From positions 16,563,317 through 16,627,316 of the forward strand of contig NC_089312.1 in NCBI RefSeq assembly GCF_036669915.1: a stretch of DNA of 64,000 nucleotides, written 5' to 3'. The notes beneath the pieces were generated by a model. The model ran no database searches, had not been told where the DNA came from, and saw only the letters and a list, made by a program, of their open reading frames with translations. The stretch's first letter is position 1, and every line of letters begins with the position of its first letter. Position numbers and translations under genes: made by a program. Source of the stretch: Pocillopora verrucosa (Eukaryota; Cnidaria; Anthozoa; Scleractinia; Pocilloporidae). Of the stretch, positions 1 to 64,000 are shown in pieces.

Positions 1-2315
1 ATCACAGTGTTATTTCTGTTCACGGAGAAAAGTTCCCTTTAAAACTAACTTCGTAAACTCGATATTTTGAAAAACCATTTTCGTTGTTAATTTTCGACCT
101 CTTGTTATGTATGTATATTAGCTAGTAACCGCACAGTCGCATAATCGTATATCTGCAGAGAACATAAGTGAGTGATGGTAACAATAGAATTGCGATCTTG
201 ACCCAATTTTGACCCGATGTTTCCCGGTGATACTTATTGTTTGTTTCGAAGTATCTTAGTACTTCGATATTCGCACTCGATACACAATTGAGTTCTCTCC
301 TTCTGTAATTTCTAGCTTATAGCCACTGACACGTTGTAGTATCAGTTCTTGTCGTGACACTACAAACACCTCAAAATAATTTCTCAGTCGCGTCTTCGGC
401 CATGCGGAAATATATGAATAAGTGTGATATGCACATCGTGGAAACTTTGAAGAAAAATGTTGTTTAATTCGAAGGGAGAGTATTTTATCATTTGAATTAG
501 CGACTAGTGCCCAAAAGAGCCGCTATATTTGAGAAGCGAGCAAGGTCCGAAGTTTAACAGGGTGACCCTATTCGACGGAATGATGGAACGGTGGAATGGT
601 GGAGTACCTCGTTTTATGAAACATAAGTCTCACAAAAATGAAATTGCAATGAAAAAGGAAAATAATTTATAATCAACAGGCAAAATCAAAAGAAGCATGA
701 TTTAATCATTATTGGAGCCTTGAGGATAGACCGTCAAAGAAACAGTGAGGTTTCTTGAGCTAGCCCCCTATTAATTATCATCACTGTTACCATTATCATC
801 ATTGTTGTTGATATGATTATAAATATATGTTATTTGCCGGCTGGGAGGTCCGTATGGTGAAAAACTGTGACCGAGGTCTTGAAAATGCTGCCCGAGGCCA
901 CAGTTTTTCACTATACGGACCTACCCTTAGCCGGTAAATAACATATATTTTTTTAAACTTAACGAAATACACTCTGAAAGAACCCGAATGATTTACGGCT
1001 ATAAATACGGCAAGATCTTCCATAAACTGAACGAATTTTGAGCAAGTAAATGGTAGTTAAAGTAGAGGTGATACAAATTAAAGAGAGATGCTTCACTGAA
1101 ACATTTTCACTTGTGTAATGATAAAGGTGATTTAAAAGGCTTCCAAACAAAGTTTGAAACATTATTTTTACAAGTATCTGTCACACTCTGACACCAGTCA
1201 ATTAGAGAGCGCGTAAGAAAAAAAAGCGCAAGAAGATTTGAAAAACAACGGAACTAGTTTGGCAAGGTCTGTCACGACAATGTTTTCTTAAAAAACAGTC
1301 AATGATCTAACGGAAAGTATTATTCACTCTCATCGACGATTCATTCATTCACGTACGAAGATTTACCTCTGTTCATTAAGTAAACGGCCAGGAAAGTAAT
1401 TGTGAGTAAATTCAAATTTTTTATTTTGAAGTTGTGAGAGTTTGCTCGTTTGTTTGCTGCAACGGCGTGTGTAAATCTGGTCTTTCCTCCACAAAAACTA
1501 AATTCGAACGGCACACTCCAACGAGACACAAGGGGATTTAATGCGGCTTTTTCTCAATAAATTCCTTCAGTTTCTGTTGTGCAATTTATGGTCCAAATGT
1601 CCAAATTGAACGGACTTGGAAAGACTCACTGAGAGCGTATATTTATTGTCGAACTGAAATTAAAACTTCGCTCGCTCTTTCACTACAAACAAATTGTTCG
1701 AGAAAATTCAGATATTAAATGAATGAAAGTTCCATTGTTCAGTTTACCTGTAACCAAATACCTCACGTTTTAACTTTCTAGGTACTTTTTGTGAATGATT
1801 AAAATCAATTGCAGACGGTTTTTAGGCCGCTTGTCAACCAACGCAATGACACTATTGCTTATATAAATTCATTCTGAAACCAACATTTTTTTGTCAACCA
1901 AAGTGATTTGATAGAGAGAAAAGAGAGGATTCATAAGTCGGCTTAAGGTAGTGACCGATGTGTTTGCTTAAAAATACTGCCCAGCCGGCAAAATGAGGTA
2001 TATTTATGAAAAATGGCAACGAAAGTTGGAATGTACTCGGCGACTCACAAAAGCGTTACCGTGGCCCGTGGGCAGAGATAGGAAAATACTGACCGGGTAA
2101 AGAACCAATCAGATTGCAGGATTCGTTACCGTGCCCTCTAAAAATAAAAAAATAATATACGATTATTTGCTTTTTGCTTTCACTGAATGCTCTGTCACGC
2201 TGCCACCTCTGCCCCCAGTATAATCGAGCGTAGCGTGACAAACTCACGAGAGAGCTTCGTGCTTCGTTCACTAGTCACGACAACTTCGCCACGTTTGTAT
2301 CTGTGAATTACCGCC
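1..2315. other. Upstream non-coding DNA
   Basis: No convincing coding exon is seen on either strand; open frames are short, lack splice support and resemble no family I know. It holds one foldback hairpin (823-948). The last 100 bases before the ATG at 2316 are presumably the promoter and 5' leader of the dehydrogenase gene; the start context is a good eukaryotic one (ACCGCC before ATG). No clear TATA box was found. Confidence 0.6.
823..948. repeat. Foldback (hairpin) element
   Basis: Two arms of about 48 bp (823-870 and 900-948) are near-perfect reverse complements. Each has a shared ATATGTTATTT-type outer end and an inner GTGAAAAACTGTG / CACAGTTTTTCAC pair. The loop of about 30 bp itself contains a short inverted pair, CCGAGGTCTTG and the partially matching CCCGAGGCC. 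It looks like a non-autonomous foldback or MITE copy with no coding capacity. Confidence 0.75.
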
Positions 2316-5221
2316 ATGAGCTTTTTAAGGCGACTGATTCCACGTTCGAAAGTTGATATTAAAGACAAATTTGTTTTAATTACGGGTTGCGATTCCGGTT
2401 TCGGTCAAGAGACAGCCGTTCGACTGGATAAGATGGGGGCTTGTGTGTTGGCGACTTGTTTAACGAAAGAAGGTGAACAAAGTTTGAAATCTGTGGCGAG
2501 CGATAAATTGAAAACTTTCCAGATGGATGTGACTAGTTCGCAACAAATTAGGGAGGTCTACGAAGAAGTTGAAAGATATATTCCTTATAACACAGGTAAG
2601 CTTGCTCTTCAAACCAATGTACCAGTTTAATGCGGTTGAAGGCCCGGGAAGTGTTCATGAAAACCAAGTACTAATAGGATAAAATCACTAAATTTCCTTA
2701 AAAATTATTTATTTCGATCACAGTTGTGAAATGAAGGACTTCTCGTGTTTTCATGGATGTGCCACAGCAAAAAGAGTTGCAAATTGATGCAAATATATAC
2801 ATCAGATGGATGAATTCGATCGTGAAAAACAAATGTATGAATGCTTGAAGCGACGTAAAATATGATTATCGCGCGTTTGTATTCCTAGAATCCCTGCATC
2901 ACGTCCCGATAATTTACTCTATTAATAAATCTTAGCAGAATTAAAAAGGTGAAAAGATACATTTACTTAAAATGGTCAGTATCTTGAATGTACCAACTGC
3001 CACTATCAAATGATATTTATGAAGAGCACGAATGCAACATTACACGTAACGCTGGGCTCTTGATTGATCGAAGTAAGTTTAATTAGAAAATGATCACCGA
3101 GTGCTCACGCTTGATGTAAATTTCCTAAATCCATAGATATAAGCGAGAATTGACGAATAAAATGAGCCACATCGTAGTATAAAGTGATTCTAATAACCCA
3201 TTCGTGTGCTCAGCGAAATAGCGTGACGCGACCGGATATTTGATACGATTCTTGTGACGTAGAAAAACAGGCGTGTGACAAAAAATTGAAAGCTGGGGTG
3301 TGGGGAGGGGGGTGCACTGCAGGACAACTAAATCCGAGTTGTAAATTAAGTTAAACGTAAATTTCCTTACCAAGCTGAACATTTACTCAGTGTTGTTTCA
3401 GGCAATTTCACCATGACGAAAATTTCCTTCAATCTCATTTCCACCTTTTTGCATAAGAGTGTGTGAAAATGGTAATGTATCCCCACTAATTTTTCTTCTT
3501 AGAGGGCTGAGATAATAATGTTTGTTTGTTGGACCTGCGCAAAGTAGTGCTGACTTAAAAGAGTCACCAAACGGTCTCTGTATTATCTTTCTTGTTTCTC
3601 TATCGCTAGGATTGTGGGGCCTCGTAAATAATGCTGGAATCGCCTATCCTGGTCCCATCGAATGGACACCGCTGGAACATTTTAAACGCACCGCCGATGT
3701 TAATCTTTGGGGGACGATTGACGTCACTAAAACTTTTCTACCGCTGGTGAAAAGAGCCCAGGGACGAGTTGTAAATTTCTCAAGCGTTCTCGGTAAGTCG
3801 GGTGGGAGATCTAGGGGAAACACCCCACTTCCCTATTCCCACATCCCTACCGTTCTTGCTGCTCCAAAACCAAGGTATCGAAATACTTTAATATGTGAGT
3901 AAACATTTTCGGGAACGGATCCTCTCCAGGTCTGCGTTTGACAAGTGGCACGAGTAAACTATCAGCAGCTCTCTGAATGTAATGATGTATCTCGTTTCTG
4001 GTTTGCTTCCAGGTGTGTAAATCTGCGTGGCAATCGTTCTATTTTAACTTTCCATCGTTCCTTTCGCTAGTGCATCATTTCCAACAATTGACTTAAAACT
4101 AAAGTTAATAATCGGACTCTTTGTCCATCCACTCAACAGGTCGAGTATCCCTTACACTACTAGGATCTTACGCAGTAACAAAGTATGGTGTGCAAGCATT
4201 TTCAGACGCTCTCAGACGAGAGATGAATCCTTGGGGAATAAAAGTTAGCATTGTGGAACCCGGTGGATTCCGTACTGAAATTACTAGAGCACACTTAGTA
4301 CAGAGACAGCTCCAAGAAGGCTGGAATGGATTGAATGATGAACTAAAACAAGAGTATATGGAAAAAGGTAACAATAGCATCTATTGCAGAACTGCAGTGG
4401 TACAAAATCTCCAGCCTTCTTCTCCTACTGCATGCATATGAAAAAGTAAATAGGAGGCGCACGTCAGTAGAAATAGAGATTAACTACTAACTGGGTTAAG
4501 ACCTTCCATACTACCGAATCAAGAAAGAGTATCTCTACATCTATGAATAGAGGTGCTGAGTTAAAGGGAGTTTAAAGGGGCTCTTTGAGACAATTTTATG
4601 TGAGTTTATTCATTTCAGTCGCGGTAGTATGCACAGAACAGAACAGCATCATCATGAAAATTAGATTAAAAAAAAACACATTTCAAATAGAGATTTCGTA
4701 CGCTTTTACATCACATCTGAACTTCATCCAGCTCGCCTACGGACCCAGCCATAGGGAAGGGTCTAAAATTTTAGCGACCGGGTCTGTCAAGGGAGCTACA
4801 CTCCATAGACTGGGGAAAGTTAAGCATCACTTGACCACACCGATAAGAGATGTCCAGCTCTGAGAAGCAGGTCTTAAAACTATTAGACTGATCCTTTAAT
4901 CTTTCAGCTGAAAGCACTTTTACGGTTAAAAAAAGATGAAACGTTGAATTATGAAATATAGATTTGCCTACCACTGTTCTTCTTTTAGGTATTAAATTGT
5001 TTCTTCCAATGCGACCTTCACCTCATACCTATAAAATTGTCGACGGCGTTGTCGAAGCTTTGACGTCAGAGTCACCACGTGACCGATACTTGATTGGTTT
5101 GGACACCCCGGTTTACGCGTGGTTGGCAAGGTTACCAGCTGTTTACGGAGATGTCATAATCAAGCTTTTATCTATTACGCTTCCACTGCCACCGAAAATT
5201 ACAAAAAAATTAAAGCTGTAA
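2316..5221 (+). CDS. Short-chain dehydrogenase/reductase, retinol / 17-beta-hydroxysteroid dehydrogenase type
   Basis: Four exons, 2316-2595, 3610-3792, 4140-4367 and 4989-5221, join at GT-AG sites that are all phase 1 and give 307 residues. The Rossmann cofactor motif TGCDSGFG lies at residues 23-30, NNAG at 100-103, a catalytic-type FSS at 150-152 and the YxxxK pair at Y165 and K169. The sequence between, with PG near 108 and EPGGF after the active site, fits the SDR branch that holds RDH7/RDH16, HSD17B6 and DHRS9. Those are NAD(P)-dependent enzymes that oxidise or reduce retinoids or steroids at the ER membrane. The length matches (about 317 in mammals). The stretch between WNGLNDELK and the last exon is about 20 residues shorter than in mammals. 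The substrate cannot be told from sequence. Confidence 0.9.
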
Positions 5222-5310
5222 AATAAGTGAGCAGTGAACTGAGCGGCAATCAACGCTCTTTCTTGATATTTTGAACTGAATTTGAAGCATCGAAAGGCTC
5301 GGAACTGGAA

Positions 5311-5316
5311 AATAAA
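5311..5316 (+). terminator. Candidate polyadenylation signal of the dehydrogenase gene
   Basis: AATAAA lies 90 bases after the stop codon at 5221. A second AATAAA-like site follows at about 6304. Which is used cannot be told without transcripts. Confidence 0.4.
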
Positions 5317-5730
5317 ATCAAATACTCAAAGAGTCACTGAAAAGCTCGTTATCCTCAGTTGCGAGATTGCCAAATTGCAAGTGCTTGTCAATCAACTACG
5401 TTCACGACAATCCACGATGTGAAAACGGTTCCCGATTTTAGTTCTATGGTTAGTGACAGAAGCTTATAACCTGTAGGTCATAAGCGTCTGCCTGTAACCA
5501 TTAGCGTTTGTATCTGCAATTGCAAGGCTAAGTATGCTTACACGTTTTTACTCTAAACATGTTTGCCATACTTCTTTTTCAAAGTCAGGAATTCACGAAC
5601 AACTTTTTCTATTAAGCCATCATAAATTGATGCTCCGGTGTTCAAATGGTGCTTTCAAGATATTTCTGACTTCTCGTTGTCATTTTCATTTAGTGGTTTT
5701 GATCTGCACTCTAGGAGTACGACTGTATTT

Positions 5731-5941
5731 TAACCCTTTAACTCCCAAGATTTCATTAGTAATTCTCCTCACTGCCTGCCATACAATTTATGTGATGTTG
5801 GTTTGGAGAATTTGGAATTGGATCAACCACTAATTCCCTAATTGATATTTTTCTTTATTCTCATTACTTGTCTGCTTGAGATCAAACTGATAATGTAAGG
5901 AGAAATTCTGTCTAGGTCACTAGTGGGATTTAAAGTGTTAA
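5731..5941. repeat. MITE family A, copy 1
   Basis: A 211-bp element with inverted ends: TAACCCTTTAACTCCCA at the left and a degenerate GGGATTTAAAGTGTTAA at the right. Internally it shares long stretches (AATTCTCCTCACTG, GGATCAACCA, GAAATTCTGTCTAGGTCACT) with copies at 36232, 45411 and 46179. Confidence 0.8.
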
Positions 5942-6600
5942 CAAAATATAGCTCTTTGTGTTGATCATTTTATTGCCTGGGTCAGCTGGGTAACAAAGTT
6001 TTTTACCTTTTTAACCGGGAGTAAGGCTCTTATCAAGTATGGAAATTGAATTTATATTTCCATCCACAAGGCTTGAAGACTGTCAAATATTATAATTGTT
6101 TGTTTGTGTGAGTGTGATGTCTGTATAGTTTGTGTATATAGACCATATGATACCTGTACCTCTGCTATAAAAGTTTAATTAATAATAACTTAATCCAGCT
6201 CCCTGTCATTTCTAGCTGAATAGTTACTCTAGTTGGCTGGTATCCTCTGATTATCATTATTAATTATCAATTGTTACATATTGTTAAAAGTTGATGTAGG
6301 GTACAATAAAGTTATTGTTGTTGTTAGTGCAAGGAGCACTTGCCACTGTGAAAGATAAATTGCAGTGACTCAAGGACAGGCACCCAGCTAACAAATCAAA
6401 ACTATTTTGATCCCAGACAAGGTATAAATTGGAGGCAAAGGGAAGAATCTATTTCTGACTACATGAGGTTTACTTGCTGGTGACTTCGAATAGATCACAT
6501 GAGTGTTTGAGGCAGTAAAAACAACCAAGTTTCTGTAAATAGCTTGTAAAGTTGAGTAAGTATCTGAGCATAGACTAGTAAAGGGTTAGAGTTTCAGAGA

Positions 6601-6855
6601 GCAAGGATGGCTCAGTGGTGATAGCACTTGCCCCCCACCACTGCAGCCTAGTTTCAATTCCTGGACCTGGCATCACATGTGGGTTGAGTTTATCATTGCT
6701 TCTTGTCCAAAGGTCCTTTGTCTGGGTCCTTCCCTTTTCCTCCCTCCACAAATATCAACACTCCAAATTCCAATTTGACCTGGAAACAGTGGACAAAAAG
6801 ACCCACCTACTGAAGTGGCCTTTGCTAAATCCCATTTTTAAAATTATTAAATTAA
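6601..6855 (+). mobile_element. tRNA-derived SINE
   Basis: The head carries a pol III A-box-like TGGCTCAGTGGT (6608-6619) and, about 30 bases on, a B-box-like GTTTCAATTCC (6651-6661), spaced as in a tRNA gene. A non-tRNA body follows, ending in A/T-rich sequence near 6855. No intact tRNA cloverleaf is evident, so this is a SINE rather than a tRNA gene. The 3' end is approximate. Confidence 0.65.
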
Positions 6856-7536
6856 GAGTACCTACACGATAAATATTATTATGAAACATTACACTCACTA
6901 TGAAAAATCTGATTGGTCAAGAACATGGAATAAATATACAATAGCCTGTGAAATTGACATGAAAACCCAATCTCTGAAGTGGATATTACAATGATTGTTA
7001 TCCTAGCCGCTCATCCATGTAGTGCTCTTGCACCTTCAGCTTAAGCAGATACATCACACCCACATTTTGATATTCTTGATATCATGCTCAACCTCATCCA
7101 ATAATTGCTTATTGTAATCTGGCTATTTGATTACCACCTAATTTTTTATTGTGACCAGAATATTCTAGGCCCAAATACCCCTAAGGATACAGGGTAACTA
7201 TACTGACTTGTATGGTTTACTGTCACTTTTCCTTAATATTTTGATAATTTGCCCATGCATGCAATGAATGCACTTTGCAATCTTAAAATTTTGAGACTTG
7301 GTAATATTTTAAAGACTGAAAACATTGCTTTTAGACACATAAAATGAAGAATTATGAAAGTTACTGAGTCAGGGATTCTTGCTCAAGGAGAAGGAAAAGA
7401 AAAAAAAAGGTAATACTATGCAGCAAACCTGAATTTCTAAAAAAGTACAAAGGCACTAGATTTGTTACATCTGCATTTAAATTCTTTGAAGCAAAATGTG
7501 GGAATCTCATTAAGTACATCTGACCCACTAGTTCAA

Positions 7537-7680
7537 AGGGTGGATAATATATTATCTACTGGGATATTATCTACTGGGTAAATCACTGTCCAGTTGATAG
7601 TGCAGTATGTTTTGTGAACACTTATCCACTTGATGGCAATTTATAATTATTTTATATACGTTATGTGCCCTTGAACAACT
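7537..7680. repeat. MITE family D, copy 1 (degenerate)
   Basis: It shares AGGGTGGATAA, CTACTGGGTAAATC, ATAGTGCAGTA, GAACACTTATCCACTTG and GGCAATTTAT-type blocks in order with the cleaner copy at 58999-59113. The right end has decayed. Confidence 0.6.
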
Positions 7681-9674
7681 GGACACTGCATGAACTTTAA
7701 AGTTAACTTCAAGTTCATAGAGTCTCCCATGTATAAAGCTCTCAAACCACAATGTCAAACAGCTTTCATTGAGCACTCAAAACTATAGCTATTTAAGCCT
7801 TGCTGGTTCAGGGTGACCAGCATATACTAGGGAGCATTTTAAGTTTGTTCTGCAATCTGCCTCAATATAATTAAGTGGAACATTTTGCAGGGTAGAAACT
7901 GAACTCATAAGGATGAATTATTATACCCATGAAATTGTTGGAACACACAGAGAAACTTTGGTTCTGCAAAATTATGCTCATAGTGCATAACCCCTGACAA
8001 AACCCTTCATTTATTTAGTCAATAGGAATGTTACCATTTAAATCAAGACTTGAAGGAAAAACCTCCAAGTTTCTATTAAAATTATGAAAGTGTTTTGTGT
8101 TATTAAGATTTGTTTAGAAAAATTGGAAATTAAGAACCAAATGTAAAAAACTGTAACAAGCATTATCAATAAAGCCTGCAATGCTGACTATAATATCAAC
8201 ATGGCAACAACTGCTTCAAAGGCATCTACACAACTTTGCATGATCAACATATTTAATAATTTTTGCTTTGTGATGTAACTTTGTTGGGTTGCTTTTAAAA
8301 AAATTGAAAAGCTATGTACCTGGTCGTGTTTATTATCATTATTATTACCATTTTAAAAATTTATTTTAAATATTATGATAATTATCATAAAAATAAACAC
8401 CTTTACACTTTTGTTTTTGTATGCTTTAAGACTTAAATTTAATCCGATAGCGTTTGCCAATAAAAAGTATAGTGAATGATTATTGATTACATCGGCTATC
8501 AAAGTTCAGCTCATCCTCAATCTTGTCAAGCATCAGTCGCAAAGTGCGTGTTTATCTGTAGAGGATATTTTTTTGTTTCAATCATTACCGGCGTTTAACT
8601 CTCAGGGCAATAAATTATGCGTAAGTACTCACACAATTTGTATTTAAAGGTATTTAGTACTTACCAGACGACTGCAACAGTGGTTAGAAAACACTTAATT
8701 TACCACAAAGTCTTGAAGAGCCGAGAAGTTTTCCAGACTGGCTACACGTCTACGCATGAGCAAATATTGAGGTCAACAGATACCCGTATGTTTGGAAAGT
8801 CTCAATGTGAGCGAGTGAAAAAACTGTTCGACTTATGAAAGAAAGTATTATAATGTGCCTCTCAATTTGATGCTAATCAGTCCAAAATCCCGAGAATTAC
8901 ATAAGATTTCTGACAGTAAGGTATCATATGGAATTACTGAAACGTCTTTGGATTTATGTAGTGGAACAGTGCTGATTTGTTGAGCAAATTGAGCCCCAGT
9001 GTCTCTCCTTACACTGAACAAGTACACAGCGTAAAACTTTGCAGACGTATGTAGAGAGTAAACCTAAAAAGGGCAGTGGAGGGTTATCTTGAGGTAAACT
9101 TACTTGAGAAGAAAAGCTTTGAGCATTAGCCATAATAGGGCGCAAAAACAGTGCATATAGGACTGATAAGGCAATTAAAATGCGCAAGATATTCTAGAGG
9201 ACTTTCATATTTGACCTACACCTTTAGAGGGATGTGTGATTTATTTTAGTTCGTGCAGATAAACAGACCAGTTATTTGATCTTACCATTTAATCCCGTTC
9301 ATGAAAAACTGTTGGACTTTCTTATATGAGAAAGGCCTAGTCTGCTGGACTCAAGGAAATCAGATGGTGCTATTCCATCATGTAAGAACTGAGTGAATAT
9401 GAAGGAAAACAGTATCCACACGCAAAATTTAAATCTCACTGCAGTTTAATCACTCAACCACATCTTACAGGCATGCTCAAAAAAGTAAGACCAATTATTC
9501 ACCTCAACAAGCAATGAGAAAATCATGAGCGCACTATTTCATAGTAAAAAGGAAAAAGCTGTGTACTAATCTCAGGTTTCTTCACTATAAGTAAAAGTTC
9601 ATCGTTTTTCAGAATTTGGTTTTAACATGAGTAAAATTAAACACTTCAGAGAACAAAGGACACACACTAGTTGT

Positions 9675-12600
9675 CTACGCGGCCAAAATCTTGCGCGCTT
9701 CTCGCACACACGTTATGGCGATCGACACTTGATCTTTAACAAGTTGCCAGTTGTTGGTCTTGTCGATGTCGAACAAGGCATCGGTGATTCCTGGGAAGCT
9801 AGAACTACCATAGATGTTGTGCATCTGAGGCGCAAACAGCACGTGGCGAACTCGTGTCCTTCCCGGAAGTCCGAATGGCCAAATGAAAGCGCGCTCCATG
9901 TTCATCATCTGATCATTAAGAATACGCAGTTGGGTGAAGTCCTTGATATCACTAGCGTTAGCCTTTCTTTGCTCGAAGACGTCTGCAGTTTTTGAAAACT
10001 CTGCTACCTCACGAGCCAGGTAATTAAGAGTTATATTTCCCTTCAAGAGTTCAGATTTATGGACTGTTTCCAAGGTATCAAGGTTACGTTTCAGAGCTAT
10101 TTTGTAGTCCGTGAGATTGTAAGGAAATAAGGGAGTGTCAGCAGCCGCGAGCAGAATTCTTGCACCTATTTGAGACATCGCCAAGTGAGTGGTGAAATGT
10201 GGATCGTTGAAGGTTTTTTGCCAGTAGAATGTGTCATGAACTGTGTGATAAACAGGATATAGGGTCCTGTTCATGCTCTTAAATCTGTAACTCATGTCAA
10301 TACTTGATACTCCAATGAAATGACTGAAAGGTGCATAATCAGATCCAGAGCCTAGACCTCCGAATTGAGGTTTTCCAGGAGATGAGGAAGGATATTTCTT
10401 TGACCAGCGATCATAAACACTTGCGCTCTTTTCCCGCTCATTGGGATCCTTCACAGATGCAGTTTCTCGATAAACAAGTGACTTTAAGGAAGGATTCCCA
10501 TTTGCTCCAAAGCTGTAGTTTCCTTTCACCGCAGAGTCAACATTCAGATACATGACTGCTTTGTTTCTTAGCATGTTTCTGTTTTCTTCCACCCATTCAT
10601 ATGAACCGATTAGACCATATTCCTCAGCACCCCAACTGCAAAGCTTGATCGTTCTCCTAGGCCGCCAGTCAGTTTCGTTCAGTAGTTTTCCCAAGCCGCG
10701 CGACACTTCCATCATAACCGCTGACCCACTTGAAGGATCCACTCCGCCAAACACCCAAGCGTCTCGGTGATTTCCCATAAGCACCCAACGATCGGGCTCT
10801 TCTTTTCCAAGGATCGTACCAATGACGTTATACGCAGGCAACGTAACGAACTGGTTGTTCACCTCCAGTCTCACTTTCAAGTCTCTATCTGGGGAGCCTG
10901 GGCCAAACTTATAGACGAAGCCTAGGCCACCTGCCCAGCTTGAGGGTACTGATTGACCTTGGTGAAGTACCCAGAATTTAAATTCAGCGAAAAAAGATTT
11001 TCGAAGATTGATTTGGGTAGATCATTTAGCTAAATTATATATCAGGAGTTACCTCTTAGGAGTACCCCCTTAAACATAAAAAGATGTCGAGTTATATTGT
11101 GGCCTTCCTCGCCAAGAGTTTTCTTTATAGGAAAGTTTATTGGCGGAGAGTTTGAGCCCAATTGTAAGGTGTGAGGAGGTATGATTCAAATATATCTTGC
11201 CCTACGCCTCTGACAAATAAAATGGACATATCTCTTCAATCTGCTACTTCCTACTTTTCTTTAGGTGATGTTAAAAAAAAAAAATCAATTCAAGGGGAGT
11301 GCCTAATGATTCCATTATGGTCCGAAAGTTTCAAACCTCAACAAACGTAGAGCTTAAGTCACTGCCTCACTGAGGGGACGACACTAAATAAGTGACATCA
11401 TACCTCCAAGACGCTTCAAAAATTCGTAAGCATTATCATACGTTAACACTTGTGCAGGAATTTTCGGTATGGCGTCGGTGTCGTTGATGGCTAATCTGTA
11501 AACGCCGTCTATTGATGGCAGGAGAGGGGTCAAAGGATCACCATCTGCTAAGCCAATGGTTCCTCTCTGGGTACCAGTTCCTGGAAGCCACCATGTCTTT
11601 GGGAACGTTTCCTCCATCCCTTGCGGAGAGTAGTCCGCTGGATCAGAATATAGCAGTGCACCAACAGCTCCACAGTTTTGGGCGTTTAGGACCTACAGGA
11701 ACAAAAACGTTTGAGAATCACTGAATTCAGGGCGTGAAATTGCGCCTAATACAGGCGCCAATGCGCCTAAATTTTTCACTTTGGCGACCAAATCCTGAAA
11801 GTTAGTCGCCAAATTGGCGACTAGAACGTTTCATCATAACCTTACCAAGAGATATAGTGAATTAAAAAGATTTGCAAAGATAAATCCGCGGCAAACTTCC
11901 TCGTTAAGTTTATTTCCAAAACGTAGCACATGCATCTCGATCGATAACTAGACGCCATCTTGGATTTAGATGAGCCTGAAGGTTGTATATCATCCATCCT
12001 AGTGTCCACTTTGTAGCACGTTAAAGATCTTTACCCTAACTTAATTTTGGAGGGTCTATCTAGAACGCTGACAGCGTAAAGAAAGATTTTGTTTGTCTTT
12101 GAAAATGGCGACCAACTTTTTTTGAATTGGCTACCACTTTGAAGAATTTAGGAGCCAAGTGGCTATCAGAAAAAAAAAGTTAATTTCACGCCCTGCTGAA
12201 CAACCATGCAAACGACACTAGGCGTTTCTCAAATTTTACCTTATTTCCTCGAAATATTTTTCCATATCGCATGATCACAATCTTTCCAGTGCATTTCAAG
12301 TTTCTCTTCTCTAATTCTAGGAAATCGTCCACAGTACCGTAGTTTGCGTACATCAGTTCAGCCTCCACGATTCCCGGTGGAGAGTAGCCCAGGAAGGGTG
12401 GCAGGACAAGAGGGTCGTTTTCACTTGGCTCAGCGATCTAAAAGCCGCAAGCAAAAAAATATTTCCCCTTCAATTTTTTGAAATAAAAAGAAATTTGGAG
12501 AAACAAATGATTACAAAGTTCGACGCTAGAACGTTAGAACTTCTAAAAGCTGTTTTTATGATATTTTTAGTGACGTTTCAACATTACTTCACGTCATTAT

Positions 12601-15600
12601 CAAGTCAAGAGTAAAAAGGACAAGTGAAAATATATTAAGTAATGCAAGAACAATGAAAATTTTATTTTTGTCCCTCTAAATATAGTTCCCAGAGGTGAAC
12701 TATAGACCTTTTGGGGAACTGTACCATAGGAATAAACACATTCTCTCCATTGTTGTTCCTAACTTAAAATGTCTTTCACTTGTTAGTTTAAATAGAACTT
12801 TTAAGAAATTGAAAGGAAAAATACAAACAAACAGTTGTTATATGTTCTAAGAATTAATTATGTTTTTAAATAACGAGTTAAGACGATACAGAAGGGACAA
12901 AGCTAAGGCATTTAAATGTGTAGGACGGCTTGACATGCAAATTTAGAACTTGAGTGCTAGTTTTGTCCATCTAAACAAGTGAGGATAAAAAATGACTGGT
13001 GCTGGATATGAGTGCCTTTTTTGCTTCGGGGTTTGTCTGTGCACAATCAATTCCGAGTTTATCCTAGTTTTTACAAATCACCCTAATAACAGCAGGGGGT
13101 CACTCGCCTTTTCAGGGCCTGTTACGTTCCAGACAACTCTTCCTACGAGCACGTCGATGATTTGAACGACGTTGGGTTTATTTCTTGGTGGCCTGGATAG
13201 AAGGACGTCATATCGCACCATTTCCACGTGATCAAACTTATAGCTGACCCACTTGTCACGGATATATTCGCCAAGCTTTCTGTTTTGCTCTCCACCACCA
13301 ACGTGGGGGCGCTTTGTAAAAATGCTACACGAATAGATATGAGTGAAAAGTTAGCTGAATCAAATGAAACGAACGCGAGGCGAGCGCGAAGGCCTCACGC
13401 TCGCCTCGAGCTTGGTAAAATGGAGCGAATAGTGAATGGCACGAGGTTCGGCTTACAACCCGACCCAGACTTCCTTCTTCGTTTATTTCACTCATCCGCT
13501 ACAATATTCTCGGTTTGTAGCTGACGTCATACATATATGCAAATTAAGCGCCGCCATGTTGGTGCTCATCTTAGGTGTGAAATTTCATGCAAATACAATG
13601 CCATCTCTGTGGTGCCCTCTTTTAAATACTTTGTTCGATGAATACGTCGAGTGAAAAAAATCCAGAATTCCATGGGAATATTTTCCTTAGGATACCCGCG
13701 CTTTCGAACTATTCGGAGGGCCTAGAAAGCCATGTTCGAGAACGAAAATTTCTGTGGTAGGTGTCGATCCAGCAGCCATTCCAAGAGAGCAGTTCCACTT
13801 AGAATGTTTGCCCCCGATAGAAGTCTCGTACCTTCTTTCCTGTTTAGTTCTGGAGACAAGTTATTATACAAATCATCAATTTAAAGCTTTTAAAAATGTT
13901 GAAGCGTACATGCAAGTGATGTCTGGCTTCGTAACATCGGTTCAAGGAGCAGAGATTCCCAACAAGATTCTTGTTGTGGCGAAGGTGAGACATTCGCAGC
14001 GGATGAACGATCCTCTTAAAGACATTTGGATCATCGCAGAAAGTGATGGTACCATTCTCTCTACTCATTGCTAAGGCTGCAAGGCAGGCCTTGCTGAATC
14101 CTGCTCGCACGTAGCGAGTGTACTTTTCTATATCTAAGCAGTGACAAGAATCCAAGGGAAACTCGCATGTGCTCAAACAAAATGCACGTGGATTCTGCCA
14201 ACTTATGTTAGAGAAGTGCCGTACTCGAAGGTGCGGGAAATCGACTTTTAAAAACACGATGGACCAAAGAATCGACTCTCAGCACCCAAATTTCGGGGAA
14301 CAGCAGGAAAACTCAGTGGAAAAGGACGATCAAAGTAAGCCCATCGCGTTTCTATCAGAAGAAGAAATGCAGGCTGTGTATGCGAAGCTAAAATTAAGCT
14401 GTACTCAGCTTCATCGACCCCTATGTTCACCAGTTTATCGATGAGAGCCGCTCACTGCCGATTATTCCCAACCTATTTGAAACGGGAAATGTTGATCTTG
14501 ATTATCCAGAACTACTGAGAAAATGTGTTGAAGTGACATTGGATATTTCTGATGAGGACGTAAACAAAGTGGAACTCAACAAAAGAGATCAAACTAGTGG
14601 GTCAGGATTTCTTAGACATCGAGCTGGCAGAATTGGTGCGTCTGAAAGTCATGCAGAATTTCACACAAACATTGCACAGCCCTCTCACTCTCTGATTAAA
14701 ACAATTTGTTAACCATGCCTCTACATAGTTAACAATAAAGCTACCAGGCATGGTCAGAGGCATGAAAGTCATGCTGTAAATGCATACGAAACTGCTGTAA
14801 AAACTGGTCATGTGAACTTAACTGTTAAGAAGTGTAGCTTTTTTTATCAACAAAGAACATGAATTTCTCCATTCCACTCCTGATTTTCTAGTGTCATGTG
14901 ACTGTTGTGGCACTGGATGTGGTGAAGTGAAGTGCCCAATTATAATCAAAGATGGCAACTTTGAGAACTTTGCTCAGCAGAAGAATTCCTGCCTAGAAAA
15001 AATGAATGGACATTTACAGCTCAGAAAAAGTCACAGCTATTACTATCAGGTGCAGCGGCAGCTTTTCTCTGTGCCTGAAATCAAGTATTACGACTTTGTG
15101 GTTTGTGTCATTGATGAGAAAAAGAGCATGAATTTAATAGTGCTGTGCAAATATCCAGATGTGCAGCACTGGAACTCTGTACTGCCCAAACTGGAAACAT
15201 TTTGGAGAATATGCATTCTTTCAGAAATTCTAGGGCGATGGTAAACCTGAAGATGCACAATGCCCCCTAAATTACCAGATAAGGATGCAATTTGTTTTTT
15301 TTAGGAAAATCGGACATAAGGAGACCATTTCATGCAGTAACAAAAAGTGCCCTTATGAAAGGTTTCACCCTTCCTGTCTTTAGCTCACAACCATGAGGAA
15401 GGATGGAGCATGAAGCTACTCTCAACTTCCCCAATTCAAGAGAAGAGGTGGTACCAGGACATCAGCACAACCCTCTATGGCATCTATTCAGGCAGCTATG
15501 AAATTGGATAACATTTGCATCTGCAAGGCTAAGCCTAGTACAACAGAGACAGTTGTAGAATGCCACGGAGACAGCTGTAAAAATTGGAAAATTTTTCCAC

Positions 15601-18518
15601 CTTACCTGCCACAGTTTAAACAGAATGCCCAACAATTATTGGAAATGTTCTGAATGCAACAAACTTGCCACAATCTATTCAGCCACCACCCTTACCAAGT
15701 ATTGTTCTTCATCAGATTCCTCAAGTGGTGAAGGGGAAAGTGATATTTCTATCTCTAAAGTCTCAAAGGAAGTTTGCTTAATCAAATGGTACAATAGTAG
15801 GACAGAAGTTAACAAGAGCTGCACAAACTCTTGTCATGTGATCCACCAGTGGAGTGTGGTGATCAGAGTTTCATGATGAGATATCAGATAGTCAGTTCGC
15901 AGGGTACCTTCCAGAATTGTAAATTTCCATCTGAGCAATCCAATTACATGTTCCACATGGATCCTTACATTTGCAATCCCTCTCGTCTGATCCACATCCA
16001 CTGGGTCCAGTTGAGATTTGCCCTTTGTGAAAGCTTGGATTACCAGTCTCGCTTGCTTGAGGCCAACTCTTACACTGATGGTAAATCCTTGGTCAGCCAT
16101 CACCATATCTCCTGGAAGAAGCTTGACCAAGAAACCACAGTTCTCTGTTACAAATTCATTGGAGACAAGACCTCCCCAGGCTTCTGAAACAAAAGAAATC
16201 ATTCCTTGTGGGGTTAATACAACAATAATCTTATGGAGTTGTGGTGTTTATAGCTGGAAAATGTCTGGCAAGCAGGTCTGATGGCCTTCCAATGAACTCC
16301 TCAAAACAGTCAATGACAACAGTTGTGTTCTTGCCAAAGGCATACCGGAAACACTGGGGCATTGTCTTCCAAAGTTGATACCTGTCTGGCCAGAAAACAA
16401 AGGGAAATAGTCTCTTGTCCATTACCACAATCCAATGGAAAAATATTCTTGAAATGGTTGAAATTGATACAACAAAAACTGTAGGCAAGACCCTGTAATG
16501 GTAGATTAAGCCTTAAGTTTCATGAGTACAATAATAAACTCTTGGAACCTATCAAGTGACTGAGTTTGCCTTTTAACGTGTGAAGCTACATGGTCAAACA
16601 CAACCATTGGCACTTCCAAGGAAGGTAGACCAGTATAAAGGCAAACCTTCTTGTCAGAGTTAAAAAAAAATCTTTATCTGGTGCCCAATGCTTGCTTTTT
16701 TGAAACATATATTCTAACTTGGTGGTTTGGCATTCCAAATCCTTTCACTCTGTGTCTGCTTGGCACTCGGCGTCTCTCATAATTTTAGTTCTGATTTCAT
16801 CAGACTCACTGCCTTCATCACATGCCATAAGATCATCCGAAAAGGCATCTTCCTTTCCTTCGTTTCCAGTTTTCTCTTCTTCTGTGGAGGTGCTTGGCTG
16901 ATTAAAGTCAATCTGGGCCACAGGAAGACTGCTTTCACTGAGTTTCCAACACTTCTCGGCCACTTCACATTCCTGTTGCTCAATGGCATATTTCTCTCTT
17001 TTCTTCACTCTTTCTTGTCTCTCTGCTCTTGCTTCATAGTCTATCTCACGGCCATAACTTTTCTTTCCAAGCTCTAAAGTTGGCACCCAGTCTATATTGT
17101 GCTTGTCCCAGTAAGGAGATGGCTTTCCAGAGACAAAATGCTTGTTGCATACTTATTTGCTTTTGAGAGTGTCTTTTGCTTTTTTGTCACCCTGACTTAT
17201 CGCTTGTATCCACTTTTCTCTCCTCTTGGTCATCAATTCTTCTTTAAAGGCAGACTTACTTTTTATAACTGATGGTATTCTATAAAATCTAATCCCTTTG
17301 TCTCGATCATTTCTACTGCCACAGCTGAAAACTATGCAATGAACCATTTCTACTTTCTCACTTTCACCTTACTATAAGCACATTTGTAACTATTTGTTTG
17401 GGCACCAACATGGCAGATAGCAACTGTTGTCAATACAAAAGTCATGTGGGTGAAAACCAAGAATTTGAAAATATGTTTTTCTAAATAACTCGCATGCTTT
17501 GAAAGATTACAGAATTTTTTTTCATGGAAACCCTAGGTTGACTGTTATAATTCAGTTGAGTCAAATGGAGGTTTTTTTTGGCCTCTGAAGGTGGGAAGTA
17601 ACCTTAATGGAGACACTTTTTGGCCTCCAAATTGTACTTTCAATGCACAAAAAAAAACAATTAAGGGGTACTCGCTGGGCGCTAAGGTTGATGATTTATT
17701 ATTTTAAACAGAGCTATCACCCAGATTGAGCTAGAAAATGCTCCTTAAGTGCCACTAAGGCGAGTGGGCACTAAGTTCTAGACATTATTTCACTACTCAC
17801 CATTTCTCTGAAACAAGATATTTGCCAAGCTTTCTGTTGATAAACCTATTTGCCTCTTGGAGCCCATGGGTTCGATAACTAATCCTCCCATCACTATCTG
17901 CCCTCGCTTAACTTTCCTGCAAAAGTGCCATCTTGCACTCGAAAGCCCAGCCTGAGCAGATGGTTCTTACGCTTTCACTTTTACGAGGAAGTAAAACTTA
18001 TTAAGCGAGCGCCACGCTGATTTACGATCGACTGAAAAGTACCTTCAACGGCAAATACTAAGCTCATTTGGAGTAGTTGTTCAAGTAGACTGGAGCTGCT
18101 GGCGCTTGTTAAATACTCACGCGAAGTTGCAATATTCACCGCGTCGCGCGTAAGTGTGATGCAGCAAAAAGTTATAAAACTAAAGTGCAACTTACCGGGA
18201 AAATTCCTCAACCTTTTCAGCTGTGAGTGAATCGACCATCATTTCATGTAGTTGCTTGTATTTAGATTCATCCCCCTTTCCCGTAGGTGAGGTCGTAGGT
18301 GAGGTCGTAGGTAAGACGTTAACAGGGCATGTGGGAACCATTGCAGGAGACTCGCTTGCACCGGCTTTCATTGCATAGTAACCGATGACAAACCCGATGA
18401 AGAAAATCACAACTGCTCCCAATATACCAAGACCGACGTACAACCGAAATCGGTTCGGTGGTCTGTCCTCTTCAACATGTCCAGCTTCTAACTGATTCAA
18501 CATTTCAAATTCAGCCAT
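9675..18518 (-). CDS. FOLH1-like: Glutamate carboxypeptidase II-like zinc peptidase (M28B family)
   Basis: Five minus-strand exons, 18518-18196, 13324-13108, 12437-12240, 11692-11404 and 10957-9675, give 769 residues (human FOLH1 has 750). Exon 1 encodes a short cytosolic tail and one membrane segment (about residues 27-50), hence a type II membrane protein with its catalytic part outside. The last exon alone holds the peptidase core. Zinc ligands and the catalytic base match the family: H406, D416, E454/E455, D483 and H580. The family cleaves C-terminal glutamate from peptides such as NAAG or from folate polyglutamates. However, the three arginines that form the acidic-substrate patch in human GCPII align here with G493, D563 and S565, so specificity is probably different. 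Intron 2 has a GC donor; the other introns are GT-AG. Intron 1 (4.9 kb) carries a transposon. Substrate and exact paralogue are inferences. Confidence 0.92.
11728..12195. mobile_element. hAT-like non-autonomous element in intron 3
   Basis: A 468-bp unit bounded by 14-bp inverted repeats (CAGGGCGTGAAATT at the left, its reverse complement at the right). Inside are several TTGGCGAC / GTCGCCAA blocks in both orientations. The CAGGG-type ends are typical of hAT elements. The flanks (ACTGAATT, CTGAACAA) do not form a clean 8-bp duplication, so the class is tentative. It interrupts intron 3 of the peptidase gene without touching the splice sites. Confidence 0.6.
13376..13409. repeat. Short G+C-rich hairpin
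   Basis: CGAGGCGAGCG and CGCTCGCCTCG face each other across an 11-base loop. It lies just outside the peptidase exon 2 acceptor (on the intron side) and about 170 bp from the left conserved end of the intron transposon. Confidence 0.6.
13754..15800 (+). pseudogene. SWIM zinc-finger / YqaJ-nuclease / PHD-finger protein of a transposon, broken
   Basis: Collinear pieces in shifting frames make one protein. First is a block with [15 protein letters not shown] and [11 protein letters not shown] (13754-14074). Next comes the SWIM-like [16 protein letters not shown] just past a stop (about 14072-14130). A linker follows, then a YqaJ-type nuclease region running from about 14580 ([18 protein letters not shown]) through 14891-15244, with the core CGEVKCP and [10 protein letters not shown]. 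It ends with a PHD-like finger near 15510-15660 ([25 protein letters not shown]). At least four breaks (stops and frameshifts) separate the pieces. YqaJ nucleases are recombination-type exonucleases; here the role would be in transposition. Not a host gene. Confidence 0.7.
15834..17347 (-). pseudogene. THAP-domain DDE transposase, broken
   Basis: Reading on the minus strand, a THAP finger starts at 17347 (C-x4-C in CIVFSCG). A single in-frame TAA near 17154 interrupts it before the VCNKHF pair and the WVPTLEL box. A charged linker follows (17086-16745). The DDE_Tnp_4-type catalytic part comes next, in pieces 16488-16231 and 16202-15834. The three acidic positions are still visible: D in [10 protein letters not shown] in MADQGF and E in HVEHVIG. 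The gene lies tail to tail with the YqaJ-type gene. Stops and frame changes show it is inactive, although the catalytic residues have not yet been lost. Confidence 0.75.
17801..17893 (-). other. Candidate duplicated or cassette exon of the peptidase gene
   Basis: A 93-nt open stretch ends at a good donor (AAATG then GTGAGT) and can start after an AG at 17895-17894. It encodes [13 protein letters not shown], matching [12 protein letters not shown] of exon 2 in 8 of 12 positions, with about 19 of 20 bases identical at the core (AACAGAAAGCTTGGC-AATAT). Both ends are phase 2, the same as the exon 1/exon 2 junction, so inclusion would keep frame. The acceptor has a weak pyrimidine tract. The main gene model does not need it, so it may be a relic. 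Confidence 0.35.
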
Positions 18519-18996
18519 GATTTATCGCAGTGACGATCAGGATTACTGAAAATTCGGACGGTTCCAATAAATGAATGAGATGCCAGAAATCAAATCTCTC
18601 TGCTCTGCGCAAAGGGTTCTGGGTTTGCCACAGGGTAAACAACGCAAATTGGTACAAACGAATTCATGGCGAAAAGTTAACTAGGCGTCCCAAAAAATGA
18701 TTTTTGAGAGAATTCAGCACTTTGTTGCAGCTGTTTTATCAGGAAAGGATTAAAGCAATGTTGATACGTGGACAGTGTAAGTTTTTGTCCAAATAACCAT
18801 GAAATATGTGTTAAAATCTACCGATAAAGTTCTCTCCTTTCGTAAGGTTTATTGGGAAATCGACATCTGGTAATGGTCTTGAAATATCACAAAGTTACGT
18901 ATAAATCAGAAGAAATTGCCCCATAAATTACTTTCAGTAAAATTGACGTGTGTACAACCAATTTTAATACTAGCTAACGTCTTTTATACACAAATT
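18519..18996. promoter_or_regulatory. 5' flank of the peptidase gene
   Basis: This is 478 bp between the peptidase start codon (minus strand, 18518) and the OTU-type pseudogene (plus, 18997). It must hold the peptidase promoter and leader unless an untranslated exon lies further out. No TATA box or other named motif was recognised. Confidence 0.4.
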
Positions 18997-21600
18997 ATGG
19001 CTTCCAGTATTTTAAATCCTCAAAGGAGAGAAGTCGTTGTCAGAGGAGACGGAAATTGTTTTTACCGAGCTATTACTCTCTGGAATGATGAAATAAGTGA
19101 TGAGAAACATGAAGAAATCCGCACGTTGAGTTCTAGTTTGATAGAGAGAAAAACGAAGGTGTTTGAGCCGCTACTTTTCTCTTCGAACTCCGTGGAAGAT
19201 CATGTCAAGAACAGCAAGATAACGGGAGCTTTAGCTGAAACTGGACATCTTCAGCTGCGCATCGCTCCTCAAGCGACCCATTTGCACCTTTTCATTGTCG
19301 CAGAAAAAATGGTACATCTTTGAACCGATTATGAACATTGATTCGTTTTCATCGATCACGAAAAAAAAGTGCAGTTGTTCAATCACTCAAATATATCATG
19401 ATGATTATGCTCAAGCAAATAATTTTAATCTCCTTCTGCCTAGAGGTAGCTGTTGTGGTGCTCCTCTGCCTGAGAATACAGCATCCTCTGTTTCAATAGA
19501 TTTAGAAAACAATGGTAAGTCATATGCCAAAGCTGTGAACAGATGTCACAAACTCATCCTTCCTTCAAACCACCTTTGATTAAAGCTACAGAATCCAAGC
19601 AACCTGGTCAAGATCTAGCTTATTTAAATACAAAAACAATGTCTTCATACTCTTAAACAACTGTGAATAAGCCAACTCAATCTCCAGAAGCTACCAGTGC
19701 CAGCTAAACCTCTTCTGTGAAACAGCTAAATCTAGCTACATGTACTAAACCTTCTGCTGTCCATTATCCATCTTATTCTACCATAACCAGCTCCCAAACA
19801 TCTACAGACAAAAGTGCATGTAACACTACCAAGCAACCACCTTCAAAAATAGCCATCACTACATCTACCAATCCCAACTTTGACCAAATGGATGTGAAAC
19901 AAATTAAAGCACTTATTTCTGCCCAGCATGTTCAAGTCTCCATTTACCACAAACCCGAACTTATTCAGCTAGTTAGAGCAGTTGCTTTTGTGGACCTTCC
20001 TACTGACCCTGACTTTGAAAGTGAGTTCATTGATGAATGTTTGTTAAGATGCCTCGTGCTTCCAGTGGGACAAAAATTTTGGACCCCTTCCAAATGGCAT
20101 CATTGTCCAGTGTCTTCTCCCAGCTCCCTCCATTTGGACTAATGGACATTTTTAATGATCTAATAATGAGCAAAACTGATTAGGATAAAAGCATTTTATC
20201 CTCCTGGTGCTCATTTGAAGAGTGTAATCTATGTACGAATGGCCATGTTCAGAGCCTTGGAGTAAATGCTACAAAGGACCTTGATGGCAGTATTTTTTTG
20301 TGTGTTTGTAGCTGGAGTTATACCAACTCAGAAAGAAAAAAACTCAAGAAGGCGATAAACTATACAGGCTCTGGTTTGGTTTGGACCCAACTAGGTCTGT
20401 GTATTTTGCATTCTGTAGGTGCCAAGGTGAAGCTGATCAAGGATGCAGACATTTAGGTGCAACTTTGTTTGAACTTGATGTTTTTCTTTCAAATCAAAGA
20501 AAGTCTGTCACCTCTATGTCTGCATATTGGAACCCCTTGCCAACACCTACACACAAACCTGTCCCTACATTTCCAAAAGCTCTTTGATGAAAAAGAAAAG
20601 AAAAATAACATTATATGATGATTCTTGGATTGATTCCTTTAATCCTAGACCCATGAAAGGTAGAAAGGAAATAACGTCTACTTTTAGAAAATTTTTTTTT
20701 TGTGCAAAGAAACTCAGAAAAGTTGATCTTTGTTCTGGTATTCTTGATTTTTTTACCATTTTCCGTAAACTATGATGAAAATGAAGATTTTTCACATCTT
20801 GATAATATATCTCACCTGACCATATTATCTCAAGCTGAGAATTATCTCAAGATAAATTTTAATAAGCTATTTGAGGACAACCTTTCAAACTTTGCTGAAG
20901 AATTTCTAAAAGCCTAGACCTTTTCAGACAATAATAGAATGATTATAATCAAAACATCCATAGGACAACACAGCAACAAAACCTGCATGAGATGAGACAC
21001 CTTTTAGTTATGGGGAAAAAATCAAATCTCTTTATACTGCCAAAAAAAACTTTAGACGAAGATCCTCATACTGATGTATTACTCACTGTTAAAAATACCA
21101 CTGAACAGAAAGAATTTAAAGAAAACCAAGTGTATCCTGAAACCATAGAACAATAGAAGAAGAAAATCCAAAATTTTACTACTCAAAATTCAGTGAAAAA
21201 CAGCATTGTTTATTTGATCTTCAGGAGCCAGGTCTCCTAATTATTGGCAGTTTTGGATAGGAGCAAGTCTAAATGGTAATAGAAAATCTCAGTGTTGTGA
21301 CCCTACAGAAATAGGGATAAATTATCCATTTTTAAGGAAGGACCTTGACTCTGAAATTGCTTTCCTGCTACCAACTGTTGATGGAAAAAAAGATGAAAAT
21401 GGGAATTTTTTCTCAACAAAAATCATCTACATTATTTCCAAGTTCAGACTGGCATGGCAGTTTTGGGTTTAAACTTGTGACTTTGTTACCTATACAAGTA
21501 AAGGAATATTTATTGTTACTATTAATATTAGCGATAAGTTTTGGGAAACTGTTGTAGTAACAGTTTGCAAGTTTTATTGTCAGCAAGTAGTTCCTTCCTA
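18997..21600 (+). pseudogene. OTU-protease / SWIM / YqaJ-nuclease protein, broken
   Basis: The N-terminal block (18997-19240) has the OTU cysteine-protease signature GDGNCFYRAI. A frameshift at about 19240 moves the rest of the OTU domain (DIFSCASLLKRPI, HFNLLLPRG-like text) to another frame, ending near 19579. A SAP-like helix pair follows (about 19890-19995, MDVKQIKALISAQ). Then comes a SWIM-type finger (CRCQGEADQGCRHLG, 20410-20460) with an AYWNPLPTPTHKPVP tract. The last part is YqaJ-like (about 21220-21590: GASLNGNRKSQCCDP, HYFQVQTGMAV and FVTYTSKGI by frame-shifted reading). Several stops and frameshifts make it a pseudogene. It shares the SWIM+YqaJ core with the intron transposon but is a different protein, probably from another mobile element. 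Confidence 0.65.
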
Positions 21601-24368
21601 ATGACAATTTTCACACAAAAACTGGTTTTTTTTTTAAATTTAAACTGGTTTAATGTTTGAACTTGAACTTGATTTCCAGAGAAAAAATAAGTAAGAAGAG
21701 CTCCATTACATTGCTATTCTCCTGAAAGATAAAGTTGCTCAAATCATTTTCCTAATATTCTGAAGTGGCAGTTGTGGCTCTAAATCATCTTTATTGTCAT
21801 TTTCAGATCCTTCAGATACTGAAATGAATTTTGAACTGGCAAAAATCAAAGCTGCAAGAGATGTCCCAACTGAACAACAAACTTATTAATCAGTATGAGG
21901 AATTTACCCTCTTTCTTTTGATTAAAGCGTGAATCAAAAATCTTTATAATCTTTAAATAAATTTATCGTTAGATGCACTATTATCATCCAGCATTCTTAA
22001 TTATAAAAATATCTCTATTCTTCAGAAAAAATAATGACAATGAAATTTGTGATGTTCACCGTCGGAACCGTTGAAGAAGAAAAGAAGAAATGAAAAAAAG
22101 AAGTTTCTATTCAACTACATTCGTTCAGCGCTTAACTGAACGCAGTCGAAATGCTGTGATAATAGCTGAGAGTATTCGCTCAAGAATATTCTCTCCGCCA
22201 ATCAGACCGCGTTTATCTTCTTGTCCCTTTCGCTTCCTGTGATTTTAACCTTAGTTCTGATTGGCTGTTGTGATTTCTTTAATTTAATTGCGTTTGCGCT
22301 GCTCAATTTACTGACTGCATCATTTGCTTTACAACCATATGGGAGGGCAAGGGGTACTACATTAAAATGGTTTTGCGTACATTTATTTTACACCCAAGTA
22401 CCCCAAAATTCAAAACTGGTTTCGGGTACAATTAAAACAGCTTGCTCCGTCATGATAAGCGTTTCGGGACGAGCGTTTCTTCGCTCGCGGGTAAGTACGA
22501 GGCCTTGAGTCAGACGGGGTCTTCATGGCTCGCATTGTTGGCTCGCATTGCATCATTAGTGCCAGGCCCCAGGTAAACCTCTTGTAGCTCCTCGGCTCGT
22601 CTAAAATCTTCCCGCGGGCGGTGAAACACGCGCCCTGCAACACTCTTAATGATGAGGGCCCACGCGCCGGCCACTTTCAAGAGCAGATAGTCGTGGGCTT
22701 GTTCCTTCACGAGTATTCTTATAGATAGACCCGCGTATTCTAGAATCATGTTTCTTTACCCCTTGGTCTTGGTCCAGGATCGAAACCGCAGGAAGGAACA
22801 CGTAAGCCACATTCACGCTTATCATCTCAAAATTAGAAGGATTTCTTTTACGAATGTTTACCTGTCGTAATTCGCAAGTTGTCGTAGATCATAGAAAAAC
22901 CGCGACGACAAAAAAAACTGAGAGGTGAAGGAAGAAAGGTTTCTTCTCGATTTCGAAAGTCTTCACACATCACCCACGCGTCAGTTACTCCCCAAGCTTT
23001 TTGGTAAACCGTCACGTTTATCGGAACTGCATCAGAAAAAGGGCACATGTAAGCCATGTTCACGCATTCTTCTTAAAAACCTCTACTCAAAATTAAAAGA
23101 GCCTGTTTTATAAAAGGCTACCTAACGTAGTCGTTAAAATGGTGAACACAGATTATTTCGCTTCCTCCAGATTATAGTTCGGCATCAAATCATTCAATAA
23201 CACTTTTCAACAGAAGCGTGTTTGAAACGTTCCAGTCCAGTTCTATAGTACTGCTGTCAGCACAGGCAACAATAACAATTCGCGGAAATGATGCTACAGT
23301 ACTTCCTACATTTTGATCGTCTCAGCGGTCAATAGCTCAGTGGGCGTGAGTTAGAGAATGGCTTAGGTCAAGCCGGCTTTTCTTTTCCTTTGGAGACTCT
23401 TACGACCCTCTTACGGCCCTGTTATTTGGTTTGTTACGCGTAGGCGGCTATCCAAGCTTATAAATCATTCCCTCCGTAGCCGTTTTTTCTTTGGCCATCT
23501 TACAGTTGAGGCAAATCACAAACATCATCATTATTGAGTGAAAAAATTATGAAATCACACCTTTTCATTTCTTACTTTATTAACTTTTTACCAGTACAGG
23601 CGATCGTCATTAAATTATTCCTTTGTCTGTGATTTTTTCCCACGGAAAATCCATTGTGTGTTTCCGACGGGCGTCATTTAATTTGATGCGGTTGTTTTTC
23701 TTCCATTGACTGACAAATAATGAAATTGTGGGGGAAAATGGCGTTAAGTGGCACAATAGATTGCCAAAGATAACAAGTCTATTGTTATTTGCTAATGAAC
23801 ACGTTAGCTAACACTGTTCTTAATAGAATTCTTAATTGCCTTTGAGCAGGCTTAATTTGCAAATTTGAGTGAAATTGTTCAGTTATAGTAAATAAACATA
23901 AGGGGAGAGAAAGAGTATCCACAACACTTAAGACTTTCTGTAAAATTCGCTGTAACTGTCAGTGCTTTCGATGTTTAGAAAATCTGTTTCACTACATCGT
24001 CACATGTCAAAGCCAGCCGGCGTCTTGATAAAAAAACCCAGAGCGTCAAGTGGTGAATTGAAGACTTGTCCGAACGATATTAAATTTCACAGATAAGGTC
24101 GCGCTCCTGACCTTCAATACCACCATGAAAGCGTGTAATAAATGGAACAAGGCGATGATAGCACCTTTAATGTACTTTAGCTTCTACAATAAAACGATTT
24201 TGCCGACGAAACACTTGTAACTCGTGCTTGTTTCTTCGGTCTCCTTCTCTGACTGTCTGCGGACGTGCTTGTGAGTTTCTGACGTTTCTTAGCAGATCCA
24301 TAATTATTTCACTGTTATGTTACCATAAACAAATCAGGTCTAAGCCGGACGGTAAGTTAGTTGGAGTG
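21601..24368. other. Intergenic region
   Basis: No coding exon could be supported. A 79-residue open frame on minus (22749-22510) and a possible plus-strand donor near 22490 have no matching partner exons. The part near 23500-24300 is A+T-rich. Nothing else could be named. Confidence 0.5.
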
Positions 24369-25214
24369 TTACGAGCTCAACCACGTACCACTGGCCGGGA
24401 CTGTACATGGATTCATAGTCCTCAAGACATGCGGATCACGCGGCAGGCGTTTGATCGCCCGAGAAGTTGCCTTTGTCAGGGAATGAGCAGTCCATTGGTG
24501 TCGAGTTAAGGCATCAGAGCGACTGTATTTTTGACCGCAACCCAACACAACACACGTAAATACTTTTTTCTCGGAATTTTGAAGATGTGTCTTTTGATGT
24601 TTGCTTAAATGATCTTTTCGTCCAAACGCCTTATTGCATATGTCGCACTTGTGAGGGCGAACACCGGTGTGGATGCGTTTGTGGCGCGTCAATTCCTCGT
24701 TGCGAGCGAATCGTCTATCGCAGCCATCAAAAGTACATTGAAAAGGCTTTTCCCCAGTGTGAATCCTCAAGTGACCTTGAAGCTGACCGTTGTTGCTGCA
24801 TCGTATGTCGCATAACGGACAAGGGTATTTCTTCTTTCTTCCTTTTCCATTCAAGTTTGGGACACAAGCGTTCGATTTTTCGACCGATTCCTCCAGTACT
24901 TGTAAGACGGACGCACCGGATTTAAAATTCTTGGGCGGTTGATCAGAATTTTGTGGCACGACACAAAGAGAAGGAATAACAGCCTGAGAATCAAAACTCA
25001 TCGGAGACGCTTGGACATTAACAGGGGGTGGAGGCGTTGTAGTGAAAGCAGCAGCAAAGCCAAGTGGTCCCACCGGCTGCTTCCAAAGCGATGACGAATT
25101 TCCCAGCTCAGGCGGACGAAAGATTTGTTGAAGAGTCGGCAGCGGAGGTGCGTGAAAAAGAATCGTTGGTTTGAAAACGCGAAACAAACCCAGATTATTT
25201 TGTGTGGCTTGCAT
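24369..25214 (-). CDS. C2H2 zinc-finger transcription factor, EGR/KLF-like, intronless
   Basis: A single open frame of 281 residues begins with ATG at 25214-25212 and has no splice sites. Residues 1-125 are proline- and serine-rich with no domain I know. Four C2H2 fingers follow, at about 130-152, 158-182, 188-210 and 219-244. The TGEKPF and TGVRPH linkers join fingers 1-2 and 2-3; a longer LQNSEKKV linker precedes finger 4. Helix tips read NNGQLQGH, RNEELTRH, RKDHLSKH and RSDALTRH. These resemble the EGR/Krüppel-like pattern, so G-rich DNA is a likely target (inference). Finger 4 has the odd histidine spacing H-x4-H (RHQWTAH). A CCAAT motif lies on plus at about 25300. The exact family is unassigned. 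Confidence 0.85.
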   Translation of the reverse strand: MQATQNNLGLFRVFKPTILFHAPPLPTLQQIFRPPELGNSSSLWKQPVGPLGFAAAFTTTPPPPVNVQASPMSFDSQAVIPSLCVVPQNSDQPPKNFKSGASVLQVLEESVEKSNACVPNLNGKGRKKKYPCPLCDIRCSNNGQLQGHLRIHTGEKPFQCTFDGCDRRFARNEELTRHKRIHTGVRPHKCDICNKAFGRKDHLSKHQKTHLQNSEKKVFTCVVLGCGQKYSRSDALTRHQWTAHSLTKATSRAIKRLPRDPHVLRTMNPCTVPASGTWLSS

Positions 25215-27118
25215 GATTCAAACAGCTCCAACAAAACACAAGAAATGTGCTTTGCTTGACAAGATGGGATTGACACGGAGTTAGGTGGGGTGACAAACGA
25301 CCAATCACAGTGCTCGTTGTCGACCGCACTGTAAATGGAGAAGATAAACTAAACCTTTCATGGCTGGGCGTGATAGGGGGCATGAGAGATTTGAAGGGCC
25401 ACCTCGTAGTATCAGTCTGAAAGGATGCTTTTATCGCAATGTTAGATCACAAAGTTTGCTTAGTTCACAAAAATGCTTCCTAGCACGGATTACACAGATT
25501 GAGATAATCCAGCTTGGTAGAGGGTTTAAGTCATGTTTCGCCGATAAATTCTTAGTTCTGCTTTGTATAAATATTTATCGGCACCTATCATATATATCTC
25601 AAATGAAAACAATCGAACAGTAAAACCTCACACAGCAGTGAATGATAAACACAACCCAGGAGGCGGGATCATTGAGTTTAAAAGAGAAACAACATGTCTT
25701 AATAAGAAAATAACAGTTGGGCTCATTTGTGCCAGAAACGCTAAATGGATTTATGGCGATGAAAAAGGACGATTTATTTATGTTTGGTCAAAAGTACCTC
25801 CAGGCATGAAATGATATCCTCTCGAGTTTACGGGTGAATAAAAAAGGCGGAGATTGGTGAGATTCTCAGCGCTTGCAAGCAGTAGTAGTTTTTGTGCTTG
25901 ATATATGGTCTGTTTCTCATCAATCTAATACTATTAGCATATTTGTGCAATTTACACTTAAGGCTGTATTGGGACTCACGCCCGCGCCGCACTGAATGAA
26001 CCGATTACAACGCAGTTCGGAATCTTCAACACCGGAAATTATTTGGGAAGCTCTGAGGTCAGGGCAGGCATTGAAAAATAAAAGGTCACTAACTTCCTGT
26101 TCGATTACACGCAACACACCCCCGTCGAATGAAAATAGTGGAGATGCCATAATGAACAAATGGCAAATACATCTGTCTCTAGGACCTCCCATGCTAACGG
26201 TGAAATAACAGCGGTTGAAACGTTGAGCAAGAATTACCGGACCACAGGGAAATATGAAAGATCGCTCAGTGCACATGATCAAGTCAAGATTTATTTATTT
26301 GGTAGGCATACTCAGACGGTTACGATTATTAAGTGGGAAACGTTCGACTCACCTTCGATTATATTTTGTTACTTGTCAAACCGGTTCTACGCATTAGATG
26401 TGATAAGGAGTAGCAAATATTTCGGTGAGCAAACGGTTATAAAGAGATTAATTACAGCTAAATCAGTATTTTATCAATATGCGGAGCAATCAGCTAAAGA
26501 ATTGTTCAGATTTGTTCGAGCAGTGCACGCTAATTGATTTTTTTTTTCGCCAAAAGTTCACTTTTGTTGAGTGAGCAGCACTTCGTGTGAGCCAAGTATT
26601 TTCGAACTGGCGGCCCCACGGGCCGTGTCGAAGGACGTGGGTGTACCGACATATCCCACGGGTTTCCGAGTTAGGGACGTAAGCAGGAATTCACGATCTT
26701 TCTTATTCCTAAAAGAAATGCTTTTCGAAACACCTCTGCCTATTAGTCACCGATTAATTTGAACTGATGATCTCAGTGTGAAGCGTGAACGGACACTTGT
26801 ACAACTCTCTGCAAAGGGTCATGAAGTATCCGGGTTTGATTCTGGGCCTCGTTTAGCTAGTTACTTAGTTAGTTCTCCCCGAAAAAGTAATGATATCGCC
26901 AAACTCCGACTTTGCTTTGCATCAGTCCCAAAAGGTAAAGTGGGAAAGGCAACGCCGAGGGAGACGTCGGTTAAAAAAAAAATTCTAGTTTTGGATAGAA
27001 TTTCGCGAATGGCTGGATGTGTTCACCGTTTCTTGCGGCGCCACACCTCAACTTCAGCATTACTTACGTGAGCGTGAGCTGGGTTGAGTTTCAAATGGAA
27101 GAGGGTCTCAATAAGGTT

Positions 27119-27292
27119 ACCCGTTAGCCGTAAACTGACGGCCAAAAACTAACCGTTAGGCGTAAAAATTGACAATTTTTAACCGTTAGTATTAAAAGAT
27201 ATTACGGTAGAAAAATAATTCTGGTGACAACAATGGAAAGATGTTAACCGCTAGCCGTAGATTGGCCGAAATTTTAACTGTCAGCCGTAAAA
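27119..27292. repeat. Degenerate tandem repeat, period about 31 bp
   Basis: Variants of AACCGTTAGCCGTAAA begin near 27119, 27150, 27180, 27245 and 27276. The spacing is 30-31 bp except for one double step. The spacers differ, so only the 16-bp core is kept. Confidence 0.6.
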
Positions 27293-27754
27293 GCCCTCGC
27301 CTCATTGAGATTCTCATGGAAAAATTTTCCGACAAGGTTTACTTTATCAGATTTCAGGTTGTTGTTTTGCAGAGGACAGCTACGAAATATACAAAGTTTT
27401 AAAATGCACGTGTTGATACTGTTGTGCCCATTAGATCTTTTGTTTTGTCTAATCCTTGTTGCTGTCGGCGTCGTGGTTTGTTTAAGGTCCTTAGCGTGTT
27501 AAGCTGAAAACGGGCGTAATGTTCGGTTTTTGAAGAACCTTTAGATCAATAGATCTCACTCGGACAGTGTGAGAGTGGCGCCTCGTGTCGACCGTTAGTA
27601 GTTCTAATAACAAAGATCACATACCATCAAATTTGGTGATTCTTTTTTTAGCAGCTCCAGCAGTGTAAAGATTAGACAAAAGTAATCCTATGATCATCAT
27701 GATCAGGCTGCATTTCTCACATGATACCAGACTGATCTCACCTAGGGTTCCTTT

Positions 27755-27968
27755 AATTAACTCTTAAACCAATAAGAGTGATTCATAACTATTTTCCCCC
27801 ATCAGTATCACCCCTAAAGCAAGCATTGAGGTCATGAGAATAAAGGAATCAATCACCAACTAAAGAAGCTCTTGATTGTTAAACAAATTCTCTTAGTCGG
27901 TACCATAGGAAATGTATAGAGAACATTATGGAGAAAATGTAAACTGATGTTAGGATGCAAAGGGTTAA
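27755..27968. repeat. MITE family B, copy 1
   Basis: It shares ATCACCAACTAAAGAAGC, CTCTTGATTGTTAAACAA, AGGAAATGTATAGA and ACTGATGTTAGG in order with the copy at 45201, and ends in AAAGGGTTAA. The left end is diverged. Confidence 0.75.
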
Positions 27969-30900
27969 AGCTGGAAGAATTTTCGTTCAACAAAATTAGG
28001 ATCATTTTAGTCACTGATAGAGTGAAGACTCGAAGATTCCATAGGACCGGGGATGAAAACTGAAGGAAACAAAGGAGAGATATATTTTTTATACTGGTTT
28101 GATTTGAACTCAAAGGGGAAAAAAACCCAAGTGCAGTTTGGGTTCTGTTCTATCGTTATCACTTGAATTTTCGTGAAGCCTAACAGAATCGTTTTATAAT
28201 AAAAATTGTGGATTTAAATGTTAAGTAACCCTCTTCGGAAAGCGCCATGGAGATTTCCTTCGACCGGTGTTAAAAGTTATGTCTTTTTGACCTGTCGTTA
28301 GCCTTCAGGTCACAAGTTAGGATATACAAATCAACAGGTCGTCATCTTCCTGGGGATGATCCGGCATGGTGAAGTCAAGAGGAAGCTATGTCTCTTTAAT
28401 TTAATTCCATTAAGGGCGTGGCATATGGAGAGCTTAAAGCCACTAGATTATTTTGCGTAGCCTTGAAAAAATTGTCTTAGTTCCTGTCAGATGGAACGGA
28501 AACGGATCAAAAGTGCCTTATTAGACTCATTGTAATTGGATATAGGCATCCGGGCCTTCGCTAATTTTATGCAGGTTTCAGATATTCTTTTCCTTTGCCC
28601 CCTTGTGCGGCATAGGTCATCCCCAGTCCTCCTCCTTTCCTACCTACCTATTTACTACAGTTCTTTTCCGCTGACTTCTTCAGTTGTATTTTGATCTTCC
28701 TCATTTTGATGTAGTTTTGGCCTTGCAGTCGCCTCATTTTTGACTCGGCTATATTGCGATTATTTCAGTAATCCCCTGGGTCGGGACTCTCCTCTCTGAA
28801 TGAAGGCTGGTTGAGGAGAGATCCAGGAGATTTTAATAAGAGTATAGTGGGTTGGCCTAATGCCCAAAGTCAAACCTACACGATCAAAACTTTGCATTGA
28901 AGTTTGTCCTTTCCATAGCCAAAGTGTCACCGATGCTTTTAAGCTGAAGTTTGAGAGAAGCTACATCAACAAGGTCTAATTGCTCGTGTGCAGTATACGA
29001 AAGGTCGGCAGAGCATGCTAAAGACAATGGGTAGTCTGGGCATTTGAAGAGCACACTTAATAAATCTTCCAAAACCCATTGCCATCATTCAACCTTTCTC
29101 TTTTCATCTCTGTTCCTTAATCACACCGTCGATTCTTTAGGTGGTCAAATGAATTCAAAAGCAGTCAAGACCCTGACTAGTTTCCTCCCCGAAGAGCTGC
29201 CAAAGAGAAATTTAAGGAACGACTTTTTCCTTATCACTCTTACTAATGGCCATTCCACCTTGTGGTAATATATCCTCTTAATCGAATTTAAAAAAGATTA
29301 GAATTTTTCGTTTATGCAAGAACACCGCACTTTTTCGGTAAAGCCGATTGGTCTGTCTGTTTGATCCACCGCCGAGCAGCAACAGGAAACGCAAAGAAAA
29401 TTGAAGTTCAGTCACACTGGAATATACTGTAACTAGTCTCACTATTTTTGTGTTTTAATCTCCGGGTTGTGAGGTCTGGGTTCAAGCTTTATGTCTTCAT
29501 CTTTATCGTCACCATTCCCCTCTACCGAGATGTTTAATTCTTGTCGTAAGAACTTTTAATCAAATAATCTAAGTTGCAGTTTTCGGCTGAATGTCTTATC
29601 GAACAAAACTTACTGAAAAAAAAGGTGATGGTTTACAATCTAAGCGTAAAAAATGATAGACGCCTCGCCTTTTGTCCCTTCAACCTTTTAATTATAAGTA
29701 GATGGATCAGTCCGATTGGCCCCCGCCGACAGTGAAGATGCAACTCGAATCCACCACACACTGAATGCGTCATAATCGCGTACCTCTCATGAATCATACA
29801 GAGAAAAAAAATGGCCCTTATTATTTCTTAAAGAAAAAAAAAACGAACGGTGAAAGATTTGCAATCTCCTTGAACAATTTTGCGCAGGAAGCATGCAAGT
29901 CGTGGTCGGTTGTCAACACTACCGGAAGTCACGGAAACTGACTACACTGTTCCTCCCTGATATTGTCCTAATTTAAACGATTTAAGTTTTAATACTGGTA
30001 AAGGCTAAAACATTGTCCAAAGGGAAAGTTCAGTATAAAGAATTAATTTGAATAACACTCTGTCCTGTTCAGAATCGTCTTCTGTGACCATAGCAATATC
30101 AACGGTCGAGTCACAGAATCACAGAATAGTGATGACTGGGTCACAACCTCGTTAAATAACTTATATCGCAAGCAAGATTAAACTAAAATTGGCTTTTAAG
30201 CAATTAATTTAAACCCGTCCACGAAATTCTGAACATGGAAAATTTGCAGTTTCCAGTTTAAAAGACACTTTTCTTTTTCTTGGTTTTTGTGACGAACGGA
30301 AAGATTTTCGGTTCGTGTACCAAGCACATTCTGTTCCTTCCATCTCCACTCCATGCAGTTTTTCAGCTCACAAACTGACGTCGCGCATCGTGGAACTTAT
30401 TTACTACTCTTAAGCTCTCCTTTAAAGAGCACTTTCCTGGCAGCAACAGAGAAGCTGCTTGCATATACCCGTATGTGGTGGGGTACTTGACAAGCTTAAG
30501 TGGTGGATCAAGGAGGGGGGGGATCCCGAGGGGGCCAAACCCCTTACCCTATTCCCACCAGACCCTTGGGTATTTTTACTCACTGTCTGCCCCAAAAATT
30601 CTTGCAACGACAGGAGCGCAAGTCACTTGAGTATACGGTATCTAATATTTACTTGTCTTGCAATATTCCTTAGCTTACTGAGGCGATAGTGTGCAATAAT
30701 TTCTCTGTGTATTTCTCTCTCTTAAAACTCTAAGTTTAATTCCCCCTCTCTTAAAAAAATTCTTAGATCGGACCCCTAGGAAAGGGACAGTGCATACACT
30801 TGCACCACATGATCGTAAAAAGTTAAGACAACAAACATTTCCTAACTGTTTACTTAACGAAAATAGCCATCGTGAAAGCAACTATATGGGCTATTTATTT

Positions 30901-32389
30901 CCTGTGTTATCTCCTCCCGCTGATTTAATTGTTTCCTCTCGAATGGCTTTTCGTGCTTGGCAGATCACCGAGAAGTGGAACTCGGTAATCTCATTTACCC
31001 ATTTCAAACTACAGATATTTTTAGGCCAAAATTGTTTTCACAGAGTGGAATCATTCTTATTAGATTCAGTGGGAAATTATTGAATGTCGCTTTCGTTACC
31101 CTACCTGTATTTTTTTCAAATGAATTTTCGCCTCGGCAATAGCAGAAATGGGAAACTCATATTAACAAACTGAGATACTTAATACAATTAATGTGTTTAC
31201 GATACACCCTTGGAGTGACTTAAGAACTTCTGAGGCCGCTCCAAACGACTTTAATAATTATCTCATTACTATCGTCACTTACCCCCCTTCGAAAATGATC
31301 CCACAAAGAGCAACATTCTTTCCGCTCAATTGCAAAAGCTTTGCAACGTTGAAAATCCAATTTCTCAGGGACACTCCACTGGAAAATCCTATCCGATTAT
31401 AAAGATAAAAGTATGCGACTTCCATTTTATTTTTCCCCGTTTTAGGCCGCACGAAATGATTGTTTTTTCGCAGTTAAGCACAAAGTTGGGGCTTTAGATG
31501 ACTTACGCCAGTTTCGATCAATTTCTCGTCTAAAGAAACATACAATCTCTCAGCTTACGGAATAAACAAAGCTTGCTATGACCAAAAGGCTGCTTAAGAA
31601 GACATGTAGCTCAAAACGGAGTAGCTGTGGTCGGTCATTTGATAAGGGCTTAGACAAGCAGGTGAACTGAAATCGTAACCGCAAACTCGAAAGGTCTTTT
31701 GCGCGAAAAAAGACCACGCGGGCACTCGCAAAAACCACACCCTATCTCGTGGAAGTCTTATCTCTTCTTAACCCTGACAAACAGATCTAGAGTGCCAGCA
31801 GTCTAAGGCAGTCTTTCGTCATCTTGTCTCTTGGCTACTATAGAATCGAAAAAGACAAGCAATTTTCAATTGTGTCGAAAATAATCTGAGTTTGTATTTG
31901 TTTTACCTCACCACCTTATGTAGTGAACAACAAACTGAATTTGCTCCAAGGAATTCAAAGGATTTCTACTGGATACCACCAGTTCGTTCTTGATCTGCCA
32001 GTGTAATCCATTACAATTCGTTTCATAAACATGTTTGAGTTTCTGATGCGTTTTGCTTCTGATATTCAAGGCAGTTATAACTCACTGAGACCGACTAAAA
32101 TGTTTTTATTCGCCCTGCCAAGACTTGACTTTGTGCACTTGTTTACAATATATGCTTGTGATAGGAGGAAACTGACTTCATCATGCCTTTTCTTCGAGTA
32201 ATGTACCCACAAAAGCTAACTCAAGATATTCAACAAACACACCCACAGACCCTGACCGTATAAACCTGACTTTGAGTTGTTAACATCTATAAGTGGAATA
32301 TAAAGATGTCTAACTTAAAAATGAGTCCATTGACAATCACAGCCATGTTCAATGCCAGGTTACAGTACATAGTGACCTGAACCTGAGCC

Positions 32390-34993
32390 TCATTTGCAAC
32401 ACCCATGAATTTTGGTTTCCACATATTCTGCCTGGAAAAGGTTTCCTGCCACAGGATTACCAAGATTGTACTTGGCAGCCATCTCACGAGCATTTCTTCT
32501 AGCACGCTCAAAGCCAGGCCTAGAAATAAGGCAAGATGGAGTATAAAAAGCTCCAAAGAGCTACATTACAGTGAAAGGATAAAAATGGAATTGAAATTCT
32601 GAAGAAAGGAGTACCCCATTTAATTTCTTTGAAGTTCAAATGAAACATGTATTGGTACAATTTAAAAGTCAACATTTCAAAGCCATAATTCCAATCAAAA
32701 TGGGATTTTGACACAATCATGCGCCTGACAATTCTTTTAGCAAATACTTAACTTTCAGTTCAGCATTAAATTATTGCTGATTAATATTTTGAGGGTATAT
32801 AGAAGTAAACTTTGGCTCTGCATGGATTACTTATTGCAGGGTAGGATAAAAAACAGTGACTGAAATTTAAAAACTGCAAAAAACAAACAAACAAACAAAC
32901 AATATGTTAACAAATGCATTCTTACTGGCTGCACACTGCTTGATCAATGTAGTTGATTTTTCCAGGTTGTTTGTACACTAGAAACGTGTAGCGGTGCAGC
33001 TTTGTTCCTTGTGGTGGTGCAGATCCCATATACTCCATTTTTACATCTCCTTTGCTAATGTCACAACCTGGGATGTTCACAACAATCCAGTGATGCCACT
33101 CACGGAGCTTTGGTTCAGCACGACAAGGTGCATCAGGATCTGTGACATTGTAAGAACATTAAATCTTTTAACTCCCAAGATCTGATTGTTAATTCTCCCT
33201 TCTGGCTGCTATACATTTCCTAGTAAATTTGTTATGAGAATTTTTGTGCAATCAAGGTAATATCTTGTACTTGATGAGTTTGAGTATTCTTACTGCTGGA
33301 TAAATAATGTATGGATATTATTGGGAGAAGTTACATGTTTATCACTTCTGGGAGTTCATAGTGAATAAACTATCAATGATAATCCTTTTATGGCTTCATA
33401 TAATTTTAGTCAAGTTATGGGGAGACAAAGCTGGTACAGTAATGTTCCTTTTCATGCACACACAGTTCAAGGGTTGTCCTTCATCCTTCAGCAGAAAAGT
33501 CATGTGACCTGTTCAAGCCATTTTTTTTCATGCAGGACTTCACAAAGAGCCATTTTACAAGCCTTAGTTTACTTACAGACCACTACAGACACTTCCTTTC
33601 CATAACTAGGTATTACTTAAAGTTACATTGAATTAGTTCACTGAGAGGTTCAGAGTTATGGTGCCACTACAGGGTTGCTATGGATTCTGCAGCCTTGGTG
33701 ATGAGCCAATAGGTGGTTGCCAAGATATCAAACATGTCAGGGGGAGAGGTAAGATAAATTGTATTCAGAAGGTTAAAAATTACTAGAGTCAGACTACATT
33801 GAGTAAACCTACCAGTCATGAGAAGGGTGTACAATGCACCTTCTTCAACAGGCCATGAAACTGATGTTGGAGGGTCTTTCACCTGAATAGAAATAATAAA
33901 TAGGAGCTTGAAAACATTAAGTTTCTTATCTCAAGGTCCTAAATTTTGCCAGCAATATTCTCTTTAGACTTCTTTAATTAAGGTAATGCAAAGTGGTATT
34001 TCAAATCAAATTTATCACAATCCATTAATTTAATTTTTGCATAACCCAATATTGAACCATTTAAGGCCACGGTAGAATCTGTGTTTATTTTTTTAAACTT
34101 TATTGTTCGAGAACGCCTCGACATGCGTGCGTTTAGGCAACAGCCTAGCAATTTTCAAATGGTTTTATTGACTCCTTTCCTTTTGGATGTCTTGTTAGGC
34201 AACGAATGCAAAATTCTATTTTTTTCCGTTGGCAATTTGTCTTATTAAAACAAACACAATAGAAGCTTTTCTTTCTTGGAACAATAAAACCAGCGAAGCA
34301 ATGCATGTTTGTCGCAAAACGGTTTTAGTTGAAAAAGGACAAAGTGATCCATATGATGATTTGTAAAAAATAAAGCTCAAACTAAACTAGAAATTAAATA
34401 AATAAATAAATTTCGCATGTTAAGCAAGCAAAATTCAGCCCAATTTCCACAATATAATTTTTTTTATCCAAAATGACCAAAATTAGTACAGTTCTGCATA
34501 ATTAACCCCCCGCTTTCTTAAAACACTTCAATTTTTACCTGAGCTGGAGTCAATGTGTTTCCCATATTCACTTCCAGGTCTCCATATTTCACCTTTAAAA
34601 CCAACCAAATAAAGTAATGAGAACTCAAATGAACTGCAGTGGAGGGGAGAGTTCCGGCTGTTGGTGCTTAGCACGCAAGTCTAATTGTCTCTATTAAATT
34701 CAGAAACATCACTCATTCCTGTGAAGAGGTCTAAAAATATCATCTTTGGATCTTACGTCCTAGCCACTGACTTAACCCTTTCTTAACATTATTAAGGTCA
34801 CGTCTTGATCGTGAATGTTGTTTCTTCTTTCCCTTGAGGAGTATAGATTCAACTTGGGCAGTAACATTATGAACTTGAGAAGTAACGTTATGTAAGGTGT
34901 CTGCACTGTAAGTACATTTCTTGATGAGCTTACCTTTATAACCTGAGCAGGAATCACATCGACAACATCAGGAGAGATTGCATGGGCTTCCAT
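32390..34993 (-). CDS. PEBP1: Phosphatidylethanolamine-binding protein (PEBP/RKIP family)
   Basis: Five minus-strand exons, 34993-34934, 34592-34539, 33882-33813, 33139-32926 and 32519-32390, join in frame at GT-AG sites to give 175 residues (vertebrate PEBP1 has 187). The PEBP signature [13 protein letters not shown] spans the exon 3/4 junction. It is followed by [18 protein letters not shown] with the family GxxLHRY motif, and near the end [17 protein letters not shown]. These residues build the small anion-binding pocket. Family members bind phospholipid headgroups and can restrain Raf kinase; they are small cytosolic proteins. The start was set at the internal ATG at 34993 because that length fits the family; an in-frame ATG upstream at 35092 would add 33 residues. 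It is divergent from WDR91. One family-C MITE lies in intron 3. Which PEBP paralogue it is remains open. Confidence 0.92.
33161..33355. repeat. MITE family C, copy 1
   Basis: It starts with CTTTTAACTCCCAAGATCTG and continues with blocks (TAATTCTCCCTTCTGGCTGC, CTAGTAAATTTGTTATGAGA, CTGGATAA, GGGAGAAGTTAC) found in reverse orientation at 38621-38813. It lies in intron 3 of the PEBP gene, 22 bp from exon 4. Confidence 0.7.
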
Positions 34994-35347
34994 GATTGAA
35001 ATTTTTTGGGTCTCTTTTCTCAGGGCAAGAGATTCGGAGCGAAAAAAGAATTTAAACTTTCGATCGCTCGCAACGTTGTAGCTAAGTGTCACGCGTAGTG
35101 CACAAAGAATGGGAAAAACTCTCGCTAGAAGGGTAGGGAGGGTGTTTAAATTTATTCAAAAAATTTTGACTCCCATGAGCTAGTAATGAAAATAAGGGAG
35201 ACATCCACAAAGCTGGACCAAATTCTAACAAAGAATGCTCGTTTTGTCAAAATATAATTCAAGAAAAGAAAAAATCCAATTTAGTCACGGTAGTCGTGAA
35301 CATTTCGTCGCTGTCCGGGTTTCACATCGGATCGAGGCACAAAAAAA
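34994..35347. promoter_or_regulatory. Shared divergent promoter region of PEBP and WDR91
   Basis: Only 354 bp separate the start codons of two genes pointing away from each other, so both core promoters and leaders must fit here unless upstream exons exist. No TATA box is obvious on either side. The WDR91 start has an A-rich leader (CACAAAAAAA before ATGG). Confidence 0.55.
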
Positions 35348-38300
35348 ATGGCGGCTGCAGTGCCGATGCTAGACGACGTAATCAAGGAGTACCTTGTATT
35401 TCGCGGATTCTCAAACACTTTGAAAAGCTTTGAGTCTGATTTGAAAGCAGATAAGGACAAAAGCTTCCGGGTAAGTTACTTTAAGGAAATATTACCAGCC
35501 GCCATTCAACATAATTTAAGTGAAATTTAATTTCACTTTCGCGAAAGTTTAAATCTTCCTGGCTTCCTTCTTCGCGAAAGTTTAAATCTTGGTGGCTGCA
35601 CGTGCCGAGGTTTTATTGCCCAATTACCAGACCTGCATGCAGAGTATAAGATTTACCCATCCTGCTTATGTGCAGTCTTGTTCGGGCAATAGAAATATGC
35701 AATTGACATGTTACAATTATAATTACTTCAACTTCTTCACGTCACGTCACTGGCACATAACAGATCCTCAGGGTGAGGAATGCGCATTGGGTAAACTGTC
35801 GTCTTAAGGCTTTTTCGATTGAGTGTTGCACAACCAAAACCAAAGTAATCACTTTGTAATCAAGAGCCAATGAGAACTCAAAATGAAAAAAAACTAAAGA
35901 GCAGGGAATTGCGAGCAACCAAGTCCTGATTAGGTTTAATTTTGCTTCTGATTAGTTGAGAAAGTGCTGCAAGTTTTTCGGACCAGTCACAGATTGGACA
36001 CTTGATTTAAAATTGCTCTATTAGGAATCATTATTGTGATTAGGTCAGAGTTCCATTTCAAATCAGTAGATAACAATGCAATGTAGTGCCAGACCTGAAA
36101 TCACGACACATGATGACATATGCATCATGCATCAAGCAGCTCTATATAAGAAACTGATTTATGCCTGCATTTTGATTGGTTCTTACTTGTGATATATTGG
36201 AGGGCAGATGCATAATCAGATGACAATGCCATTAACCCTTTAACTCCCAGATCAAATTGGTAATTCTCTTTACTGTCAACCATACAATTCTTATAATGTT
36301 AGTTCAGGAAATTTAGTATTGGATCAACCAATTATCACCAAATTGTATTTCTCTCAATTCTCATTGCTCATCTGGTTGATATTGTTTTGATATTGCAAGG
36401 AAAAATTCTGTCGAGGTCACTCATGGGAGTTAAAGGATTAACAATATTATAGAATCTATTTGCTTTACATAATTAGAGGCATGTTGCTGTAGGTCTCATT
36501 TACATATTAATTAGTAGCTCTTAAATACTGAAAAAAGAAGGAAATGTAAGGAATGTGTTAGTTTTAGTCAAATGATGCCATTGTGTGGGTGGTCTTGTTG
36601 GGGAATGCTATTTGAAAAAAAAATGTAAATTGCTTGGTTTAAATTAATGGTCATGAGATACACATACATACAGTAAGCCTAGTCTTGAAAAAAATTTTCT
36701 CAGGATGTTATCGTTGCAAAGCTTAATAGAGTTCCTTTTTTCAGGTGGACAAAATTGTGGATCAGTTGTATCAGTACATCCTAAGCTATGACATTACCAG
36801 CCTTAGAGATTACTGGGACTATTTAAATGACAGATTCTTCAAGAGGTTAGACTATCAGCACAATTCAAATGTCAAAAAGCTGGAGATGTGTCTTTTGCGG
36901 CTGTACATTGTGCATGCCATACAGAACTCAAAAAATGACAAGGTTGTGGAGTTTTTTGAGAAGTATACAGCAGAGCTACAGACTCAAATAGAGTGGAGAG
37001 AATGGTTTGGTAAGTCACAATTTTGTCAGATTTTGTTCACAGACAGTAATGTATAATGCATTTTTGACCAGTGAAAACACTAATTCTCTGAGTCCTTATC
37101 ATGTTTTGGATTTACCAATATTTTCAATTAAGTGTCCTTAATAAACTAGTATGATAATTGTGCTGGTTTCTCTCAGTAGCCACTTGTGTCCGTTTTGAAT
37201 TTCTTTGTTGCGATAACATTGGTTTTTGCATTTTGATACTCAGTCGAAAATTTCTCAATACAGAATGTGATAATACATGTAAGTAACTATCTTATATTAT
37301 TTTAGTCATTAGACTGATCCTATAGAGATTAAGAAGTAATCATCATAATAATTATTCTCAAATTCAAATTCAACATAACCTTGGTTTTTGCAACTGATAT
37401 CGATCCCTTTGGTAATATTCCTATATTATGGTCAGTTCATCCCAGGAATCAAGATGAAACTTGAAAGAGTTCACCTTGTTCATTTCAACAACCAAGCTGG
37501 AAATTCACTTATGATAGGACCAAGCAGGAATCCAGCTTGCTAACTAGAATAAAAACTTCTGATAATCATGAACAATAGACAAAATCTATTCTGCTACAGT
37601 ATCTGTGGCAGCTGAGTTATTATAGGCAATTGGTGCAAGGAGTTTTGATATGGTCCTTTTCCTTGTGTCCTAAGAAAAACTTACTCCTTTTCCCTTGAAA
37701 CAACTGTTTTGTTGAGAGGTGTTTAGCTTTGAAATGGAGGTTTGATATATCTTGTTATGATCCTTCTAAATTTTTGCTTATATGAAATTGGTCTGTATGC
37801 ATCAGGTGACAGAATATTCCCTAGCTAAAACTGGATATATCATCCAGGTGATATTCCCTCATTTCCAAATCTTATGTCCACTAGGATAAGTCTGTGTTTA
37901 AAATTTGATTCAAGATGAGAAAGCATTTTATGGTTGTTACCTTGAAGAATGGATATATTTGTTTGTTCATTAAGTCACAGCAGAGAACGCAGTAAGCTGT
38001 TTGTAAACATTTTTTGATGTACATTGCAAAATGTTTGTAACATACAATGTACACATCATCTGTTCCAAAAAGCTCACAGTTTCCCTTGAGCTTCATTCTC
38101 AGAAAACTGTTCACATCATGGAACAGATAATACACTTGTACCTATTTGAATATTTTCCCCCCTAATATAGTGTTCTGTTTGTCTTTTTTTAAGCCATTCC
38201 TTTCATCAAGAATCCTGATCAGAATATGACATTTGAGATGTACTTTCAGAGGGCATGGCAAGAGACTTTTTTCCTTTCACTTCATAACTTTCTGATTACT

Positions 38301-41300
38301 TTGTTTCATTACCTGCATATCCTTTTGAGTAGAAAAAGTGACTTTTCATGTTAATTTCTAGAAAAACAAGTAAGTATCTGATAATATTATGATCTCTCTC
38401 ATGCTTATAGTTTAAGGCAGCTTTATCACTAAATCTGGACATTCTTGTTTGAATGCTGATTTTGTCTAGTATTCTACTTTGCAACTGAAACTGGAATAGG
38501 CATACTGCATTAGTGATTTGATGGTAAATTTTTGTCAAAGAAAACTACATTTTGCAAACATGTTCATGAGCCACTCCACATATGGCTGCAGTTTAACTGT
38601 TTTTTCTGGACATTAATTTCCAGAAGTGATTAACTCGTAACTTCTCCCTATAATATCTAAACATTATCCAGCAAACAGGTGATGAGAATATTCAAACATC
38701 AGGTAGAAATTTTTGTCTTGATCTAACACCAAATTCTTGTAACTAGCTTATGAGGAAATATGTGGCAGCTAGAGGGGAGATTTAACAATCAGATCTTGGT
38801 AGTTAAAGGGTTAGTTGTTCACATAATTATTAACAACTTCCTTCCTAACATCAGTATGCACATTCTCTATACTGTTCTCTATACATGTACCCTTCCTAAG
38901 GTGCTGACAAATAGAATTTGGTCAATAATCAAGAGCTTCTTAAAGTTGGTGATCATTTCCTCTACTCTTGGTATCTAATGTGTGATTCAAGGGTGATATT
39001 ATCAAGAGAAATTAGACACTAGTCACACTAAGGGGTAAAAGGGTTATTTGAGTAAGGTTTTTTACCTTTGCTTGGCCTTACACCAATGCCTACAAGCACA
39101 ATGCCTACAAGCACAATGCTTACAAGCACAATGCCTACAAGCACAATGCCTACAAGCACAATGCCTACAAGCACAATGCTTACAAGCACAATGCCTACAA
39201 GCACAATGCTTACAAGCACAATGCTAACCATTTCTCAAGTTGACTGCATGATTCTTTCCAATGAGACTTGAAAAATAATGTAACTTCTGTATACCCCTGG
39301 TGCTGGTTGTCTTTCCTACAAAGTCTGTGAGATTTGTCCTTAATGCTTTAAACCTATGCCAACCCTTCTAAAGTATGACGAGGAACGAGGAAAGTTGCAC
39401 AGGTTGGAACAGGAAGTCCTGAAACTTAAAGAGCAGGTTGTATCACTAGCAGACGAAGGAGCAAACTTACAGCGTCAGAAATCTAGACTAGAGCAAGAGC
39501 TATCAGATAGCCGGAAGAGAGCTACCACTGTTGAAGAGGATGATATGGAAGAGTTTCAAGTTATCCCAAGGTATTATCTAGACTAATGATATATTACATC
39601 TCTCATTTTATTTATAATTATGCTAAGATTTGTCAATTTTGGAGGCCATATTTCACCTTATAGCCTGATAAATTCAAAAGTTTGTCCACATTTAAAATTT
39701 CCCCCTCTATTTCATCCAGAAATATTATCAATATCTTTCTTACCTTGTGTTCTTAGTCCATACTTTAAGTTATGGAACCTTGTTTTTCTGCTCGGATTTA
39801 CAGCCTGTGTGCTGGACACTTGCACCATAAAGCAGAGTGGAAAAAACGTGGTCTGTAACATACAGTATGGACCTCTAACTCAGTCAGTAAGAGGTATTTA
39901 TTTTCTTCTTCCATGGTGTGTGGCTGCCATGTGTAAGTCTTTTTACCTGTACAGATCCTCTGGATGTGTATTAATAGCCAGAAAATTACAAGATGTTGTA
40001 TACTTGCAAGCAAACCTCTAAATCTTCAATTTGTGAAATGATTTGCAGTACTCAGTAGGTTAAAGGAACAAAAGCTGAGTTAAAGGTTAATTTCAGGTGT
40101 TATTAATATTCACAGGCAACAAGGTCAGTCTAGTAAGTTTCTACCAACTTCTTCAATCTCAAAAAAAATTACCAAAATGTTCAAAGATAAGCAAGAAAAG
40201 AACAAAAAGGGAAAAGATTCAAAAGTGCAACAGCTTCAAGAGGATCAAGTGAAACTTAAAAGACAACAACTAATCAGGCAGCAACAACAATTACAGGTTA
40301 GAGAAATTCGGTAACCTATGGGTAATTATTTAATTACTGAGCTTGTATAGTTTGAATAGGGCACTTATCATAAAAGGAGTTTCAAATGAGGTTCTATGTG
40401 AAAGAGGATCCTAAGAGATGTATATGTAGGGTGTTTTATAGCTGGTCCACAGCTAATCTTTTTCTTTGTATTAAAAGCAAGTTCACATTATCGTTCTGCG
40501 GAAATTTATTTCAAATAAAGAAAGGTATTTTACTGCATTGTCTAATTCAAGTAGGTGGTGCCTTGAAAAATGGGTAGTTGGCAAAAATGCTGGTCAGGAA
40601 CACTTAAATTCACTTAATTTGCTCATGGCTTTTATTCTCCTTGCGCTAAATACATTAGATAGTTTGCAAGTAGGTAAAGCACTACAGTTTTTATTTTTAT
40701 TTCATAGGAAAAATTGATTTGAATCAAGTACCAAGCATGGTTCAAAAATTACTTTTAGACTAAAAATACACTCCCAGTCACCCCTTGTCAACACCCTCTT
40801 CTTTTAAAAATGCCCAGTTCTCATTAGAGAGCACTTTTTAAATGATTGTTTCACTGCTCAAATTTCTTTAAGTAACCACAACCTCTTGAGTCATTTTTTG
40901 TCTCAATTAGAAGAATCTGGAGGGGTGTTAATTGGAGGGCTCAGAGCAAGAACGATCCCTTGATTTTTCGGCCATTTTTGAAATTGTCCACATGCCAAAA
41001 TTCAACTACTTCTGAACACTTTCAAAAATGGCCGAAAAATCAAGGGATCATTTTTGCTCTGAGCCCTCCAATTGTTCCTCTAATCTTCTTTTGTGAAAAT
41101 CATAGAATCTGATGATCTCATTGCCTTTCTAAATTGTAAACAGTCACACAACTGAACATTCAATCATTCTCCTGTCTGTATTTATATAAAAATTGGAAGT
41201 TGGATTTTATTCCATGATGTCAAGTGCACATACATGTAAATGAAAAAAGGAATTTGGGAGTAGTAAACTGGTGTAAATTGAATGATATACAGTACTGTAG

Positions 41301-44300
41301 AAAGAGTTTTTTCTTCAGAGGGAATTGTTGTACACTTGCTTTATTGCAACTGATTGGTGGATCTGATTCCATGCAACTTTTGACCTCCTGATTTGATTTT
41401 TACATGTACAGCAGTATTTCCAATGGCTACTACCGCAACTGATCACTTTTTTTTTTTTGCAGTTGCACTAAAGGTGTTTTTTTTTTGTTTGAAGAGTCAG
41501 TTGATTGAATGTACTATATTTGCCCTCTTTTTCTCTAAAGCAATTACAAGAACAGCAAAAACATTTATCCCACATGGAGGAAGAGCAGCTGAAGTCAAGT
41601 GCAGTTACTTCTTCATCTGAGAAACCTCAAGGTCAGGAGGTTGAAGTTCAGACTGACTCAACACATGATGAGGAGGATGCTAGGATCTCAAAATTAGGTT
41701 TGTCAAAAACTCTCAGCTTTGAAACATCCTCTGCTGCAAGCCAAGATGACAGAGAAAAGTTTGGAAATGCTATCCGCAGGAGTAAAACATTGCCTGTAAG
41801 GCTGAAAGCAACTCAGGTGGAAGTAACAGAAGACAAAACAGGTAACCATTCATGCAGGGGTGGAAGTGGGGGGTGGAGGGATTTCTTTCCATTTCAGGTG
41901 AAAGTTCTTACATTTAGGTGTATTTAATCTTCACATATCTATCATGGCAATGACAACCAGTGAGTGTCATAACTGTTTAAGTTACACACTAGGGAGAAAA
42001 CACTTTGTCTGACATTGAATGTTGCAAAAACTGTTGTATGTGCCAAACCTTACTCTTGATTTGTTTTGTGGACACTTCCCATCTGAAAGTCAAATTTTGC
42101 TTTGTCTTTTATTGATTTATCATGTTTTTTCTGTCTCACATTATTCTTCAAAATAGCCAATATCATAAAACACTACAACAGGTACTCTATGTACCTCCCC
42201 ATAATGACAACCCCTCCTGTTATCCTGAAGGTGGGTGTTTAAGAGCTGTTTTGAAAACTGTTTTATACCTTGATCTTACTCAATAGTTCAAGTTGTCAAG
42301 AGTATGATAACCTATGACTATTCACACCAGGTATTACATAAACAATACTTATCTTGGAAACCCTTTTGAACTGGCGATAGTCTTGCTACAATTTGGCCTT
42401 AGAACAGCTTAAAAAATGCGTGACAGAATAAGTGGTAACAGTTGGTTAAGATCATTATTGTATTTTTTTGTAACCAAGGGACAATAGATATAACCAGTCA
42501 TGTTTTTATTTTTATTATCAATTTTAGAAGATGCACTTTCTAAAACAGTTCATTTTGAAGGTGAGCATGATATTCACATGGATCAATGTAATTACACTGT
42601 AGCTTGATTTTTCAGGTAATACTGCAGGTATTTGTATGAGCTTTGAACATCAGGTAATTTTAGTGAAATCCTGTCTTTGAATATCTAACATCAAAAATAT
42701 CTCTCAGGTGTATGTGATTACATGCTGTGGAAGAGGTAGAAGTCACTCCTCATTTATTTGTTTTCATTTTGAGAGGTGGAAGCCCAGTTAAAGCCATAAA
42801 TTACATGGCCTGTACCCTCACTGTAATATACAGGATCTCCTTTCAGCTGAATAATTTCTTAATATATATCTTTTCCAGGCCCTGGTGACCACAAGTCCAA
42901 GCATTTTCTATTTCTTAGCCAGGTACATGTATTTTATGCATTTTTTTCTTTATTTATACAAACATATTTTCCATTGTTCTTCCCAAAAGCACCCAGGCTT
43001 AACATGGGGATTATAATGCATATATTTCTCAGCCATGTTAGACCATATAGCATTTCAACAAGATCAATGGCTTATAATATCACTGCCGCAGTCAAATTGT
43101 TTAACCTTTCCCAACAATAACTGACACCATTAAATTTCATACCCTTTCCAAGCAGATAGATAGATAGATAGTTTATTATCAAGAACCTTGCAGCCACAGG
43201 CTGAATTACGTTTGATTTACAATAAAATATATACTACAAAAAATACATGGCTAAGAAGAACTAATTAAAAAGACAAAAATATATAATTAAGAGAAAAACA
43301 ATATTACATCATTGCTTTATGGACATAGTGATGGATAAAACTATTTCGAGTACGAATGGTGTGGAGGCGCCGTGTAGTAAAAGAGTGCTGACTCCTTAAA
43401 TTGACTTCGCACTCATTCTTGGGAGGTAGTAAGCTATAGAGCTTGTGCGAGGGATTAGACAGGATGGAATTAAAAAGCTTATCACATAAGAACTCGCGGC
43501 GGTTGTGTAAGGGAACTAGACCAGTCAAAAGAAGCGCCTCATTGTACGAACAATCTGGATAGATAATACGTAAAGCTCGCCTTTGACATCTCTCAAGATC
43601 TACTGAAAGGTATTGCGGGAGGCTATGATGATAATTAAACAGGGCATGCATATTCAGTGACAGGCCTAATACAAGTCAAATAGAAGAGCAAAAGTTCCTC
43701 CGACTTGACCTGTGCACGCTTAAGCTGACGCAAAAAATACAGGCGCTTGTTTACTTTTTTTACAACTTCGGATACGTGATTATTCCACGTAAGATCGCAA
43801 GATATCTGCAAACCTAAGATCTTTGCTTGCTCTACACACTCTAAGTCCTGATCATTAACCTTAATTGGATCAAAGTTCTTTCTAGAGTGACTGAATGTTA
43901 TGCGCAGTTCCTTGCACTTGGTTTCATTTAATTGGAACTTGTCAGCAGAAGCTTGCGTCGCGAGTTCGTCAACCGCTTGTTGGACTTTGCTGACCTCAGA
44001 CTTCATGACTGTTTCAGAAATAGTGGAGTCATCGACATATTTCCACATGTCTGTACCCGGGATGATGAGGTCGTTTATCATAATAGTAAATAACCAGGGG
44101 CCAAGTTTTGTGCCCTGTGGGACCCCTGATGGGATGGCCCCCACTCCGAGTAACAGTCCTGACTAAGTTTAACACGCTGTCGGCGACAGGACAGAAAGTC
44201 CACTATCCAGTCAATTATTCCGCTTGGAAGATCGTATGAAATGAGCTTCTGAACTAGGATCTGATGGTCAATAAGGTCAAACGCCTTGCGGAAGTCAAAG

Positions 44301-47300
44301 AGGATGGTTCTGACAGTTGCACCGTTCCCATCCGTAGCACTAAGCCATGAGTGGACCATGCTTATTAGTGCTTGTGTCGTACTGGAACCTGGCACAGTCC
44401 CAAACTGCCGTACATCCACTTTCGCCAACACAACAGGCTTGAGGAAACTCTCCACGACAAAATCTTCAGCAACCTTAGAAAGCACGGGAGTTAGGGATAT
44501 TGGACGTAGATGTTTGTTTACATCGTGTATTGGATTCTGCTTTGGTACTGGAGTGATGTTAGCGTCCTTCCAAGACTGAGGCAACCGTGCTTCCTTAAAC
44601 GAACAGTTAAGGATATCAGTCACAGGCAGTGCTAGTAAATCTGCATTCTCTTTAAGAAGCCAACCGGGGATTCCGTCCGGACCGGTTGCCTTAGTTGGAT
44701 TTAAGGCGGATAGCTTCACATTAGGTTCACAGGTTTACCTTTAATGTACTCTGGCTTGAAATAAAAGGGGGGGGGGGGGGGGCTCTGACTGGTGTCCTGA
44801 AATTTGTGCCTTTCGTCATTGTCAGAAGACTAATGTTATTCTAAATGCTGCATATGGAAACAATGATTATCAAGTTCAGTGTTTGAATAATAAAAGTAAA
44901 TGATCTGCTGATTCAAACTTAGTGATGTATTATTCCTAGGATGTATACAAAGAGCATCACTCAGCAATTGTGCACTGCAAGTTTTCTTCTAGCAGTAGGA
45001 TGATTGGAAGTGCTGATGCTGACGGGATTGTCAAGTAAGGGACTGTTGCTGTTTTTTTTTTCACACTGAGGGTGTGCTGTCATGGTTTCCTTCCCTATTT
45101 GTATTAATTTTATAAAATCGTTTTCATGTTGAAGTGAGGGTGTTACACCACACAACCTTGACTGTGTTGTGAAGGGCATGTTAAGATTACCCAGGGTCTC
45201 TAACCTTTTAACCCCTAAGAGTGACCAGTATCCTATTTCTCCTTACAATGTCACCCCTGAATCAAACATAAATGTCACAAGAAAAAAGGAAATGATCACC
45301 AACTAAAGAAGCTCTTGATTGTTAAACAACTTCTCCTTGTCAGCACCTTAGGAAATGTATAGAAAACAGTATGGAGAATATGCATACTGATGTTAGGTTG
45401 TAAAGGGTTATCCCTATAACTCCCAGGTCAAATTTGTAATTCTCCTTACTGTAAACCATACAATTCTTTTAATGTTAGTTCAGAGGATTTAGTATTGGAT
45501 CAACTAATTATCCCCAAATTGATATTTTCCTTTATTCCCATCACTTATCTGGTTGATAATTATTGTAAAGAGAAATTCTGTCTTGGTCACTCATGGGAGT
45601 CAAAGGGTTAAGCTTGATCAAATGATTTTCTTCATGGTTGATTGCGAAAATGTGCAGTTACATGTAAGATCAGTGTAAAATTTTATTTCAAACATTTATC
45701 TCTTCAATGAATATTCATTCTGTATTTTTGTTTCTTCATCCTCGTTAAGTTTTTCTTGTAGAATTGCACAAAACATAACATGAACCTGGAAGCACTAAAT
45801 GCCAGTAAGAGTAAGGGCAGTAAGTGAAATGTTTCCTTCTCATCTGATCTCTAAACCTTTTGTGACTAGGGTTTGGACAAACCATCCTGACATCCACACC
45901 AGTAGCACTGTCATGTGTAAATCTCCCTTGCTGTCACTGGAGTGGGCTCCGAAGCCTGACAGACTGGTAAGTCAAAGTCAAGCTTCTACTCATGTAGCTT
46001 TTATTGTGACACTGCTTTTCTAAAACTTGAATTTGAAAAAAAATGCTCAAGCCTTTGTTTAAATTGCCTTTTCAGTATACATTTCCACATGCTTGTGCAA
46101 ATGCCATAAATTCTGTTACTTGATATAGTGGTTCTGCAGGTTGTTCTGTGAACTAAAGCGAAAAGTTTGTCAACCCAGTTAACCCTCTAACTCCCGGACC
46201 AAATTTGTAATTCTCCTTACTGTCAACCATACAATTCTTATGATGTTAGTTCAGAGAATTTAATATTGGATCAACCAATTATCCCCATATTGAAATTTTT
46301 CTTTGTTCTTATCACATATCTGGTTGATATTGTATTGATATTGTAAAGAGAAATTCTGTCTTGGTCACTCATGGGAGTTAGAGGGTTAAAGTTTATGTAC
46401 AACTTGTGTCTTTATATCTCTTAATAATTATTACAAATTTGTTGTTTATATTTTCAAGTTTGTCTGATGTTTATTCAAATTGTGACTCTCTCTCTTAAAT
46501 GACTTGAGACTCATTTTTTGCCTTAAGTCAGCGATCTGTCTCTGATCAATACAGAATTGAACATCTCTGTTTTATGCTCCATCTCTGTCGCTAGTCAAAA
46601 TAAAGATTTATCACCTTCGTGTTCATGTTATCACCTTGAGATAGTGCAGACCATATATCATTGTGTATTGTTTTTGTTGTAGCTTCTGTTAGGCAGTGGA
46701 AATAGTAAAATGTGATTTTTGACACAGAAAATCATTCTGTTTTATGCTCCATCTCTGTCGCTAGTCAAATAATGATTGATTACTTTCATGTTCATGTCTT
46801 TTGTGGATAGAACCTTTAGATATTGCGGATTATATCAGTGTATATTGTTTTGTTGCAGCTTCTGTTGGGCACTGGACATGGTAAAGTACGATTTTTTGAC
46901 ACAGAAAATAAAAAGACCATTTGTGATGTCACGACTGACTCTCATCATCAGTACCCCAGGTGAGCTAAAGGAATTCACTCTTTCTCAGCGTCTTAATGCA
47001 CCTTAAGTGCTTTTTCTTAATCTATTCGAATGGAAGCAAACACGCGAGACACGCGGCTAATTTTACCTACACAGAGAATACAAAAGGAATGGTAAATGGT
47101 TATTGCAAACTCTGATCTCGGTCAGTTAAAGACCCTGACATACACCATGAACAGTGATGCTCGAACTTGGTACAAGTTCGTGACATGCTTTAAACACACT
47201 TGACACACGACAGTACCTTCACATACAAACTTGCTACTCAGTAGGGTGGTTTGTATATTCTCGATCTTAAATAGGCATCGACTTTTTTGCGCAAACTAGG

Positions 47301-50300
47301 TATGTTGTTTACACTTTCTCATGGAATTAACGGGATTTCTTCAGAACAGACCAAGATACATGACCCAACACACCAGTCTTGTTGCAAACACCATGCTAAA
47401 CTTGACGTCGACTTAAAGACTGAAACAACATTCTATCAGTTCAGTTGCTAGAAAATAAACAAAGGAAGAGACAAATACGAAAACAAAATCGATTTTCATT
47501 TCCAGAATAGTCTCATTGTCGTGCAGTCCTACCGGAGCAGCTTTTGTGTGTTCAGCGGCAGCAAATAAGAAATCTTTGACGTCATCGTTGAGGTTATCGC
47601 AATCGTTTTCAAAATACAGTGAAATGTCCTCGTTGACGTCGAACAGTGCAGGTAGCGGCGCGGGTGTGTTACAGTGTTGGGATATGAAAGCCATGAAGGT
47701 CGAGGTATGTTATCTTGGGATTGGGTGACTATCAGTAGTAAGACGAAAACATTCTTTTTATCTTATCATCATCTTTTTAGGTTTTTTTTTTTCATTCGGG
47801 AGAGGGAAGGGAGCCTTCTGTACCTCTTCCATTTGGATCTTTTTGATTTGAAAGGTTTCTTCACTCCTTATTGGTTGGTAAATCATTTCTTGTGTAATTT
47901 TTCTTATTTCTCCCAGCGTCTCCTTCCCCTCGATCCTGTGCCCACTTGTATAAACTGCACGGCGTTTAATCATAATGGAACTCTTTGTATATCAGGAGGA
48001 GCGGATGGCATGATACGGCTGTTTGGTGAGTCATCACACGCGATGCAGCGTGTTACGCACGTGTAATTGTTTGGGTTTTGCAGCCCATTTTTGATTATGA
48101 TAGTAATGATAATAATATTAATAATAATGATGATGATGATGATGATGATGATGATGGTGACGATGATAATAGAATTTAACTTTTAGACTGAATAGACTGA
48201 TCCGCGGATCCACTGGGAAAACGCAGGTGTAAACTGGTGATCGGTATTTTTCGTTTTCCCGTTGGGTTAAAGGAGCCAAGAATGATATAATTAGTCGTTT
48301 TCTATGCATTATTACTTTTGTTATGAGAGCAACTTCTTAAAATTAGGGATCGGTCTTTATTTATCGCCTGTGGAGTCTAAGGATTTTGGTTGTGGAACAA
48401 TTTCCCCCCCCCCCCCCTCCCCCCAGAAAAAAAAAACTCTGTAGTATTCCAATGATCCCCTTCACTGGCCGTCAATTTCCTTTACTTCCCCCTTATACTC
48501 TGTTAGCGCAAAAAAGGTTTAAATCTGAAAATTTTAAGGTGCAGAGTCAGTTACTCTACATGGAATGTCACGATCTTTCCGCCCTGAAAAATTTTGGTCT
48601 CAAGTTTTGAAAAATGTTACTCCTCTTGGCATTTTGCACCCCCCCCCCCCTTCCTCCCTTCTACGTGCAATGTTGAACTATGAACAATTTTAGTGGCAGA
48701 GTTTGCATTTCCTTATTATCCAATATTGAAAAGAGTAATATGGGTTCATTCTTGTGAGTTTTCTAAACTGGTCTCGACTAACTGTTACTTCAAACTCGGT
48801 AAAAGCGTGGTTTTTTCTTATTTTGTTGCTCATACAGATATGAGGTCGTATGATTGTTTAATTGGTTGGCAAGCTCATGAAGGTGAAGTGTGTTCAATGC
48901 AGTTTAGCGCAGACGAAACCACTGCTTACAGTATGGGAACAGACGGCAAGGTTAGCCATAACGCTCGATACAGTCGACTCCTTCTTAATGAACATCAAGA
49001 CCTTACCTCGCACTAAAAAAAATCAATCGTTAAGCGGATTTCCCGTTACGATTTGCTCAATATAATTAGCGCCGAAACGTATTCTTGTTTCCACTGATAC
49101 AGTGAAACCTGGATGCCATACTATTCCTTCACCGGTAACCACCTATCATTTTTTCAGTTTTCCCCGACAGTTCGCTGGCCCCCATTCATTCTCCTGGTGA
49201 AGAGCCGATCTGTCAGAAAAAGGTTTCTTGCCCTAGAACATAACACCATCAGGGACTTTTAGTAGTTCTTATAACATTATCCATAAAGGCGGAGCTGAAA
49301 AAGACTCATCGTTGATTAGCGTTTTCATGGCTTCCTACAATTAAACCGAAAATTATCTCAAGGATCAAGAGGGCGAGAGTGAAGGGACACGACTCATTTT
49401 GTAGAAACCTAAACAAAATGCGGTATGTGGGTGATAGTGGAAGTCATCTGCTTTGGACTGGAATTTCCTTTTAAGATGATTCCTCCAAATAAAAATTACA
49501 TGACAATTTTTTTAAACTTTTCTTATATGTTCCCTACCAATGTATGTTTCGAAATATATGATAAACTCCTGTTCGCTACGTGTCACGTAAACTGGGTTAA
49601 TCTCTATAGACTTCACAGGACGAAATCACATGTTTCCGTATTTCTGAAACGTGGCGGAAACATGCAACTCCATGTTTCCGTTATGTTTACGTAAAAGTGG
49701 TCCGGTTCCGTTGTATACGCAGCAACGGAAACGCGAGAAAACGTCACGAAACCGGTAACGGAAACACAGGTTATCCGTCGTGTTTCCGGAACGGTTTAAC
49801 ATGTTTCTGCTACGTTTCCGTTTACGGATTCTTGCAGTTTCGTCCTGTGCTTACTCATATTTGTTATCTTTTTCTCCTAACTGGCCAGGGATCGATTTCA
49901 GTATCTAAGCACTTGCGAACCTACCCCTCCCCTAACCCAACATTAACCTTTACTTATTATCTGTTTACTGATGTTGGGTTAGGGGAATGGTAGGAGTGCA
50001 GTTTCCCAAATACTGACATTGATGATTGGCCAGTCTAGCAAAGGGAGAAAATTTGATACAAATAATTTTGCTCTTATTACTCGTAGTTCTCACAGTGGAG
50101 TGTGCACCGCATGGGTCAAAGATTAACTGACGTTGATATACACGACGGGGCAGTGTGGTGCGATTCAGACAAATCCTCTCAGAGCAAGTACAAATACATG
50201 AGTTCACCATCATCTTATGGCAAGATGTTTGTTTTTGATTCTGAAGGACAGTATCTTCTTTCCTGTGGACCGGAGTATGGAGTAGTATATAAAGTAAGTT

Positions 50301-50749
50301 GTGTATTGCTAAATACAGTGCGTACCGTCTAAAACATCGCAAACGAGGTCACTCAGTGAGTATAGTTTTTTGGATTTCTTCTTTGCGTAAAAGTGTGGAT
50401 TGTCCTCCTATCCATCTGTCCTTTATTCCTTCTTCCCGTTCACCTTCTTCTCGCCAACCTCCCTTTGTTTGTTTCTCTTCTCTTCTCTTCATTCAATATT
50501 TCGAGCCTCCATTCATTCCTCTCTCCTCATTACCCCCTTTTCTCGGCTTTTTTTTTTTTTTCAAATTGACTTCATTTTCTAACCTTGCAGGTCGAGAAGA
50601 ATCAGGGTTTGAGTCAAGTGTTAACTTTACCAGCTGAGCACAAGTCACCAGTTGTAAGCGTCGATTGGAGCTCCTCTATGAGCTGTTCCACATGCCTCAC
50701 TGGCTTTGCGGATGGATCAATACAAGTAACATCTTTGCTAAAAAATTGA
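35348..50749 (+). CDS. WDR91: WD repeat-containing protein 91 (WDR91), endosome maturation factor
   Basis: Sixteen exons give 788 residues (human 747): 35348-35470, 36745-37009, 38194-38316, 39354-39570, 40116-40296, 41541-41841, 42528-42560, 42879-42922, 44940-45034, 45870-45966, 46859-46959, 47506-47704, 47917-48025, 48838-48950, 50087-50293 and 50591-50749. All junctions keep frame. Residues about 8-35 form a LisH-type helix pair (DDVIKEYLVFRGFSNTLKSF). EWREWFAIPF and SLHNF match the conserved N-terminal region. A coiled coil runs at about 176-225 and a Q/K-rich stretch near 260-320. From about 425 the WD repeats begin (KSPLLSLEWAPK, INCTAFNHNG, WQAHEGEV, VDWSSSMSCSTCL). Known WDR91 works with WDR81 and Rab7 to lower PI3P on early endosomes. 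Intron 3 appears to be a U12 AT-AC intron; the others are GT-AG. Confidence 0.95.
35538..35590 (+). repeat. 20-bp direct repeat in WDR91 intron 1
   Basis: TTCGCGAAAGTTTAAATCTT occurs exactly at 35538-35557 and again at 35571-35590. Each copy contains the palindrome TTCGCGAA. Confidence 0.8.
36232..36441. repeat. MITE family A, copy 2
   Basis: Inverted ends TTAACCCTTTAACTCCCA and TGGGAGTTAAAGGATTAA. It lies in WDR91 intron 1. Confidence 0.85.
38621..38813. repeat. MITE family C, copy 2
   Basis: Reverse-orientation relative of 33161-33355. It ends in TTAAAGGGTTA, which it shares with the start of the family-B copy that follows. Confidence 0.65.
38803..39045. repeat. MITE family B, copy 2
   Basis: Reverse orientation: CTAACATCAGTATGCACATT, AAGAGCTTCTT and TTGGTGATCATTTCC occur in order, then GGGTAAAAGGGTTA. 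It abuts family-C copy 2 through a shared terminus. Confidence 0.75.
39091..39225 (+). repeat. Minisatellite, 9 x 15 bp
   Basis: Nine exact-length units of TACAAGCACAATGCC, with only C/T variation at the last base. The array sits inside the U12 intron, about 130 bp before its acceptor. Confidence 0.95.
40931..41072. repeat. Foldback (hairpin) element in WDR91 intron 5
   Basis: Arms of about 53 bp (40931-40983 and 41020-41072) are almost perfect reverse complements around a 36-base loop; GATTTTTCGGCCATTTTTGA and its complement are exact. Weaker pairing extends outward to about 40910 and 41091. Confidence 0.85.
43154..44719 (-). mobile_element. Truncated LINE (non-LTR retrotransposon) reverse transcriptase
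   Basis: On minus, a reverse-transcriptase region runs from 44719 to about 43304 in three overlapping frames. It has TGPDGIPGWLLKE, RPISLTPVLSKV, FDFRKAFDLIDH, GVPQGTKLGPWLF and the catalytic YVDDS. The thumb region (KILGLQISCDLTWNNHV) and a C-terminal LERCQRRALRIIYP block follow. Frameshifts near 44140 and 43645 kill the frame. The 3' end is an (ATCT)n tail at 43155-43171 in minus sense. No endonuclease domain is present, so the copy is 5' truncated. The type resembles CR1/L2 or Jockey-like LINEs. It lies antisense in WDR91 intron 8. Confidence 0.85.
44767..44782 (+). repeat. Poly-G run of 16
   Basis: An uninterrupted run of 16 G residues, just upstream (plus sense) of WDR91 exon 9 and next to the 5' edge of the LINE. 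It is prone to length error in sequencing. Confidence 0.9.
45201..45410. repeat. MITE family B, copy 3
   Basis: Runs from TAACCTTTTAACCCCTAAGA to TTGTAAAGGGTTA and directly abuts a family-A copy. It lies in WDR91 intron 9. Confidence 0.85.
45411..45611. repeat. MITE family A, copy 3
   Basis: Runs from TATAACTCCCAGGTCAAATT to TGGGAGTCAAAGGGTTAA. It begins inside the terminal GGGTTA of the family-B copy to its left. Confidence 0.85.
46179..46388. repeat. MITE family A, copy 4
   Basis: Ends TTAACCCTCTAACTCCC and GGGAGTTAGAGGGTTAA are perfect inverted repeats. Internally it is close to copies 2 and 3. It lies in WDR91 intron 10. Confidence 0.9.
46561..46910 (+). repeat. Tandem duplication over the start of WDR91 exon 11
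   Basis: Two copies of about 170-176 bp (46561-46733 and 46732-46910). Each has the block TTTTATGCTCCATCTCTGTC, a pyrimidine-rich acceptor and the first 50 or so bases of exon 11. In the upstream copy the exon part reads LLLGSGNSKM followed by TGA and has lost a base, so it is a pseudo-exon. The downstream copy carries the working exon at 46859. Confidence 0.85.
48096..48170 (+). repeat. GAT/AAT trinucleotide microsatellite
   Basis: An imperfect (GAT)n run, about nine consecutive units from 48127, flanked by AAT repeats. It lies in WDR91 intron 13. Confidence 0.9.
49614..49849. mobile_element. MITE with CACAGGACGAAA inverted ends
   Basis: A 236-bp element begins CACAGGACGAAA and ends with its exact reverse complement; CTT flanks both sides. 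The inside is built of repeated GTTTCCG / CGGAAAC blocks (about ten, both orientations), so it could fold extensively. It lies in WDR91 intron 14. Confidence 0.75.
49891..50022. repeat. Palindromic element, family P, copy 1
   Basis: The left arm (TCAGTATCT, ACCTACCCCTCCCCTAACCC) pairs with the right arm (GGGTTAGGGGAATGGTAGG, AATACTGA) around a loop of about 30 bp. The same design occurs at 63551-63682. Confidence 0.85.
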
Positions 50750-53700
50750 GGATTACTTTCAGCTTTAAGATCAACGAAAGGGTTTGTTACCTCGTAGAAC
50801 ATAATAGTCGATCCTTTGATATCACATCCGTTCAAATGCAAGATGGCGTCAGAGTTACAAGGACAAAAGTTTCTGGAAATACTCAAGATTACATGTTTTT
50901 AGCTTTCGTGTACCCGCACAATCCCTTCCTAGACTCGTGATATGAACTATTAAAATTAGAAGTGTTTGGGAAGTACTAGAAAAATCCTTATACGAGTCTT
51001 GTGAGCCTAAGTTTGTTATGTGCTGCAAGACCACACATTTATTTTTACCCTTTGAGTGATGTGTCCATGTCCGTTGTAGTAGAGCTTAATTCTCGTAAGA
51101 TGATCGTCATCGTTATTCGTGTTTGGGTTTGTCCTTGACCGTGCTCAGTGTCCTCAACGGGAAGTTTTTATAGGTTTTAATTCTCGAAGTTTGGTTGTGT
51201 TTCAAGTACTTTGTTAGTCGTTTCAAATGTCTTGTGAAATTGTTTTGGTTAGTTGTCCCGTAAGCCCAAACATGCCTACCGATAGGGTATTTAACTCTTC
51301 AACCCCTAAGAACCAGCATCTAACTTCTCCTAACAATGTCACTACTGAATCACACATTAATGTTATGAGAGTAAAGGAATGATTCCCAACTAAAGAAATT
51401 CTTGGTTATTAGACAAATTCTCCTTGTCAGCACCTTAGTAAATGTACAGAGAACAGTATGGGGAATGTGAATACTGAATTTTAGAGAGAGAAAAGAGAGA
51501 GCCTCAGAGAGCGAAATAAACTGAACTGATCAGACTCCTGGTACCTTCCGTTCGCGTTTGGTGTTCAAGCCAGTCTACCCTAATAGTCCCAATACTCGAG
51601 AAAACGTCCGAGGGAGAGTTGTTGCGGTTTCATAAAGGCCACAAGGCTGGTCCTTCTGTCTACCACAGTCAGCCCAAGATAAATGACCCACTGTGTCAGG
51701 AAGAAACTTAATTTTGTATTCAAATTGTTTTTCTATTTGTTTTATAAATGGCAACTGAAAATATCTTTATTTTTTTGCCCAACGAAAGGGAAATAGTCGT
51801 TTTATTATTTAATGTTATAACTTTTGTTTGAAGAATGTACTTTGTTAAAACTGTCGATAGCGTTATCAAAGATCGCATCAGGATGAGTAATATATGCAAT
51901 TGAGATGAGTTATGTGCTGTATGACAGTTGAAAATATATTTTTTTTTTATTTTGAAAAATTGTAGTAGAAATGATTTACAAAAACGGACATGAGCGGGAT
52001 AAGAAAGTGAAAGGTAAATGTTTGTAACAAATAGTTTGAATAAAAACATGTAGGTCATTTTCTTCATAACGGATATTACTTATTTATTTTCTTTTCCTGC
52101 ATGTCATTGATGGACCCTCAAACCTTTCCACTACTTCCATTTGGTATGTTTTGTTTCAATTTGGAGAATTAATTTTCTTGTTTGTTGAAATAGTTCTCAG
52201 AGGCAAACAAGAAGATAAGAAAGCGAAAGAGTTTGTAGCAAATAGATTATAGACTAGTAGAAAATCTTCATGTTACTTCTATACTAAGATACGAGTAAAG
52301 TTCAATATGCTTTCTTTATGAGGGTTTTTTTATTTTTCTCATTTTCCCCTTATTTTGATTTGATTGTAATCAGCTACCCGCAAACCTTTTCTCTATTTCA
52401 CATTTGGTATATTAATTTCATTTAAATTGCCTTAGGTCATGATAAAAAGTATTTTCCCGTCTGCCCCTCCCACTAAAAACGGATTTTCACACAGCCTCAC
52501 ATACAGCTCACTGCAGCTGTATAGCAGCTGGTAGCAATCAATAGCAGGGAAATTTGTACCTGATTTTAAGAGATCCCTTAGCGTTTTTTCAGATATTGTA
52601 ATTATTGCCCTCGCGTAAAATAGATGTTCTTTAAGTTTACTCCAGGCTCGGCCATTGTTTTGGGACACAATGACATGTTGCGTAGACTCCTTTGCAATTG
52701 TTGTTTGCTATCGTTGCATCACTCGTTCTCCCTCAAGCCTGTCCAAGGCGTTCAGCCAGTAAACGGGGCGCTCATAGCAACTATTGTTGCCTCGTCTTTC
52801 AAATAAACTCCTGGAAAAGGCAAAGAGTAGGTTGTGTGACTAGATCAAATGATGCCAGTTGCGAAGGAGACTGCATTTTTCACAACGCGCTGCGCTTTAG
52901 GCTCTCATTTCAAGTGATAGGTTTTCCATGGTGTACATGGCGTGACCTGCGTTGATCATCGCCGCTCAAAATCGCTTCTCTCACCAGGAATAACCTCACA
53001 CCTCATCTCCCCTCCCAGTTGAAGGTTAGAGCGAGTGCCTTTTGTCGTGGGTGTATCCTGACGAGCTATTAAAATTACCTCGATATAGTAGGCGAACAAT
53101 GAAAGACTCGTGAAAGATTGCATCAGTCAGGCGTCTCACCAACTGACATGAAAATACACTTATTGTCGACGCGAACTTGAGCTGTCACTTGTGATGTACG
53201 AAACTTCCTCAATACTCTAAAAAAAGTTTTCCTTATTCAAAATTCACGCACTTGGCCGCGCCTTCAAGATTGCAGTGATGATAGGGTAGCTTTGATGCAG
53301 ACCCTCGACATAGCCAGCTATATCCGAGGCGAAGATGACATTTTCGGCCCCCCCCAAAAATGAATTGAAAAAATAAACACTTCCATCGCAATATTTTTTA
53401 AATTTCTAGCCCATGATAATTTATTGACAGTAACTCTTTGGTAAGGTTAGTAAGGGCTCTGGTGAATTTTTGTTGCAACACTTTCACGTTAAAATCACAA
53501 GACAACACGTTAATTGACACGTGTCTTGCATTGCTAAAGCGAAGTCTTCCGCGGGTAATCCCCTGCAACCTTTCAGGGAACAATTCGAGATGATGACAAC
53601 AGAGATTCTCTCAGTGGTGAGTTGCCTGTTTCTTCGAGTCCCTTTGGAGCCTCTTAAGAAGGACTTCGTGTATAGTTAGTCAGTTAGTTATTCATGTCTG

Positions 53701-54162
53701 ACTGTTACAATTAAATATAAATGTTAACATTTGAGATTGGCGAAATTACCGTCATTGACATTCGACTGGGTGTGCTGTGCCCTTGCGATCGCAAATGATA
53801 AAATTGTGTTGGGGTGGAGAGGTATACCAAGATTTTTTTAAAACTGCATTTTTCCATATTGTCGCTTCAACGTAGTTATTTCTAATTGTCAGCAACTTCG
53901 GATCAGGATTCTTTGCATAAGGTTGCATCACGAAAGTAGGGTGGTGAGTAAAGATTTGAGAAAAAAAATCAATGTCGAGGATAGATAAACAAGATTATGA
54001 CCTCTTACTCGTTAGCCAATAGAATTCTTGTTTAGTGACCTTAATATATTGATTGGTCGCCAGGCCTTCCCCGGGAGTACGAGCGAGAAACCTCAATTAG
54101 GAAAGTGGAGTAGACGACTGTTTACCAACATGGCATAAATTTGGGAACTTATCCAAGCCTAA
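50750..54162. other. Intergenic region after WDR91
   Basis: It holds the WDR91 3' flank (candidate AATAAA at 51515), a family-B MITE (51291-51482), and A+T-rich DNA near 51700-52400. The 5' flank of the next gene is at the right end. No exon could be supported; open frames on minus at 51720-52067 and 52432-52668 match nothing I know. Confidence 0.55.
51291..51482. repeat. MITE family B, copy 4 (right end decayed)
   Basis: It starts TTAACTCTTCAACCCCTAAG and has CAACTAAAGAAATTCTTGG and CTCCTTGTCAGCACCTTAG in the family order. The terminal GGGTTAA is lost. Confidence 0.7.
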
Positions 54163-57100
54163 ATGGTTGACGCTTGTGCTTGGACGTTAGAAAGAGGGCT
54201 GGTTCCTCGAGACCAGGTCGAAGTGCTGTTGTCGCTGCTTCTGAAGGCCGAGAAGCGGACATGGATCGCAAATATTTCCCCCGTCAACTCGTCAGAACAT
54301 GAAGACCGTGAACCCGCTCTAGGGGAAGGCCAAAGTCGGGATTGTTACTCTGTTGATACTGGATCGCTGCTACTTAGGTAAGCTATACTATTCGGAGAAT
54401 TGAAAATGATTTCTTTTCAACCGCCAGGGCCATAGTTGCGTCCATTTTAACTGCTTGAAAGTGAAGGTCATTTAATTAATTCGTATGCTTAATTCCAACT
54501 CAAGCGTGGTTCACACCGTTACTGCTTATTTATAGACTGTCATTTGCTTTTAACAGTGAATGCGAAAGCGTTATCTTTAAACGGTAGTTCTTTTCTGTAA
54601 CTGTGATGTCATAGACTGCCAGGATTTTGTTAAAAGTGGTCATTTTCGCTTGCCTTCTCGACCGTAAACGTGTTAACCGGAAGTACTCTGACTTACGTAG
54701 CTTACATTTTACACAAACCAACCTACCTTGTTCTTACTTCATCAAGCGGTCTCAAATTGAGTGCAGCTTGGTACTAAGTGTGTAAAGCTTTGGCACGAGT
54801 AATCAGCTAAGGACTGGTAAAACTAAATGAATCACATGTTCCTTGTTAAACATCTTTCTCGTGTTTGTCATGTTGTTTTTCCTCTTCCTCTTGTTCTACA
54901 TGAACAGACCAGCTTTGTAGATAACGATTGTGGGATTGCATGTCAAGCTGCCATGTTTGTTTTCCTTGTGAACATTTGTAAAGCTCACATTATGTGTGCA
55001 TCCAGATCTTGTGCAGTTGAAAGCCCCATAAAGGAAGAGGTTTTTTTTCTATAATAATTGGTGGCTTCTTGTCAGTGTTTTCTGTTTGTTTATAAAAGTG
55101 ATAAATTTTGTTTAGTGAATATTTGTCTTCATTATGGTATTAGTTTTGTTTCTATGCTCAAGTTGAGAGCATTTACACCTTCCTCTTTGTTACATAATGG
55201 TTGCAAATTTTGAATTTGTGAACTTTCAAAATGTCTTTCTTTAAGAAGATGTAGAAGAAAAACAAAGCCACATTTGGAAAATCTGGGAAAGAACATTTCT
55301 AATGTTTTTGCAGAGCTCAGATCATACTATTTCTTTTGCTATCATAGCAAGTTATTTACTTAGAGGCAAAGATATATAGTTATCATCTATAACTATCGAG
55401 CTTTCAGAAAATGAATACTGTAGGTTGATTTGATTATCCTTTTTTAGCACTTGCCTAACAGTCCTCCTTTAAAAGCTGTTAATCCACTAATATGTTGCCT
55501 CTAATGTTAATTTTTTACACTGTTTGAAATGTTTTGCCAAGGTTAGAGGTAAGTTACAAGTAATAATCATGGATTAGTATAGTGTGTTTGACCAAACAAA
55601 GACATGGCTGTTTTGCCTCAGCCTACCAAAATCAATACTGAACATCTCTTCTTCTTATCTTGTGAAGACCTCTGAACATTCCTAAAGACATCCTTTCCAC
55701 ATGACCTCTTCTGAACACCACCCAAGAATTTCAAGGATGTTCTGATAACTTTGGCAGCTTGCTGCATGTATATTTACATGTAGCAATGCAAAGCACCAAA
55801 TCATTGACATATGTGTTAAAGAGAAATTAAGTACTTGACATTACAGTATGTTATGGCATATCAGATATGCATAGATTCTGCTTGTATTACAACTTTTTTT
55901 TCCCATTAACAGGCATGGATGTTCCATCAGGGGAATTCATAGGGAATTCTATGCTCTTGAGTGAGTGCTTTTGTTACAATTTATGACAGTGACAATATAA
56001 TTCAGTTACATCTAGCTGTAGTCATACATGTATTGAAATGTGAAGTTGAAACATGAAATCTTTTTTTTTTTAGCCCAAGGCACTACTGTGTTAAAGTCAC
56101 AGCTGAGATTACAAATCCAGACTGTTCGTCCTCTCAGATGCAAGTGGTAAGCAGTTAATTAATTGATATATAATTATTTTAAGACTGAAACTACATGTAC
56201 TGTATTTATTCACTTATAAGACACACTTGGTTACAAGACGCACCCTAAACTTTCAAAGACAATTGTGACAAGTAAGCAAAATTAAAATTTCACATAAATA
56301 CTCTGTTAGAAGGGGCACCTGGAATAACAGGAAATTTTGTTGACCACATTCGCTGTACTTACGACAATTTGCTTCCAAAGTTACTAATTACAGTGCTCTC
56401 ATTCTCAAAACAAAAGCGAAAAAGTCACACATTACAAACAATAGCAAAATCACACATGGAAAATAGCATAAAAGTCACACTTTATAATTCACTCACATCA
56501 TCCTTCTCCGGAGACAGTGTTTTAAGTTAAGAATACTAATTGATCCGTTTTAACGTTTATAAACAATACTCATCTGACAGATCTTTCATTCATCAGTTGC
56601 AAAACTCATCTTAATCTTTGAGCATTAGTTCAGCATACCATAAATTTTCAGTAATTATGCCAAGCACTCGTCGTCATTCCTATGATCTAAACTTTAAGTT
56701 GAAGATTGTAGCAGAAGTGAACAACAATCATCAGTTTGAGACAGACAGCAAGCCAAAGACAACAAGTAGCTGAGCTCAGGCGAGCTTTCAAACAAACGAT
56801 TCTTTTCAGAGCCATCCCAGTTCTTTTTAGAACCAACAAATCAGATGAAGTCAATGATCAACGTTGTTTGTCTTTTGTTTATTCATTTACCAGTATTTAT
56901 TTACATACTCATATCAGTTTATTAGGGAAATTTGGAAAAGTTATATTTTGTTGCGTGAAAATACTCTGTTATAAGATGCACCCCAAGTTTTGAGCAGACT
57001 TTGATCAAACAAGCAGATTTTCTTGTAAAAACTGATGTGCGTTAATGGTAATTGGATTGGGTGTAGCTCAACTCCTCACTGGCCTTTGGTTACATTTGTA

Positions 57101-60100
57101 AATATTCAGTTTTTATTCTGTGCTTTAAGCTGTGACTGTTTGGGTTGCCATGGCAAGTACAGCTCATGTTTGGCCTACAAATTTGTAGCAAACGTTTCTA
57201 ATTTAGCACTTGTGGTTTCGAGTTGTGTAGAAAGCTAGAATTTTTTATTTCTAAATGTTAGGTAGTCCTAAAGTTCTGTATTGTTGCACAAGATGTCCTC
57301 TTCCAAGTATTTTTTGTTGTTTTTTTTTTGTTTTCAAGAGAGAAAGAACTTACATGTAGCAAGAGTGTTGTTTTGTTGGGGAAAACTATGATAGTTGTGT
57401 CAATACATATATACAACAACTGTAGTTGGCATTTTATTGTCAGTTCCATGAGTTTTTAACCTAGAGAAAAATCTTGGGGACCTATTTATGATTTTGGTTT
57501 ATCAAACAGATACTAAGGGTTATACACTTAGAACCACTGTTATTTTTTTTTGTTGTTATTATTTTGTTTCATGAAACATCAATAATTATAAATAGTTATT
57601 AATAATAATTATTTATTAATTTTTAAAAGTATATATTTTACAGGTTTCAGGTGATGGTGTAAACTGGTCTGGGCAACGAACATGTTCAAGTAATGTTCTG
57701 TTAATAAATAAATATATCATATTACAGTATATCTCTTAGTTAATACATGCACTATGATTGGTTAATTTAGCCAGCGGAATTTCATTGTACAGGTGGCTAA
57801 ATTCAATATTTTGTTTGAAACCCAGAGATATAATGGTAATACTACTCCATTTTCTCAGTCCAAGCATAAAAAACCTGTCCCATAACTTACACTACAGACC
57901 TCAAACTAAATAAGAGGCATTTACTTTAGTTAATATATAGATGAGTAGGTATGTATCCTTTCCTCTGGGGCGAAAGAGGAAAATGGTACACTGTTGTTTG
58001 TTTTCCTTTTTTTTTTGGACCATAAACATAGAGTAGCAGTTCATGGCTGTGTAGGATATGAGGTGTTTAGGTGTTCCTAATGTGAATGGGCAAGAGTTCA
58101 AAAAGCAACAAGTGTGCTAATCTAGTTACATGCATGGTCATCCACAAAAGGCAAATGCATGTATGAAGTGTTTTAGTCAAAAGTAGAAACATGAAATCAC
58201 ATCTAATGATCTTTACCAATCTGTGTTTACTTCTATAGGTCATTCAAGTAATTCTTCTCAAGATTCAACCATTGTACGCTTGACTATAAGGGTAAAATAC
58301 ATTTTAGGTTTTCATTTTCTTCAACAAGAATGTTCATGTACATGTACATGGACCTCTTGCATAAAAGTAAGTGTCATTATTTCCTCACAGTGCCTCTTAC
58401 TTGTGGTCGACTACTAACAGAAGCACCCCTTTGAGAAGGAGTGCACAGTGTTTCTTTTCAGTAAGCAATTTCTTAGCCCTTTACACCCTAACATCAGCAT
58501 TCATATTCTCCATACTGTTCTCTGTACATTAATACTAACTGGTGCTGACAAGGACTGGAGAATTTTTCTAACAATAAAGAGTTTCTTTAGTTGAGGATCA
58601 TTTCCTTTATTCTCATGACATTAATGGGTATTTTCTCTTCTTTCAAACAGACTCCCCTGTTTGAATTGTATAAAAATGCTGTCCTGTGTGCTCAATATCC
58701 AGTCCTTGGTGCCTCCCAAGCAGCTGCTTCTCCGTATTCACCAGCATCATCACCATTTGAACCTCCATTGGGAAGCAAAAGGTAAAAATCATTTTAACAA
58801 CCTGTTCCTCTAAGGAAGAATCAATCATGTTTGTCCACTGAAGATAATTTCCTACTGAAAGTGTGAAACTAAACAAATAAGTGTCTTAATTACCCCTAAA
58901 ATCAACTGATTGCGAATAGGTACTTTTTAAATGCCATTTCTTGAGTTGCTCATAGTGATGAATAATCATGTACTTTACATGAATGCTCTGGCTGTTGAAG
59001 GGTGGATAACGCTATCCACTGGATAAATCTCTATGCGGTGGATAGCACAGTACATTTTGTTAACACTTATCTGCTGGATAGCAATTTATCCGTAAGATAT
59101 AGTTATCCACCCTGGACCCTGCTCATGTGGATCTGAAGTAGAAGTGGAGGGCAGTCAACTGTAACACCAATTGAAAGCAATTATAATAAAAGTGTTTTGG
59201 ATCAGAGATATTAGAATTGAAAGGGAAGAGGATGCATATTGGTAATCATCTACTCTTGACATAATTTGTACTGTACATGTATGAGTGGGTAATAAATGCA
59301 AATAGTCACCATTATCATGTTCTCATCTGCTACATGTTACCTTATCTTGGCCAGGGTAAGTGCTCTACACTCAACTCATGTACATACAGACATCAACTAC
59401 TAATAATAACTTTTAACTAATGTTTTCATTCTGACTTGCCTTGACTTATAGACGTTGTGAGTCATCAGTATCTGACAATGGGCATGTCTCACCTGAAGTT
59501 TGCATCTCAACCTTATCAGAGGAATTGCAGGAGTTAGTTCAGAATGTCTTTGGACTTGGAAAGCGTCAGCACAAATTTTACTGTGAGACTGAGATACCAA
59601 AGCAAGTTCCTCATTCCAAGGAGGGTCCAAAGGTATGGTCATTGAAGACATTTATTTTTAAAACTTTTATTGAAGAAAATGGGTTTATGGGTACTGGTAA
59701 ACTGTGAGGTAAATGGGGTAACATACATGTAGGTGTACAGCATCCCATTTAGGAGGGTGGGGGGGACAGGGAGTGGCAATACTCTAAGCAAGCTTCATGC
59801 AATGAAAATAGCATGAGCACAGGGACTAGATGTCAGCTATTCAAATTGATTACTGAATTAATTTTAACTTACTTTTACCTTATTTGGAGATGGATCCAAC
59901 AACCCTACCCCCTTCAGCTGCTAGTTCCTCTATCCTCATCTCCTTGTTGATACATGGACAATATATCAGAAGTTAAAGATTAATCCTCTATGAGTCAGTG
60001 TAAAGGATTAAGAAGGGTGACTCTTTCTTCACAGATTTAATTTACTGATGTACAATGTACATCTTATTTCCACTTCTTCTCTTACAGCATTTCATTTAAT

Positions 60101-63100
60101 ACGAGATTTTTTTTCCTACTTATGTTTAAGAAAATGCTATTTATGGGGTTTGGATCTCTTTTAACATGTATATCCACTGTAAGCACTATTTCAGTTAAAA
60201 TTTTGCAGTATTGCTTAGTGATGAAGAATTAATTGTCAACTTTTCTTTGTACATGTAGTTTCTTGTAGAGGAGTTGCTGAGTCAGCAGCTTGTTTTAGAG
60301 CATAACCACCACCCATTTTACAGAGTTCAGGCTTTCATGGACAGCAATGTTTATGATGATTGGTTGATAGATGTCAAAAGAAGGATAGATAGCTTAATCA
60401 AAGGCATCTGGCAGTACTCGCTTCCTCCTGTACCTGAGTTGCCCTTGGAAACTCCAAAATACCATGAACAGTATGTGGAGCTGATGAAGAGACTTATCAG
60501 GTTGGGACAAATTTTTCCTTTGACGTTGATGTTGACATCTCTAATGGCAGAAGAAAAACCAAAGTAATTTCAATAACCCATCAGAACAAAGGAAAATTAA
60601 AAGGAAGCCTGAAAAATTAAAGTAAAAATTAGGAAACTACCTGGAGAAAAAAATTGGAGCAATTATGTCAGGATTTGTTCTAGCTTCGAATCTTTTTGTA
60701 AAGTTCTAAACCAATTACAGAGCAAAGAAATAAAAACAATGTAATAATGATTACTTTTGATGCTCAATTGCAAACTATCCCTGCATTTGTCATATAAAGG
60801 TAGAGTACTCTAGATAGAAATTATTTTTTCTTGTACAGGACACTAGAACTAAACTGAATTTAACACAAATTACTAATAAGTAAACTGTAAATGGCTCTCA
60901 ACAAATTGTTTCCATGACAGATTACCAACATTTATTTTTTGGTTTTTAGGTATGAAAGCAAGCAAAAGGAGCTACATCCAGTTTATCATGAAGCAGTTCC
61001 GATTGAACCTTTATCCTCCCCATCTTGCCAACTGTTGAAAGAATTTTCCCTGAGATATGGAGTAGGAATTCTTTTCTGCAAGCTATCATATCTGGAATAC
61101 ATTGTAAAGTAAGTCTTTGTAATGAGGGTACATGTAAAGTAGATCAAAGGGAGCTGTTCTTCCCAACTGACCATTTTTAAATAATCTCTATTGAGAGTTT
61201 AAGAAGCATTTTGAAAAACTCAGTTCTGTTGATGCTTGGTTTTTTTTCTTCTTTTTTTTCTCCAGTTTTCAGATTAAAACATAATTGTACTGTACAGTGC
61301 ATGTCTATAGAGGTTTTGATAACTTTTCCACGAACATTTGCCGATGGTGCAACAGCTGGTTGTGGCTGGAAGAACAGCTGTTTATGTTCATGTCTGATAC
61401 ACAAATGTACATGTAGGCATTGGTAACAGGCTTTGATTGAAATCCTTTCATATGGCTAATGCAATTTAGGTTAAGGGTTAGCTGAAATTTTCAAAATGAC
61501 AAGGCAAACCAGCTCGTTGTTATTTAATTCTGTAATGCTTTGTTATTTACTTGTTTAGGTTTTTTGAAAACAACATCTGGTATATTGAGCACACTAAAAC
61601 ATCTCTACGAGATGCAATGAATCTTATTTCTAGCGGCTGTCAAGAAATTTTTGTTGAGGAAGAGGTAAGTCTGGGGCAATGTGATTCTGTTGTACACTGT
61701 ATGTGCAGGTGACTCTGATCAAACTTGAAAGGTCAACAAGTAGTTTCTCCCCAGAAAATTGTTACACTATAAAGCAGATGGGTACTAAGAATGAAAAGAA
61801 AATAATGATTAGGGCATTTTGTTAGAACTAGAATTATGAGAAATGTATAACAGACAGTAAGTAGAAAATAATATTGATATCTTACCACAGATATTTCCAT
61901 GGTTTAAATGTTTGATGTCATTGTTTATTCAGAAGTCTAACATACATCCTTGTCAGTCTACGATTCAATGATCACCTGCTTTCAAATAGTGAAAATATTG
62001 GAGATTTTGTTTCAACTACAACAGTTTTATGAGAAAAAGAAAGTGGAATTTTATGGTTTCAATTGCTATACACATGTAACTGTTTTGTAGTTTTTAAGGT
62101 TATAATTTTATAACTTTCTATAGGGATTGGTCATTATTGGACAATTTTGGTTGTGTCCAGAGAAAATTTGCATGATTTTCCCCTAAGTTCAGTACTATTC
62201 TTGTGAACAAATAAATTATGACCATTCCTTTAGAATTTTTCCATGAACATTTACAAGGCCCAGTTGGCACATTCAAATTGCTGAACAAAATGTAAAGTGA
62301 AATAGGTGTTTCTAACTTTCAAAGCGTGTGAATTATCTTCGCTGTTTCGTTCAATAAATGCAATGTCTCTATCTTATTTTTCAGTTCAAAATGCTACTCA
62401 ATATTTTGTCCATTCTGCTAAATAAGACCAAGTATTTCTTGAGTAAACTAAGGAGGATTTTTCCAGCTGACAACAATCCTAACGAAGGTGTTACAGCATT
62501 GGTCACTCTGTTTGAACTGACCCTGGAATCTGCAAGAGAACTAGAATCTGAATTTCCATCAGTTTTTAAAAGACTTCCACAGGCTCGACAATTCTCCAAC
62601 AACTTGTCGAAAGCTCCAGTTTGCGATCTTCTGGCTTCCTTTGTCGAGGTACATATGAACCCTTTACTCTCTAACATTAGTATGCATATTCTCCATACCT
62701 ACTCCATACATTTCTTAAGGTTCTGAGAAGGAGAATTTGTCCAACAATCAAGAGCTTCTTTAGTTGGTGATCGTTTCATTTATTCTCATGACCTTAATGT
62801 TTGATTCAGAGATGATATAGTAAGGAGAAATTAGATGCCAGTCACTCTTAGGGATTTAAGGGTTAATTGGTGTGAAAGAGTAACCCCACGGTTCCTTTCT
62901 TTTCGATCGCCCCGGCCAGTTTTTCGAGACCAGTGAAACGTTCATGGTTATTTGGCTTAACTTTAATTAAATGGTCCGATCGCATGGGCGTTATTAGGGA
63001 TGATCGAAGCGCCCCGGACAATATGGAAGCCTTTAGCTTTAGTTCGTCACTCAAAACAATTTGAAGTGCTATGCAGTGAGTTTTACAAACTGAATGCGAA

Positions 63101-63946
63101 ATACAATGTATGATAAAAATCCCCTCCACTTGCTGTGTCAGCATTATGGTACCATGTACTTTGGAAGAGACCGCTGTATTTAAAATGTGCATCTCAAAGA
63201 GGGAGAGGAAATAATTCTGTATTACGTTGGTTTTTGCTTTACTTCGCTGTTTCTTTGCCCCCGAAAACTAAATCCCCTCTGAACCAATCAGATGCGAAAC
63301 TACAACCAACCGCGGCCTAATCATAAGTGACGTTTTCCCGCTCTTGAGGCAGTTTGCTTGGGTTTAGTTTCAATTCTTTTTGGCCCATTTAAGTTGCTTT
63401 ATTCTTGGTGTCGCAAAACTCAATCGGAAAGAGTTCTAGGTAGTATTCTGATCATTTTCCTTTGGGTAGACGTTTACGATATCATGACACGTCTCCTTTA
63501 AACGCTCAACCAAAAAACTTGCGAAAAGCGTCAACCTAACACTTAATGGAACAATTTCAGTATCTGGGCAATTGCGCACCTACCCCTCCCCTAACGCAAC
63601 ATTAACCCTAACTTATTATCAGTTGACTATTGTTGGGTCAGGGGAGGGGTAGGTGCGCAGTTGCTCGGATACTGACATTGATCCGACCTGCGTTATCCCT
63701 CCCGTTGAAAGATGACAGCTGCCATTCTATCGTGACGTTAATAGCAATATTTATCACTGATGTTTCCTTACATTCTATTTGTTTTCCTAAGAATGAGATC
63801 GAGGGTCGATATGAAGGTCTCAAAGTAAAAGCCACCACAGCTTTGGGTCAGAACTTCTCAATGTCAAAGCTTTTGCTTAAATCTATCCTGGAAATTCATC
63901 ATGAAGTCAGTTATTACAACTCACAATACAAACAGGCTTTTTCCAG
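54163..63946 (+). CDS. Large multi-exon gene, 3' incomplete; possible MUN-domain (Munc13-4/BAIAP3-like) protein
   Basis: Twelve in-frame exons give 557 residues and end at a donor, so the gene continues past the window: 54163-54377, 55913-55960, 56074-56146, 57644-57689, 58239-58291, 58651-58781, 59452-59632, 60259-60500, 60950-61108, 61559-61664, 62385-62648 and 63792-63946. A TAA directly before the ATG fixes this start unless a 5' exon exists. Residues 1-250 (CAWTLERGLVPRDQVEVLL, REFYALDPRHYCVKVTAEI, a serine-rich stretch near 175) belong to no family I recognise. Residues about 330-557 are helical. HPVYHEA, LLKEFSLRYGVG, LSKLRRIFP and the following LVTLFELTLES resemble the MUN region of Munc13-4 and BAIAP3, which primes vesicles for fusion. 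No C2 domain is seen in this part. Gene model strong, identity weak. Confidence 0.75.
56200..56990 (+). mobile_element. Pogo-like (DDE transposon) remnant
   Basis: Within intron 3, copies of TTATAAGACACAC, ACAAGACGCACCC and TTATAAGATGCACCCC lie near both ends, a sequence style typical of pogo-like element termini. Between them, from ATG at 56657, a short frame reads MPSTRRHSYDLNFKLKIVAE, like the start of a helix-turn-helix transposase, and soon meets a stop. The two end motifs are in the same orientation, so the true borders were not established. Confidence 0.4.
58475..58628. repeat. MITE family B, copy 5 (truncated)
   Basis: Reverse orientation: TTTACACCCTAACATCAGCA, GGTGCTGACAAGGA, AAAGAGTTTCTTTAGTTGA and CTCATGACATTAATG in order. 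It stops about 22 bp before exon 6 of the large gene, so its far end is lost. Confidence 0.7.
58999..59113. repeat. MITE family D, copy 2
   Basis: A 115-bp element with inverted ends AGGGTGGATAAC and GTTATCCACCCT. Inner TATCCACTGGATAAAT and GGTGGATAGC blocks can also pair. Confidence 0.85.
62658..62866. repeat. MITE family B, copy 6
   Basis: Reverse orientation, from AACCCTTTACTCTCTAACAT to GGGATTTAAGGGTTAA. It starts only nine bases after the donor of exon 11 of the large gene. Confidence 0.8.
63551..63682. repeat. Palindromic element, family P, copy 2
   Basis: Cleaner copy: GCGCACCTACCCCTCCCCTA and AGGGGAGGGGTAGGTGCGCA are long inverted arms, with outer TCAGTATC and GATACTGA. It lies about 110 bp before the last exon in the window. 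Confidence 0.9.
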
Positions 63947-64000
63947 GTTAGTCATTTTTATTTCATACTAGTTTACAGCCTTGTTCTTGTTTCGTTTTAC

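Follow-up and report, generated by a model that had tools for sequence, protein, structure and literature searches.

Does WDR91 of the coral Pocillopora verrucosa carry an intron of the AT-AC type that is removed by the minor instead of the major spliceosome? The question was raised by a window of 64,000 nucleotides (the whole stretch of DNA analysed, from whose first base all positions are counted), in which an initial annotation had placed such an intron. We addressed it by building a model of the host gene, by fixing the borders of the intron, by enumerating competing splice junctions, and by comparing the splice-site motifs with chance expectation and with the other introns of the same gene.

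The gene was delimited by tblastn with a provisional, non-database version of the human WDR91 protein as the query, which returned collinear WDR91 pieces from 35348 to 50740. On the + strand, the coding part starts with the ATG at 35348 and ends with a TGA stop codon at 50747–50749 (35348..50749 in total), with 14 coding exons placed and none placed within 41842–44939, an interval in which one or more exons outside these 14 are possible. The WD40 half of the model matched the WDR91 chains of solved structures (8kb8 and 6vyc) at an E-value of about 1e-103; together with the tblastn pieces obtained with the provisional human protein, this upheld the naming of the gene as WDR91. The N-terminal half (exons 1–6 joined) matched Pfam CTLH_Armc9 with 67.1 bits, the reading frame of exon 2 alone reaching 28.4 bits. 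WDR91 is an endolysosomal regulator; no paper linking it to both LisH and endosome came up in a literature search. One rival reading is that the gene copy is decayed or misassembled and its junction unused. Any exon or exons absent from the model within 41842–44939 might suggest as much, but the frames stay open across the joins of the 14 placed exons, and the WD40 half reads through to the stop codon; we give this reading next to no probability.

In the gene model, the third resolved coding exon (38194..38316, + strand) ends in ...TTACCTGC, with its last base being the first of a Pro codon, and is followed directly by intron sequence beginning ATATCCTTTTGAGT. At the other border, the intron ends in ...TTGTCCTTAATGCTTTAAAC, and the fourth resolved coding exon (39354..39570, + strand, placed by exon borders and joined frames) restarts at 39354 with CTATGCCAACC. 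The border sequences at 38316 and 39354 agree with those proposed initially, and the intron coordinates 38317..39353 (+ strand, 1037 bp) are exact. Joining 38194–38316 with 39354–39573 yields a single open frame reading ...LFHYLPMPTLLKYDEE..., with the splice junction lying in phase 1 within codon 171 (Pro) of the model; restoration of the reading frame by the splice, which had also been claimed, was thereby confirmed.

The motifs expected of the minor class were then located on the + strand. The 5′ splice site ATATCCTTTT at 38317..38326 is a full match to the U12-type RTATCCTTT, the branch site GTCCTTAAT at 39336..39344 agrees with TTCCTTAAY in eight of nine positions (the first base being G, not T), and the intron terminates with AC at 39352..39353. 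The branch motif in its shorter form, TCCTTAAT, occupies 39337–39344, the position at which it had been reported. Its candidate branch adenosines at 39342 and 39343 stand 11 and 10 nt, respectively, before the last intron base, a distance that adjoins the optimum of 11–13 nt given in a passage of a review, according to which either A may serve (PMC3584512). Phase 1 likewise agrees with the under-representation of phase 0 among U12 introns described in a section of PMC7367187. The pyrimidine fraction in the 20 nt before the 3′ end was 0.65, which does not set the intron apart from the other 11 resolved introns, with their values of 0.55–0.85. As judged from the sequence, 38317–39353 falls within the definition of a U12-type AT-AC intron, and the donor, the branch site, and the terminal AC all fit the class and subtype assigned in the initial annotation.

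For the evaluation of alternative junctions, all combinations with the first intron base at 38251–38420 and the last intron base at 39280–39429 were enumerated and scored against a segment of the provisional human WDR91 sequence, not a database copy. Among seven classes of terminal dinucleotides, 75 junctions were free of stops (19 AT-AC, 16 AT-AG, 13 GA-AG, 11 GT-AC, 6 GT-AG, 6 GC-AG, and 4 GG-AG), and the 38317/39353 junction was the top among them with a score of 177 against the provisional human protein. The runners-up by class, scored on the same segment, reached 164 (AT-AC), 156 (GT-AC), 144 (AT-AG), 141 (GA-AG), 135 (GT-AG), 127 (GC-AG), and 61 (GG-AG). The AT-AC junction with a score of 164 (38308/39353) was rejected, as it drops three residues and is without a U12 donor.

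The same enumeration bears on the supposition that the AT-AC motifs are coincidental and that the true intron is of the ordinary GT-AG or GC-AG type with shifted borders, or is in fact a pair of GT-AG introns flanking a small exon. Six GT-AG and six GC-AG junctions in the tested range were indeed stop-free; however, they scored at most 135 against 177 and lost conserved residues, and were rejected for their low scores and these losses. The earlier assertion that no GT-AG pair can restore the match is true in this range, where all six GT-AG junctions lose conserved residues. A small exon would find no space, because 51 residues across the 38317/39353 junction align gap-free with the provisional human WDR91 sequence (26/51 identical). 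Taken with these points, an ordinary intron or intron pair appears highly improbable.

When any termini were permitted, 2855 of 25500 junctions were stop-free, two of which scored 180 (TT-TA and AT-TT) and two of which tied at 177 (GC-AA and CA-AA). These four combinations were rejected because such termini fit neither spliceosome class. Homology by itself leaves the junction uncertain by a few bases, and the splice-site motifs pick the exact one. Further searches covered the joined exon 3–4 segment: in the PDB, five matches were obtained up to an E-value of 1, none of them meaningful (best E-value 0.083); a genome contig collection, which is not one of animal genomes, gave 71 pattern matches with none confirmed; and a viral contig collection gave 18 pattern matches, again with none confirmed. 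The Pfam CTLH_Armc9 match stops at residue 167, before the junction codon.

Chance occurrence of the motifs preferred for 38317/39353 was estimated from a 20-Mb first-order Markov sequence generated with the dinucleotides of window positions 35000–51000. In this sequence, ATATCCTTT arose at a rate of 9.0e-6 per base (about nine per million bases) and TCCTTAAY at a rate of 4.9e-5, and the probability of TCCTTAAY occurring no more than 20 nt before a given AC was 6.2e-4. In the window itself, ATATCCTTT is present only once over both strands together, namely as the donor at 38317. Taken alone, the branch motif carries less weight: an equally good match lies upstream of 18 of the 3440 AC sites found on the + strand. 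Because both exon ends are constrained by homology to within a few bases, however, the donor and the branch site would jointly be very unlikely to arise there by accident. Separately from the WDR91 intron, a single copy of GTATCCTTT, a U12-like donor motif, was noted at 57953 (+), with no other on either strand of the window.

Twelve introns of the WDR91 model were scorable, and the 11 resolved introns other than 38317–39353 are all GT-AG. With matrices that approximate the U12 sites from a consensus instead of the published ones, the donor of the AT-AC intron scored 14.1 bits against −18.2 to −0.2 bits for the other 11, and its branch site scored 10.1 against values of at most 5.9 on the same approximate scale. 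With these approximate matrices, the scoring of donor and branch site that had been proposed as a check of the minor class came out in its favour.

Major AT-AC introns have a U2-like donor body after the AT. Removal of the WDR91 intron by the major (U2) spliceosome was considered in this light, as AT-AC introns of the major class are known (noted in a portion of PMC8280824), but after AT its donor continues with ATCCTTTT, which is the U12 consensus and not a U2-like body, and a U12 branch motif is present at a near-optimal distance; we regard removal by the major spliceosome as very unlikely indeed. In all probability, then, WDR91 is interrupted in phase 1, in the Pro codon of the conserved LFHYLPMPTLLKYDEE segment, by a U12-type (minor-spliceosome) AT-AC intron.

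Compared by sequence with known systems, the intron resembles U12-type AT-AC (A-type minor) introns in its ATATCCTTT donor, its TCCTTAAY branch site, its AC end, its short branch-to-end distance, and a phase other than 0. No feature tested differs from that group, and the intron is particular only in its host gene and species. With U12-type GT-AG introns it has the donor body and the branch motif in common, but differs from them by its AT-AC termini, which mark the rarer subtype; the AT-AC share of human minor introns is put at about 22% or 26% in the parts concerned of PMC6717393 and PMC10639083. With major-class (U2) AT-AC introns it has only the terminal dinucleotides in common, the donor body and the branch site being of the U12 type instead, with the donor reading ATATCCTTTT.

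In minor splicing, U11 base-pairs at the donor and U12 at the branch site, after which U6atac replaces U11 at the donor and catalyses removal together with U12, the intron leaving as a lariat. By this general scheme, U11 would bind the donor ATATCCTTTT and U12 the branch site GTCCTTAAT of the WDR91 intron, and U6atac would then take the donor over from U11 and, with U12, catalyse removal of the intron. No minor snRNA was found within the window, where an Rfam scan of 4227 families gave no match above the gathering scores. CENATAC aids AT-AN minor introns, which depend specially on it and show relatively high basal retention, as described in a portion of PMC8280824, and would by that account also aid the WDR91 intron as a member of the AT-AN subtype. 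On retention, the first in-frame stop is a TAA at 38352..38354 (+ strand), 12 codons beyond the junction. Unspliced RNA running into this codon would therefore encode a truncated protein, and inefficient minor splicing would thus lower the amount of full-length WDR91. Any regulation of WDR91 via intron retention is conjectural.

Several repeats and additional features were observed alongside. The AT-AC intron contains a 15-bp minisatellite, CAATGCCTACAAGCA, of 9.4 copies with 96% matches at 39084–39224, about 110 bp 5′ of the branch site. Copies of a dispersed repeat, perhaps a small mobile element, lie in WDR91 introns at 36231–36441, 38831–38941, 45306–45611, and 46178–46389; the stretch within the AT-AC intron (38831–38941) is inverted relative to 45306–45410. 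Intron 5 holds a hairpin at 40930–41073 (arms of 61 nt, 93% complementary, spacer of 22 nt). A reverse transcriptase fragment (RVT_1, E-value 1e-10, 44078–44734, − strand), a LINE-like remnant, lies between resolved WDR91 exons and is adjoined by long reading frames at 43304–44162. Elsewhere in the window, a short-chain dehydrogenase (2307–2630, +), an M28 peptidase with a transferrin-receptor-like dimerisation domain (9675–11021, −), a weak YqaJ match below its cut-off (14822–15244, +), and a C2H2 zinc-finger protein (24369–25217, −) were found.

Cnidarians are listed among the groups with first-reported U12 introns in a passage of PMC2846911, and a survey of over 3000 genomes gives, in the part concerned, a mean minor-intron density in Acropora corals above that of most vertebrates (PMC10639083). 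An AT-AC intron in a coral is unsurprising, because Acropora had already been reported there as rich in minor introns, and a single AT-AC intron in a single gene therefore adds little alone. Our literature search, with supplementary tables and intron databases outside its scope, found no paper coupling WDR91 with “minor intron,” “U12,” or “minor spliceosome,” and a term search of the main text of a paper on human and mouse minor introns (PMC6717393) did not return WDR91; given that scope, the WDR91 intron may already be listed in such tables or databases. On its sequence features, the intron is a sound, ordinary new example of the regular U12-type AT-AC introns. A wider scenario, in which this lineage kept an ancient AT-AC minor intron of WDR91 that most other animals have lost or turned into a major-class intron, and in which WDR91 is or was under minor-spliceosome control via retention, we consider rather unlikely. 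For annotation, a gene finder restricted to GT-AG would misjoin exons 3 and 4 of WDR91, and, set beside WDR91 of other animals, the intron would add one more example of the preservation, loss, or conversion of minor introns.
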